This document shows, piece after piece, positions 1-64,000 of a stretch of 64,000 bases of DNA; position 1 is the stretch's first letter; every line of letters starts with the position of its first letter. The DNA is from Flammulina velutipes. Its lineage: Eukaryota; Basidiomycota; Agaricomycetes; Agaricales; Physalacriaceae. The position numbers were made by a program, and so were the translations under genes. Location of the stretch: contig CM022375.1 in assembly GCA_011800155.1 (NCBI GenBank), positions 1-64,000 of the forward strand, in the 5' to 3' direction. The notes beneath the pieces are model-generated. The model was not told the DNA's origin and did no database searches. It worked only from the letters and a program-made list of their open reading frames with translations.

Positions 1-454
1 AAAAGTGGCGCAGCTATCAGGTTGGGCTCGAAGTTGGCTTGATGTCTTGTCCTTTGAGCAGATAAAATGTTTAAACAAGCCGCTCAGGATGAGAGAGGCT
101 GAAAAGTCTAGCCCGTACGGCGTCGTCTACACGAAGATACAGTATAGTGGTCGCTGGTCGCTGCACCGGTCCGGCAGCCCGTATTAATGTTCGTCTTGAC
201 CATCTACTATCCTTTGTTTTATAAATGTATTCTGGATTCCACAAAATCTGTAAACGGAACAGGCACGATGGCCGTTTTCGGGACATGCAAACAATTTTTT
301 TCGGCGACGCCAGTTCCTGCCCGCCGAGACGACTGAGGAATCTATCTCTGCCTGCTCTCCAATGGCCTACGCAGTCTATCCCTTACGTGGAAAGTTGTAA
401 CGGAGAGCTACTGTGGAAATGGCGTGTCTCCTGCTACTTCTCGTTACCTCGCTG
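1..454. other. no supported gene
   Basis: Short overlapping frames on both strands, none with a recognisable motif or a convincing exon structure. The inverted duplication begins at its right edge. Confidence 0.4.
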
Positions 455-1690
455 ACCTGAATGCAGCCCGTAGACAAGCAAGACGCAAAGCGACTCCGAG
501 TCGTCAGAAATACAGCTCGTACTATCGTGCACGATTCTCATACCAGACAGTTTATATCTCGACGCTGGAATGAGCTCAGTGAAGCGCGCACTTTCATTGT
601 CTAATGTCTGACTCGTTCCTAGTCTCACGACAACCCGCACATTCCGGATACGACTCCTCTTGTTCGTCTATCGATCTTGTTAAACGTCTCGACAGACCTT
701 TCGGCGCTATGGAAGCTGCGAGGAACGTTGGGTGGGCGATGGACATCCCAGCTCGATGCATCCGCTGGCCGTCTTGTTCCAACGGACATACAAGTTACCT
801 TCAGGAAACAGGAAGCTAGGAAGCTAGGAGGGCGGGACTCAAGGAGGGCCTCAGATACCAGATTCTTGTGAGTTTTATCTTGGTCGATCTCAGCGGTAAT
901 ATGAAATTTCCAAGGTAGCTGATCGCTGGATGGCTGTGTGGCGCTCTCGTTCTAAGGATACACGTCCGGCGGAAGTCACAGCAACGGCTCGCAACATTAC
1001 GGGAAACAAACAACGCTAATTACCGTGAAACATTGACCACGGAGGACGCCTATTTCGTTTCCCTATCCGATGCTATTTTGTCAGTTCGACACTTTCTCAA
1101 GATCGACATAAGTACTTAGATGGAACATCACATCGCACTCCTCACGCTATGGTGGTCCCCCTACCTTCTCCGCCTTCACTCTCCTCCAACACACCTCCTC
1201 GTCGAGATTGTATAACCTCGATCTCCATCCCTCGGATGCTCACCTATTAGCTCCCCGGGGCCATTCCTTTGGACGTCTCAATATAACGAAACCGTGACCT
1301 ACAGTCCTTTATGTCTCAACGGCCAATTTTGGGAATGAGAGCCGAATGGAATCATTGCTTCCTCTGGTATATCTCGGTACCGCCGTCTGCCGTCGTGAAA
1401 ACCGGGAGATCAGGAGACACTCCCCGTCACGTTGAGAGCTGTGTGTTTCCCCGTTAGGACGCCCTCTTCGGTGAGGACTGTGGTGTGCGTCGTGTTAGGT
1501 GGTGGATGGAAGGTAGATCGGGACATGCGCGCATACATTTTTCGGTGCAGGTGCCTTCGTCGGTGAAGACTCGCTTTTGCCCCCAGATGGTTTGTTCCCA
1601 ATTCAATTACTCGACTCGTTAAGTACTGAAGCCCTTCTCCAAGACTGTTGTCGTGCTGATATGGAGGAGTCGTTCTGGACATTCGAATAA
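455..1690 (+). repeat. Inverted duplication, left copy (decayed gene)
   Basis: This stretch is similar, at roughly three quarters or more of positions by eye, to the reverse complement of about 17700-18960. Matching landmarks are the run coding for KRLR..RNTART followed by RRWNELSEA (about 487-590), the segment around 720-800, and the block around 1425-1530 that reads TGGTGTGCGTCGTG in both copies. The right copy keeps longer open frames (18025-18444 and 18726-18959 on the minus strand), so both probably derive from one protein-coding gene that I do not recognise. The left copy is broken by stops and indels and is unlikely to be expressed. Confidence 0.65.
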
Positions 1691-2295
1691 CGTACCAGTG
1701 AAGAGGAATACGCGCTCTATAATTCCATGGGGAGCCGTCAATGGTGAGAAGCGAGATACTGTGTATATATGCCGTAGTGTTCGGTGAAAATTCATGGACA
1801 TTGTAACAGTGAACGTATCGAGACTGGAGTTGGTTTACGGTAACGTCTCGAAACCTCTTCGTCGATGGCGTGCTGCGGCTGTTTTCAGAAACTCGGTGCG
1901 CGCGCGCTCTCGTTCCTTTCTTTCATCGTGCTCTATCCGCCGACTGCAAACATTCTGCTCGGCACACTGCGATGATTGCACGTCTATTTTTGTAACGCCA
2001 TGTTTGGTCTCGAAGCTCACCCAGTTCACAGTATTTAAATGCTTGGCTCTGGTGCTGCCAGTGACGTGTTCTCGGGTCTCTTGGTGACTCTTTCATCTCC
2101 TTGACATTGATGACCTACGACGGCGATCCCAAAAACATCCGGATTCCGTTGTCAGGATGGTCGGTTACAACGAAATGACAACCCTTTTTGACACTGCCAA
2201 AATGCAGTGAATCTAAATTGTCCTCGTAACACTCCAATGAGTTTCCCGACGGATGTGAGGTCTTCACAGTAGCCATTACTAAGGCCTCTCATCAG
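1691..2295. other. no supported gene
   Basis: Lies between the duplication and the promoter of the first secreted-protein paralogue. The open frames on either strand show no recognisable domain. Confidence 0.4.
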
Positions 2296-2418
2296 TATTT
2301 AAAAGCCATGATTTTCAGTCCTCAAATCTTCATCCTCTTTCTTATCTTCATACGCTGGTATGCTTCAGGTCTCGTCTATCATTCCCAGGATGTTCGCTGA
2401 CCAACTTGGTACTTACAG
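2296..2418 (+). promoter_or_regulatory. TATA-like box and 5'UTR intron of paralogue 1
   Basis: TATTTAAAA at 2296-2304 precedes a leader with a probable 5'UTR intron from 2358 (GTATGC) to 2418 (TTACAG). The exon end just upstream reads TCATACGCTG. The same arrangement, CATACGCTG or CATACACCG then GT, with an intron and an acceptor shortly before the ATG, occurs upstream of the other paralogues. It therefore appears inherited with the gene family. Confidence 0.6.
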
Positions 2419-2463
2419 GCTATATAACTGATCATCGACTACTAAGACCAACATTATCCACAT

Positions 2464-3391
2464 ATGTATTTGCCTTTCTCTTTCAAGCTAGTCGGAGCCG
2501 TAGTTCTATCTTCCCTCGTCGCCAACGCTGCGTACGCGACAATTTTAATTCACCATTGTCAATACTTACCTTTGTGGATAGACCACCCGGGCCGGAGGAC
2601 CTCAGAGTCGTGACACTAAGAAAGCTCATGAACACCTCAGGAAAATATTTATGGAGTCATCCAGATGGACAAACCTTACAGCAATTTGCAGTTCGTTGTA
2701 GACAAACTGCATTTTTTGATCTTCAGAAAACTTGTTTATGATTGGAGTGCTTTTGGAGCTGATATGGAGCGCCCAGGGTCCGAACTTTGTCGGCCCGCCT
2801 TCTCCTCCCACCGGATGAGACGGCTAAGTTGTATGTAGCTACCTGTTCTACTTGGGATGGGTCCTCCAGTGATTCAAGTGGTTCATTAGCACTTTAGTTC
2901 ATCTATCTGTGGCGCAAACGCGTGAGCTCGACGTCGTGAACATATGAACAGTATATGAACCCTGAACGAATAGATCAAAATGAGACCCTTAGCGCTCCAA
3001 AAATAAACAAGTTTTCTGAAGATAAGGGAAGACGTTTTGTCTACAACGAACTGCAAATTGCTGTAAGACAAACCACGGATAAGGACGATCTCGCGCTCAA
3101 CCCCAACCCAGTAGTATATCTTATGTATGATGATGATGATGATGAAGTTATGGACGGATGGATGGCCCAGAGCGATGATGACATGACTCTTGTAAAGCCT
3201 GCGTTAGGACTTACCATGGAAGACGGCACAGCGATGTCGAAAGAAGATAAATCTAAACTTCGAAAGGTATTCCCGTACATATCATTACGACGGAAGGTGT
3301 CATTGATATTTTGTTTTCTTAGGAAAATGTCATACTTAATTCTGGGTATGATGAGACTGGGCGCTACTGGGTTGTGCGAAGGAGAAGCTGA
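2464..3391 (+). pseudogene. Small secreted protein, paralogue 1, interrupted by a MITE
   Basis: Exon 1 encodes a signal peptide (MYLPFSFKLVGAVVLSS...) and ends in GC before a phase-2 intron (GTACGC...GATAG), as in the other paralogues. Exon 2 reads into LWSHPDGQT and is then broken by the MITE at 2676-3066. Reading across the single target site, without the MITE and one GACAAACC copy, the frame stays open through an Asp-rich stretch (coded by a GAT microsatellite), an intron at about 3268-3322, and a last exon containing GRYWVV, ending at TGA 3389-3391. That last exon matches the ends of the other copies. The gene was apparently intact until the insertion. Function unknown; no family name can be given. 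Confidence 0.75.
2676..3066. mobile_element. 391-bp MITE with 8-bp target-site duplication
   Basis: The ends are inverted copies of each other over about 80-90 bp. The left end starts TTACAGCAATTTGCAGTTCG and the right end finishes with its complement. The element is flanked by a perfect direct repeat GACAAACC (2668-2675 and 3067-3074). It has no coding capacity of its own. An 8-bp duplication is usual for hAT-like elements (also P), but the terminal bases are not the common hAT CAGGG type, so the superfamily is an inference. Confidence 0.85.
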
Positions 3392-6300
3392 TGAGTAGGG
3401 AGTAGTACTTTGTAAACGGCTACATATTCTGTTTGAACTGGTTTACATAAATATTCAAACATCGAGGGTCATGACGCGGACGGTGTTCAGCTGACGAGGC
3501 CTGAACTGCCAACTGCGGTCGAGGAGATCACTGGAGCTCCAGCAGGAAGGCGGGTTCTGGAGATTGAAGGAACGGACCCGTGACTATTCCCCTCTTTTGT
3601 CGCTTATTTCAGATCGAAGGACCTGGTAGATAGGGTAAGAATAGAATATCTGATATCCCACTTTCGAGATAACATACCGCTTTTGGTTTTGTACACGGCT
3701 GGCTTCCGTTGACCATTTTCCGTCCAGTCGTGGCTCCCCGAAATCCCTGGTTGGGTAACACCACACCTCGGATCTACCATATCGACGCGACACATGGTCT
3801 ATCTTCGGGAATACTTATACCGAGCTTGAGATATGATGAGAAGAGGCATATGCTCGACGTACAGTCCGACGCGAGCTATGTAACTGCGAGGGAACGGCGA
3901 GGACGCTATGCGTATTCCATAGGGCAGTCTTCTCGGGTCGTGCTGCTTCAACGACAAGTCGGTTCGCTTAGTAGGGGACATCGGCAAGGCAGTTGGAAAC
4001 GAAGACGAGAGTGCCAATGACCTGGTAAAAAGGTCTAGGCGTCGGAACTTCAGTCAGAAAGGCAAAAGATATGAGCAGAAAACGCACCTGGGGTGCGCAT
4101 CCTCCGAGTACATCCCCCTGCCCCCTGCCAGTAGTCCCGGCCTGTGTCAGTCTTCTGTCAATGCGATTTTAAATTGTACGTTACTCGCGATGTTCGACAG
4201 TCCAGGCTGGCCGAGGATAAACGAGATGGGGTGGTCGCAACTTGTCTTGATATTCTCCGACACATCCCGATCGCGCATACCGCCGAATCGAATTGAAGAC
4301 GGCGAGTTAACACCCTGAAAGCTCAGCTTGGTGGTTTTGTCGAAGGCTTCCGTAATCCCTTTGATCTCCTCGTCGAATCACCATAAGACATACACTGCAT
4401 CAGCACGATCTCCTCATACCCTCCCATCTCCGTCTTCCTATACGCACCAAGATCGTCAGTACCGCCTCCCGCATCGAAGATAACTGCTCCCTTGGAATCC
4501 TAATATGCGCCACATAAGCAAAAACAAAAACGAAACAGAAGCCTATAAACGAACCATATCTTTCTCCGGAAATGTTCCCATTGCCAGCAGCGTCGTTCAA
4601 ACAGCGAAGTCGTAAAAATGAAGGCGCCCTGGGAGGCAGCTTTTCATGGATATATACAGCTCTGCCTCTGCAGTTGCAGCCAAAAGCCGTTGAGGGCATT
4701 ACACCTCGCGCTGTTCTCCCCGGACTCCGAGCTCGGTAGATTGACCTGGCTAAGAGAGCTGAGATTTCACGCAACAACAGCCGCTTCGCCAGTCTGCTAC
4801 ATTGCCAACCGGTAGGAAACCGGGGCTGGTCGAAAATTCTCGGTGGCAGCGATGGAACATGCCCAATGTTGCGACACGCAGCAATCCGTTCGCCTACTAT
4901 GTGGTGACAACAATTGTTCATTCGGTGGGGATAAAGTACGCCGCCTAGACATAAGTGGTATCTACTACGGGCGGTCAGAAATTGAGACATTGGCTCTGTC
5001 TTTAGGTACTCATCCAATCATCGAGTACAACATCTTCTCTTGAACAGCCGACGATCCTCCACGTCCTATCCAAGGATTTGAACGTCTGCTAGAGTGTCCT
5101 TCTCGACGCTCGACGCCCAGCTTGGCTATCCAGCCCACCTTCCTGGCCCTCGTACCATCACGACTGTCCCAGCAAGTACTACATTCAATTCCTTCATCCT
5201 TCCAAGCGTGCCAGATCCCTTGCTTAGGCGCAGCGTGTTTCGTCTCCGAGGCAGTCGTAAGGTCGTCGTAGGAATCTTGGCTCTCGTATCGGGAGCCACA
5301 GAGAAGAGTACTCGTCGTCGTCTAGTCGTTGTCGAGGTTGGCGCAAACGGTCTCGAGGTTGATCATGATGGCAGGAAGGAAAAAGAATCGCGTTGTTGGT
5401 CCTTGTTTACACGCTCTTCCTCTGACCTCTACCACGACCATCGTCCTTCCAGAATCTTACAGCAGTCTACCCCCTATATACTTGAGCGCTGAGCACTGAG
5501 GAGAGAACGTGCGCATGGAAGGTCAACAGGTGCGCGACAAACCCTGCGACATAGTACCGATCCCGCTAACCCATTCGTATCGCACCCAGCCTGATTCCAG
5601 CAAGCGAAGCTGAAGAACTGATTGTCCGCAACCAAAACCACGACAAGACCATGCCTCAACCACGTCCATGACCCATATACAGAAGACGTCGAGCTACGGC
5701 CGTCCAAGGTGCAGGCTCCCCAAACGGCTCACTCGTCACAGCCATCCGCACCGCCCTTGAGACGTGCATACGCCATCGCTCGCGAACGACCCGCGTCGCC
5801 TGCAGGCTAGAGAATAGATGTCGGCGATATCGTGTGTTGTAGCTTCGTATTATGGCCCTCGTTGTCGCCCCATCGTCCTTGTTCTCCACATATTCGACAA
5901 CAATGGACAACAAGGCAGTGCGTTCGTTGCCACCTTCCTTCTCTCTATGCATTCTTACCTGTTCCAGAGGCGTGCTCCGTCGTTTCTCGTCGAAAATCGA
6001 CCATGTACGCGTCTAAGAATGATACACCGGCAAACACTGGCCTGCCTCTCTTCGAGGAGGAGCCTCTCTGTGCTCACCACGACGGCTCCAATTCCCTTCG
6101 CTCCATCGACGTATCGACTTCCTAGACAAATATATCGGCCATCCCCTCGCGGCTGCGCAAATCGAAGATGAGACGTCGGATTTACCACGTTCGTCCAAGG
6201 TTCGTCGCTAAACCTTTGCATCCGAACGTTATTTGACACTGTGGGCTCGTAGACTTCCCCGCGCGCTCTGTCGTCGTCTCTGTCGACATGAACGTCGTTA

Positions 6301-6587
6301 ATCTCAGCAAGAGCATCACTCAGGTACGGAAACTCCCTCTAATCTTGCTTCTGCATCCTCATGTCGTTGTAGTGAGGATGTAGGCTGTCGAACTCGCTCA
6401 GGCGGGAGCGCATACAGCTATGCAAGGGTCCTATTAGGCTGTATACCGCTTCGTCGCTCTTACTTTTATCTTTCCGTTCCCCTCGCCTATAAGGTTCTAT
6501 CCCGTACTACGTACCTTCAGTACAATTCCAAATCGTGGTTTCTGAGCTCGACTACAACCTTTCTGATAATCAATAGTGTTGACTCGT
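3392..6587. other. long stretch without a supported gene
   Basis: Several medium open frames occur, for example 4400-5017 on the minus strand (205 codons, with a hydrophobic segment near the C terminus) and 5094-5492 on the plus strand. None shows a known motif, a credible intron pattern or similarity to neighbouring genes. The stretch may be decayed coding DNA. Confidence 0.35.
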
Positions 6588-6589
6588 TA

Positions 6590-6920
6590 CAGCGGATTCC
6601 ACAATAATATGCACAGTAGCAACCGTGTAGCGTCTAGGAGACCCGTCCAGGAACGGTGACTAAAAAGTCCGAGATGACGGCTTGGGTGCTTTCTTGAGTA
6701 CAAAACATACCGTTGTTACAAAGTTGTGACGTTCGAAGACCTCATGTATACACAGTCTATTGGATCTCAACTTTCCTAAGGTTTCACCAGTGAAATTGAA
6801 GTAAACTGAGAGTGAATGACATGTAGAAATACCTATTTCGGACTTGACAACCACCGTTCCTGGACGGATTTCCTAGACGCTACACGGTTGCTACTGTGCA
6901 TATTATTGTGGAATCCGCTG
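6590..6920 (-). mobile_element. 331-bp TA-flanked MITE, copy 1
   Basis: Begins CAGCGGATTCCACAATAATA and ends with the inverse complement, with terminal inverted repeats of about 69 bp and TA on each side (6588-6589, 6921-6922). A copy of the same length lies in opposite orientation at 40505-40835. Both contain the same non-functional frame of about 64 codons in the middle. TA duplication and the lack of a transposase point to a Tc1/mariner-type non-autonomous element; that assignment is inference. Confidence 0.85.
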
Positions 6921-6922
6921 TA

Positions 6923-7352
6923 TTGTGGCAACGCTCTTTGAGGGCAATTATTGTAAACGTAAGTACTGGCGGAACGGGAAAGTCACGGAAAAGCCAACGC
7001 ACTGCCACCTTGATCCGTCAATTGCCCCCGGCCGCCAATCAATTGATTACCAATAAGCTCCGTCGCCCAACAACCAGGAAACTGCTCAACTGCTCGTCTT
7101 CAATCCAGCATGGCACATCTTCGTGCAGACGGCAGACAGTGTGGCTCTACCAAGACGCAAGCTACTCTTGGCTTCAGAGGACTCACGGAAACACCAACCT
7201 CACGCATTTATAGTAGTCGACTGTCGATGCTTGAGAGATGAACCATGTTCCAGTTGTTTATAAATGTCTGACCCGACCGGCGGCGACGCCTCACCAGGCC
7301 GTCACTGTCCAATGTTATCATACACACGAAACAGAATCAATGTATAGTAAGA
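6923..7352. other. no supported gene
   Basis: Between the MITE and the 3' end of secreted-protein paralogue 2. Short plus-strand frames only, none recognisable. Confidence 0.4.
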
Positions 7353-7912
7353 TCACTCCGTCTCATACTCGTAGTCGGACAGATCTTCCGGACGCTCATA
7401 ACGTCCATCTTCATCTAGGTATCTCAACAAGGCCCACTTTCGTCTACTGTAATCCTCGCCATGATCAAGCAAAAACCCTTGCTACGAACGATAAATAATC
7501 CAGTAAGTATCCCGTCGCCGTGGAATAAGGACATACCCTTTGCAAATCCACGAGCGTCTGCATCGGCCCGCCATCTTTCCTAGTCATAGCATTCGCATTG
7601 ACCTTTCGCGGATACGTAGCATTATACGGGTACTCCCATCCATCTACGACCTGATACATTGTATGCACATCATCTTCGTTGATGTATTTGAGATCAACGG
7701 TCGGTCTGGCATGGCGGGTATCATTGCTGACTCTAAACCCGCGAATGGTAGGGGGAGTAGCTGAAGGGTCATCTCTTTAGCTAGCGCACGGGGCCTGTGC
7801 GTGTAAATCAGGTAGGGTGTAGGAGAATAGGAAGGATTGAGTACTCGGCTTTGACGATGAAGGCTGGGAGTAGTACTGCCACGACTAGTTCGAAGGAGCG
7901 GCGGATGTGCAT
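7353..7912 (-). CDS. Small secreted protein, paralogue 2 (apparently intact)
   Basis: Start ATG at 7912-7910, stop at 7355-7353. Exon 1 gives a signal peptide (MHIRRSFELVVAVLLPAFIV) and ends in GA at a phase-2 GTACTC donor, the same position and phase as in the paralogues. With acceptor GCTAAAG the second exon is open through YINEDDVHTMYQVVDGWEY and PRKVNANAMTRKDGG to LVDLQR. A third exon (acceptor TCGTAG) codes QGFLLDHGEDY...RYLDEDGRYE and an acidic tail. The mature protein would be about 110 residues without clear cysteine pairs. A 5'UTR intron (GTGAGT...TTCGCAG) lies upstream at about 7934-7995. Role unknown. It is the most diverged family member. The exon-2 acceptor was chosen because the stronger-looking one upstream leads to a stop. 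Confidence 0.6.
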
Positions 7913-7996
7913 CGTTAGAGCTGGATCTATACGGCCTGCGAATTTATAGCGTAAAGGTAAGCTTCAACGAAAATCAGACGTAAACTCACCAGCGTA

Positions 7997-8531
7997 GATA
8001 GGTTAGCATCAACGGAGGGTGATCCTCTCTCAAATGTCGGTCAGAAAGAAATCCAACAAATGCAATGTACTGTTAAAGCAAAAGTAGGCGCAAATCATCA
8101 TCTCCATGATCTGTGCGTTGCGTTGTTACCGTTCATTTTGACCGCAGTGGGGCCTACGGAAACGTGAAGTATCCATCCCGACGCTCGTGGGGGATTACTA
8201 GGGCTACGGAAAATGCTGTGATAGGCGATCACCGCTTGAGCTAGGCGTCGTCATGAGTCAATGATAGGTAGTATGTGCGCCACCTCTCGTGGAGTAGGTA
8301 TCTATTCAGACATGTAACACCAGTTAGAGGCTAAAGCGAACAAGATGGTGATGGGAAGGCTCGCGCCGCCGGCATCATGTCGATGGAACGTTCATTCTCA
8401 CGCTATGGTTGAGTAAACTTTGGCTGCGTAACTTCCCAGCATTTCGAGTTTTATGGAATAAAAATTGTCTCAACGTATCTATCATTCTCAAGCGCAGCAC
8501 GTCACGCCATCAACGAGTTCGACGCGCTTTT
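7997..8531. other. intergenic, no supported gene
   Basis: Leader of paralogue 2 and downstream region of paralogue 3. No frame with a recognisable product. Confidence 0.4.
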
Positions 8532-9030
8532 TTAATCTGATGATTCCGACAATCGTTCAGCATCCACGCCCTCTCCTATGATAACCCACCATTCCGGAGG
8601 CGTCTCGTCGTCGTACCCTGCTGCGAGCAGTGTCCCGGCCTATGGGAAATAAAGTTCTGCATCGCAGCACGGCAACGCAATACTTAAAACTCACCTCATA
8701 ATTGTTCTGAACTTCCTGAACCCATGCTTGGCGGTCTTCCAATGGCCTGGCTATCGCGAATTTATAGGGATACCGGACCGCGACACTCCAATCATTTGAG
8801 TTTGCGAGCCTGGTGATCGTCGCTGTGCGATACGGCTTTGCGTTTGAATCGTTAGGGCCTAAATCTGCGTCCCATATAGTGTGAGCTCCTTTATCCTAGG
8901 CGGACTATATATATCAAAGTAAGTGCATGCATGAATAACCGGAGAGTCGTAGAGCATACCGAGCACTGGCGAGAAGAGCAGGTAGAGCCATTGCACAAAC
9001 AACCTTGATGGAAGAACGGAAGATATGCAT
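8532..9030 (-). pseudogene. Small secreted protein, paralogue 3 (frameshifted)
   Basis: ATG at 9030-9028 opens a signal peptide (MHIFRSSIKVVCAMALPALL) ending at a phase-2 donor (GTATGC). Downstream, the frame coding DWSVAVRYPYKFAIARPL, then a GTGAGT...CCATAG intron and a last exon GTLLAAGYDDETPPEWWVII, is clearly the body of the same family. No splice pair I could find joins exon 1 to this frame: the best acceptor (GATATATATAG) leads into IKELTLYGTQI and a stop. A small indel near 8880-8910 would explain the break. A 5'UTR intron (about 9063-9122) and a TATATAA-like motif lie upstream, as in the other members. Confidence 0.55.
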
Positions 9031-9122
9031 ATATGTGTATAGCGTGAGGATCACGGGGTTATACGGCCTGTATATTGTCAATGTTAGTATCGTTCTTTCT
9101 TTATCTGCGAGTCGGGACTCAC

Positions 9123-11289
9123 CAGCGTATGTATATAAATGACTGTACCTGTCAAGAGAACCAATCACAAGCGCCAACTCGGAGTCCTTTTTATACGAGG
9201 GACTTGAAGCCGATATCACCAAGGCAAGATCTGTAATGATAACTTTCCATCTTCTGGTCAGTCGTTGCTGTGCGCAAGATTCAAAAGATAGACAATACAG
9301 CGATACCGTCGGCACCGTCGCGATGGCTGTGTAGGTGCGGCGTTTGATTCTTCCGTTGATGTTGGCTAGGATATCCATAGCCATTGGCTTGGACAGACAC
9401 GTATTGAATGGCAATATCTATGAAGAGAGGACTCAATGAAAGTGGATACTACTGAGGCCAGTCGATGCGTCAGGTGACCGTTCAAGCCGTGTTGGCAAAC
9501 AACGACAAGCTCAAGATATCTTTGGTTCAACCACCACCATCTCGCCAACCTGGACCATCGAATATCGCGAACGACGTGCAATTTGTACTCGGGCAGAATG
9601 TGGCGCCGGGAGCTCTGGCAGGTGAAGGTTACGTAGCCCAGGTGCGGTTTTTTGTCGATTCCTTTGACCTTTCCTCAACTCAAGTTTCCGATGCCCAGAC
9701 GTCTTCTCTCTACCACTCGACGCTGCTCTCGTATTTTTTTCCAGCTACCTTGGCGATGTCCATACGATACGAACTCAACTAGGATTGGAGAAGACCATCC
9801 TATGGAAGCAACGTAGCATCTATTCCGCTCTCTCGCAGTCGCGTCGCTCGCGTCGAACTTCGACGTCCGACTACATCGACCTCCCTTCCTCCCATTTCGA
9901 AAGAGTTATGCGGGCAGTTCACTTGGATCGCCTGCGGCTCTGAGAAATACCTCTAAGCGAGGAGACCGACGGCTCGATCGCTATCTGTAACTTTCATCAC
10001 CGTCTGTCATCTCGCGCGGACGCTGTTCGCTAAACTCTTCGCATTGGGATTCAACGACGAATGTTACCGAGCTACATACGAAGCAAAAGGGATGCAGCAA
10101 GTTCGCAAGCAGGTGCGTTTCCTGTTCATGACTTTGGCCTTCCTGACCCCCGTTCTCAGCGCCTATTAGATATATCCCGAAGACAGCCACGCTGCGTCGT
10201 GTCAGAAGATCTTTTTACTAGATATGCTGTCACCGCCGTCGCTAAGGTCCGTACACCGCAAAATCGGAGTCGTTTCTTGGTTGATACAACAGGACTATGC
10301 GGCTGTATGCGATTCGTCACAGGCCACGAGCCCCGACAATAGCATCGACCTTGTCTGATCCAAAGGCGTTGAGTGTTGCCCGTGTGTGTATGTATACCAC
10401 CCTCTTTGCCAACCCCACCTTCGAGTTGATATACCCTCAGTCATTGTCATTATGGGTCCTGTCCCCCGTCATCGTTGTCGATTCTTCACCCACAACTGCG
10501 GACCGATGCGTGGTCTATCCCGGTATCTCTACTCGGCTTCAAGGACGTGTATTCCAAGTTCCGCCGTGCTCTTCAGCTCTCGAAGCGTTTTGGCGCCAAC
10601 GTTGATAAGCTGGGTATCTCCACTGTATTGCCTGCACACCGCCCTCCGACTTCCTCATTTCAAAGAAGCTATGCGGGTGGTTCAATTGGACCTCCTGCGG
10701 CTTCGCGAAATACTCATCCTCCCTCAACGCAGGTCATCTTCGCAGTGTTGTATTCTGCTTTCTACATTCGTTGGATCGTCGCGCAGACCTCCCGCCCGCC
10801 ATGTATGCTTCCATTTTTCCTCTCTACGCTTCCGACTAATGAGTAGCGCTATGTCCTTGTCAGACGTAGACAGCTCACTCTTCTCTCCTCGTGGAATAGC
10901 TACTGAATCCACGGGCAATATATGAATCAAGTCATCGTTTTTCCTAGGTGGACAGGACTAGCGCACAACGTCGTCACAGCAGTCGACTGCCGTACTCACT
11001 GCTCTTGACTCAGCTGGCGATATCATCGACTACAAGAGCACGAACGAGTGCATGAGTCTGTGGTAGATTTTTCGTTAAAATCTCCTACTTGGCTCTAGAT
11101 CCCTAGAATTTGCATGCTTTGCGAGGGCTTACGATAGCTCCAGACCGACGAGTAAGAGAACGCGCAACAAAGCCAAACCTCAGGCTTCAGGTACTTACAC
11201 ATCCGTATGCACAACGCCAGCTTAACGTTCCAAGGTTTCGGCCAGATATGTAGTACGAGGGAAAAACATCAGTCATATTCGAAGTAAGA
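9123..11289. other. no supported gene; short direct duplication
   Basis: About 9880-9955 and 10640-10720 are similar in direct orientation, sharing a CCTCCCATTTCGAAAGAGTT-like run and ATGCGGGCAGTTCA-like run. This suggests a duplicated gene fragment. The second copy reads RLPHFKEAMRVVQLDLLRL in one plus frame. I do not recognise the protein, and no exon chain could be assembled. Confidence 0.4.
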
Positions 11290-11798
11290 CTACTTATTGA
11301 TCTTTTGGCTCGGACTCCACACAATCCAGAAACGACCCTCAAAAATCCAGCCTGGAGTACCGCAATATCCTACCAAACCAAAACGTCAACAACCGTCGTC
11401 CATCCAAATCACATGCATACCTCTTTCAAGCTCCATTCATTTATCTCCTCCCCATTCTCTTTAGTGAGTCCATAAATCTTCTTTTCGACAATCCCGTCAA
11501 CCCCCATCCAATTCTCCGTCTTGTACAGAGCATATTTCGATGGATCGGGGTTGCGCTGCGCATCGGCGTCACTATCCTCGATGTACTGGAAGGTATATCC
11601 GGTGAAATCCATCCAGAGGTCGTCGCCGTGGGGGTCCCGGGGCTCCTTGATCATGACAGTTTTGGGTAGTGCCGGTCTGTTCGCAAATGTAAGTCTCGAC
11701 GATGATAAATAGACTGAAGGTGTTGCGTACGCAGCGCCGGCGACAATAGCACAAAGGAGCATGGCTGCGACCAGCTTGAGAGCAGAGGGGAAATACAT
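11290..11798 (-). pseudogene. Small secreted protein, paralogue 4 (1-bp frameshift)
   Basis: ATG at 11798-11796. Signal peptide MYFPSALKLVAAMLLCAIV, then a phase-2 intron (GTACGC...GAACAG) and a second exon beginning APALPKTVMIKEPRDPHG with SKYALYKTENW and IYGLTKENGEE. A second intron (GTATGC...TTGGTAG) leads to a last exon starting DIAVLQAGF. There the frame fails: the plus-strand sequence has five A at 11341-11345 where six would restore EGRFWIVWSP and a stop at 11292-11290. The lesion is in a homopolymer, so a sequencing error is a real alternative to inactivation. A TATA-like TTATAAAAG lies at about 11940-11948. Confidence 0.65.
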
Positions 11799-11949
11799 GG
11801 GTAATGGTTGTGAAAGGTTGGTACGAGAGTTTGAAAATTAATACGACCTGCGACTTTGTTAGATAGCGTCCGAACGATATACGAACGCCTGAAGCTTACC
11901 AGCGTATGAAGAGATGCGATTTGAGTATTCAAATCATGTCTTTTATAAG

Positions 11950-13281
11950 GATTAGAAGCATAATGACCACGACGAAGTACTCAAAGGACGCACTAATATC
12001 GCAGTCATCGGGAGAATCATTGCAGTGTCACGGCGGGCCGATCTTCTTGGCGACTGGTGAAGAACCTCCAATATAACCTATATGTCACTGCATTTAGCAC
12101 AGCATATTCATTTCATTGCCTAGGATCGACGTTGTAGCTCACCATCATGAATCATTAGGGACGCAGGTATATATGGAACGATTACCAAGTTCGTGGTACT
12201 AGTAGGAGATAGGTACCTGTAGACGTCGAAGATGAACTTTAATTGCAGTGAAACTAGCGACGGGAGTGTAGAGCTTCGAGGCAACGAGTACGGTATTACC
12301 ACAGAAATATTCGTCGTTGGTGATACCGTCGAGAGAGACTGACCCGGAGCGTATAGTACAGTCAAGATCCAGCCGCGCGTGCGGCAGCAAAACTCTAGTC
12401 AGTGATCGGGCTTGTCGGAGCGAATGTTGAATCTGCGCCGGAAGATCGTAGGACATTCTAGTAGCGCACGAGGAGAGTAATCCCAAGAGCGCGCACTAGA
12501 GTGATAGTCAAAGACTAAGATAAGACTAAGAGCGCCGGCAGACAAATCACACGTGATCGTCACGTCTTGAGAACGCGCATCGCGCTCATTCTGATCGTCC
12601 AAGATAGACGTTCCGAGCACCTACCATATAAAATATAGCACTGGATCAATTGGCTGATTATCTGCGGCAGAACTGATGATTTCCTGATACTAGGTAGCTT
12701 GCGTATATAAATAGTCCCGTTACATGTCTTCAACTCATCCCATTTCGACTCTGAGTCCCCCCATCGACTAGTTTCCCGATTTCTACGAGATGCTCTCCTC
12801 TTTGTCTGCAAAGACTGGTGCAGATTCGAGCATCCTGATCGAGTACTCCGTACAGGCACTACTCATTACTAGGACATTTGGTTATCCAATCATAATGATA
12901 TGTAGCTGGAATCAGGAATCAGAAAGGCCCGTACATAAGAAAACGAACGGCGGAGCGACCCACTTTCCGCGCGCGAAGGATTGAGGGCAGGGTGGTGGCG
13001 GCGGGTCGGTGGCGCAGCGACAAATATCTTGATGCTGCATTGTGCGTTGCTCTGCGCGAGTCTGGCGGCAAATAGGGTCGGCATGCATTTACAACTCCCA
13101 ACCAGTCGCCCGTATATAGCGCATGAATTGAACTTCATTTATGTGTATTCAGGACACAGAGGACTTGGATGCAAGGTTCGATGTCTGTAGTACGCAAACC
13201 CGAGATGGATGTTCGAACGTTTTATTGAGTTTACACACAAAAAGTGTACGTCGTTTTGAGAGCACTGCTACTACCGATTGC
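11950..13281. other. upstream region of paralogue 4, partly duplicated upstream of paralogue 5
   Basis: The segment about 12120-12260 is similar to about 13970-14110 (shared GACGTTGTAGCTCACC, CGTGGTACTAGTAG and ACGTCGAAGATG). The duplication that produced paralogues 4 and 5 therefore carried about 700 bp of upstream DNA with it. Minus-strand frames at 12399-12859 have no recognisable motif. Confidence 0.5.
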
Positions 13282-13801
13282 TCAACCATGCCCAGACGGA
13301 GTCCAAACAACCCAGTAACGTTCTTCGTAGAAACCAGCCTTGAGTACGATCATATCCCAAAAATGAAACATCAACTGCCCCGTCTCTCAGAATCACATAT
13401 ATGTAAATACCTCCGGCAGCTCGGACCCGTATATCATCTCGCCGTCGTCAATCTTGGTGAGTCCAAAACCCGGCTCAACGACAACCCCGTTCTCCTCCCA
13501 GCCCTTCGTTTTATACATGGCGTATTTCATTGGATCGAAGGAGTCGAAATGGCCGAGGGGGTCATCGTCCCGCGGCCGGAAGTAAGTGAAGAGATATTCA
13601 GGATCGTCTGTCCATACAGTTCTGCCTTGGGGGTCCTTGAGTTCTTTTATCATCATCTGTGTGAGCGGGTATGCCGGTCTGTCCCCGTGAATCAACATTT
13701 GTAGTAGATGAGCGGATTGAAAATATTGCGTACGCGGCTTGGGAGACGAGGGCGGAGAGGAGCACAGCTCCGACTAACTTGAGGGAAGAGGGGAAGTGCA
13801 T
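13282..13801 (-). CDS. Small secreted protein, paralogue 5 (apparently intact)
   Basis: ATG at 13801-13799 and stop at 13284-13282. Three exons: signal peptide MHFPSSLKLVGAVLLSALV; body with MMIKELKDPQGRTVW, EYLFTYFRPRDDD, MKYAMYKTKGWEENG and GLTKIDDGEMIYGSELPE; and a last exon LMFHFWDMIVLKAGF...ERYWVVW after intron GTATTT...GGGGCAG. Introns are phase 2 and phase 0 and both match the paralogues. The mature product is about 120 residues, acidic, without an obvious enzymatic motif. Upstream are TATAAAA (about 13911-13919) and a 5'UTR intron (GTAAGC...CTTACAG). This copy is the best reference for the family. Confidence 0.7.
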
Positions 13802-13910
13802 GGTTTGATGAGGCTTCTACGGCCTGTAAGCTTGTCAGATAGAGTCCGGATGATAGACTTCACAGTAAGCTTACCGGTGTATGAAGAAAGTTGGAGGATT
13901 GAAATCATAT

Positions 13911-13919
13911 CTTTTATAG
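13911..13919 (-). promoter_or_regulatory. TATA-like box of paralogue 5
   Basis: CTATAAAAG on the minus strand, followed by ATATGATTTCAATCCTCC and the conserved CATACACCG donor of the 5'UTR intron. Paralogue 4 has the equivalent TTATAAAAG at about 11940-11948. Confidence 0.5.
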
Positions 13920-13969
13920 GGATTAGACAAGGTCACTGCATTCCGGAAAGCGTAGTGATTGTTCCTTTA

Positions 13970-14769
13970 CTAGGGATCGGCGTTGTAGCTCACCTTCGTC
14001 AAGCAGATGTAACAGGATTCCAAGTTTCGTGGTACTAGTAGTAGATATTTGTACCCGGGGATACGTCGAAGATGGGCGTTTGAATGCAGTGCACCTAGCC
14101 ACCAGAGCATCAGTAGTGTCGCGTAGATAGCCACGGCTGGATATACCACCCAGAGAGTTTAGCCTGGAACGAAGACTGCCACAGTAAGAATGTGTCGCCC
14201 ACTCGCCGAAGCTTTAGCAAATCCGGGCTAGCGGTCGCTGGATATTAGGATTGGCGGGCGCAGGCCAGATAACACAGCCATAGAGCACAACGAGAGCCAT
14301 AAACGAGAGCGCGCACTCGAGTCAGCGACTTTTGGACGTGGTCAAAGGTGAAACTTCAAACGACAACGGCAGGCAAAACACTCGTTTCGAACTGCGTACA
14401 TCGATGTCTGTCATTGCTCCTTCTACCATCAACCTCCTCCTCCTTAGAGTCCCGCAGCACATCTTCTTTCCGCCTACGAGGACTGGTGCTCAAACATCCA
14501 CGCATCGCCAGTCTCCCGAGCCAATCAGCACCCGCCCGTATCCATCGTTGCCGATCCCACCAATACGGTCCCCTCCGCCAGTCAGACCCAAAAACGTGCA
14601 CCCGTACCGATTATCTCGGGGCAGGCGGACTAGGTCGCTGCAAAACAACACCATCAGATCGAGGTTCAGGTAATGGTCCATTCTCCTCCTGCGTGTGGGA
14701 TCGAGGAGCCAATGGCTCGAAAGCGAACCGTACGGATGCGCTCGCAGTACGGCGTGCGTACTTGACCCA
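13970..14769. other. duplicated upstream DNA, no supported gene
   Basis: Carries the second copy of the upstream segment described for 12120-12260. Plus-strand frames around 14332-14673 lie opposite or beside the aminopeptidase relic and are not supported. Confidence 0.4.
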
Positions 14770-15030
14770 GCCGACAACATATGTCGTTGTCCAAGTTGCT
14801 GAGGGCCCCAGGGAAGAGCTCGACGAGAGCGACGACACAGGAGCCTGTGAGGGTGGCTACGTCGATGAGTGTATGTGGCTCGAATTCGGAGGACGCGTAG
14901 TAGATGGTATCTGGATTGTAAAATTAGAACATGATGGAGTGAGGAGGATGAGTATCATACCAGCGAGGACGAGGCTTTCCTGTGCATCCGTTTTGTCTAC
15001 CATCACACATTTAGATGCTGAAAAAAGTGA
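14770..15030 (-). pseudogene. M17 leucyl aminopeptidase relic
   Basis: On the minus strand an exon coding VDKTDAQESLVLA is joined by a clean intron (GTATGA...AATCCAG) to DTIYYASSEFEPHTLIDVAT, then LTGSCVVALVELFPGALSNLD. The join completes the Asp of the LVLAD motif. This is the core of the M17 family, whose signature is NTDAEGRLVLAD. Here the signature reads KTDAQESL, so a metal-binding Glu is replaced by Gln and the catalytic Arg by Ser. No full N- or C-terminal domain is present. I read it as a dead fragment of a di-zinc cytosolic aminopeptidase. Confidence 0.75.
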
Positions 15031-15299
15031 GTGGAGGGCAACGGAAGTTGATAGAAACGACGTACATGTTGCCATGCTTCGTCGCGCTAGGCTGAGAGAG
15101 GAAGTTGTTGTTCTTGATATTGATGACGCCGGAGATAGTGTGCGAACCTTCGTTGGAGGATGAGCGCGACGTTGTCTATTGCTTCAAATGCGGCTCGTGG
15201 CAGTTGTGGTCATCGTGATTGCAGCTAAGACGAAGGTGTAAGGGCCAGTAATCAGCAAGACGGAGGGGGACGCACCATATCAGCCAAGTCTTGCGCCCG

Positions 15300-16100
15300 T
15301 TGGTATTAGGGAGGAATGCGCGGGGTAGTGGATGAGTACGATGCCAGGATGGTGGGTACGGCTATAATGGACTGGTTAGCACGTTCACCCAGCGACAATT
15401 CTAAAGACGCACCCGGGGCATGCGCATCCTGCGACGCGTCGACTTTGACGTCGTCCGCCCAATCCGCGGACTGCCTATACTGCGCACCCGATGGCTCTTC
15501 CTCACGGTCTCCCGCTTCGAATTCCCGGTTTACTTCTTGTACTCGCTCCCAGCGACAGAGCGGTCAAGATGCCTGGCGCCATGTTATAAAGATATGTGTC
15601 GTTGCGATTTTTGTTGGTTTGTCGCCAGAGGGTAGAGTCTCCGGCTCAGAGGAGCCCTTTCGACCGCGCGTGAGGGACCGTTGCCATGCTCGTTCTGCAG
15701 CGAAGGATTTGCAGGCATTTCCATGAGCTGAGGCTAAAGCGTAAGGGGTGGTAATCTGGCAAAAGAGGAGATAACGCACTATACGAGGCATAGGTGACGC
15801 ATTCATCCCATTGCTTGGATGATTTCTCTGAAGGAAACAATTCGGGGTTGACTCTGGAATGCGGGGAAGTCTTGAGGACGATGCAAGGAGCCGCGACGGC
15901 TACAACAAGAGGATGAGCACCGTCAGTGAGAGACCATATCAAGCACGAACCAGCAGCATGGGCGTCCTGCCTATCATGTCCTTGACGCCGTCTGCCTTGC
16001 CAGCGCTCCCGAAAGCTCTCATCACGACCTTCAGCTCCGATTTTGCAGTTTTCTTCTGGTACTCGCGTCCTAGCGAAGAGATTGCAGTCGGGTTAGACGT
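15300..16100 (-). repeat. Tandemly duplicated relic upstream of the M17 fragment
   Basis: About 15395-15560 and 15925-16095 resemble each other in direct orientation. The downstream DNA also aligns loosely. On the minus strand the second copy reads EYQKKTAKSELKVVMRAFGS followed by AGKADGVKDMIGRTPM. This could be the decayed N-terminal part of the same aminopeptidase, but that is inference. The first copy has a stop right after EYKK. Confidence 0.45.
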
Positions 16101-16714
16101 GTCGTTTCATCTTTTGCTGGCTTGTCGCAGTCGACCAGGAGCTCTTCAGATCGTGAAACGATGTGCGCCGTTGCCATTTTTTTTTGCAACAAAGGAAGAT
16201 GAGACGAGAATATTGATGCAGAGAGGAAAGGATGTCGTTCGTTGTCAAAGGAAGCTCAATGCCGGAAAAGTGCCGGAGACAGATTTTGCACGATCACTTG
16301 ACCCTTTCCCAAGCACGTCTGCTCGTGTTATACACCTTCAAATTATTCATGTCTCCCTTTTCGATTCCCACAACATGCCCAAGACTTCAATTTCCACTCC
16401 TCAGGAAAAATCTCTTCTCGGCAACGGGTCGGTGGCGATGCCACGGCGAATATCTTTGTGGTGGTGTTCGCTGCCTCGCGCGACCATTTCAGTAAGTATT
16501 TATAGGCTCATACAACGCAGAGCTGCTACTGCGAGTCCGCATCTATGCACCGAGCTTGAATTGAACATTATTTCCGAGGCATAGTGTTGGGTGCAGCAGG
16601 AATAAATGGTGCGATAGCTTGACATTGGTTACATGTGAGTACGAAGATATTTGTATGGTTCTCTCAGTTCAAAACAAATACGCGAGGAAGAAATGTAGGT
16701 CATTTTTAGAGTAT
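16101..16714. other. no supported gene
   Basis: Open frames on the plus strand (to about 16584) lack a motif. This is the 3' flank of paralogue 6. Confidence 0.35.
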
Positions 16715-17219
16715 TCACTGTCCCTTAGGCGTCCAGAAAATCCAGTGTCGTCCTTCAAAGAAACCAGACTCAAGCACGAGGATATTCTAACGATAAAATG
16801 TCAGCAGTGCCTTCCCTCGGGATCATACTTATAGAAATACCTTTGGCAGCTCACGTTCATATATCATCCCGTTGTCTTGAACCGCAGTGAACGCATAGAC
16901 ATCTAAATGATACCCATCTTCATTCCAGTCCTCTGTTTTATACTTGGCGATCTGAACACCATAATTTCATGTCGTCACGGGAGATTGGCTCCACATTCTC
17001 GACGAAAGTGAAGAGGTATCCACCAGGCTGTTGCCATACAACCTTACCCTCGGACGTGAGTTCCGTTATCGTGATATCGGTGCCCGGCAATCTGTACGCA
17101 AAGGTAAGCATAGCCGATAACTGGATAGAAAATGCTGCGTACGCGGCGGCATGGGTAAGAAATTTAAAGGCAGAGAGGATGGCAACTCCGACTAACTTAA
17201 GGGAAGCGGGGAGATGCAT
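16715..17219 (-). pseudogene. Small secreted protein, paralogue 6 (frameshifted)
   Basis: ATG at 17219-17217. Signal peptide MHLPASLKLVGVAILSAF, phase-2 intron (GTACGC...GTACAG), body starting LPGTDITITELTSEGKVVW and GGYLFTFVENVEP. After DDMK (near 16965) the family sequence continues only in another frame, as QIAKYKTEDWNEDG and then MIYERELPK. The original frame meets a stop. A second intron (GTATTT...ATCGTTAG) and last exon NILVLESGFFEGRHWIFW end at TGA 16717-16715. The gene therefore has one internal frameshift and otherwise complete structure. Confidence 0.65.
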
Positions 17220-17699
17220 GGTTGGATGATGTCGGGTCTTAGATGTTGATGATGATGATGATGATAGGACAGAAAGATGCCTTTTCAATGAAAGGATAGT
17301 CGCAATGACTACGGTGAAGTGTTCACACCGACTCACCGTATCACGACCGGCGAGAGATATGTTGCAGTGTCATGGTAGGTCGATCTCCATGGTCGTCGCC
17401 GCGGGAGAGATGTTCAGATGGCGCATTTGCGCTGTATGATCGCTACGCTACGACCAATCTTCATGGCAAGGGATGAGTCGAAGATTGAGATCGTCATCAT
17501 AACTCACCGCCGTCAAGGACATGTAGATAGAGACACACCGCGGCAGGCAAATCACCTTATTCGACGACGAGGTCCCGAGCCGCTGAAGTAAATTGTCTCT
17601 ACTCTCCAAGTACTGCATTCACTCATTTAGTGTTATGACACGAGTGACGTTTTTACAGAAATACAAGCATAGTCACCGTCGACAAATTATAGAGTGCAT
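17220..17699. other. upstream region of paralogue 6
   Basis: Contains an (ATC/GAT)n microsatellite in the leader (about 17243-17263) and no supported gene. Confidence 0.4.
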
Positions 17700-18960
17700 A
17701 CTCCTCTTCACCAGGGCAGACTGGTACATGTTTCGAACCTCCGGCCCGACCCCTCCATATCAGCACGCCACCATCTTCTGAGAAGGATTTCAGTACTTGG
17801 CGGGCCGACTGGGTAAATTGGGAACAGACCATCTGGCGGCAAAGGCGACGCATAATCCGAGTCTTCAGCATCAAAGGCACCCGTGCCGTAAAGCATAGCT
17901 CTCAAGTTGCTGCACGCGTCTCCCGATCTACCTTCCATCCACCACTTGGCACGACGCACACCACAGTCTTCCGTCCGCACGGGAAAACTTGCAGCTCTCA
18001 ACGTGACGGGGAGCCTATCCCGAATCACCATCCGGTTTTGACAACGCCAGACGGGGGTACTGGGATGTTCGATCGCACAAGCCCGAGGAAGTAACGTCTT
18101 TCGCTCTCATTCCCAAAATTGGCCGTCGAGACGTGGATTTGTTCTATCGGGACGTCCAACGAGGGATGGAGATCGTGATTATGTATACAATCTCGAGCAG
18201 GAGGAGCGAAGACGGAGAAGGTAGCGGGACCACCATAGCGTGAGGGGAGCGATGTAATGTTCCATTTGACTGTGTCGATCTTGAGAATGCGTCGATGTGG
18301 CAAAGTGGCATCGGATAGGGAAACGAAATACGTGTCCTCCGTGGTCGATGTATCACGGTAGGTAGCGTCGTTCGTTTCCCGAAAGGTTACGAGCCGTCGT
18401 TGTGACTCCGCCGGACGTGTATCCTTGGAAAGAGAGCGCAACACAGCTATCCAGCGATCGGCGCCACCTTGCCTCGGAGAATCCAGGTTACCGCCAAATC
18501 CGACCTAGATAAAATGAGAGGACTCACAGGAGACTGGTATATGTCTCGCTGAGCGCGTCCGCGAGTCCCGCCCTCCTAGGTTCCTAGGTTCCTTTTTCCT
18601 TCAGGTAAATTGTATGTCCGTCGGAGCGAGATGGCCAGCGGACGCGTCGAGCTGGATTGTCCATCGCCAACCTAGCGTTCTCGAGCCTCACGGGTTTGAT
18701 AGCACCAAGACGTCTACCGAGATGTTTAATGAGATCGCTGCGCAAATGAGAGGAGTCGAGTCGGAAATGCGCGGGGTTGGAGTGAGACTAGGGACGAGTC
18801 AGATGGCATTCCAGACAATGAGAATGCGTACCTCTGGGGGTGCTCGCGGGCTTCACTGAGCTCATTCCAGCATCGGTATACGGACTGTCGGGTAGGGGGA
18901 GAATCGTGCGCGATAGTACGAGCTGTATTTCTGACTCGGAGTCGCTTTGCGTCCATCACA
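17700..18960 (-). repeat. Inverted duplication, right copy (unrecognised gene remnant)
   Basis: Reverse-complement counterpart of 455-1690, better preserved. Minus-strand frames include MDAKRLRVRNTARTIAHDS (18959 downward) and 18444-18025, reading RRLVTFRETNDATYRDTS and LPSRYGGPATFSVFAPPA, continuing at 18031-17708 in another frame. The frames break between pieces, so no intact product is proposed. I do not recognise the protein; an F-box/LRR-like origin is only a weak impression. Confidence 0.55.
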
Positions 18961-19387
18961 AAATTTGTCGGAGCGCGTTAAAGGTCGATGATGAATAAAA
19001 GGCTACTATATCTAGGATAAATATCGTACGTACCAATGTATACGTAGAGACACGTATCTTTTCTGAATAAATGGCAAGACGGTAGGGAAAAAATACCCTA
19101 TTAATATGGTGACATCCGGCAAAACTAACACTCAGCTATAGCCCTCACGGAAGGGTCCCCAAAGTGTTAGATGGTCATATTGAAGGCCTCAGAATGCATT
19201 GCGGGTCTAAACAAGACCTGATATTGCAACTCCTCATCACAGCGCCACTACTATCTTCACTCCCTTTGCCTGCTTATCCAGCTTCTCCGTCGTGTCATAT
19301 ACAGCCCAGTCCGTGTTCTCATCCTGCTCAACGTCAGTCCAGCCATTAATATCCCCGCCGTCATTCTCACCGTTAATGCTCTCATGA
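18961..19387. other. no supported gene
   Basis: AT-rich stretch, then an unremarkable plus-strand frame leading into the next gene. Confidence 0.4.
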
Positions 19388-20064
19388 TTGCCACCGCAAC
19401 TTGACCGCGACGTTCAAAATGTACAAGTGCGCTCGGCAATTTCCGGAAGTGCTCACAACGTTGAACGTGATCGTGATCTGTCACACAGCATCACATCACG
19501 AACGCGTCTTTCCCTTCAACCGTCACCACCAGCAAGAACGATCCAACGAGGCCAAGCTCCAAGTAGGCGACGTTTAAACCTTGACTACCGATACGTTTCC
19601 CGGAATCCGAAGAAGATGAAGCACCAGAGAGTCGGGCTGAGTGAGAGCAGCCAGAATGCCCCGAAATCGTGTAAGTCCTCGCCTCTGCCTCTGCCTGTTT
19701 ACTTGCATTCTGACTCAAGCAGAAATTACTCAAATACGCGAGCAGGATCACGCGACACGGGGTTGAAAGATATCAACGAGAACGATAACGAGAGTGAACG
19801 GGACGACAGCGGAGCAGAGATGGAGGCAGAGATGGAGGAATATGGGGGAAGCTCAGAGGACAAAGGAGAAGACGAGTGAGTTGTGACTGACTCCTGGTGT
19901 CCAGAAACTAATTAATTCGCAGCGAAGACCACCTCATTTTGTCGAACATGGTACCAAATCACGCACGTCGCTTGCATGCCTTCAGCGGTCTTCAGCTCCG
20001 TGCCAAGGCTTTCACAGCCCCCAGTCGCTGCTTCAGGAGCTGGAGTGCGTCTTTTGTGCAGTAA
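19388..20064 (+). CDS. Unrecognised acidic low-complexity protein
   Basis: An open frame of 163 codons rich in Ser, Arg and then Asp/Glu (SERDDSGAEMEAEMEEYGGS) ends at a good donor (GTGAGT at 19876). Splicing to acceptor AATTCGCAG (19922) keeps phase and gives DEDHLILSNMVPNHARRLHA...LQLRAKAFT with a stop at 20062-20064. The splice fit and composition support a real gene, probably encoding a disordered, possibly nuclear protein. A second potential intron (GTAAGT near 19672 to CAG 19722) is inside the frame and may or may not be used. No known family. Confidence 0.45.
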
Positions 20065-21854
20065 TAGTACGCATATACTCACACTTTCTAGCGAGTCTTA
20101 TGTTATCCGATCCAGGCGAAGATACTATCAACGTTCCTCTTCGTATTCTCGTCAAGCCGTCAGCATACCCTCACCATCCTGATTCTGACCGGACGGCCGT
20201 GACCATGGCAGTGTTCTGGCGAGTCGTCGACCTATGGCATCAAGAAAAGTTCTGATAGTCACCAGTCCATCCCTCTATTCGACACGAACGACCGTTGTCG
20301 ACTTCCAGGATACGAAGGATGCCATGGCGGTGGGCCAGAGATGAATACCCGTCATGGTGAGACTTACAGTTCGCGATGACAAGACACTGATTGTTATTCT
20401 CAGTAAGCCAGCTCCATAGATCTCATCATCAAATCTCGCGACGCGGACGTTCAAACGTTCACTAGCACCCAAGACACCGGCGCGGCAGAAGACGTATTTG
20501 TCCGTGGTATGTCCCTCTTCACTGCCTCGTGTCGTCCTCACAACCCCTGCCACAGAAATTGGACACGGATTCGGCGGTCGCATCGCCCTTGGGTTTCACT
20601 AGCGCGTATCTGAGACGCCGTTCCTAAGAAAGACGATGGTGGGGCGTGTACATGCTCGTGGCACCCTGGTGTTCCGCCTTGCTCCAGTATGTCCTGTATT
20701 TTTGTCAACTGTACTACGTAGAATTCCATTGCTGTTTCATCTATCCTGGTGAATGAATCAATACCGCAAAGCCTGTGGCGTAGTACTAGCAGTATCTGTC
20801 GTAGTGTATACATAGCAGTTTTCATTGGGTATATATCAGATCTTTAATGCGTGGGGGGAGTCCACCTAATATCCAATATATAGGGTATTTATTCCAATTC
20901 AGGTATTTATTCTTGTCGAGGTATTTATCACTCATAAATCCAGTATGCACCATAAAGCAAGGTATTCATTACAATTATATATGGTTTTCATCGCGCGGAC
21001 ATTTTTTGTGATGTCTTGCTTGTCTATCAGTATCATAAATATCCTCGCCCAATAACATTGACAGAGATGAAGATTTCTTCAAGGGACGCATATCTTTAGT
21101 CAGGACTGGCTAGTACCCAACATGCTCGTTGTACGTCTCTACCAGTCTATCCTTTAGCGATGTACGCTGGGAATCTTCTTGGCCATACTGAGACGCATTC
21201 GCCGATTGGCTCTTACGAATAGGGTCCCGGTTACCCAATCCTTCATCATCAGTGGGTATGTCTGAGCCAGAGTCGCTAGAATCGCTTCCGTCACCTCCCT
21301 GTCCGCCATTACCAGATTTAGACCGTCGGCGGCTAGGCGTTTTCTTACGTTTGTCCTTCCCCAGTCTCTCAGGAGTCTCCTCAGGCTCGTCCTTAATCGC
21401 ACCATTGTTCGATGTATGACGCGTTGGTGGGGGACACGTATGCGCTGTCTCAGGTGAATAGTATCGGACAGGATTGGGCCTGTCCCTTCTGTCTTGATGT
21501 ATGTATGGCCTTTGTATTCGCCGAGACGCGGGCCTGTATTGCTCTTGCCCGGTATAGCACCTTTCCTACTGTTCCGTTGCTGCTAGCCGCCACTCCGTTA
21601 TACGATGATGCATGTGGGCAGCCCGCTCGCATCATAGATTTGGTAGGATCAATGATTGCATGACGGAACAATGATCGTACGGCTCTCTCCGTTGATCGTA
21701 CGGATCACTCCATTGATACACTCACTCACACAAGTCGACGCAATATATATACATGAATTGATCATACAGTCATAGTACAAAATTGTCCATCTGCACGTAA
21801 TCTTACATTGCTTTCCATCTCAAAAACTGCCTACAGATACCCAAACCCACAGCA
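20065..21854. other. no supported gene; short degenerate repeats
   Basis: Contains repeated AGGTATTTATT-like units at about 20880-20945 and TGATCGTACGG repeats near 21670-21710. Frames at 20275-20825 and 21154-21405 on the minus strand show no recognisable domain. Confidence 0.4.
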
Positions 21855-22594
21855 CTAATGGGGCCGCCTTGCTCGGCGCGCAAAACCGGCAGAGCTCGGG
21901 CGTCGATCAGAATGAGAAGGCCCGGCAAGCGCCTGACGAGCAAGGTCAGCCTGTTGTGTGCTCTCCAGTGCATCGGCCAACTTGCGCAAACGGTACTCTT
22001 GCTCCTGCGCAGAGGTGGAGAACCTCAAAACCGTGTCAGATATATTGCTGGCCCAGTCTGCTGCTCTTTTACACCACATCACAGACGCTTGATGATGCGT
22101 AAGAGAGAGTTCGTCCTCAGCTGCGAATAAGTGAACCTCCCGATGTGAACAAAACAAAACGGCGACATACGAGTATCAGGGATATTGAAGGGGTTCCCGT
22201 CTTCGTCCAAAGGAAAACCAGATGATAAACGATTGAAGGGGAAAACTGTGTAACGATGGGGCCAGCTGTGGTGGTTGTAGTTTGTGGCGACCAAGGACAA
22301 AAATCGGCGAAACTCGAGCATTCCGTGACTCTCGAATAGCTGAACGAGTTTTGCAAAGACCAACACATCGGCAATGCCAACCTAGGTAACATGAAGAAAA
22401 AAAAGATAGAATAAGATGGCACAACGCACCCATAGGTTGTAGATAGCCGGCAATTCTACATTCAGGATAACAGCCCCTTGTGTCTTAACGCGTCCGCAGC
22501 GGATCATTAACTCGTCAAGATCTTCAGCGACGTCGTCGAACAAACTTGCCACCATGCGTTTACCGTTCATGGTGGAAAGTCGATGAGAACTCAA
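21855..22594 (-). CDS. Conserved-looking hypothetical protein, three exons
   Basis: Exon 1 (from ATG 22594, or the in-frame ATG at 22570) codes MNGKRMVASLFDDVAEDLDE and ends NLW at donor GTGCGT. Exon 2 starts at acceptor ACCTAG with VGIADVLVFAKLVQLFESHG and ends FNIPDT at GTATGT. Exon 3 (acceptor TTCGCAG) runs EDELSLTHHQASVMWCKRAA to a basic Arg/Pro/His C terminus and stop at 21857-21855. Both introns are canonical and keep frame over about 230 residues, which is strong evidence for a gene. No domain is recognised. The C-terminal part is predicted helical and Gln/Ala rich. Confidence 0.65.
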
Positions 22595-22599
22595 AAGTG

Positions 22600-23226
22600 G
22601 CGTGGCAGCTTAAAAGAAAAGAATTGGACAGCGATTCAAACTCAGCTGTCAAGGCCGCGGGAGACACAGCACATAGCGCCACACTCAGAAGCCAACCTCC
22701 TGACATCACATGCCATCTGTACGGCTACCTATGTTGATGCCGAAACATACGTTGAAATTATTCTGCAGCATACCTTATGCTCAAGTATTGGTAATATCTA
22801 TCCACTTTAATGCACACTTTCCAGTACGGCGACCTTTGGTGAGCACAATCTGAAAGAAAATTATAATCCTCCCGCGGCTGCGAAGAGTGCCGGAAACCTC
22901 ATGGCGCCTCGGTCACACGGCTATAACAGCAATAGAATCAAACGGCACAATATTCACCACTGCGTTGGCATCGTGGTAACCCCGACAGAAATCTCGAGAT
23001 TTCTGTCGTCACCCGTTCCATCATATGTTATTACATGCAAATATGACATCACTAGTGTTTCGCGACTTGCGCCACATACACTCAACATTGGGAAAACAAG
23101 AGACACAGATGAATCTCGGTAATACTTTTTGGGAGCCAAGTTCACGTCATTCCATTAACCTATTTAAAACTCATTGTGTACACTATAGTACTAAACGGTA
23201 GCCACATTATTTCTTAGAAACTGTAC
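22600..23226. other. no supported gene
   Basis: Divergent region between the preceding minus-strand gene and a plus-strand frame. A 22-bp palindromic stretch around 22986-23010 (GAAATCTCGAGATTTC core) is present. Confidence 0.35.
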
Positions 23227-23664
23227 GTGTCAAGCTGTTGCTCGCAGCGTTTATATCCCTCCGTCAATTTCGACTCATTCCGCTCTGCCGTGAACCACTA
23301 CCGTGATCTTATCATGCCAGTCATGCTACTCAGCGACAGTCGAGCGAGTGTGAACGAGATGTTTGACGCGGTAATTGAATGGCAGATAGAGCGGGCTGTG
23401 GACGAGGAGCAACTCTTACAGTTGCATAATATATGTCGAGAGGCTAGTCGCGAGGTTTACGGTATGCTGGAGGCGCGTCCAGGAATGACGCTGGAATTGA
23501 TAGAGCAGCTTCACCTAGTTTTGCTTGCCAGTTTGGAGGAGATGTTTTCTATGCAATCACTAGGGTTACTTTGGAGAAGCAAAAGTTACAGGAGTCTAGA
23601 CAAGCACCAAATGTATCTGAATGACAGACGAAGATGTAATGTAATGGAAATAGTAAAATTGTAG
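23227..23664 (+). CDS. Hypothetical 145-residue protein
   Basis: Single uninterrupted frame with amphipathic helical character (RASVNEMFDAVIEWQIERAV, EEQLLQLHNICREASREVYG). No intron is needed. Length and protein-like composition are the only support; no family is recognised and a remnant exon of a larger gene is equally possible. Confidence 0.4.
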   Translation: MSSCCSQRLYPSVNFDSFRSAVNHYRDLIMPVMLLSDSRASVNEMFDAVIEWQIERAVDEEQLLQLHNICREASREVYGMLEARPGMTLELIEQLHLVLLASLEEMFSMQSLGLLWRSKSYRSLDKHQMYLNDRRRCNVMEIVKL

Positions 23665-23996
23665 TCACGTTGACGGGAGAGTTGAGACTGAACGCTTTCT
23701 GTCATGGCGGACGAAGGTATGGGAACCGACTTCACGGGCAAGCTAAGGAGACGTCCTGCGCCATCCAAAATTGTGACAACGTCCTCTTCCGAGGCTAAGA
23801 AACTGGAGGTTCGACAGGACTGAGGGTGAATACGACATATTGTCCGGCATGAGCAAGTCAAGCCAAACGACCTCCAGTGAGGTTAGAGAACATGTTCTCG
23901 CACGAATCAAACAGAAAGAACTTCATCGTGAACCATAAAGGTGTTAACAAACGACAGGACAAAAATAATGGTATGCCAACCAAGCTCACGCCTACT
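23665..23996. other. no supported gene
   Basis: Between two opposed coding regions; no recognisable frame. Confidence 0.35.
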
Positions 23997-24728
23997 CTAA
24001 AGGATGAGGATGCTGAGCAATGTCAACAGAAGGGTGATCACAATCCCCACAATGCCGCTCAACCTATATAGAGTATCTCAATCAGCGAAACGGCACACTA
24101 CCTCGAAAGGATACAACGTACAACGCGAGAATGACGATGAGGATTCCAGGGAGCAAAACGTTCAAAGCGATGAGAAGGTTGAAGAGAAGGAGCGCGATCG
24201 TACCAATCAACGACAAGGATACTGAGGATGCGTCGAGAGTGGCGCTAAAGCCCTGTTGACGCGGAATATTGAGCGGACATCGAGGTATGGAATAGAAAGC
24301 AAAGGTACCTTGATAGTATCAGCAATGACAGTTCCAGCCTCATTGAGGTTATCCGTTGAGGCAATTCCCTGTCCATCGATACTGGTCAGAGATTCTTGAG
24401 CAGCCGTAAGAGAGGTGATGAGCTCGTCGAAGAGATCATCGTCATTCTCGTCGGTACGCTTGTCACTACTAGTAGCCACGACTGTGTCTGTAGAAAATGT
24501 TATTTTGTATGGAATATCTAAAGGATATAGTTACTCAACGATCTGAGGCAAGATGCTGTCGGTCTGGCCTTTGAGCGTGGTCAAGACAGCCATGATAGCG
24601 TCGGTGCCGTCGACGACGGTATCATTCGTTGTGCGAGAGATGGCGATGTTCTTGGAAATGGAGGCGGGGATGGCTTGCACCATTCCGAAGACTGAGAGAG
24701 CAACGAGTGCGATACGTGAGATGAACAT
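23997..24728 (-). pseudogene. Small secreted protein with hydrophobic C terminus (splice donor lost?)
   Basis: Exon 1 codes a signal peptide (MFISRIALVALSVFGMVQA) and DAIMAVLTTLKGQTDSILPQ. Exon 2 continues DTVVATSSDKRTDENDDDLF and LTSIDGQGIASTDNLNEAGT, exon 3 GFSATLDASSVSLSLIGTIA with a long hydrophobic run, exon 4 GIVGIVITLLLTLLSIL to TAG 23999-23997. Introns 2 (GTACCT...CAACAG) and 3 (GTACGT...ATATAG) fit. Intron 1 fits by frame only if exon 1 ends ...CAGATCG, but the next bases are TTGAGT, where GTGAGT would be expected (24538-24533). The donor thus seems mutated. The layout recalls agaricomycete secreted proteins with HsbA-like N-terminal parts; that family link is tentative. Confidence 0.6.
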
Positions 24729-25880
24729 CGAGAGGAGTAGGTGGTTGAAGAGAAAGTGGGAAGTGTTGGATTACTTTCTGCTGTTTTGCTTCGACACTTT
24801 TATACATCTCGCACCAGGTCTCCTCGGATGTATGACGAATAGACGGCAATGACAAGCCACGAAAAAATGTGTTGGCATAGCGTTCGAACGATATCCAAGA
24901 CTCGTGGCAGCCCATTGAAGTCGCTTTGGCCAAAGAAGCATATCTTCGATCAAAACCACAGGATGAGGCAAAGACACTTGAGGATGCTTGTTCCCAGCCC
25001 GTTGCACTCCAAGTCCATGAGGAGGACGGCGGCATTAGTTGAAGATTTAGAGAGACACGGAGGATTAAGCTGAGTTAGAGGAGAGGATGCTTAGAAAAGA
25101 CCATCAGCCAAGCCATCTTTGGACATCGTTCGCACGCATACTGTCACATATTCGGTATGTAAGCTCGGGGAACGCGGTCGCAGTCGACGTGTCGTCCATT
25201 TGAGTCAGAAGGTTCGCCAGCCTTTCGTTCAAATCTACCTCCATCAAGTTTCCTGTAGTGTCAATATACCTCGGATTTCCCGCGCCTTTGTCTGTTTTCT
25301 TGTTTAACGGTTCGGCCCATTTGCATAACCTCGTCTCACACACTGGAAATGGCAGGATAGACTGGTCATTGTTGACAAAGATGTACGACAATGAGATTCT
25401 AGCTTAGACGATGCCGTCTCCAAAAGATTCCTTGGGCCGAACTCGGACGGCACCGTAAGGCCGATGCAATCGAAGCCTACGCAAGACAGTCAATTCCTGC
25501 GTCCGTATGAGAGAGAAGACTCACCGAAGAAAGATTGGTAGACGCCGGCAAGGTTCCCCGCCTTGAGGGTATATATGCAACGAACCGTCGAGGTTGGATC
25601 CAAAGCATCGGATAGTCGGCTGCTGCTGCTCGAATGTCTGACCAAATGCACCTCCGCATCCAGAAGTAGTATTGTAGGTCTGAGCAGGTCCCTCGTCGAG
25701 GTAAATATTTTATTTGCGATGATCGGTCTTGTCGATATAGCAGAAGCTAGGAGTTTATGAGCAATATCCAAGAGGGCGCTGCAGGCCGGTACACACCCTG
25801 GAAGTCGAAAGTAAACGATGCAAGATCTGGAAAAAATGTTGTTATGAGGGTAGGAGCCAGACAGGGAATGAAACGTACCT
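24729..25880. other. no clearly supported gene
   Basis: Minus-strand frames at 25104-25391 and 25490-25771, and a piece reading DLASFTFDFQ near 25800-25830, may be degraded exons of a membrane or secreted protein gene. I could not join them. Confidence 0.35.
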
Positions 25881-25882
25881 AC

Positions 25883-27000
25883 TTAGCTGGAGCTGTCATG
25901 TCCAAGTAATCGAAGAGAAACGTGTTCCCGCCCGCATCTCAGTCTGCTGTGCTTATTGATGAGGGTGAGAGTACGTGTCGTATATGCTAGTGTGTCGCCG
26001 TTGTAGAATCGACTTGTGCGGCGTTGTTCCGTTTTCAGCAGCGCAGGCCCGCAGCGTCGTCTTCTCGTCGTCGATGGCAACCTCGAAGAGACCGTTGTCG
26101 GGGCCGGAGAATCTCTAGACGTACAGCGCAGGACCTTGTTGGGAGCCAGCAACAGCTCGTTTGGCAGAAGGCAAACGCACCGGTAAAATTGAGACTGATG
26201 GACGTGTCGACCTGCTCCGTTCTGTGATATGTCCCGAGCCACCACGGTGTTGTCTCCAAGTCGACATCAGCGCTGCACGGATAGTGCTTGGTCGGGCGCG
26301 TACGTACGAAAGGATGCTCTCAAAGTCGTCGACGGTCACATTCACGTCGACGGCGGAGGCATCCATGGCTGACGACGCTAAGGAAACACAGCATGGTGTT
26401 ATTCTGAGGCACGCAGTTCTCTCGTTCAAGAGGAAACCGATATGGGCGGTCTCGGGAACCAAGAACTGACCCGGTACTAACAATGCAAGGTCAGATACGA
26501 TATAGATAGCATATAAAAGTGTGTCGACCTGCTGGCTGACACACAGTCTGACACCTTGGTTGATAGTCCCAGGCAGATGGGTGCTGTCCTGGCGTAAGGA
26601 AAAGCAACCCGTAGATGGTCGTAGGAACTGCTTCGCGGTTTGACCTATGTATTGGGCATGATCGTCGACGATATTGGAGCGTAACAGACGAACGCCAGAG
26701 TCCTGCGATCGTCTTGGTCCGTATTCGTCCAGGCGTAACTGCATAGTCGTCAGGAAATGGACACAAGGAGGATGTTGAAAACTGACAACTTTTCATCCTA
26801 GTTCGATGTGGGGCGGAAAGGAGAGATAGGGATGTCTGACCGCCGCACGAGAAGTCTACGGGATGTTTACATGCTGGAAATGATGTATTAATGAAGGGAT
26901 AGAACATCGCAATGGAACGCACCTGTGCCCGCTGCGATCGGTGCAAGTCTCCATGCGCCTTCCATCGCCTCGAACTCGTACTGCGCACACGAGAGGTCAT
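25883..27000 (-). pseudogene. Decayed agaricomycete beta-sandwich membrane/secreted protein
   Basis: Minus-strand pieces LETTPWWLGTYHRTEQVDTS, ISLNFTG, an intron (GTGCGT...CAACAAG), then ALYV, a stop codon, and FSGPDNGLFEVAIDDEKTT and GTTPHKSILYNGDTLAYTT. After this the sequence continues in another frame as GGNTFLFDYLDMTAPAK. Upstream (26500-27000) are weaker pieces such as RSNIVDDHAQYIGQTAK. This pattern of a cell-surface beta-sandwich protein with TGxALYVYG is common in mushrooms. The in-frame stop and the later frameshift indicate a dead gene. The family is unnamed as far as I know. Confidence 0.55.
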
Positions 27001-28430
27001 TCATGAAGGGCCGCGTCCAATGATACCGCGTCGAGAGACATCGAGGGTTGAATTCGGCGTCCATTGCTTGCATCGAACATGTCTGGACAGGTGTCGTCCG
27101 TAGCTTGCTGATACACCGCCCACACTGGCTTCAGTGTCCGTTGGAGGGCCCGATGATGGTATCCACGTAAATGCTTGAAAGCCACGTCAGAATGGACTAG
27201 TTGGATTCTTCCAACGATGCTGAAGGATGCGATGAGCTATGCCAAAGACCGTACAGCGGTACATACCTTTGCCACATTTAAAGAAATGAGTGCAGCAGAA
27301 CGATACACAACGAAAGCGCGAGAATGCAGGCGCCAAAGAATAGAAACTTGGCCAAAACGGAGTCGTTGGTCGTCGGGAAAGACGCGTCTAGTTTGTGCTT
27401 GTTTGCCAGCACACGTTTCTGATGCGCCACCATTTACTTACTTTGCAAGTTATCCTTGCAACGTCGGCAGCCTCTTATAGGTGCTCTAATGTTTGCGCTT
27501 CTTGTCTGCTGACATCTTGGAGGACTGAACTTCAGAATTCTCCATCCAACCCACTTTCTATTTCGCTTCTAGGATGTGCTTCGACGAACTGGTATACTGT
27601 CGGGAGGTCTACGATCCAGGTGTTCTCATGCTGTCCTTTCTGATCCTCTGTTATGTATTACCGACGGAGCTTCGTTGGCGTACCGCTTATCCGCACTATG
27701 AAAGCACTATCTTGCTTCCCATTTCCTGGCATGTCCTGGGCGGATGCTCTTGCTCAATACGCTATGTATCAAACTGTGCGCCTTCTGTTATTCAGTCTAA
27801 ACGGTCACTGACAGCGGCTTCATAGGACACCATCGATGTGAGTATATATATAGCATATATCAAATACTGGCCGTCTGGGCGTGAACTGACTCTTGCGGAA
27901 GACCTGCTTTGCTGGAACGCGATAACCATCCGTGAGCACAACCACTGTCCATACCTTCAAGTTCCTTTTCTTGACGACTCCCTAGATTTTGACCAGCAGC
28001 GAGCTGGATCGACACGGCGCATGACCCCGGACGCACAACCGTTCAAGTACAGACAGCGCGCCACCCGACGATCTTCGTGTCGGAGGCAAGAAAACTACAT
28101 AACGGTCTCTATCGTCTCGTGCTGCTCAGATGTCGTCAGCGGTGCTGGACTATAGCCGTTATTAAGCCATCTATATCCCCTCCTGATGATTTCGACATCT
28201 CAGCTGATGGCTCCAGCTAGAAGGTGCATCTCGGAAACCGACTTTTTCGCACCAACGCGATGGGGAAAAACATCGCGGAGAAGCAAATCTTCAGTACATC
28301 GACTAACGAAAGCGATAGCAGATTTCGCAGGGACTGTACCCTCATGGAGCCACATTCATATCGTCAGATACATATTGTGAGGCCGCTGTCCGCTCACCCA
28401 CAGTTCTCTTAACTAATATTATCCACGTCT
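27001..28430. other. no supported gene
   Basis: Several plus-strand frames (27395-28155) without recognisable domains or consistent exon structure. Confidence 0.35.
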
Positions 28431-28720
28431 TAGTGATTTCTGCCACGACTGACTCCGTTGATCAATATTCATGAAATACATTCCCCAGCGATATTTTCGC
28501 TGGGCGCGCGCATAATCAATCTCTCTCAGACTGAGAACCATGTCAAATTCCTATCATGTCAGGTCCTCGAGGGATTGGTCTTCCTTCACGAGTACCATAT
28601 CGTGCGTCATCATATAGAAGGAGCGAACATCTTCATTGCCCTCGATGGCAGCGTGAAGCTTGGCGATCTCGGTAGTGTGATACTCCAGAAGGCGGGTATG
28701 TTTCCCAATCGACGGTAGTA
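28431..28720 (+). pseudogene. Protein kinase catalytic-core relic
   Basis: The plus frame reads LSCQVLEGLVFLHEYHIVRH, HIEGANIFI and DGSVKLGDLGSVIL. This is the catalytic-loop-to-activation-loop part of a Ser/Thr kinase (canonical HRDIKGAN and DFG). The catalytic Asp of HRD is replaced (RHHIEGAN) and DFG reads DLG. No N- or C-lobe remainder is evident and a stop follows soon after. It is an inactive fragment, unrelated to the alpha-kinase inside the transposon. Confidence 0.7.
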
Positions 28721-29040
28721 CAAAATTGACTGAACGATTACGGGGCAGGCAAGGTGATTTCTATGAAAACGATGTTCCTGGAAGCTTTACATGGCTCGCC
28801 CGGCAAGCGGACGAACATCTAGTGCTTCGGAATCCTGGTTGAGATGATGCATCAAGGTCACCCATGGCGCAACAAAACTCTGATCAGAGTCATGTTCATG
28901 GTCAGCTATCTTCTTTATATTGAATATGAGCACCCGACTAAATTATGAATTACAGCGACCCACATGGACTATAACCAAAGAAAAGCACGTACCGGACTTG
29001 TTTAATTGCTCTCCTGAGACTTGTCTGCTGTGTAGGATCT
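28721..29040. other. no supported gene
   Basis: Left flank of the transposon insertion; nothing recognisable. Confidence 0.4.
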
Positions 29041-29047
29041 CCTAGGC
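29041..29047. repeat. Target-site duplication, left (CCTAGGC)
   Basis: Perfect 7-bp direct repeat with 37797-37803, directly abutting the inverted-repeat termini. The bases further out differ between the two flanks. Confidence 0.85.
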
Positions 29048-29316
29048 TACGGTAGGCGGATTGGTCGCAGTTGATTTTGATTTTTTTGATTTCGGATTTG
29101 ATCAGCCGAGTTCCGAGATCGGCCATTTCCGGCGTGTCATCAATTATTTCGCCACACTATTTCTTGTACACAGCCCCGGGCTCGGGGTCCTAAGTGGGCT
29201 TAGAGTGGATTTGCGTATAAAATCACCTTTAAGGTGTCCTACAAATGAAATCCTTTACCCAGTCACAATGGGACCCATAGAACACATTTTGGCGGCAGAT
29301 TTGCTTGGTGTCACAT
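29048..29316 (+). repeat. Left terminal inverted repeat (269 bp)
   Basis: Matches the reverse complement of 37528-37796 throughout and diverges just inside TGGTGTCACAT. Contains internal palindromes (GCCCCGGGC, CCTTTAAGG). An open frame of about 89 codons runs through it in both copies but is explained by the repeat, not by a gene. Confidence 0.95.
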
Positions 29317-29448
29317 TATGTCACACATAAGCGGCAGTGGCTACAAGTAGTTGCGTGAGCCAGCAGCATTACAAAGTACGAAGATATGCATCACTTCAGA
29401 AAGACACGGAAAGGTAGAAACCAGTCATATTCATATTGACTGTCTATT

Positions 29449-31884
29449 TTACTCATCATCACTACTCTCTTCCACCGCTGCAGTCTCTTTTTTCAGTGAA
29501 GCTAGTCCAAGTACCTTACATCGTCGGTTGCAAACATGCTGGTCCCTGAAGATTTCAATACCTTCCTCCCCGTGATCACCAAGAACACTGTCTCTATAGC
29601 ATTGTCAGTTCAAAAGAGATTTAGAATGTAATTATTCTTACCCAAGTACTGTATGTGTCTGAAGGTCGAACAAGATATCCTTATTTTTGAAAGAGGAGGC
29701 TAGGCGTATGATAGTGAGTTATTGACATGGATGACCTGGTAAGAGCATTACTGACTTTGAATATCTGCCAGAACTATGGTTTCCTTAGACCACTCATACA
29801 CGAAGTGGGCAAACGTCGTCAACACAGCACCAAGTTTAGAGTTTGCATAAGAAGGATGACAATTTGTGCCGCTCCATTTATTAGTGTCCTTGGTTCGCAT
29901 TTCTTCCAAGAGCCAAGCAAAAGCCCACGCATTATCGTTCGGAACTGTGGCGTCATCTATGCTTGGGAAAGTAGAGGCAAGCTCTTCAAACTCCTCAATC
30001 ATCGCACCTGAAGCTGGCGATGGTATTCCATCCTTTCTGATAATCTCTAGACCAAGATGAATTTTGGCTACTTCGAGTCCTGTGAAAGGGATTAGAACTC
30101 TCTCTTTGCAGACAATAATAGTTTCGCGCTCACGATCTTCACAGACGTCTTCATTTCCTGATACCCTGGCATGTTCGAAGAATGCCGCAAGGAAATACTC
30201 CATTTGAGCCAGACATTTTGCCTCCTTCTCAACTGCCTCGCGATTTTCCAGAACACCGACAATTCCTTTGCCCTTGCCGATATTGAAATAGCGTTTTGCA
30301 GCGTAGGGGTTCCCTTGAACACGAGCCTAAGGTATACCGAATAGTTAGTAAGACTAGAAAGAAGAGAAGAACCTGAGACTTACCTTGTAGACATTTTGGC
30401 TAAGGCCCTGCGCATATAGTGCGTCCGAAATTGTACCAGCTGTCAGAGCAAGCTGTCCGTCTTCCAAATCTGGCCATTGAACAGTAGGCTGGCCACCTTT
30501 GTCTACCAAGATTGTGGCGAGCGCAAATTGAACCGGAGTAGAACCACCAATGGGCCGGAATGAGGATACCATCGGAGGGATAGATGCTATATGTGAACAA
30601 TAAGTGAATATATAAGGGGAAATAGTGTTTGTCTCACATCGTAGCCGTTTGGTAGAGGTAGACGAAGTCAGCATCTCTGATTGAAGATCCTCTTCTCGCT
30701 CTTTTCGCTTTTTTGCACGAGCAGTCTTCTGTTTCCCGGTCAACATGTAGGTAGGCACTTCACATCGCATCGTCTCTTCAAACTGCAATATATGACATAT
30801 GTTAGCTCTTAATTAGCAAACATTATAGATATCGCACCAGATCAACTTGAATCACTGCGTTCAAGAAAATGAAAGGAGCACGAGGTGATAGAGATGGTGG
30901 TGTTCGCTTTTTAAGATCAGGATTCAAGAGTGGCTCATGGATCTCGTAAAACTGCTTGACAGTGCCTGAGTCGCTTCCTGGTTCTATGACTCGATCATGC
31001 ATGAAGCGGAAACTAATGAACTGCCTGACTTAGACGTCAGATCTGGGTTTTTAACGAGACGATTCAAGAAAAGGAACTGACCTGGTTAAGCTCTCTGCAG
31101 TCTGCTTGTCCCAAGACGTATTCAGAGTGGCAACGAGGTCATCCAGTGCTTCTATCGAGTTATATTAGACTCTACCTGTGTAAGAGCGGATAGAAGAAAG
31201 GGAACTAACCACTCATAGACATGTTCTCATCGAATGTCCTCGAATATATTCCCAGGCCGCTCTTCACATCAGTTGTCTTACCAGCCACCGGGTTAAGCCA
31301 GATTTCGATCATCCTTGATCCGTTTGGACCAATTCTCGCGCCAGCTGCTGCCTTGTTCTTGCGAAGACCTTGTTGTGTCCTAGCCGACATAAGATTCTGA
31401 CGCTCATGTAGCTGAAGTTCAACAGCTCGGCGTGCTAGCTCGTCTGGTGTAGGAAGAAGAGGAGGTCCCATAAGCCCAGCGATACTTAGGCTACCACCAA
31501 TAGCTGGTAGCGCAGCAGCAATTGTACCACTGTTACTTGCACCGTTTTCGAGACGAGCTGCATTCTGCTGCACACAACCTCCACATAAAGGCGGATTGGC
31601 GTTTGGAGAGATGCTCTTTGTAACCGTACAGCAGTCAACACATTGCGGCCAGCTCTATAGAGATTGATAAATGTGAGATTACAATATCAATATCAAAGTG
31701 AAGCCGAAAAACATACCTCTTTATCTTCTCTATCCTGTGGTGAAGTTGATTTGCTTAGAAGCTCGCATCGCACACATAGACCTAGCCAAGACTTGTGACG
31801 AAAGGAACGATTGCACTGCAGATGTGAGTTCTCTGTTGATGCGCATATTTGAGTTGCCGGAGTCGGGATAGATTGTGGCGCCAT
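29449..31884 (-). CDS. Alpha-type protein kinase (transposon cargo)
   Basis: About 550 residues in roughly nine exons, from ATG 31884-31882 to stop 29451-29449. The N terminus has two Cys-rich stretches (CNRSFRHKSWLGLCVRC, CVDCCTV...NPPLCGGC) that look like a zinc-binding module. A middle region carries FISFRFMHDRVIEPGSDSG. The catalytic part starts with FRPIGGSTPVQFALATILVD and contains AAKRYFNIGKGKG (nucleotide-binding Lys), TFAHFVYEWSKETIVLADIQ (catalytic Asp), LFDLQTHTVLG, GDHGEEGIEIF and a zinc-binding HVCNRRCKVLG. These are the MHCK/EF2K alpha-kinase hallmarks, and all key residues are present. It would phosphorylate Ser/Thr in alpha-helical contexts; substrate unknown. Alpha-kinases are expanded in mushroom genomes. 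Its position inside the TIRs makes it a cargo or element-encoded gene. Confidence 0.85.
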
Positions 31885-32496
31885 TGATGTAGACGATAGT
31901 AGAGGTGCAAATGGCAAGCATAGACAGACGAACGCGTAGACTGTCACTGTAGACGCTGTAGACTGGACAAACAAGTAGACAAGTGGGGGGGGTAGGGGTA
32001 GGAGGTGGATGAATGGATGAACGACGAACGAGCCGAATGAGGCTGATGAGGCCGAACGAGACGACGAATGTCAAATGCCGAACGAGTGAGACGAGACAAC
32101 AAATAACAAAGCGTAGAGGGTAGAAGAGAAGGTGGACCGATGAATGAGACACAGAGATAGATACTTTATACAACCAGCTTTTTGAGTTTACCTTGACTAT
32201 TCATGCAAACCTCTCATTGTGTCGCGTGTCATTTATCGTACCTTAGCCCGATAATCTTGGACATGTACCTTAGTCGGCTAGATTGGTTATGCAGTCTTTA
32301 CTGTCAGACAGTTGAGTGAGCAGTAGACCGGGCAGTTCAGTCGTACCTTGGTCATCACTATTGTTCCGCACCATTCTGGGTGGGACGGCCATAGCACCGC
32401 TGGCTGGCTGCTGCCTATGAGCCTATGACAATGATCTATGACGGCTTTCGCATTGAAAATCGATACGATACGTTACAGGACGACGACGTTACAGTA
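31885..32496. other. internal spacer of the transposon
   Basis: Promoter side of the kinase gene and 3' side of the transposase. Contains a G/C homopolymer-rich run (about 31984-32010) and GAACGACGAACGA-like short repeats (32028-32075). No gene seen. Confidence 0.5.
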
Positions 32497-34096
32497 CTAC
32501 ACGGTCAATGAGAGAATACAAAGCATTTCTTCGAAAATCTTCCACCCTGACCTGAGATGCATCACAGGTGCGCCAATTTGCTGGTAAACACCTGACGCCA
32601 CCTCCGAAAATTCAGCATCAACAAAGGCGAAGCATTCCTCCCTGGTGCGAGGCAGTGAAGCACGGAGTGCTGTCACTGTATCAGCATCAACCTTGACACC
32701 ACAGTGTTCTAAGCTGTATTTCTGCGGGTACTTGAAGATTTTCTCTGGTGTCGTTCCAGAGGGCAGTATCTTCTCGTTTTGCTTGCGTACCCGATGATTG
32801 TTCCACCAGTCCCGGAAACGGTCTGCTTCCTTCTGGATGATTACTGGCCATATCCAATTCCATAGATTTCTGGTAATCGAAACAAAATATGTAAGTGCGT
32901 GCATCAAAGGAATAGAGACAAGATAGACACATACACATGAAGAGGATCAAGACCATTAAAGCGCCTCTCTGACGTCCCTTTCATTAATTCTTGGTGAATA
33001 TCGTGCCCATTGAACTTTCGCATATAGAGCCATGACGACTCGATCGGTATATTATCTGTACTGGCAAGTGCGGCAGTAGGAGGTTGCTCCTCAAAGCTGA
33101 GGGTAGGTGTGTACAACCGTCTGGTATTCATTCATTAGCATGTATATATAGAAGAAAGTATCTAACACTCACCGTAGAGTTATTTGCCCAGCTCGAGCAT
33201 GTCCAGTTTCGTTGCCGCCATCGACTGTGATTTGAAGGGGTATTTCTAATATAACAGATGAGTTTGATATACACAAATGCACGGTAGCAAGCACAGATAA
33301 TGACATACCACCATAGGCATCAACCACATCGAAGTAGCAGTGAGCCACCGTTACCTCACAGCGTCCATTCGGTACGACCTGTTCAGCAACAATAAAGCCA
33401 CTTGCGTGGCAACGCATACCATAGATGTGTACACCAACTGGTCCCATACGCAGAGCCAGTGGTCCTAGCTTCTCATGCCCGTCACAGTGAAGTTCTTGAA
33501 AAACACCGATTCCATCGAGATGTCCGCGTTTTTTTGACACTCGCTTTTTGCCGGGGAATCGCTCGTTGAATCCACTGGGAAAGTTATCATGCATAATCTT
33601 GCGGACCATATCTCTGAGTAGGTTATAAGTAGAATCAACATTGAAGAACAGAACTTGAACTTGCCTCGGAATGAACACAGCTCGATCCAGTCTAATCTTG
33701 TCTTTGATAGTTGAAGGGCCATTGGTAGCACTCTCATTCTCAGTTACGTACTCACTGACAAGTGCAGTAGCAATAGGAAGTGGAGGTGGAAGACGCGCAG
33801 TACCGACACCAAACTCACGGTTGAGTCGTTTCAGTTTGGTAAGTCTAGAAGCATGTTAATATAGTAGAAGTCCAACAAGAACAGTGTACGCACCCTATTC
33901 TATATCCATGCTCGTCTGCCAATACCTCTAGGCGCTCAGGAAGGGTGTATGCCTTTTGTGCAAGCAAATGTAAAACTGGGCGCAAAATGTCATCATCGGG
34001 CCCTAGTTGACTTGTGAGTGAAAAAAGGACACTGATTCTTTTTACTTGCTTACTTTTTCCGTTCTCTCTCCCGTTATTTCCTAGAGCATTGACCAT
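32497..34096 (-). CDS. Integrase-fold DDE transposase
   Basis: Exons on the minus strand from ATG 34096 to stop 32499-32497. N-terminal helical region LRPVLHLLAQKAYTLPERLE and KLKRLNREFGVGTARLPPP (HTH-like), then the linker MVRKIMHDNFPSGFNERFPG. The catalytic core has a first Asp in LHCDGHEKLGPLALRMG, a second Asp in TVDGGNETGH and a Glu in NIPIESSWLYMRKF about 40 residues later: a D,D-40-E arrangement like retroviral-type integrase cores. It is followed by RNLWNWIWPVIIQKEADRF and WWNNHRVRKQNEKILPSG, typical of a fungal integrase-like protein family. All three acidic residues are present. It should cut and join the TIR ends and produce the 7-bp staggered duplication. A zinc-finger domain is not seen. 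Confidence 0.8.
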
Positions 34097-34210
34097 ATGA
34101 GCGAGCGCGCACTGCAGATGTGTGCGTGGTGGAGAAAAGCAAAAGTCCGGTTACATCCTTTTCTGGAAATATCAGGGTCACCTGACAAACACTCTGTTCA
34201 TTGCGGCCAG

Positions 34211-34845
34211 AAATGGAGACAGAGACCTGGTGGGAAGCACTTGACTCAGAGTGGTTACAACTGGAGAAGGACATACTTGCCTTTCTGACTCCCTTGACAA
34301 GTACGTTCAGTTTGACACGAGTCACTGCCTCTACAAGAGTACTTAAATTTTTCCCGGCAGTTGCCAACTCTTCATTCTTCCAACCAGCCAGTCCGACTTT
34401 GTCAATTCATTCCAACCTACTGCCAAACTTGCCGGTCAACCTTTCCCCTTCCCTACTCCGAGTTCCCTATGTACCCAACTCCTCGTCTACATCTATGTCC
34501 ACCCACATAGGTCCATATGCTCGTATCCGGACCAACTCACATCTGCATCTGACAAAATGGCCAAAACCCTATACAGCCTCTGCGATAGTACAAGGATTCC
34601 ATTATATGGATTATCTTCGTCTTTGTACCTCGTCGCGAGCCGGCCTTGTCGTTGAGGAGGCATTTCACAGAGCATTCCCAGATGCAGTATATGTCAAATC
34701 AACATACAGCTATACACGTCGGATATTCAGGAGTGTTGAGGCCACTACACTCTTAAGCATGTTTGTTGCTGGTGGTGACTCAGAAGACATGTTATGGAGC
34801 ACATTTGTACGTGCGGCAAGGAAGCAGGGCCTTGTGACATGCTGA
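34211..34845 (+). CDS. Small ORF divergent from the transposase
   Basis: An open frame starting METETWWEALDSEWLQLEKD and continuing to AARKQGLVTC over about 210 codons, with FHRAFPDAVYVKSTYSYTRR near the end. It is the only plus-strand frame of this length in the element, starts about 115 bp from the divergent transposase start and ends about 38 bp before the convergent gene. Placement argues that it is real. No family recognised; it could be an accessory DNA-binding or regulatory protein of the element. Confidence 0.5.
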
Positions 34846-34882
34846 AGAATAGTTGAATTCGAGAGAGGAAGCGGAATATACA

Positions 34883-37422
34883 TTAATAATAGTCTAAAAA
34901 TCCTAATGGTATACCTTGCGCTAATTTCGAGTCTGCTGAGATCCGTCTCCGTTTTACTGCAGGTGGCTGCGCCACCACCGTATTCGTACAATGTCGCAGT
35001 ACGGCAACAGCATTCGGGCTAGCATCATCTGAAGATGGAACAACAGTCGCAGAGTCATCATCGGCATCAGACGAAGCAACAACAGTATCATCCGAGTTGA
35101 TGTTCTCATCGTTGACAATGTCACGCTGACGCTTTCCCAACGCAGACTTGCTCTTTTTGGGCGGTTTTTCCTTGCGAGCGGCCTTGCGTTGCCCAGGCTT
35201 GATCAGAGTCCGGCGCTCATATTGGCGTTGTAGTCGATTGGCGAGATGGTGGCTAGCCGAAGGGTCTTTGTAGCAGAGTATAATGCTGCGAGGTATCAGC
35301 AACTGATAACATATGAGAATGGCATGAAAGCTATACACACCTTCCCTCAATGATGTGTGCCACACCACAAAAGTCGAGTGGTCCGACAGCCCACAGGTGA
35401 GTATGGTTGACGATATGCGCGAAGGTTTGATGATCACGCTTCGAGCCAGTCACTAATGTCGCTTTGTGGACTCGTGGTCTATGAATTAATTAAATGAGGA
35501 CTAGAACAACGAATAAACAGAAAGATACGACTGACTTGGCAACGTTAGGACTATTGGGCGGACGTGAATTACTTGGGAAAGGCGGCAAGAGACACCACAT
35601 TGATTTGTCGGAGGTGTCATACAGAAGCGTTGAGACCCAGGTGGCTTTCATAGCTGACACATCCAGCATGAGAGGGTCAAAGTACGAGCGAGGCTGAAGA
35701 TACGTAGTGCAGTCTACATCTGTTGAGATGCCTAGTGCGGGCAGAGGTGAGAGTCTTGTTGCCAGAAAATAAGAAATCACTCATACCGCGCTTCAAGAAA
35801 TAGTGGTCGAGTGGACTATCAGTCCAAGCAGAGGTTATAGTCTCATCCTGGACACCCTTCTTGAATCCGAAGATCAAATGGAAGAGGTTCAGAGGTTTCG
35901 CAAGAGATTCTGCAAGATAAGTCGGCTCAAAAACATCGTATAGACCGCTGGCTGGTAAGCGAGCAAACATTGGCCTAGTATTGGCGTCTTCGAGCCAAGT
36001 CTAGAGAGTAGATTGGTAAGAAGACTAGAGTGTATCAAACCAAAATAAGACTGACAAAAAATCCATCGTATTGATCCTTCATGCGGGACGACATGAAAAT
36101 CCGTTGCTTCCCATGGAGATACAACCAGTCCATATAACGCAGACGCTCTTTATTCGAGACAGCAAGAAAGAAGTTTTCCTTCAGGTGAGGAACGATGAAA
36201 CGCCTAATTCGAATATGTATGTTAGCGCGAGAAGAGAGAGGCAGGGAACACGATAGCGCATATCACATAGAGGACTTACCACATATTGACGTGAGCATTG
36301 GCAGCATGACTGTAGAACGCTTCTAGTAGTCGGGCAAAACGTGACGGAACGTCGAACAGTTCTGCCTCTGTGATCCAAAGCGAAAGTCCTGGAAACATGT
36401 TCGAGTCAATAAGATAGCAAAGTCAAATACAGAAACAACTCACCAGCTCGGAAAAAGATCTCTACAATAGTATAGACGCCAATACCTCCCCAGATATAAG
36501 GATTGCTACGTATAGCATGAACAGCTAGACGGTCTCGTTTGGCTATCTTTTTAGGAAGAGTGACATCGATGGCACTGTCACTACAAGAATCCGCATATTT
36601 TTGAGAGTGGAGGGAACATGCTGCCCAGGTAACAGCAGATGTGACAAAACGAGAAAAGTCGGCATAGATGTCGATGTGCTGAGCGGGTAGGTCGGAACGT
36701 GTGGTGGCGTAGATAGGCTACGAAGAGATAATGTTCAATACTCCCTGCACCAGAAGGATAGATGATAACGCACTTTAAACATATTATCATACGTTAGCAA
36801 CGCAATAATCCACTCGCCGAACATCAATGCCATTCCCACCTTGAATCCGCGATCCTACGGATAGCGCGAGAGAATATTAGTTAATACGCAGGAGCATGAG
36901 GAGGTATGGTGTTACCTTGGAGCTAACCTTTGCAATAGAGTTGTTCCACTGCGCGGTGTTGTAAACTTGAAGAGACGTATGGAGAAGAAGTTGAATCTGC
37001 TTTCAAGTTAATATAAAGGGAAGATCGTATCGTTGAACACGCACCTGCAGCCATAGGGGCCCATTCGCCTTAGATACCATCTCTATTATGATATTCCGTG
37101 GATTGAAGTGTATGTCTTTGAGTGTCAGATGCGCTTCAATGATTGGGCCAGCAATGGTCGGAGGGTAGACTGGCGCTTGCGCTGATTTTGGACCACGCCG
37201 TATCTTAGAGTTTGGCTGAAGCGCATAGGGTAAGCCAGCTAGTATGTTGGGATTGGCGGACGCGTCGTTTTCCAGAGCTGACTCCGCATCACGTTCTTTC
37301 TGTGTAGCATCCACATAAATGTCTTGCAGCTTCAGATCCTGATAGTTGGGCTTTGACTTGACAGACTGGAACCAGTTTCTAGCTATCAGTGTAGAGGAGA
37401 CAAGCTCAGCATATTCAGGCAT
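34883..37422 (-). CDS. Large conserved-looking hypothetical of the transposon
   Basis: About 690 residues in roughly nine exons, starting MPEYAELVSSTLIARNWFQS (ATG 37422) and ending GIPLGFLDYY. Segments in order include GLPYALQPNSKIRRGPKSAQ, DRGFKVGMALMFGEWIIALL, AIRSNPYIWGGIGVYTIVEI, SRFARLLEAFYSHAANANMW, LRYMDWLYLHGKQRIFMSSR, ASGLYDVFEPTYLAESLAKP, DVDCTTYLQPRSYFDPLMLD, KSMWCLLPPFPSNSRPP, WAVGPLDFCGVAHIIEG and CYKDPSASHHLANRLQRQYE, then a basic, Lys-rich and acidic tail resembling a nuclear localisation region. I recall similar uncharacterised proteins in mushroom genomes but know no function. Its conservation within a complete element suggests a role in transposition, such as target choice or a structural partner of the transposase. 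Confidence 0.7.
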
Positions 37423-37527
37423 GGCAGCGAGATGAAGGATGATCGAGAACGTCGAGATGGTGGAGATGGTGGAGATCAACGAAGACGCGTTTACGCGACC
37501 GTCACACACAGTCACACGCACATGCAG

Positions 37528-37796
37528 ATGTGACACCAAGCAAATCTGCCGCCAAAATGTGTTCTATGGGTCCCATTGTGACTGGGTAAAGGATTTCATT
37601 TGTAGGACACCTTAAAGGTGATTTTATACGCAAATCCACTCTAAGCCCACTTAGGACCCCGAGCCCGGGGCTGTGTACAAGAAATAGTGTGGCGAAATAA
37701 TTGATGACACGCCGGAAATGGCCGATCTCGGAACTCGGCTGATCAAATCCGAAATCAAAAAAATCAAAATCAACTGCGACCAATCCGCCTACCGTA
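37528..37796 (-). repeat. Right terminal inverted repeat (269 bp)
   Basis: Inverse complement of 29048-29316. Ends ...CCGCCTACCGTA directly before the CCTAGGC duplication. Confidence 0.95.
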
Positions 37797-37803
37797 CCTA
37801 GGC
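37797..37803. repeat. Target-site duplication, right (CCTAGGC)
   Basis: Same 7 bases as 29041-29047. Confidence 0.85.
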
Positions 37804-38224
37804 GCAGGATTTGAGGGCCGTTTAGTTCACAGTTATTGCCAGAAGATGAATGGCCGTGGGCTGGTGGAAACTGTGGTAGTTCAATAACTGAATGATTTAA
37901 TCAATAGACAACTACTTCCGGCGCGCATATATCAAGAGATCGAGGAGGATACGACTGCTGTACTCACACGTGCATATGTGGGTCTCCGTTGTGACTCTGG
38001 AATCTACATATAGTTAGGCATGATATGTACCAATGGCAATCACCCAATCTGTTCTTGTAACCCCGTATCGGGGAAAGTGTGCTCGATGTGCTTTCGCAAG
38101 ACAAGGGAAGGTTGGTTATATCGCTATCGCGGGAGCAAAGAGATGTCGTGTAGTTTCTATGTGTATGATAGTTACATTACAGAGAGAGAGAGACTCAAAA
38201 AGAGTCGTACTTTGTTCATACTTA
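37804..38224. other. no supported gene; Pol III-type T-run
   Basis: Right flank of the transposon. At 38197-38201 the minus strand carries TTTTT, about 24 nt after the tRNA-like gene, fitting a Pol III terminator. Confidence 0.45.
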
Positions 38225-38311
38225 TGACCACCGCAGGGGTCGAACCTGAAATCTCCTGATACTGATACTTGTAAATCATAGTCAGACGCGATGCCATTTC
38301 GCCAGGCGGCC
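38225..38311 (-). tRNA. Intron-containing tRNA-like gene, identity uncertain
   Basis: The minus strand folds as a cloverleaf: acceptor GGCCGCC with GGTGGTC (two G-U pairs), D arm GCGA/TCGC, anticodon stem TCTGA/TCAGG, five-base variable loop, and T arm CAGG-TTCGACC-CCTG with one mismatch at the stem base. A 15-base intron is inferred after position 37. Read this way the anticodon is ATG, which would be unusual (His normally uses GTG). The body (TCTGACTA...TCAGGAGATT) is more like fungal tRNA-Arg with ACG, so this may be a mutated Arg gene or tRNA pseudogene. A T5 terminator follows. Confidence 0.55.
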
Positions 38312-38428
38312 TGGACATTGGGTCCGCCACCGGAGAGTCTGTGCCGACGATGTCCCGGGCCGAATCCACCACGCTCACGTGGCACAACTGCCCATTGCCT
38401 TTTACCGCCATCTTCCAACCATCGACTA

Positions 38429-39435
38429 TGGTAGCAAACACCAGAAAGCGACGAAAGGTCGCCTCCAACGGCGATGACAACAAGGAAAATGCAGTCGTTA
38501 CGCGCAAGGGGCGCACCGGTAAACAACCTTCCAACGAAAAGGATGCAACTTTCGCCGGACTGCCTTTCGATGTCCTCTTGGAGGTACGCCCAATTACGGG
38601 CCTCGTAGACGCGCATTTATCTGACCACTATAATATAGATAGCAGCCTTCTGCCTTCCGCTGGACGTTCTGCATTTGACACTGGTCAACAAAACTCTACG
38701 GGCCACATTCATGAGCAAATCATCCGCCTCTGCCTGGAAGGCAGCTCGATCCAATCTGGAAGGATTTTCACCACCATTTGAAGGAACTTCGGAGCCCGCC
38801 TGGGTGCATCTGGCATTCGTCAAGATCTGTCATGTGCGCCACATTAACATTTCACCTCTCTTTCGTTATCTAACGACACGGCCATTAGTTCTGCTGGAAG
38901 AAGTTGGTTGTGATCCCCGAATTTGTCTTCCAATGTCGCATATGCCCTGCATGCGCCAAGATACAGTACGACTCCATCCTTGTTTTTGAACGGTTGATCA
39001 ACGTCTTTGTTCAGTTTGATCGAGGTTAGCGAAGCCTTGGCTACTCGAGGTAGAGACAAGCACGACATGCTTCGGGAAATCTTCCTCAACGTCGTCCCCA
39101 CCCGTTCTATCAGTACGCAACCATCGTTCCCTCTGTCCGCATTATCTGACATTCCGACAGCTGCTCCAGGCGGTAAGAAGAAACTCCACCATGCTATCAG
39201 GAAGGATTTTCTGGAGGCGGAACAACGCTTCCTCGGCGATTCGATGACAACAGAGCTTCTAGCTGAACATCAGGACAAGATGCTCCGATTTCGAGAGGTA
39301 ACTTTCATTTACTTCTGACATCGTCGACATCCGAGTCTGAGTATCGTCACAGCATATCGAGGTCTGCAACGCCTGGCGAGTCGCATGTGATGACCAGCGT
39401 GAGAAGGAGCTTGAAGAGATGAAGTCTAGACGTCG
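38429..39435 (+). pseudogene. F-box protein gene, N-terminal half
   Basis: Start ATG 38429, basic N terminus MVANTRKRRKVASNGDDNKE, then the F-box FAGLPFDVLLE | IAAFCLPLDVLHLTLVNKTL (intron GTACGC...AATATAG) and the agaricomycete block FMSKSSASAWKAARSNLEGF. After an intron (GTGCGC...CCATTAG) a Cys pattern CHFCWKKL...FQCRICPACAK follows, as is usual in this mushroom F-box family, which recruits substrates to SCF ubiquitin ligases. Later exons read KKKLHHAIRKDFLEAEQRFL and HIEVCNAWRVACDDQREKEL to EMKSRR at 39435. There the family sequence stops and a GH6 fragment begins. The missing continuation (IWDRLAALGYQEDLEAM) is found in matching phase at 55276 on the other strand. Confidence 0.75.
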
Positions 39436-39446
39436 GTTACCTACAG

Positions 39447-40150
39447 GAAACTGACTGTGGCGAGATTTTCGGTGTTGTCATCTACGACTTACCGGGCCGA
39501 GACTGTGCTGCAAAGGCTTCCAACGGTGAACTCAAGGTTGGCGAACTGTCCAGGTACAAATCTGAGTACATCGACCGTAAGTTTGGTTTAATATTTAATA
39601 TTCTTTGAAGCCATTGTCTCATATATTCCAGCCATCGTCGCAATCATAAAGAAGAACCCAGGCATTGCTATCGCGGCTGTCATCGAACCCGATTCACTCC
39701 CCAACTTGGTGACCAACGCTAACCTTACTACCTGCCAGCAGTCCGCTTCGGGATACCGTGAGGGTGTCGCATACGCTCTCAGGCAGTTGAACCTGCCCAA
39801 CGTCGCCATGTACATTGACGCTGGTCACGGTGGTTGGCTCGGATGGAACGACAACCTGAGTAAGTCATATTCCTCTCCATCCCAAACTTTCATTCACGTG
39901 GCCCTCCAGAACCTGGTGCTGAAGAACTCGCCAAGGCTTACAAGGCTGCTGGCTCTCCCCAAGCTGTCCACGGTGTTGCAACTAACGTTGTCTACTCCGG
40001 GAGTAGCGGTCTGCTCTTCTGACCCTTCCATGATATCTCGAAGGCGATCAAAGGCATGAGGACGAGGGTGATTCCCGAGGAGGTAGCTGCTCAATCCTCA
40101 GTATCGCTATCGACACTGGTGGCTTCGACGTTGTCGTAACGATATTCAGT
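39447..40150 (+). pseudogene. GH6 cellobiohydrolase (Cel6A-like) fragment
   Basis: Starts abruptly with ETDCGEIFGVVIYDLPGRDC, then an intron around 39578-39632, IVAIIKKNPGIAIAAVIEPD and NLPNVAMYIDAGHGGWLGWN. A further intron (GTAAGT...CTCCAG) leads to PGAEELAKAYKAAGSPQAVH and GVATNVVYSG, after which a stop ends the frame. Both active-site aspartates of the family (in DLPGRDC and IEPDS) are kept. The signal peptide, cellulose-binding module and N-terminal catalytic part are absent, and the C-terminal part carrying the putative base is reduced to a weak trace (IDTGGFDVVVT). It cannot be functional. Confidence 0.8.
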
Positions 40151-40502
40151 CTACGGTATGTCATTCATTATTCAAAGCAGTCGGAACTTGGTGTTGGCGT
40201 TGGTGCTGGAGAGTCGAGAGACCGCTGAATGACTATTGGCGTTGCATGTATCTATGTTGGTTGGTGGACTTGGAGCAGTATCAGCGGCGAGGGGGATGGG
40301 AATGAGATGAACTCGGATTAGGATCGCGGATCGCGGAATCGAGGATAAAGTGGGGACGCTACAGGACGCTACATGCAGGATGATAGTGCAGATCGGATTC
40401 GTGGGTCAAGCTTCAAGCGTAGGTTGTTTACGCGTGTACGCTAGGGATACGTGCATGCACGTGGACGGAGAGGTCGATGGGTTGTGGAAGGAAGAGTCTC
40501 AG
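40151..40502. other. no supported gene
   Basis: GC-rich low-information DNA before the MITE; nothing recognisable. Confidence 0.4.
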
Positions 40503-40504
40503 TA

Positions 40505-40835
40505 CAGCGGATTCCACAATAATATGCACAGTAGCAACCGTGTAGCGTCTAGGAAATCCGTCCAGGAACGGTGGTTGTCAAGTCCGAAATAGGTATTTCT
40601 ACATGTCATTCACTCTCAGTTTACTTCAATTTCACTGGTGAAACCTTAGGAAAGTTGAGATCCAATAGACTGTGTATACATGAGGTCTTCGAACGTCACA
40701 ACTTTGTAACAACGGTATGTTTTGTACTCAAGAAAGCACCCAAGCCGTCATCTCGGACTTTTTAGTCACCGTTCCTGGACGGGTTTCCTAGACGCTACAC
40801 GGTTGCTACTGTGCATATTATTGTGGAATCCGCTG
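40505..40835 (+). mobile_element. 331-bp TA-flanked MITE, copy 2
   Basis: Same length and nearly the same sequence as 6590-6920, in opposite orientation, flanked by TA at 40503-40504 and 40836-40837. Terminal inverted repeats of about 69 bp. No transposase. Confidence 0.85.
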
Positions 40836-40837
40836 TA

Positions 40838-41823
40838 ATACTAATACGGGGGTCGTACGTCAGATAATCATCGGTCTGTTGCAAGTCCAAATAGTAAGGT
40901 TAGGTTGCGTTTGCGGCATAGTAGATACTTGCCACGACACGTGTTGGGACGCAAGGCCTTTGCATGGAAAACATATATGATTGATTCAATGAAGTCTGAG
41001 CGGCCCGGCAGAGAGGTCCAAAATTCCGGCATTCTTGTAGTGAGATGGAGAAAGGGATTGTAATGATAGGCAAGGATAGGCAGCGCAACGCATGGCTTTA
41101 GGTGTGTGGGCCTGGGCATGCATACAATCATTATCATACGTGAAGAGAGATGGCCCGAACACGAATGGTATACGTGAATTAACCTCGGGCTACGCCGGGG
41201 TATTGCTGTTGTAAGTTGTAATTTGTAACAAGTTTACAGGTTAGCTATCGAACGGTCAAGACAGGGAAATCATATCAGTAGAAGGAAACCATCTCATCGA
41301 CATCGATGGGGAAGAATAGTGTTTTTGGCAGAGCGGTGTTTCTGAATTAACATTAGAGAGAGGGTGCGAAGGTTGCAGTGCAAACTTGAATTGACAGTCG
41401 AGAGTATTATTTGGGCAGGCATGAGGCCTAGGAGACCAGGTTTCTTGTGAAAGTCTGACAAATGTCCTGAACTGGAGAGATTCTCAAGGATTCGATGAAG
41501 GACAGCAACGTTCTGGTGTCTAATATAAAGCGGGGATCATGAAGATCAAGAGGTCGTTGTGACGAAATGATGGAAAATGAAATTGAGCACGCTTCAGACA
41601 CCGAAGACACAATATTGAGGCATTGAATGCAATGTTTCATTCCGACGCGCCTTGTTCGTACCGAAATGAGGGAGAGACAATGCCGTGCGTCAACGCAACA
41701 GAATAAACAAAGAGTAGCGTACAATATCCAACAAAGAGATTGTATTGCCTGTCCGGGAGAGGACTGAAATCGGTGTGCAAACTAACCTAAAAATAAATAT
41801 TATTTCTGAAAAAGACGCCCCCG
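40838..41823. other. no supported gene
   Basis: Minus-strand frames at 40868-41137 and 41428-41724 lack motifs. This could be a long 5' or 3' untranslated region of the plus-strand frames that follow. Confidence 0.35.
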
Positions 41824-43340
41824 ATGAGATCTGTTTGTGATCGGGTCAATCAACCACCATATCGGGCCACGACCATGCGCGGTGATCTTGAGCCAGCGTC
41901 CCTCATTTTCTTTCCTCACCGCCGTCTTAAAGTGCACTTACTCCAGCTAGCCAACGTTCCCCCAACGTTCCTACAACTCGCTATCTGCTTTACTTTCGTC
42001 CTTACTTTCGCCATGTCTTCTTGCGACGCGCCCAAAGGCATTCCCTCCAACCTACTCGCTTTTCCCAGTCTTTCCTCTTCGTTGCACGCGCTGCCTCAAG
42101 CAACGAACCTTCAAAATGTGTCGCTGCACCCGAACATGTATGGCAAACTCGCGAGCGAAGCAAAGGTGCACTTTCTCCATTATCGTACGAGGCGTTCTCT
42201 AAACATACCTTACAGCTTCAAAAGGCTCTGTCGCGAACCGCCGCCAAGGGTTCTCCCCAACCGTCTCCTTATCCTACACGTCCAGTGCGTATACTGCCTC
42301 CACCACATCTCAATGCCGCTGACCTTGTCATTTATTTTGTTATAGACAACACCTTCGTCGCAATGCTGTGATTCTTCTCACCTAATGATGCGCAAACCGG
42401 TACGTCTTTACAGCTCCCCGCCGCCGTGGACCCCCATGGGTTTGGTGAGTCGAACTGTTGTCTGATGCGTGCATTATTGCAGCAAAAATCAAAATGAAAC
42501 GTCGCGTTCTACCCCCTTTCCACTTCCTGTTCATTTTGTTTTCGTTTCGGGACTTTGTAGACAAGGGCTCTGTCCACTAGTCTCCAGCTTCGCGCTGTAT
42601 TCGTACTTAGCTTTCGTCGCTTTCGTCATCACCTGGCATCCAGCATCATCATATAGACTACCATGCATGTTTCCCTCTTCCTTATATCTCCTACGTCTTT
42701 CGTTTCATCTTGGTTTCATTTGGGCTACAATCACTTTCTCTCTGTATAATTGGGTACTTTACACTCTAGACATCTGCAGGGATTTGTGATATTATTCGTC
42801 CGGCGGCTATTCTTTGGGTTCTACTATGTCCGATTGTGACTTGCTACCGCCTCTCGCCTTTCGTAACTCATCTCCCTGACCACTGATGACAGAACTGTAC
42901 GACTTCTTTTACTCCCGCTTGATAAGTACACGGGCGTCCGGCTCTGTTACTCGGGTGTTCGCCACTACCCGCTGAAACATACATACACTTACCCTCCGCC
43001 TGGTTCGCGTTGACCTCTTTCGTCGACGCGGGTCAATTACCACACTGTCCTCGCTCCGCCCCGGTCCACTGAATCCCATGCATCCAGTGATTGCCTTTCC
43101 AAAGAAAGGCACTCATCAAATTTCCATCCCGAAATCCCGAGCTCATGCACGCGTTCCCTTGGACACAGTACACGTTTGGCGGTGAAACCACCGCTCTTCG
43201 CACCGACAAGGCGGCGCGAAGCCCAAGCAGGCTTCCCGCAGATTTGTTGTCATAATCACGTCGCCGTGCTGATATCTTCGGCCCACGTTATGGTTTCCTG
43301 CAGGTGTGATGAACCCTCCTTTCAAATCTTAACAGTCCTG
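41824..43340 (+). other. uninterpreted plus-strand coding candidates
   Basis: Open frames at 41824-42345 and 42021-42371 overlap. The one containing MSSCDAPKGIPSNLLAFPSL from 42014 looks most protein-like, low-complexity Ser/Leu/Pro. It might be the 5' part of a gene that continues near 43650-44192. Exons could not be joined and no family is recognised. Confidence 0.3.
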
Positions 43341-43651
43341 TGCCTATAGGAAGGGTGTTCCTTACAATTGACGGCAATGTGTTTCCAGACTGTATGACAC
43401 GGCTCATACGGGCCGTCAGCGTACCCACCGTGAGAATTGTTCCGGCTGGGGGAGCTGTCCCTGCCTACACGTGGGGGTCTGCCCTTCGTCGTTCTTTCAT
43501 CCAGCCTAATCATCCACGCTATGCGTTCTGGGCAATGCTCTTCTGAGAGACGCTCAACGCGCTCTCAGACACGCTTGCCCAAGCGTGTCTTTCTGGGTGT
43601 CTTTATTCCCCCGCACCCCCTTCATTCAAAGGTGTGTGTTTATAGACATTA

Positions 43652-44192
43652 GTGGGAACACTGATTTATCTCAATCTACAGGCATACTATTGTCCTACTT
43701 CTACGCTTCCTATTCCATACACCACTGCCAGTGCGTCCCCAGGCTCCTCGGGCGCCACCTCTCCACTGGCTACCGCCACCTCTGCTGCTGCTACCGCCGC
43801 CACCGCTGCTGCTTCCACCACAAGTGGGTCATTCCTGATCCTCATCAATAATTATTTAACATCCACTAGGTACATCAAATACCCACAAGGATCCACCACA
43901 TGCCGTCACCCGTGACTCCCCGGTTCAGCGTAGGGGTTATCGGGGTTTGGGACCGCGTCGACGATCTGACATGCAGTCTTACCCCGGAACGTCTCAGGCA
44001 GCAGCAGCGTCCTCTGTCCCCCAGGCCTCACGAGAATCTCCTGTTCCCACCGCTTTAGTAGGGGTCCTCCCTCCCCCCACTTCTCGCACTGTGATCAGCG
44101 TCCTGGAGAACCCCAACGTGCGGAAGGACAGAGACGTCCAGTGGACGAAAACTGTACGCTATTGCGAGACGTACGATCTCACTCTAGATTAG
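43652..44192 (+). CDS. Hypothetical Ser/Thr/Ala-rich protein, possible 3' part of a gene
   Basis: A frame with YTTASASPGSSGATSPLATA and an alanine-threonine run is followed by a second frame from 43947 with GPRRRSDMQSYPGTSQAAAA, PVPTALVGVLPPPTSRTVIS and a terminal YCETYDLTLD ending at 44192. A splice around 43820-43930 would be needed to connect them. Composition suggests a disordered protein. Function unknown. Confidence 0.35.
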
Positions 44193-46939
44193 TCTACCTT
44201 GCCTGTAGTTACAGTTGAACGTGGTGGAGAAATCAAGGCTTAGTTTTGGATTTTGATAATATAAGAAAGACAGGGTTATTACAAATGGCTGGTAGAGCTA
44301 TACAGAATTTTCGAAAATCCTTGTGTGGTCGTGTTGCCTAGGACCCCGGAACGTCGACCTTCCCCATCCCAAGAAAGGGAAGTGAAGCAGAACGATGGAA
44401 TCATCACAGCGCTCCCTTGCCTTGACTCTCGTCATCTTGTCCGTGGTTGGTCATCGTTGGAAAGAAAGGAGCAAACACGACAATGATATGAAAGGGCAAC
44501 GTCGACTCATCGCCTATGCGAGAGAGAAGGTCGAGCACGACAGTAAAGGAATCGTCGAGATCTTGAAATTCCAGAAAGACCTCACAATGCAGTAGCGATG
44601 TGTAGATGTTCGCCCACGAACCGTCGCAGCCGGATGCGCGAGCGCAAGGTGAAGAACAAATCGTAGAATTCAAGCAACGAGCCTCCCTTCGGAGAAAAGA
44701 CACAGAAAAAAGAATTGAATTCCGCGAGTAGGAAGGGACATCATTACACGAGTATGACGAAGTGGAAGACGGGCATCCTCCACCCTAAGCTGTGTTCTCC
44801 TATTCTCCATCCATGCTGATCTCCCAGACCGATGCGCGAATGTCGAAGGTTTGGCGTCGGCGGAGACGACAGTCTCATGCATAGGAGAGGTTCCCCAGAT
44901 CATCGCAGGAGAAGGAAACGTAGGTATGTAACCTCAATTCCGATATCTACATGTTCGTTAGTGTATGCAAAATTACGGAGGAAAGTCAACATACCAGGTG
45001 ATGCCCGCTCCCTTCATGGACATCCGTCGGAGGTACACCTCGAAGGTCATCATACGCCATACCAGGGAGCTCTGGGCTTCATCCCATTCCTGACGCAACG
45101 CAAACTCGACGTTCGCGAACATGTCCTCTCAATTCCCGGAACGACGATGCTGTTAGGCAGCGTCCATGGTTCGGCGTCGGAAAAAAATGAGGGTCTCGGG
45201 CATTATATGCGGCACAGCACGAAGAAGAGGGTACCCAAATCGTAAGGATATGAATGAATGTTGGTTCTAAACTTTCTACGTTCATCATCGTTCGTACACG
45301 AAGATTTAGGGAGGGAGTCAACGTACGAGGCATAGGCGGCGATTCGCGTCAAGGTCCAAGACCAACAGCAGTGCGAAAACGAATGTGAAGCGTCCGTGCG
45401 TGTCTGCATGCATTTTACAACATAGCCGTCCAAAGCCCCGCTTCTAGCCTGGCATCAGAATCACCGCCAACGCGCCACGTCCAAAACGCCAAACGACGCA
45501 GCGAGCACCATCCTCAGTGGGCCAGGGAGACGTTGGGACATGACCATTGGGTAGTGTATCCTTTCGGCCAAAGCGCATGCCGACGAGAGGAAGGAGGTAC
45601 GGGCTATAAACGTTCAAAGCTACGAGCGTGTTTAGAAACGGAGACTGCGGTTATAACCAAACGCACCTAGCGAGCGAGCTCTTTCACCATTTCATGGTCT
45701 CCTTATACTCGGCAAAGAGTCGTCGTTCACCGTTTGCTTCGCGAAGGGCGTATCAGACGTGGCGCCTACACGTCGCTCAGCCAAATAAAGAGGATGCTCT
45801 GAACATGCACACATGTCGTCGCAGGTTCGACCGTTAGTTTCGCCATGGTGGTAGGGGACAAGAAGGTCAAATGCCTGCCGCCCGACGCGCTCACGATCAA
45901 ATCACGTTCCTGACATCGCGCCCACAGAACGTCAACTCAGAACCAAGGTTACTATTACAATGTGTTTAGCTTTCACAGAAGTCAATACTCGACGCGAGAA
46001 ATTAGGTTAGAAATCGGGCAGCCATATTTCAACGGCCACCGACCATTTACCTATGGAAATGAGGACTCTGACCTGGCGTGTAGGGGCTATATAGGGACAC
46101 ATCGATGTCACAAATCCCTGTTGTAGTGATATCGAGGGTTACATCTCAAATCTGCGCGACAAATTTTGACGCGGGATTACATAACAATGTCAGGCAGCTA
46201 ACGCGTACTGAATAGAATGCTTCGAACGACTATATGCGTCCAGAATGTTTGACGCAGACCTACGCGTCTAAATCTTCAACATTGCCACCGACGCCAACTA
46301 AATATTAAGTACTATACTGATAGTGGGTTCACATATGGACATCAAGTGCAGTAAGTGATGACATACATCCAGAAGGCGACGTCACATTTCTCTACACTTT
46401 GATTACCTTATGGCGTACGCAAGTCTAAACAAGGTTATTCAGCTACTTTAAACTGTGTTCAATTCGATTTGGTTCGATGTTCATAAGGCGCGTCTCTCCC
46501 CTGAGCTAGCCATGACCTGTGAGCTTGGGAAAACGAAGTCGATGCGCTCTCCCATTCGGAGCTGCGTGGAACCAATGTCTCGTCATCGTCCTGATACCTG
46601 AACCAAAGAACAAGCTGGAGGAACGAAATGGTAAGCACACACATCTTCCATATGACGGGATTGTATAGATGATACGCACCAGTATATCCCCAAACCCATT
46701 ATCCGACTGCAGCCATCTAGTTACTACTCCGAATTTGTTTGCAAGAAAGATCCGAGTCGTTGTCTTTTCAGACTGCTGGAAGTCGGGAGTTGTCAGCTGC
46801 AATGATTCGGACTCCTCCAAGCCGCCTTCCTCTACCGTTCTTTTTACCTTGCAGAATCAACACAGATGTCTGGTGATCGACTACGCCACAACGGGATATG
46901 ATCGAGATCATCTCCTTGCGCCCTTCCCACTGACTCGAG
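44193..46939. other. long stretch without a supported gene
   Basis: Minus-strand pieces (44404-44703, 44670-44903, and around 45330-45420 with RFTFVFALLLVLDLDANRRL) look like scattered exons of an unrecognised membrane protein. I could not assemble them. The rest, including 45840-46460, shows nothing. Confidence 0.35.
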
Positions 46940-47251
46940 GTGGTCGCAAATTTCCCTCAAGAGCTCGTTAATCACATTTTCGAATTCCTGCACGACGACC
47001 CCGCCTCTCCGCTCAAAGCCGCCACAGTCTGCCGTCGTTGGTCTACTCCTATTCCCGATATCCTCTATCGTTCGTCGATCTGTGGCGTACCAGTTGGCAC
47101 AAATAGGGAACACAACCCGCCTTCACGTATCCTCCGGACATCCTCCATCATTGGCATTCTCGCCGAGCGCCCACACCTTGCTCTCCGCATGGAGAAAATC
47201 TCGATTTGGATGTCTATAACCTACAATAGTGGCCCGTCCTGGGTCGTTTGA
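46940..47251 (+). pseudogene. F-box motif fragment
   Basis: The plus frame reads FPQELVNHIFEFLHDDPASP and LKAATVCRRWSTPIPDILYR, a textbook F-box of the type found in mushroom F-box/LRR-like proteins, then RILRTSSIIGILAERPHLAL. No upstream ATG is in frame before a stop (the first codon shown is GTG), and the frame ends after about 100 codons with no continuing exon found. Probably a truncated gene. Confidence 0.6.
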
Positions 47252-47557
47252 ATCGATACAACGGTCCACCTGGTTATGCAGCCAAGTATGAATTCGTTCA
47301 TCAACTATCGATGCTGCTTCTCGTCCCTAATATATCTTAAACTGGATGCGACGTATAACGATTCCCTAAAACGCACTGCAATTGTTTTGGATATAATAAC
47401 GCGATGCAACACATACGCGCTCGAGGAACCTGAACTCGTTCTATACGAGATGTAAAGCCTGACCTAGTTACAATTCAATTTAATGGTTGAGATGCGGGTT
47501 CACTTCAAATTTGAACTGAAGCTAACTGGAATACCAAATCATTGACTGGGATGACCA
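47252..47557. other. no supported gene
   Basis: Downstream of the F-box fragment. May contain degraded continuation, but nothing is recognisable. Confidence 0.35.
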
Positions 47558-47945
47558 TTAGAAGGTTTCTTCAGAATTCATAGGTTGTTGAGCTTTTAGC
47601 ATATTCAACATATAAGTAGTAGTGATATCAACACTGGTGCCCTCCAATTCACTTGGAGTTGGATTGGGAGTGCCCGCCACTTCACTTGCACTTGAATTGA
47701 GTGCGCACATCAATTCACTCTGATTTGAGTTGAGCGCATCCTCCAATTCACTTGCAGTTGAATTGAACGCGCCCGCCACTTCACTCGTATTTGAATTGAG
47801 CGCGCGCATCAATTCACTCTGATTTGAATTGAGCACGCCCTTGCAATCCACTTGCATTGAATTGAGCGCACCTGCCACTTCACTTGAATTGACAGAGAGC
47901 ACATACATTCACTCAAAGTTGAATTGGGAGCGGCCGTGACGTTCA
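47558..47945 (-). repeat. 33-bp minisatellite with open frame
   Basis: At least eight units of about 33 bp, each encoding an 11-residue block such as ALNSNQSELMR, ALNSNTSEVAG or AFNSTASELED, run on the minus strand in an open frame ending GEETF-like at 47558. Units alternate between SELM and SEVAG types, so the array probably grew as a 66-bp dimer. The pattern repeats N-glycosylation-like NxS/T sites. A unit upstream of 47908 is out of frame. No start with a signal peptide was found, so it may be a relic of a repetitive surface protein or a non-coding repeat. Confidence 0.65.
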
Positions 47946-49856
47946 CTATATGAAATAACCGTTTACCAGCTACCGCACCCTTCCGCAAACCCACCCTATC
48001 ACTTGATCTCCCCCAAACAATTCTACGTGCGGCCTGACTGATTGTGCTACTCGCAAATCACCGCTCAATGCACTAACGATACAGACGGCGAGTAAGCAAA
48101 AGAAAAACAAGTGCGTGAAGACGTACCTGCTGCGCGCCGTGTTGCCCCAGCGTTTCCTACGGAGTTCCGTCATCTTCTGCAGTTCACTGCGAAGACGCTG
48201 CTCCCAGCGCCTATATCTCATCCTCCCACCTCCATTCTATCCGAATCGAGTAAATGTGTCCTGCGTCAACAACGAGCGTGGCGTGGGTCGTTCTGTGCAT
48301 GCACAAGATGTCATTTACGGGTTGAAAGTTTGTCCACGAACGTTCAGTTGATTCCATGCAGCGCAACTCCGGATAGAGTGCGTGGGGGGCACAGCGGACA
48401 AAAAATAGATGGGGGAAAGAAAGCGACAGCAGTGATAAGGATAGTCGCCAATGGAGAGAATAAGGAGATAGCGCCCACGGGCCGCCGCCCAGAAACCTTG
48501 AGTTGCTGGCAGGATGGACCGCTATGGTAGCCGCGACGTCTGGACGGAAAATCAGCCACCTAGAGCCCTGCAAGCTATATGGAACGTCAGAAACGCACGA
48601 ACATTAGGTAACAAAGGTGTAAACTCGTGGGTTCTGTGGCCGTGAAGGCGTCGTACTAACACGCACTTCTTGACACCCTCGACCCAGTCCAAGGGCGTCA
48701 GTCTTTGGGTGGCAAGAAGTGGTAGAGAAAACTGGAGATAATAATGAACAAGACGCATACCTGCTCATGGTCTTGCGGCCTCACTGTCCGGAGTTGGTGG
48801 ATTCTGGAAACGGCACAAGTTGGTTTGCATGATGTATCGGGAGAGCGCGGGGTGTGCGAACACAGCAAAAACGGTGCATTACGGGTAGAGGTGAGGTGGC
48901 TGAAGTGCTGAGTCATCCCGAAGGGCGGGGAGCGAGATAGAAATCTGGTAGCGGTTATGAGGCAAGGTTCGTGAACGGCAAGGTGTATTGGCTTAAGATG
49001 AGGTAAGTGAAAGTGGTATGAATAGGAAGAATATATCACATACCGTTATGAGGCCTCTGAGCCGAGTCGTTGCGTGGAGATGAATTGCACTGTGCACATG
49101 AGAGGTCCGGTCTGTAGCGGGACTAGTTCTGTCAATATTCATCTCCTCGCGGCAGGCTGATCCCACGCACCTCTCAGACCTCCCAGTACACACTCTCAAC
49201 CCTCCTGTATCCCTTGTTGATGTGCATCGAGTCGTTGTGGCCAGAGACGTGTCGGGTGCAAGAGGTGGACGATCTCGGAATCGGGTACACTGATGGGCTC
49301 GCGTGGTTGATGTATCGGGGATATCCGACGGCTTCGGCTGAACAGGTTATGTGGCGAGGGCCAAATCTATACCCTCACCAACGAGAGTATACATTTGGAA
49401 TCTATGCCGTGCAATATATTGGGTCCCACACGAGGTGTTGAGGTTGAAAGGTACTTGTTAGTGATACAATTGAACCGTAAGAACTTCAGCCGGGAAAGGA
49501 TCATCAAAAAACGTGAGAGCCACGCGAGTCTCGCGCGACCAAATCTGTGTAGGGAATTCAGAGATCGTCCACCTCGTGGTCGGGTGCATTGACGGTGATG
49601 GTGCAAAGGCAAGAATGATCCGATTATGTCATCGTTTGACTGGCGCACGCATAGTCCGTCATTCAATCAATTCGTAAAACGGGGTACGGTTTCGAAGTAG
49701 TTGTAAGTATGTGGACAACATAATCATTAGCACATGGCACTTTCAACACAAATCGTGAATTGGACTCGTTATGGCAGGTGCACCGTATGTTTCTTGGCGG
49801 TCGAGAATGTTCAGTTCGACGAGTTGACTCCTTGTACTTTTACATGTGCCTTTCTG
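47946..49856. other. no supported gene
   Basis: Many short frames on both strands without motifs. A plus frame at 49214-49441 is protein-like but unrecognised. Confidence 0.35.
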
Positions 49857-50270
49857 TCATTCCTTTCTGTATTCAACTCCGTCTACTGTGCGAAATGAAG
49901 ATGTTGTATTGCTATTGGAATCAATGACAATGTATGGAGTTGTATTCGACGTTATGTTATAACCCTTGCTTCCACTGCACCCGTCATCTACGAAACTCGC
50001 AGGGTCGATCGAAAAAGTCCCGGGGATATATTCCGGTTGTGGCGTGAACGGGCCCTCCGGCTTGTCCCCTACGGCGACGCCAATGCGGAAGATACCTTCC
50101 TTGTCTCTGGCAGGAAAGAATAGGTAGAATTTCCCATCCTTTGTCGCGGCATCGGGTGCCAGGGCTGTTTGGAGACCCAAGGCACGTCGTCGTGCGCGGA
50201 CTCAGGATTGGCGGAATAAATGTGGGTTATGAGGGGCTTTGCATCGGACATGATGAGATGGGCATTGGGA
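49857..50270 (-). pseudogene. GH43 glycoside hydrolase relic
   Basis: Minus strand. MSDAKPLITHIYSANPESAH is joined directly to DDVPWVSKQ, then in the next frame LAPDAATKDGKFYLFFPARD, GIFRIGVAVGDKPEGPFTPQ and EYIPGTFSIDPASFVDDG. These are signature parts of a GH43 beta-xylosidase/arabinofuranosidase-like enzyme, including the SIDPASF Asp. Two lesions are visible: an internal deletion between NPESAH and DDVPW that removes the segment expected to hold the catalytic base, and loss of one G (TGGCACCC where TGGGCACCC is expected, near 50168). The C-terminal half is absent. Confidence 0.75.
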
Positions 50271-50332
50271 GATGTCGAATGCCTGAAGATGCCCTTCTTA
50301 TAAGAATTAGCCAGTTGGTGGCGGCTCAATCA

Positions 50333-51397
50333 CGAGCTAGGGATTAAGCTGTGGTTTTTCCGGCCTAGGACTATTGTGGCGATCACGGAAATACTACGTT
50401 CAGATAAACCGAGAAAACACTTATCATTAGACTCGCTTGCATATGGTCGGGAAGGACAAAGAGGTGGCCTCTGGTCCTGGTTTACTTCGACGGGAAGAGA
50501 AATCAACGGAGGAGGGTTTGCGTTGAGCCTGCAATCAACATCGAAATCAATGAATGAAGTCGGGCGCCTACTAGCTCTCACCAGGTGATGCAGTATTCCA
50601 TGCCGGCGCTATAGATAATGGATCCACGATGTTGAGTACAAGCTCAAGGATACTCAACCTGCTACCTTCTATATATCAGTGGCATTCAAAACGGCAGAAC
50701 GAGGGTGCAAACCTAGGAGGTTCAACCGTTCTGGGAGGTTCAAATATGTATCTTCACTTGATATTCATGAAAACCTGGAAAGGCGAGACGTCGCCCTCTT
50801 CTCTAAGTTCACCAGACCAGCGATGGGAACTGCTTAGGCACTACACTTTTCTAATCACTTGCTAGGGTGTACATCCGAAAGGCGCGCCGGAGGAAAGTGA
50901 GAAACCCATCGGCCACCCCCATGCTCGTCGTCGTTGATATAAGAATGCCGGAAAATGCCGGACCTGTTCCTACTGTAACAAACACGTGTTATGCACTCTT
51001 TCTTTGTTTTACGTCCAGTACTTGGAAAGTTATAGATTATGCTCTGCTTCATAACCACGCCGACACCTCTCGAGATGAATCTGTTCTGCTGTCCATTTTG
51101 TCTTTCTAAACTCGCGTAATCTGGAGCATACCGGGAGCTCCGAATCAACTCAATATCGAGACGTATTGGTGGCGTCCATCGGATTGACGCAACTTCTCGC
51201 TTATCTTGTTGGCTCCTGGGCTTTGTTACTGCTGCATGACTGTGCAAAAACAGTTTACGTCAATATAGCAAGCAATCCGTTAGCCTCTTACTCGAAATCG
51301 GTGCATGCAAGCCGTATCGCGTACGTCACACTCCAAGCTCTCCAGTCATATAGGTACAGGAACGTTGAATGAAATTGACTCGTCAACAGACCTCAAG
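50333..51397. other. upstream region of the sugar transporter, no supported gene
   Basis: Frames at 50376-50588 and 50855-51247 have no recognisable content. Confidence 0.4.
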
Positions 51398-53620
51398 ATG
51401 ACCCTTACAAGAACGACAACGCGAGCGCCCACGGACGACAAGCATGCTTCGATGCCGATCTCTGAGCTTGTCGACGGAGAACTAGCGTACCAGAGCTTGA
51501 TTGATCCTGGGAAGACTTGGTACAATAACGCACGGTACTTAATTCGAGCGCTTACCGAAATAGGACTGACTCTTTGCCCGAGGTTGGCGAAACTCACAGT
51601 CTACATCGTGATTCTGTACGTGCTTCCTTATCTTTGAAATCATCATGATTGACACATCCAAATAGCCTCCTGACATCTTCGACTACGGGATATGACGATT
51701 CTGGTATCAATGCGCTACAATCCCTACCACAATGGTTTATCTACTTTGGTCATCCCACCCGATCCAAGCTTGGTTGGATGGTCGCGATGCTTGTACATTT
51801 TCAAGTCATAAAATCGTAAAGACTACTTACTTTTCACCGTATTTAGAGCGTCGGAGCATTTGCTGGTACCTTGGTTTCACCTTACTGTGCCGACATGTTT
51901 GGGAGGAAGAAGACACTTACCATCGGCAACGTTCTCATGATTATCGGTTCAGCTCTGCAAGCCGCCTCTCAATCTGTTGGTATGTTCATGGGCTCACGGT
52001 AAGCTTCTGATATTTCTTACCATTCGTGATCACTAATGGCCCCGAAGAGTAATCATTGGTATCGGACTCACCTTTGCAAACAGTGGCGCACCTATCTTAA
52101 TCGCGGAGATCGCATATCCACCTTACCGCGTAGCGCAGTCCTCCGTTTATCTTGGCCTGATCTATTCCGGGTCTCTAATGTTTGTCCGATCCTTCTGCAA
52201 CTATACATTTCGGCGTGACTGTTCATTTTAGCGCCGCCTGGACGACGTATGGGACGTCACATATGGAAAATGATTGGGCATGGCGTATCCCCTCTATAAT
52301 TCAAACGGAGACACCACTACTGCAAGTTTTGCTCATCTGGCTCATCCCGGAGAGCCCGAGATGGCTAGTAAGTCAAGGGAGGGATGAGGAAGCGTTAGAT
52401 ATACTCGCGTATTATCACGGAGATGGAGATCGGTCTGTTATGCTATACTAATGACCTTTTACGAACCAATGCTCATCGATTTCAACAGGAACGATCTTCT
52501 GGTTTCATACGAGTTCGAATTGATCAAGGCTACTGTAGATGTAGAAGGTATCTACGTCGAGCCCTGTGTTTTCGGCGTACCGTTAATCACTCCTCGGCGC
52601 ACGAGGACGGAAGCTATAAAGCTCTGTTTACCGAACGAGGAAACCTCAGGCGCTTACGCACAGTTATTCCTCTTGCATTTTTCGCGCAGATATCAGGGGT
52701 TACACTAGCGGCGTTCTATCTGAACATCATCCTCATTCAAGTGGGTATTACTAAGCCGTTAACTCAAGTACGCACACTCCTTCTAAACTCTACCGCTAAT
52801 TGTTAACCCCACCTTAGCTCTTGGGGCGACGACCTTGACTTTCAATAACTCTCGACCCTGCAATCGCGCAAAAGAGATTCCAGAGTGAGAGGAAGGCGTT
52901 TATCATGTTCCTTATCTCTTCTATAACAGTGCTCGTCCTCTTCTCAATGGAGACTATCTGCTTTGCGGTGTATAGTGAGACAGGACATAAGGCTGCCGCC
53001 AATGCATTCATCGCATTCGTCTTCCTGTCATTCGGAGCTCTGAAGTCAGTCGGTTTCAATGGACGTAAGCATACGGTATTAACATCGTATTAGCGTGGCG
53101 TTCGTCCCATTACTAGTGGGATATACGATCGAGATCTTTCCCTATCGCACCAGAGCGAAGGGCATGAATTTATTCTATTCAGCGGTTGCCCTAGCTGGAA
53201 TATTTAATGCAGAGGTGAACCCCATTGCGTTAGGTACGTGTCGTCGCCCATCTGTTTCATTGCTGACGTTTTCTCAGACTCGATCGGATGGAAGCTTTTT
53301 GTAAGTCATCGAGATGTTGTATAAAACATATTATAATCTGAAAATACGTGTAGTTGGTCTACGTTGGATGGTTAGCGCTCACCGTACTGTTCATCTACCT
53401 ATGTGCGTACTGTGCTGCCCTTTATCTGAGTTATGCATGCTGACTTCGACTGGGAATAGTCATCGTCGGGACGAAAGGACGTACCTTGGAGGAGACAGCT
53501 GCTGTGTTTGACGAGAAATCCGAAGAAGCGCATCAACACAGACACGCAGCACATGAGAAGCACGATGACGACGCTGGAGGAGAAGGAGACATGGTACCTG
53601 ATTTACCAACACAATACTAA
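51398..53620 (+). pseudogene. MFS sugar transporter carrying a 79-bp internal inversion
   Basis: Start ATG 51398, stop 53618-53620, about ten exons with good splice sites. In order: ISELVDGELAYQSLIDPGKT, TTGYDDSGINALQSLPQW, GAFAGTLVSPYCADMFGRKK, QSVGMFMGSR | VIIGIGLTFA, AAWTTYGTSHMENDWAWRIP, the PESPRWLVSQGRDEEAL motif, YEFELIKATVD, RRLRTVIPLAFFAQISGVTL, MFLISSITVLVLFSMETICF, TIEIFPYRTRAKGM, VNPIAL and VGTKGRTLEETAAVFDE, ending in a His/Asp-rich tail. This is a lactose-permease/hexose-type plasma-membrane sugar porter. The helix-7/8 piece is on the wrong strand at 52820-52898. The gene would otherwise be intact, so the product is interrupted. Confidence 0.8.
52820..52898 (-). other. Inverted exon segment of the sugar transporter
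   Basis: Read on the minus strand this segment codes AFLSLWNLFCAIAGSRVIES and QGRRPK. Flipped back in place it joins in frame with FIMFLISSITVL on its right, giving the usual GRRP-x-F order of sugar porters. On the plus strand as it stands, it gives LLGRRP and a stop. The segment follows an intron acceptor (CACCTTAG, 52810-52817). Confidence 0.75.
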
Positions 53621-53761
53621 GGAGTAGAAGTCTAGGTATTGCACGAGCCAATGATAAAAATATCACTGCGACTTCGGTAGAGTTCAATGATTCTCATCCA
53701 TGCGTTGAACGAGCCCCACGGACAATTCTACGGGCTGGTAATAACATATCTTTCGAACCAT

Positions 53762-55276
53762 CTAACCCAATACCATCCGATGAGACCATCCACCGGGGCC
53801 CAGAAGCTTTCCATTCAACTCAACATGCCTCTTCGCCGTCATCATCTCTATCTCCCTCTCATGAGAGAAAAGCAAGACCTTATACCTTCGTCTACCCTCC
53901 GGCCGTGAGCCCGGGAGCTCAGCAAAATCGACATTCTCGCTTGGGTGCGCAATGTTATGGCTAGTTGTCCAAGAGTAAGTAAATGCTTGATCCAACGCAG
54001 ATAAATTTGAACTTACACGTCAAGGCAATGATTCACGACCTGATATCTTCGCCGACCACCCGGAGTATCAGCAGGCCGATCCCGACATCCAACACACTCG
54101 TAGAGGAAATCGACAGTCGGAGATTCGACAGCGAAGAACCCATCGGGCGTGGAGCCGTCCTCGCTTACTCTGATGATCTCCGTGTTCAAAGTAGTGATAC
54201 TTGAAGATATGTGCAACCTATGCTCACTTTTAACGACTGGCAAGCAGAAAAGCGAAACCAAACTTACACAAACTCTCCAGTGCATCATATCCCTATCCGG
54301 TGTATCGTCGGAAATCCCCTCACCCACTTCGTGCATAACTGGGCAGGTGCGACATTCAAACAACGTTGGTGTGGCGTCCATGTCCGCTACAGTCGCCGTG
54401 TCCGCATCAAGCCCAGCCAAGCCAATCACTTTTGTCACAATTTCTTCCATCACCTCGTCCTTCCTCAGGACTTTATCTCCACGCCACGGAACTCCCCCAT
54501 GATAGAACCTCCCTGACCTTGTACATCCATCCAAATCCAGCGCTCGATCCGAAACGTCATCGCGCTTGCCGTCGACTAGGCCAGCAACGCAGCAGCTGTG
54601 TGTCATGTACTCCGGGAACCACAACGGCGAGCCAATGGGTGGTGCTTTCTTCCTCTTGCGACTAGCTCCGGGATTTAGATCGACACTGCAGAAGTCCGTA
54701 CAAATAAACACGTTCTTGGCGAGATGTAGGAAGCCATATGCCACCTGCCCCGTTCCCGGCCCCGTTGGGATCTCCCTCCCCGCAACACTGCACATCCGTC
54801 TGTACAGCTGGACTCGCCAGCGAAGGCAGAGCTTGTCCATCTTCCGCATGTCGAAATCGTGCGAATAGACAGAGCGATGATCTGGCCTCTCTAGGATTTC
54901 TTTGACGTGCGGGAATTCGCAAAAGTCGGCTATTGTAGGCAGGTATTTGGGAAGCGGCATGGGTTGTCGGGCTTTCCACTTCCTGAGGGCCACGCTCGCG
55001 TAGAGCTTTCGCTGATTGACGGTCATTAAGTGCCTCTTGAATTTCCGGGCCTCTCGAACTTGTTCGGCGAAGCGGATTACGTCTGCACGGACCTTGTCCC
55101 ATCCTATAATCACGTCAATTAGGGGGAAGAGCGGGAGTATCAAAGGCTTACCGCGATCGGTGAGTGTCGCAGTACCTTTCACACCAGAATGTGTGGAAAA
55201 ATCAAAGAACATGTCGAGATCCTCCATCGCTTCGAGATCTTCCTGGTATCCTAGGGCAGCTAGTCGATCCCATATG
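53762..55276 (-). pseudogene. F-box protein gene, C-terminal half
   Basis: The minus-strand exon starting at 55276 after acceptor GCATAG reads IWDRLAALGYQEDLEAMEDL and stays open for about 400 codons: KYLPTIADFCEFPHVKEILE, RKMDKLCLRWRVQLYRRM, ATPTLFECRTCPVMHEV, FLYECVGCRDRPADTPG. After an intron it continues NIAHPSENVDFAELPGSRPE. This is the long C-terminal region characteristic of mushroom F-box proteins with a C2H2-like tail. No F-box lies upstream: the sequence before the acceptor (RVSSLPIPRAWLRISTAKR then GTAAGT) is unrelated. Phase and sequence fit the broken end of the gene at 38429-39435. Confidence 0.7.
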
Positions 55277-55299
55277 CTATGCAATACATCAGTCCAATG

Positions 55300-55617
55300 C
55301 ATCGTCCGCGAAGTGTTTAACTTACGCTTCGCGGTTGATATCCTCAACCAAGCACGAGGTATCGGCAGCGACGACACGCGCAATACATTGAAATGTCTAA
55401 TCTGCACTGATAGTGCTAGGCTTATCCCGATTCGTTGCTTTACGGTTTAGATTGACGGGTAGGGGTCGGATCGACCCATGATACTCGTACATTGTCAAGC
55501 GAGCTTCATTATGCTAACGGAATTCTTGAGTGAACCGCCTTCTTATCAGACACGACGAGGTATTACGACGAACAATTATGAATACTCCCATCCTCCTCCT
55601 CCTCGAGACAGTATCGC
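55300..55617. other. no supported gene
   Basis: Between the F-box half and the tRNA-synthetase relic. Nothing recognisable, in particular no GH6 N-terminal sequence. Confidence 0.4.
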
Positions 55618-56960
55618 CTACTCAATAGCCTGTTTCCCATCGTAGGCTGGCAACCTCTCGCACGCTTGAGTCCAATCAATCGTGTTCTCACACAAATACG
55701 TGACCGGACGTCGCAATGACTTCGTCAACAGACCCAATACATTGATCCATAGTATCTCGCTCTCTGCCGACGGGGGATCATCAGCAAACGGAACGGAAAG
55801 ATGCATCCCTGACTCACCGCAAACTTCAAAGTTGCGGTCTTATTTTGTATAGCTATTCTTAAGTTGCAACCCCCGCAAAGAGAGAGGAGTAGAACACACA
55901 CATGCAAAGTCAACAGTGATACCGTAGGGAGTTCCGAGCTCGTCGTTCCGTGCATAGCGCCTGCCAATAGAGACGCTCGAATCATCGACTCTCGAGAACA
56001 CACCAGCTCGACGCAATTTGGCGGCTGTTAGGAAGTTAGATCAACTAGCCCATATGTCCCGCGTAGATAACGTACATATCTCTGGAACCAAGGGGTCGAA
56101 TTCATCCTTGGCTGACAGATGGCAGATGCTACCAGTGGATGCAGAGATAAGACCTGTCATATCGGTAGGTCAATGAATTCATCTCGGACCTTGATTTAGA
56201 ACGACTTACACCACGCTCGACGTCTTGCTCCCTGCTCCAGAAGTTGTGCTCCAACAATGAATGAAGAATTCGTCCAAGGCCAAAGGATGGCTCAATGACG
56301 TTAGGAGTGAACTCTCGGGCTAGAAGAATTTCGGAAATTAATGATACGTCACAGGAAGTGCGTTCGGAATGCTTACTGGTCTGCTTCAGTGTTTTCTTCT
56401 CAATGGTCCCGAACTCGGGGGTGACGTCAAATGTCTTGCCTTCTGGAGTGGATACCGTTGCGTTACTATTATGTGAGATGGTTAGTATGATTCCGACGAG
56501 GAGATGGCTACATACCCCTTGGCGAGATCCTTCTTGATTTTCAGTAATTCCGGCTCGTCGAGGTTTTCGATGTGTTTCAGGAATATAGCAGTGTCGCCTT
56601 TAGCTTCTTGTTGACCTCTGCGACCTCCCTCTCGGTGACGATAGGGTCCTTCAGGAACTGGCGTACAACCAACGGATGTCCAATCTTCTTCGAATGCACG
56701 GTCAGATCATAAGCAGCTCGATCGGCACAACCAACACATTCCGTCCATCCATACGAGTTTTCAACCTCCGCGTCCCAGCAGTCGGTAGCATAGTGGGCCA
56801 TTTCATTTGCCATATGCCGACGGAATCGCAGGCGAGTGGGGTTGATGCCAATCTTGAGCAGGAACCGGTATATCCGGACCATGAAGTACGCGAGAGTCTC
56901 GTTGGTGCGATTTGAGTAGTTGATTCTGTTGAGTGTCAGAATACGCTCATCCAGTTTACG
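55618..56960 (-). pseudogene. Glycyl-tRNA synthetase, truncated and frameshifted
   Basis: Minus strand. The relic begins near 56950 with NETLAYFMVRIYRFLLKIG and RFRRHMANEMAHYATDCWDA, then ECVGCADRAAYDLTVHSKK and PIVTEREVAEVNKKLKA. After an intron comes the TPEGKTFDVTPEFG region, then REFTPNVIEPSFGLGRILHS (class II motif 3) and LEHNFWSREQDVERG | VLSLHPLVA. C-terminal pieces [31 protein letters not shown] and QCIGSVDEVIATSGHVF end AYDGKQAIE. The normal N-terminal half, including motifs 1 and 2, is missing. At about 56116-56122, VLSLHPLVA should run into PTKVLICPLSAKDEFDP, but the middle is deleted and the downstream part (ICHLSAKDEFDPLVPEI) is in another frame. A Pro in VLSLPP is also changed to His. 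It is not a functional cytosolic/mitochondrial GlyRS. Confidence 0.8.
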
Positions 56961-57900
56961 CTGACTGACCTGGAGGTCCCCAGCGTGCTTTTTCGCCAGT
57001 TTCAAAGTCATTGCTTGGGAATCGAAATTTTCTTGAAGAATCTATGAAACAGGATACAAGTGTGGTGACTAGGTGTAGGCACATGCACTTACACTAAACT
57101 GATTTGCGTGACCGAATATCCTGAGGAGATGATTTAGTACCAAGAGAGGTCGTTCGACAAACTCGGACTGTGCTTCAACGATCTCCTTCTTGAGTTTGAG
57201 AGTTTCGGATTTGAAGCTTGTCTTGCACTTGCTTGAATTTATTGGTCTCTGCAATGCATGCGCACTTGGCCTCTTGAACGTCGGTTTCCAATCGTGATAT
57301 CATCTGACGAGACTGTTCGACGTTAGTAAGGTACCATGAGCGTCGGAAGGTGAAGGAGCAGAAAAGACCTACGAGCTACTGAGCGATGTATTCCTCTCGT
57401 TCAATGCCTGCCTGAATCTTCTCGGAGCTGACGTGGACCTTGCTCTCAGCCGTCGAAAGCTTTGACGAGAGTCTACTCGCTAGTCAGTGAATGGATGAAA
57501 ATGGCAAGAGGATGAACATACTCTCGAGTCTTGTTCTCCCATTCCTTCATTTTGCCGGATTCAAAGTCGCCGAATCTGTGGGATTATGAGAATGACAGAC
57601 ATCCAGCTATAGGGATCCCGTACTTCGTTTTAAGGGTGGCCAATTCGAGGTCCTTGGTATCCAACGTGTTCTGCATTTCGTTCGCTCTGGGCGGTATTAA
57701 GTAACATTGAGCTGAAAAAGTCAATGGGGAACTCACCTGTCGTCAGATTCTCTGATCCTGCTTGACATGTTTGCACTCTCGAGCATGATGTCGAAGCTTT
57801 CTCCCTCGCGCTTCGCTAATTTGTCCGCGAGCTCTTCAACCTTCACCTCTGCGCTCGATCAACATCAGTGAAGGGCTCGAAACCTATCGTACGGAGGACA
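56961..57900 (-). other. Coiled-coil coding pieces, minus strand
   Basis: Several short exons with sensible GT-AG borders code heptad-rich sequence: EELADKLAKREGESFDIMLE, RIRESDDR | ANEMQNTLDTKDLELATLKT, FGDFESGKMKEWENKTR, LSSKLSTAESKVHVSSEK, MISRLETDVQEAKCACIAET. They end near TLKLAKKHAGDLQVSQRKLD, directly against the synthetase relic. The gene is unrecognised. The junction with the synthetase fragment looks like a fusion of two broken genes. Confidence 0.5.
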
Positions 57901-59110
57901 ACAGCGACCAGACGAGACCACTGCCAACATGGTCCAGCAAACACAATAATCTGCACGAATGACGACGGTATGGCCAAGGCCCTCCGTTGCTTTTGAGCGC
58001 GGTAGTCCCGCTGGGTAATTGTTCCTTCAGCGTCAGTTCAAAAGTCGTAGTTTGGAACACGACGTCCACTCCGAAGGACGGTGTACCGAGATGGGAATGG
58101 GCTTTCCACAGGCAGTAGAGATTTGGCTAAGTATGGGTCAGTGGATGCTGGTAGCGACCAGGCAGCAAGGCAGTTCATGAGATCCAGATTCTGTGAGTAC
58201 CGGGATTTTGTTCGATGCAATCTACATGATCATCAGATGTCCAGACTGCATACCGGAAAGCTCAGGGGAGTACATGAGTCAAGGCCTTTAGACCACGGCC
58301 TCCGCCAGAAACCCCTATTGTATTCCTCGAAGTAGCGCCTTCTGACCCGAGGGAAGCCATAGTCCAACACATACCATTGCTTCTCTCGCGTCGGGTTCTC
58401 GATTCTGAACGCGAGAGTAGCCAGCTCGAACGATGGTGAAGTTAACGCCTTGTCCAAAAGATGGAGAGCAGCGAGCAGTTTGTCATCGATGGGTTTCTCC
58501 AGGAAACGGATGAGATTTATCCTAATGTCGCGTAGGGAATGCGATTGATTTGTAGGGTTTTGGCGTAGCATGTGATAGTGTCAATGTCAACGACTGTTTC
58601 CTCAAAACTGTAAACAGACAGAGGTATCTGGAATTCGAAAACTCGGAGACGGAAGGTAGGGAGATGATATCTCGCGGGGTGGGGTGACTGGAAGATCGAG
58701 GGTTAGATCGTTGCAGGCTGTTTGAAGAAAGAAGACGAACTTACTCCTTGGTTAGCATCTGATATACATGTCCATCGATGGATATCAGAGGAAGAGAGCC
58801 GTGAGGGATGAGGAGATTGCGTCCAAGTACAACGGCGGCGTCCAAGGGAGGTGTAGTTCCTGCATGCACGTTGCCTGTGATAGTAGACGTTCTTAACGAG
58901 CATCTTTGAGAATGGAAGAGGAACTGATAATTAATGTGAGGATTAGTGCTGCGATGGCTGGTACACCGTTGATGCAGGCTGCTATACCCTACGTAGAAAT
59001 CTTGACTTTTTGGAAGCGGTGCGTGCGGATTAGAGGGAGGAAAGCAGCGCATGCCAGAGCGAGTGAAGATAGCTTGTCGGTGTCTCAGGAAGCGCGACGA
59101 GCTCATTGAA
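57901..59110 (-). other. unresolved minus-strand coding candidates
   Basis: Pieces FELTLKEQLPSGTTALKSNG (about 57990-58060), LEKPIDDKLLAALHLLDKAL and TREKQWYVLDYGFPRVRRRY (58330-58520), FEETVVDIDTITCYAKTLQI (58560-58610) and LPLISIDGHVYQMLTKE (58741-58795) read like exons of one protein. The first two frames do not join without a stop. No family could be assigned. Confidence 0.35.
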
Positions 59111-59215
59111 AATGAGTTGTTTTATTTCAGTTAGTAACGTCATGATGGTAAGAGGCAAGAGGCGATATCCATCTTTGCCTCTTACCACCATCACCCACGG
59201 GACGTACACATAGTA

Positions 59216-60321
59216 ATGTCTCCCTACATCAGACAGCTGGCGACGTCACCTCTCCGTCAAGAAATGAGCGCTCTGGAACATTCCTCGGCAGCGTGGCCAA
59301 TCCATCCATCGCGAGTCGTTGGGGACACCTAGGACGGGCAGGACGCACCAACAGGGACAACGACAGTCGCATCCGACAGGGTTTGCAAGATCTTCGCAGA
59401 CGCCGAAGCACCAGCCGCGGCTTTCGATGTCAGGCCTGCAGTCTCCTGCAAGAGGCGAATTCGTGAACGGTGAGCTCGACTTTGGGGCCCTAAGTTTAGC
59501 TGCTCATCATCCATGTAGACAAAGAGAACACGTCGCAGGACCAGCAAATGTTCAAGATCTTCCCCCATCCCCACAATTCCAAGGCGACGCCACGGATACC
59601 ATCCCGACTGAATGAACAGTACCAGACGTTGCAGAGACGTCGTTCGTCGCACTCGGACGTTGGTGGTGAGGAAGATGACGGGCTGGAAGACGTTATCAGG
59701 AAGGTGAGGGAAGCCAGCCAGCTCAAGGCTCAGCTAGTAGAAGAAGTATGTCGCGGTTCCCTTTCTCCACGCATATATTCACCGCAAACGCAGAGAACGA
59801 CAATTGCGAACCTTCGGGCTGACTTAGCAAGCTCGCAGAACTCGGCTTTCACCGCGAAGCAACGCATATCCATCCTGGAATCTGACAAGGACCGTCAATC
59901 CGCGCAAATCCAGACGCTTACCCGCAGATCTCAGCCAGACGAAAACGGAGCTCGAGCAGACCGTCAAGGAGCAACATCACACTGGAGAGACACTATGTGA
60001 ACGCGACGCTGATATGACACGTCTGCGGAACGACCTTCAAGTCGCGAACGACAGGTATCGGGAGACGGAGGATCGCGTCTCCAAGGTCAAAGAGCATGCC
60101 AGGAAGAGCTTGGAAAACATCGGGAAAAAGTGTGTTCCCTAGAGCTCTTTATTCTTATCGTTGACCGCTCCTCCAGCTACACTAGCCTCAAAACAGCCTA
60201 CGACGAACTCAAACTGCATTTCGACGCTTCCGAAGAGCATTTGCAGCGAACAAAGGAAGAGATAGAAGACTTCAGGATATTGTCTGATAGACAACTCAAA
60301 CGTGAGTCGTATATAACATGA
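59216..60321 (+). pseudogene. Coiled-coil protein gene, plus strand, one frameshift
   Basis: After an uncertain 5' end (first ATG considered 59216) the sequence reads SSQTPKHQPRLSMSGLQSPA, intron (GTGAGC...CATGTAG), DKENTSQDQQMFKIFPHPH, DGLEDVIRKVREASQLKAQL, intron, then heptads IANLRADLASSQNSAFTAKQ and QSAQIQTLT. At 59921-59923 one extra C shifts the frame, and ADLSQTKTELEQTVKEQHHT, RLRNDLQVANDRYRETEDRV and VKEHARKSLENIGK follow in the new frame. A last exon gives YTSLKTAYDELKLHFDASEE to a stop at 60321. Long parallel coiled coil, function unknown; motor or spindle-related proteins have this look but nothing specific is seen. The single-base lesion could be a sequencing error. Confidence 0.5.
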
Positions 60322-60443
60322 AGTAGATTCTGGACTATACGTACATGCCAGACAATGAAATTTATGTAACACGAATGTACTTATATGCAGTGGTATACTA
60401 AATGGGAGTAGAAAACAAATGATAGCACGATGAGAATATTATG

Positions 60444-63400
60444 TTACCAAAATAACAGTCTTCGTAGAATAGCAACGTCTCGCGGAGTGTTCAGTTCACG
60501 CGTCGGTCTTGGAGTAGGACGATATTCGTCATATTCGCCGTCTGGCGGTGTGATGCGCGACTTTTGCATCTACAAATAGTTCGAACCATCGTGGAGAATA
60601 GCAATCGAAGAAGTAACTCACCTCATCATCCATCAGGCAGTTGGCAAGTAGAAGGTTCCTCATGCGTTCTCGCTCCGGGAAGTCGTAGTCAGAGGTAGAA
60701 CGGCACTGCGCCTGGCATTGCATAGTGCTTATGATGAACCGGCCCATCATGTTGAACTTCCCCCAATGTATCTTGGTAGGATCATCGGCGTGGAAGTCGT
60801 CGTTCGCTTCATGCGAGCGAATAAGATCGGATATGTGAACCTCCCTGAGAATGGTCAGTACAAGTCATATCAAGAGAAGCTTAGGAAATCGTACAATGCC
60901 GGTATGCACGCCCCTTTAGTATTGCGGAGAGCAAGTCGATATGCTCGATGCGAGCGAATATGTTGCAACAGTACATCCCAAGATTGTAGATTCTTCGCTT
61001 GTTCAGGACATCTGGCCTTGAACTGCTCCATGGTTTGATCACCAGGATACGAAGAATTGTTGATACCGGCAACGAATGCGCGCAAGGCCGAATAGTTGTT
61101 CAGGGAGCGCAACTTCTGGGCTACTTCGACGAGCTTTTCGATCTGCTTCGCTCGCATCCGGGGCTTGTCGTGGCATAGAATCAAAGAAACAACCCTGATG
61201 CGAATATGAGTAGGAGTATGGCGACTGAACATTAACGCACCAATCCGCCAAGTGGTTGGAAACATTGTTGAACCGAGCAATGGAGTTCGTTTCTTGGTCT
61301 TTTCTGCCAGACACAAACGTGTAGTGAAGCCAGTGTCGTGGCTACCTCGACTGATCAGCGACCGATACATATCCAGTATCATGAATTTTATCACCTGGAT
61401 GTCCAAAAACAACTTCGCCTCAAGTCGGGTGATCTCCTTTGCTAACTCTTCCGGATCCGTGTTATTGACTTCAGCTGCCAATCGCTGTAGCTCACGCAGC
61501 TGCTGCTTCGGAGTGTCGGGTGTGTGCTCGAAAGCACTAAAGTCGTCCACGGTCGGTAATAGAGCTTTCGCCGTTAGCGGAAGGCTTCCTTTCCGTTCTC
61601 GAACGATAGCACTACGGGCTTTCTCGTTCGCAGTCGCGGTCGACGTGGTCTTTGGTTTCGGGGAAGGAACAGCTGATTTCTCCTCTGCCTCCAGGAGGCT
61701 ATATGAGTCATCACTCTCATCTGCTGAGTCGTCGAACTTGAGCGCCCAATCGGAATCCTTATCCACTAGGCTGGGAAGGAGTTCCAGAAATGGTAGGAAG
61801 TCAGACCCATAATGGAGTAGGTATGTTTTGGAGATGATAGACTTGATCAGAGCAGATAAGGCGCCAGCGGTGCCACGGACGGCGAAGTCATACGGATAGT
61901 CCCTAATCCAAAGCTCCAGAAGGTGACAGATCCTATAGTGACATGTAAGGACCAACGGGATTGTTTTAATTGGAATATAATGGACCTCATTTGCGCATAG
62001 CAGGCAAACATCGGATCACCAGATGGATTATCCAACTGTCTCATCCGCTTTTGCATGGCTAGCAGAACGCTGCGTGGACTGTCGAAGCGCCTGTAAGTCA
62101 ATAAGAAGTGAGTAATGTATGTCGGATCTGAATGTGTGTCAGTCGAGGAGGGCCTCGATGAAGAAGATCAAACTTGCCATCCCCGCTGACGGCGAGAAAC
62201 AATAGTTTGTCCAAAAGCTCATCCAACGTCGCCCATTGTGCAGGTCGTCTAATGGTAGATGAAGTTTTAGGCTAAGGTAGATATTGTTGGCGACCTACGT
62301 TTCTTTTGCCTTTGGAGGTTTCCGTTCTTCGGAGGCAGCACCTGTTCCGTTCACTTCTTCGGGAGCTGGCGGGTACGAGGCATCGCTGTGAGTGATTTCT
62401 GTATGGGAAGCAGGTTCCTCAAGAGTGGTATCCACCTGGTTTTCTGGTAAGGAATTACCGGAGGCTCCCGGCGAGGCTGGCGCCGTATGCGACGTAGGGA
62501 TAGTGGGTAAGGCAGCGGAGGTAAGGACAGGCTCCGAGGATTGATCATGGCTCAGAGTTGTGTGTGTGAGAGCTGAAGTCGAAGACACTGTGGGTGTTAC
62601 GGTACGCGACCCTTCCCATAATGGTGTAGCGACAAGTTCCGGCGACGCGGAGTTACGATAGTCCTCGAATCTATTTCTCAGTGTTCCTAGCCTCAAGTCA
62701 GACAAGAGAAAAAAAGTTGCTCGAGGCTAAGTCTGGACTTACTACGATCGCGCAGGATAGCCTTCAACAGCCAGTCAAATGAACGCCTCATCTTTTCCCT
62801 TCCGGATTCAAAGTTATTGGTGACCTCTATGAGGCCCGCGTCATACTGCGAAAAAATTCGCACTGCAGTCTGAGGGTCGACAGCCTTCGGTAGATCAGAC
62901 TTGCATGCCACCACGACCAGGGGGAGTTGCAGAGCACCATAATTACCTGTATACACGTTTGAACGGAGTGTAACAAATATAGAAAAGAGGAAGCTCACGT
63001 ATTAAGGCTTCCACGGGCCTGAAGGACGTCTCGTCGGATGCATCGTAGCAAATGAGCGTGCCATCAACCTTTGTCGCGTCTGGTAGGAAGTTGACTGTCG
63101 CCAAACTGGCATCCGGGATTGCACTCGGTATATCGAGCTCAATGACGATCAACGGGCATTCAGGAGAGTCGTCGGTTTTGGAAAGTTTTCCTATCCGACG
63201 AGAATCTGATGTTTGACTGAGGAAGACGCGCGGAGACGAAACGTAAAGACGTACATCGTGATGAAGAATGGGAACCAGGGAGCGAGGCAGTAGGCTCTGA
63301 TAGACCGAAACCTCGAAGACCCTTTCTAATGACCTGTGATTTGCCACATCCAGCAACACCCACCACCACGAGTGTGATTGCGGACGGGTGATCAATCTGA

Positions 63401-64000
63401 CGGAATGGTTAATGCGGGAAGCTTGAGATGATAGTAATACATACAGCGGCGCTAGACACGCTGGTATTGATCATCATCCGGCGTGAGCTCGGGGGCATGC
63501 CCAAGCTGCCACTGCGAGATCGCCCCGAGGCGGTCGCTGCGGGTGTGCTCTTCTTGGCGAGCGACTGCAAAGATGAATGGGACTGCATGCGCGGGACGCC
63601 TTCTTGGGTGCTGGAGCTCGTAGAAGAAGATAAGATGCTGCTCATGCTGGACGTGGTGCTGAGGGCGGGAGTCCGAGAGGGCAGAGGTAATTCGCCACCG
63701 CCGACGAAGGATTTGATCTTGTCCTGGCCTTTGAACGACGTCCGTTTGTAGTCATCGATAGACGAATTGAGTACCTCTGAGCGCTCGATATCGGAATCCT
63801 CGGCGACTGAAGTGCGTTCTTCAATTACGGAGCTGACACTTGCGCCGCGTAGTCTGCCACCCAAGCATGTATCGCGGTCCATCTTTTGAGAGGAGTCGAA
63901 GCGCAAATTTTTGGGCGATTCCAAGGCTGCATTTGTCTGACTGCGGTGTTGCCGAGTAGTGGCTGGCAATGGGTCACGTCCATAGTTGACAAAGGAGTCC
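60444..64000 (-). CDS. RasGEF with N-terminal Ras-like GTPase domain (5' end outside window)
   Basis: Many exons on the minus strand; stop TAA 60446-60444. The frame is open at the right edge (DSFVNYGRDPLPATTRQ), so the start lies beyond it. Order: Ser-rich N terminus (SSMSSILSSSTSSS), a GTPase-like domain with P-loop VVGVAGCGKS, LICYDASDETSF and VVVACKSD in place of NKxD, a disordered Pro/Thr-rich linker, a RasGEF N-terminal motif (RFDSPRSVLLAMQKRMRQLD, LWIRDYPYDFAVRGTAGALS), then the CDC25-like catalytic domain with MFSRHTPTHIRIRVVSLILC, LNNYSALRAFVAGINNSS, KIHWGKFNMMGRFI and LANCLMDDE. It should promote GDP release from a Ras/Rap-type GTPase at membranes. Frames and introns look intact, unlike most of the window. 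Confidence 0.85.

Follow-up and report, generated by a model that had tools for sequence, protein, structure and literature searches.

The window analysed here, a 64,000-nucleotide stretch of the Flammulina velutipes genome, contains an element of 8749 bp whose two terminal inverted repeats (TIRs) are 269 nt long each and 100% complementary to each other. The left TIR (29048..29316, + strand) starts with TACGGTAGGCGG, and the right TIR (37528..37796, − strand) terminates with CCGCCTACCGTA; immediately outside them stand the two copies of a 7-bp target-site duplication, CCTAGGC, at 29041..29047 and 37797..37803. An earlier note on this DNA had claimed identical 269-bp TIRs and this very duplication, and both were recovered as described. 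It had also proposed that this is a complete DNA transposon that moved recently and has a kinase inside its TIRs, and had suggested looking for an empty site without the CCTAGGC duplication; such a site exists on C23 and bears the proposal out (C1, C2, C4, C8, C23, and so on are contigs of the same genome assembly, the window element being at C8:29-38k).

Searching the genome with the left end of the element returned four matches, namely itself, the other end, the end of a partial copy of the same family, hereafter family A (C8:424115-424389, 97%), and a match of 48 bases on C23 ending at the target site. On C23, both flanks of the element are joined by one CCTAGGC; the left flank is 100% identical to window 24124-29047, and the right flank matches window 37797-42779 at 99.94% over 4984 bp and 99.86% over 704 bp. 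As window 58000-59500 matches C23:107120-108622 at the same offset as the flanks, we consider C23 to be either another haplotype or a copy duplicated very recently, in both cases lacking the 8749-bp element. The empty site implies that the insertion, kinase included, was one precise recent event, or else that the element was precisely lost on C23; the identity of the TIRs favours a young insertion over such a loss. TIRs of 269 bp that are 100% identical are also what a misassembly or a duplication could produce, and the pair might then have come from a segmental duplication, or from faulty assembly, with no transposon involved. This is extremely improbable in view of the empty site with its single target copy and of two more elements, described below, that have TIRs and perfect 7-bp duplications; indeed, since C23 carries both flanks with a single CCTAGGC, the TIR/duplication structure is not due to chance, and a segmental duplication as the origin of the TIR pair is ruled out. 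Because one assembly holds the site both with and without it, the element is well suited to transposition assays.

Between the TIRs, we modelled by hand three spliced reading frames, none of which is interrupted. The first (29449..31884, − strand; nine exons, 663 aa) is an alpha-kinase gene, with a Cys-rich N-terminal stretch and a C-terminal PF02816 domain that includes ADIQ and an H.C..C zinc motif and scores 72.5 bits against a Pfam cut-off of 21.3; the alpha-kinase with catalytic and zinc-binding motifs announced by the earlier note is thus there. The D..Q and H.C..C motifs are also kept in the kinase matches on C4 and C7. The residues of D..Q are catalytic in alpha-kinases, and those of H.C..C are zinc-binding. 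TRPM7, eEF2K, and MHCK-A share the PF02816 domain with both motifs, whereas the window kinase differs from them in being transposon-encoded and in having its own Cys-rich N-terminal part. A protein homologue search with the window kinase scored 7996 candidates, none of them at E 0.001 or better.

The second gene (32497..34096, − strand) encodes a DDE transposase in six exons, 439 aa long as modelled and about 422 aa if a GC-AG intron suggested by its homologues is removed. Its acidic triad, D172, D238, and E281, is invariant at all three positions in a 32-row homologue alignment, and an integrase fold was predicted on the model of a relative (P0001) rather than on the window protein, in agreement with the integrase-fold transposase with three acidic residues claimed beforehand. 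No invariant His or Cys is found N-terminal of D172 in that alignment, i.e., there is no conserved HHCC motif before the core. The window transposase scores under the Pfam cut-off of PF24764, and a PDB profile search with the transposase alignment gave one chance-level match only.

The third gene (gene3; 34883..37422, − strand; ten exons, 670 aa, starting MPEYAE) codes for a protein missed by the earlier note. By fold and profile, its predicted product belongs to the Fpg/Nei (NEIL1) DNA-glycosylase type: the fold match comes from the model of a relative, P0096 (mean pLDDT 65.6), and hhalign supports it, with the MPE start lying outside the aligned part. Common to gene3 and NEIL1, Fpg, or Nei are the fold over about 240 residues, the MPE start, and an H2TH-like GIGxYxxxE segment; gene3 differs from them by its low identity (about 9-16%), long insertions, a C-terminal tail, a GIGV where NEIL1 has GIGN (the Asn of the H2TH GxGN motif being absent), a Lys equivalent to NEIL1 K54 that could not be placed, and its invisibility to Pfam. 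Indeed, neither a Pfam search of the gene3 protein nor a PDB profile search with its alignment gave a match, and a search of the genome with PF06831 returned nothing although gene3 is present, so this model is blind to gene3. It is quite possible, if short of an even chance, that gene3 encodes a Nei-fold protein that binds DNA but has no catalytic activity, perhaps serving in TIR binding or target selection; the GIGV in its alignments and the lack of a clear conserved Lys at the counterpart of K54, where the alignment is uncertain, would suggest this. Against this stands the conservation of MPE, found at the aligned start in 16 of the 19 rows of the gene3 alignment, window copy included (inside the annotated protein in two of them, P0106 and P0109; of the three other rows, two are without that part and P0108 is different), and again in the genome copies at C4, C9:1784k, and C2:106k. 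Pro2 and Glu3 of this motif are the catalytic residues of the family.

The earlier note had counted four gene-sized coding regions, of which these three are supported. The fourth, an ORF of 219 aa (34186..34845, + strand), was rejected as a gene: between the two family A copies it has 7, 6, and 5 changes at the three codon positions, with no third-position excess, and it is without a match in the second family described below. The same comparison for gene3 gave 12 synonymous and 14 nonsynonymous changed codons (7, 6, and 13 changes by position), which is only a weak sign of constraint.

The second family A copy (C8:419.8-424.4k) is without the kinase side, breaks off within the transposase gene, and has one TIR found. 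We did not retain it as a natural kinase-free element because of this truncation and because its gene3 has an in-frame stop when read in the exon frame of the window copy. Two complete elements, on C2 (TIRs C2:65680-65922 and 76193-76435, arms 99% alike) and C4 (TIRs C4:904164-904415 and 913741-913991, arms 98% alike), form family B, whose TIRs differ from those of family A; they are bounded by perfect 7-bp duplications, CTTTGTC and TCATGCG, respectively, and their termini read TATAG..CGGTA against TACGG..CCGTA in family A. The further copies with 7-bp duplications that the earlier note had suggested looking for were thus found, albeit with other TIRs, and its question of whether a kinase is always present is answered positively for the complete elements and negatively for the truncated family A copy. 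All three complete elements, across two families and with 7-bp duplications throughout, match the kinase, the transposase, and gene3. Family B genes were read as protein matches; relative to the window proteins, identity is 33-44% for gene3, 43-57% for the transposase, and, for the kinase, 25-39% over longer segments and up to 73% over 11 residues. The transposase is inverted relative to the kinase and gene3 in family B, while transposase and kinase have the same direction in family A. The kinase had been presented as cargo, yet it is no one-off, since it recurs in two families whose matching segments are mostly about 25-57% identical; as both the kinase and gene3 recur in this distantly related second family, they look like working parts rather than freight.

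Within its kinase region, the C2 element has a 1.2-kb near-perfect palindrome (a foldback, C2:74582-75808), missing from the C4 copy, and this palindromic insertion sits where the window copy has a kinase intron. Beyond the C4 element, at a distance of about 0.55 kb, a 36-bp stretch resembling a family B terminus (C4:903569-903604) is perhaps the end of another copy. A genome search with the family B TIRs gave eight matches: four are the ends of the C2 and C4 elements, one is an isolated end at C1:714k (72%), and the other three, at 80%, are fragments that surround a gene3 copy at C9:1784k. This copy (C9:1783731-1786372) and another one (C2:106146-108189) are gene3-like sequences without a transposase in the retrieved stretch; a further gene3-like match lies at C3:3341735-3343966, where the transposase search listed no match.

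We then considered alpha-kinases across the genome. The PF02816 search gave eight matches at eight places, and the transposase lineage occupies at least 12 places (10 from the first search, plus C5:2878k and C3:147k from scans with homologue proteins). Each of the eight kinase loci found has one of these transposase places no more than 5 kb away, and three of the eight are inside proven ends. They are not independent, as they fall into family A, C2 with C4, C7, and four related loci (C8:1525k, C3:184k, C5:2873k, and C3:142.8k). At C7 and these four loci, we found no convincing TIR or duplication, the best terminus candidate among the C8/C3/C5 loci being an unconvincing 8-bp GATGCAGA repeat at C8; these five may have decayed or may end in different termini. 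The transposase places that lack a kinase match are C8:420k (the truncated family A copy), C9:2013k (a fragment), C12:1378k, and C8:169k. A control search with PF24764 returned 30 matches, which fall at 17 places other than these. They belong to another lineage (e.g., C21:41785 and C9:517562), and none comes closer than 100 kb to an alpha-kinase, the smallest distance being about 103 kb, so the kinase link is specific to this transposase sub-lineage. Transposase and kinase agree in how far each group has diverged from the window copy, least in family B, more in C7, and most in the C8/C3/C5 group, as expected from co-inheritance, on few points. Overall, the link between alpha-kinases and the transposon is strong inside this genome, and it is from this genome that the support for the kinase-expansion idea of the earlier note comes.

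Could the kinase and the Nei-like gene be captured host passengers, tolerated by the element with no role in transposition? Their helper roles are predictions, and the gene3-like copies at C9:1784k and C2:106k, without a transposase in the retrieved stretch, are compatible with passengers. The recurrence of the trio in two families, kept despite transposases that are 43-57% identical and TIRs that differ, makes this explanation less likely, and every kinase found adjoins this transposase lineage. Two kinase-transposase loci, C8:1523501-1530425 and C3:182402-189300, are 83% identical over about 7 kb; in frames chosen by eye, they differ by 115 synonymous versus 31 nonsynonymous changed codons in three kinase-region frames, which again speaks against a passenger, and by 40 versus 16 in three transposase frames. 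We consequently hold the passenger explanation to be unlikely.

With its integrase-fold DDE transposase and TA..TA termini, the latter an IS3EU trait present in the window, C2, and C4 elements, we class the elements as IS3EU-like, yet the 6-bp duplication typical of IS3EU is absent and all three have 7 bp. In its accessible text, a survey of IS481EU, IS3EU, and GingerRoot (PMC10045372) describes DDE transposases without the HHCC zinc motif and TA..TA termini for IS3EU, as in our elements, and duplications of usually 6 bp for IS3EU and about 4, 15, or 25 bp for IS481EU, unlike our 7 bp. The closest known elements are the fungal IS3EU transposons with TET/JBP genes, for which alpha-kinases have already been mentioned (Kojima 2025, PMC12730594). 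As far as the accessible part of that paper goes, they resemble ours in having a DDE transposase and an alpha-kinase gene within TIRs, and the rust IS3EU termini, TAYGG..CCRTA, are matched by the TACGG..CCGTA of family A; transposase and kinase are opposed, as in family B and unlike family A, duplications are 6 bp rather than 7 bp, and a TET/JBP gene lies between transposase and kinase; our elements have a Nei/NEIL-like gene instead of a TET/JBP gene. The main text of PMC12730594, in that same part, names a glycosylase once, for host demethylation. Our genome search for TET/JBP gave six weak matches under the cut-off, none near these elements. Styx of Zymoseptoria (about 7.9 kb, with an integrase among its four coding sequences and a relationship to IS3EU) is likewise a large fungal integrase-bearing element; it differs from ours by 36-bp TIRs and 6-bp duplications and, within the accessible text of PMC10853768, by having no alpha-kinase or glycosylase named in it. 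The 7-bp duplications in all three elements, against the usual 6 bp of IS3EU (PMC10045372, same part), and a window transposase below the PF24764 cut-off could point to a superfamily apart from IS3EU. We find this rather improbable, given the TA..TA termini in all three elements, the fit of family A to the rust termini and the alpha-kinase common to both (both per the accessible part of PMC12730594), and the lack of a conserved HHCC motif before the transposase core. Beyond PMC12730594, the accessible literature that we searched gave no paper tying alpha-kinases to transposons, nor any transposon-encoded Nei/NEIL-like protein; within these searches, what is new is the glycosylase-like partner and the kinase link across the genome.

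The ends, the precise insertion, its polymorphism against the empty site, the three predicted products, and the trio matches in a second family can be read directly from the assembly. Our preferred reading, to which we give a probability of roughly 75%, is that of a young IS3EU-like cut-and-paste transposon, autonomous in gene content and making 7-bp duplications, with the kinase and the Nei/NEIL-like protein as helpers. The transposase would act on the long TIRs, cutting and inserting the element, and the other two products would be the element's helper proteins: the kinase would most likely aid its spread by tuning the transposase or host repair/chromatin proteins, and the glycosylase-like protein would most likely bind bases of the element that are modified or damaged, or excise them. 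These roles would parallel those of the TET/JBP dioxygenases that related elements of fungi carry, counter-silencing or repair assistance being the functions that we favour, and the alpha-kinases of this genome would mostly or wholly be genes of this transposon lineage or their remnants. Several of the observations above weigh against this reading: five of the eight kinase loci are outside proven ends, and the eight are not independent; the truncated family A copy has no kinase side; gene3-like sequences stand apart from the transposase at C9:1784k and C2:106k, within the stretches retrieved, and at C3:3342k, as far as the search listed; four transposase places are without a kinase match; and gene3 has its weak sign of constraint, its GIGV, its unplaced K54, an hhalign match that leaves out the MPE start, and a model with a mean pLDDT of 65.6. 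More tentatively, and with more doubt than belief, the Nei/NEIL-type base-excision enzyme and the alpha-kinase might together form a counter-silencing module, with mushroom and rust alpha-kinases being largely transposon genes; the glycosylase would then free the element of modified or oxidised bases, as a partner of or substitute for TET/JBP, and the kinase would control the glycosylase or host factors. If gene3 is active, base excision joins the ways by which transposons may resist silencing. The accessible part of PMC4469406 reports a strong expansion of the alpha-kinase family in rusts and its absence in Microbotryomycetes, and two columns of a table there list 79 and 39 for PF02816; the element gives a mobile source for such a family, and the prediction is that alpha-kinases follow this transposase lineage rather than host phylogeny.

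Some features of the window surroundings can finally be mentioned. A 336-bp sequence is present in inverted copies at window 6587-6922 and about 40503-40838 (about 99.7% alike in the C23-window comparison), possibly a small non-autonomous element. Window 58000-59500 has 33 genome matches, the query included, and is perhaps subtelomeric, since some of them lie near contig ends (C23:170k, C1:28k, and C17:0.3k). A plus-strand reading frame in the right flank (39592-40059) resembles a GH6 cellobiohydrolase exon, and a reading frame just left of the insertion (28437-28718) resembles a fragment of an ordinary protein kinase.
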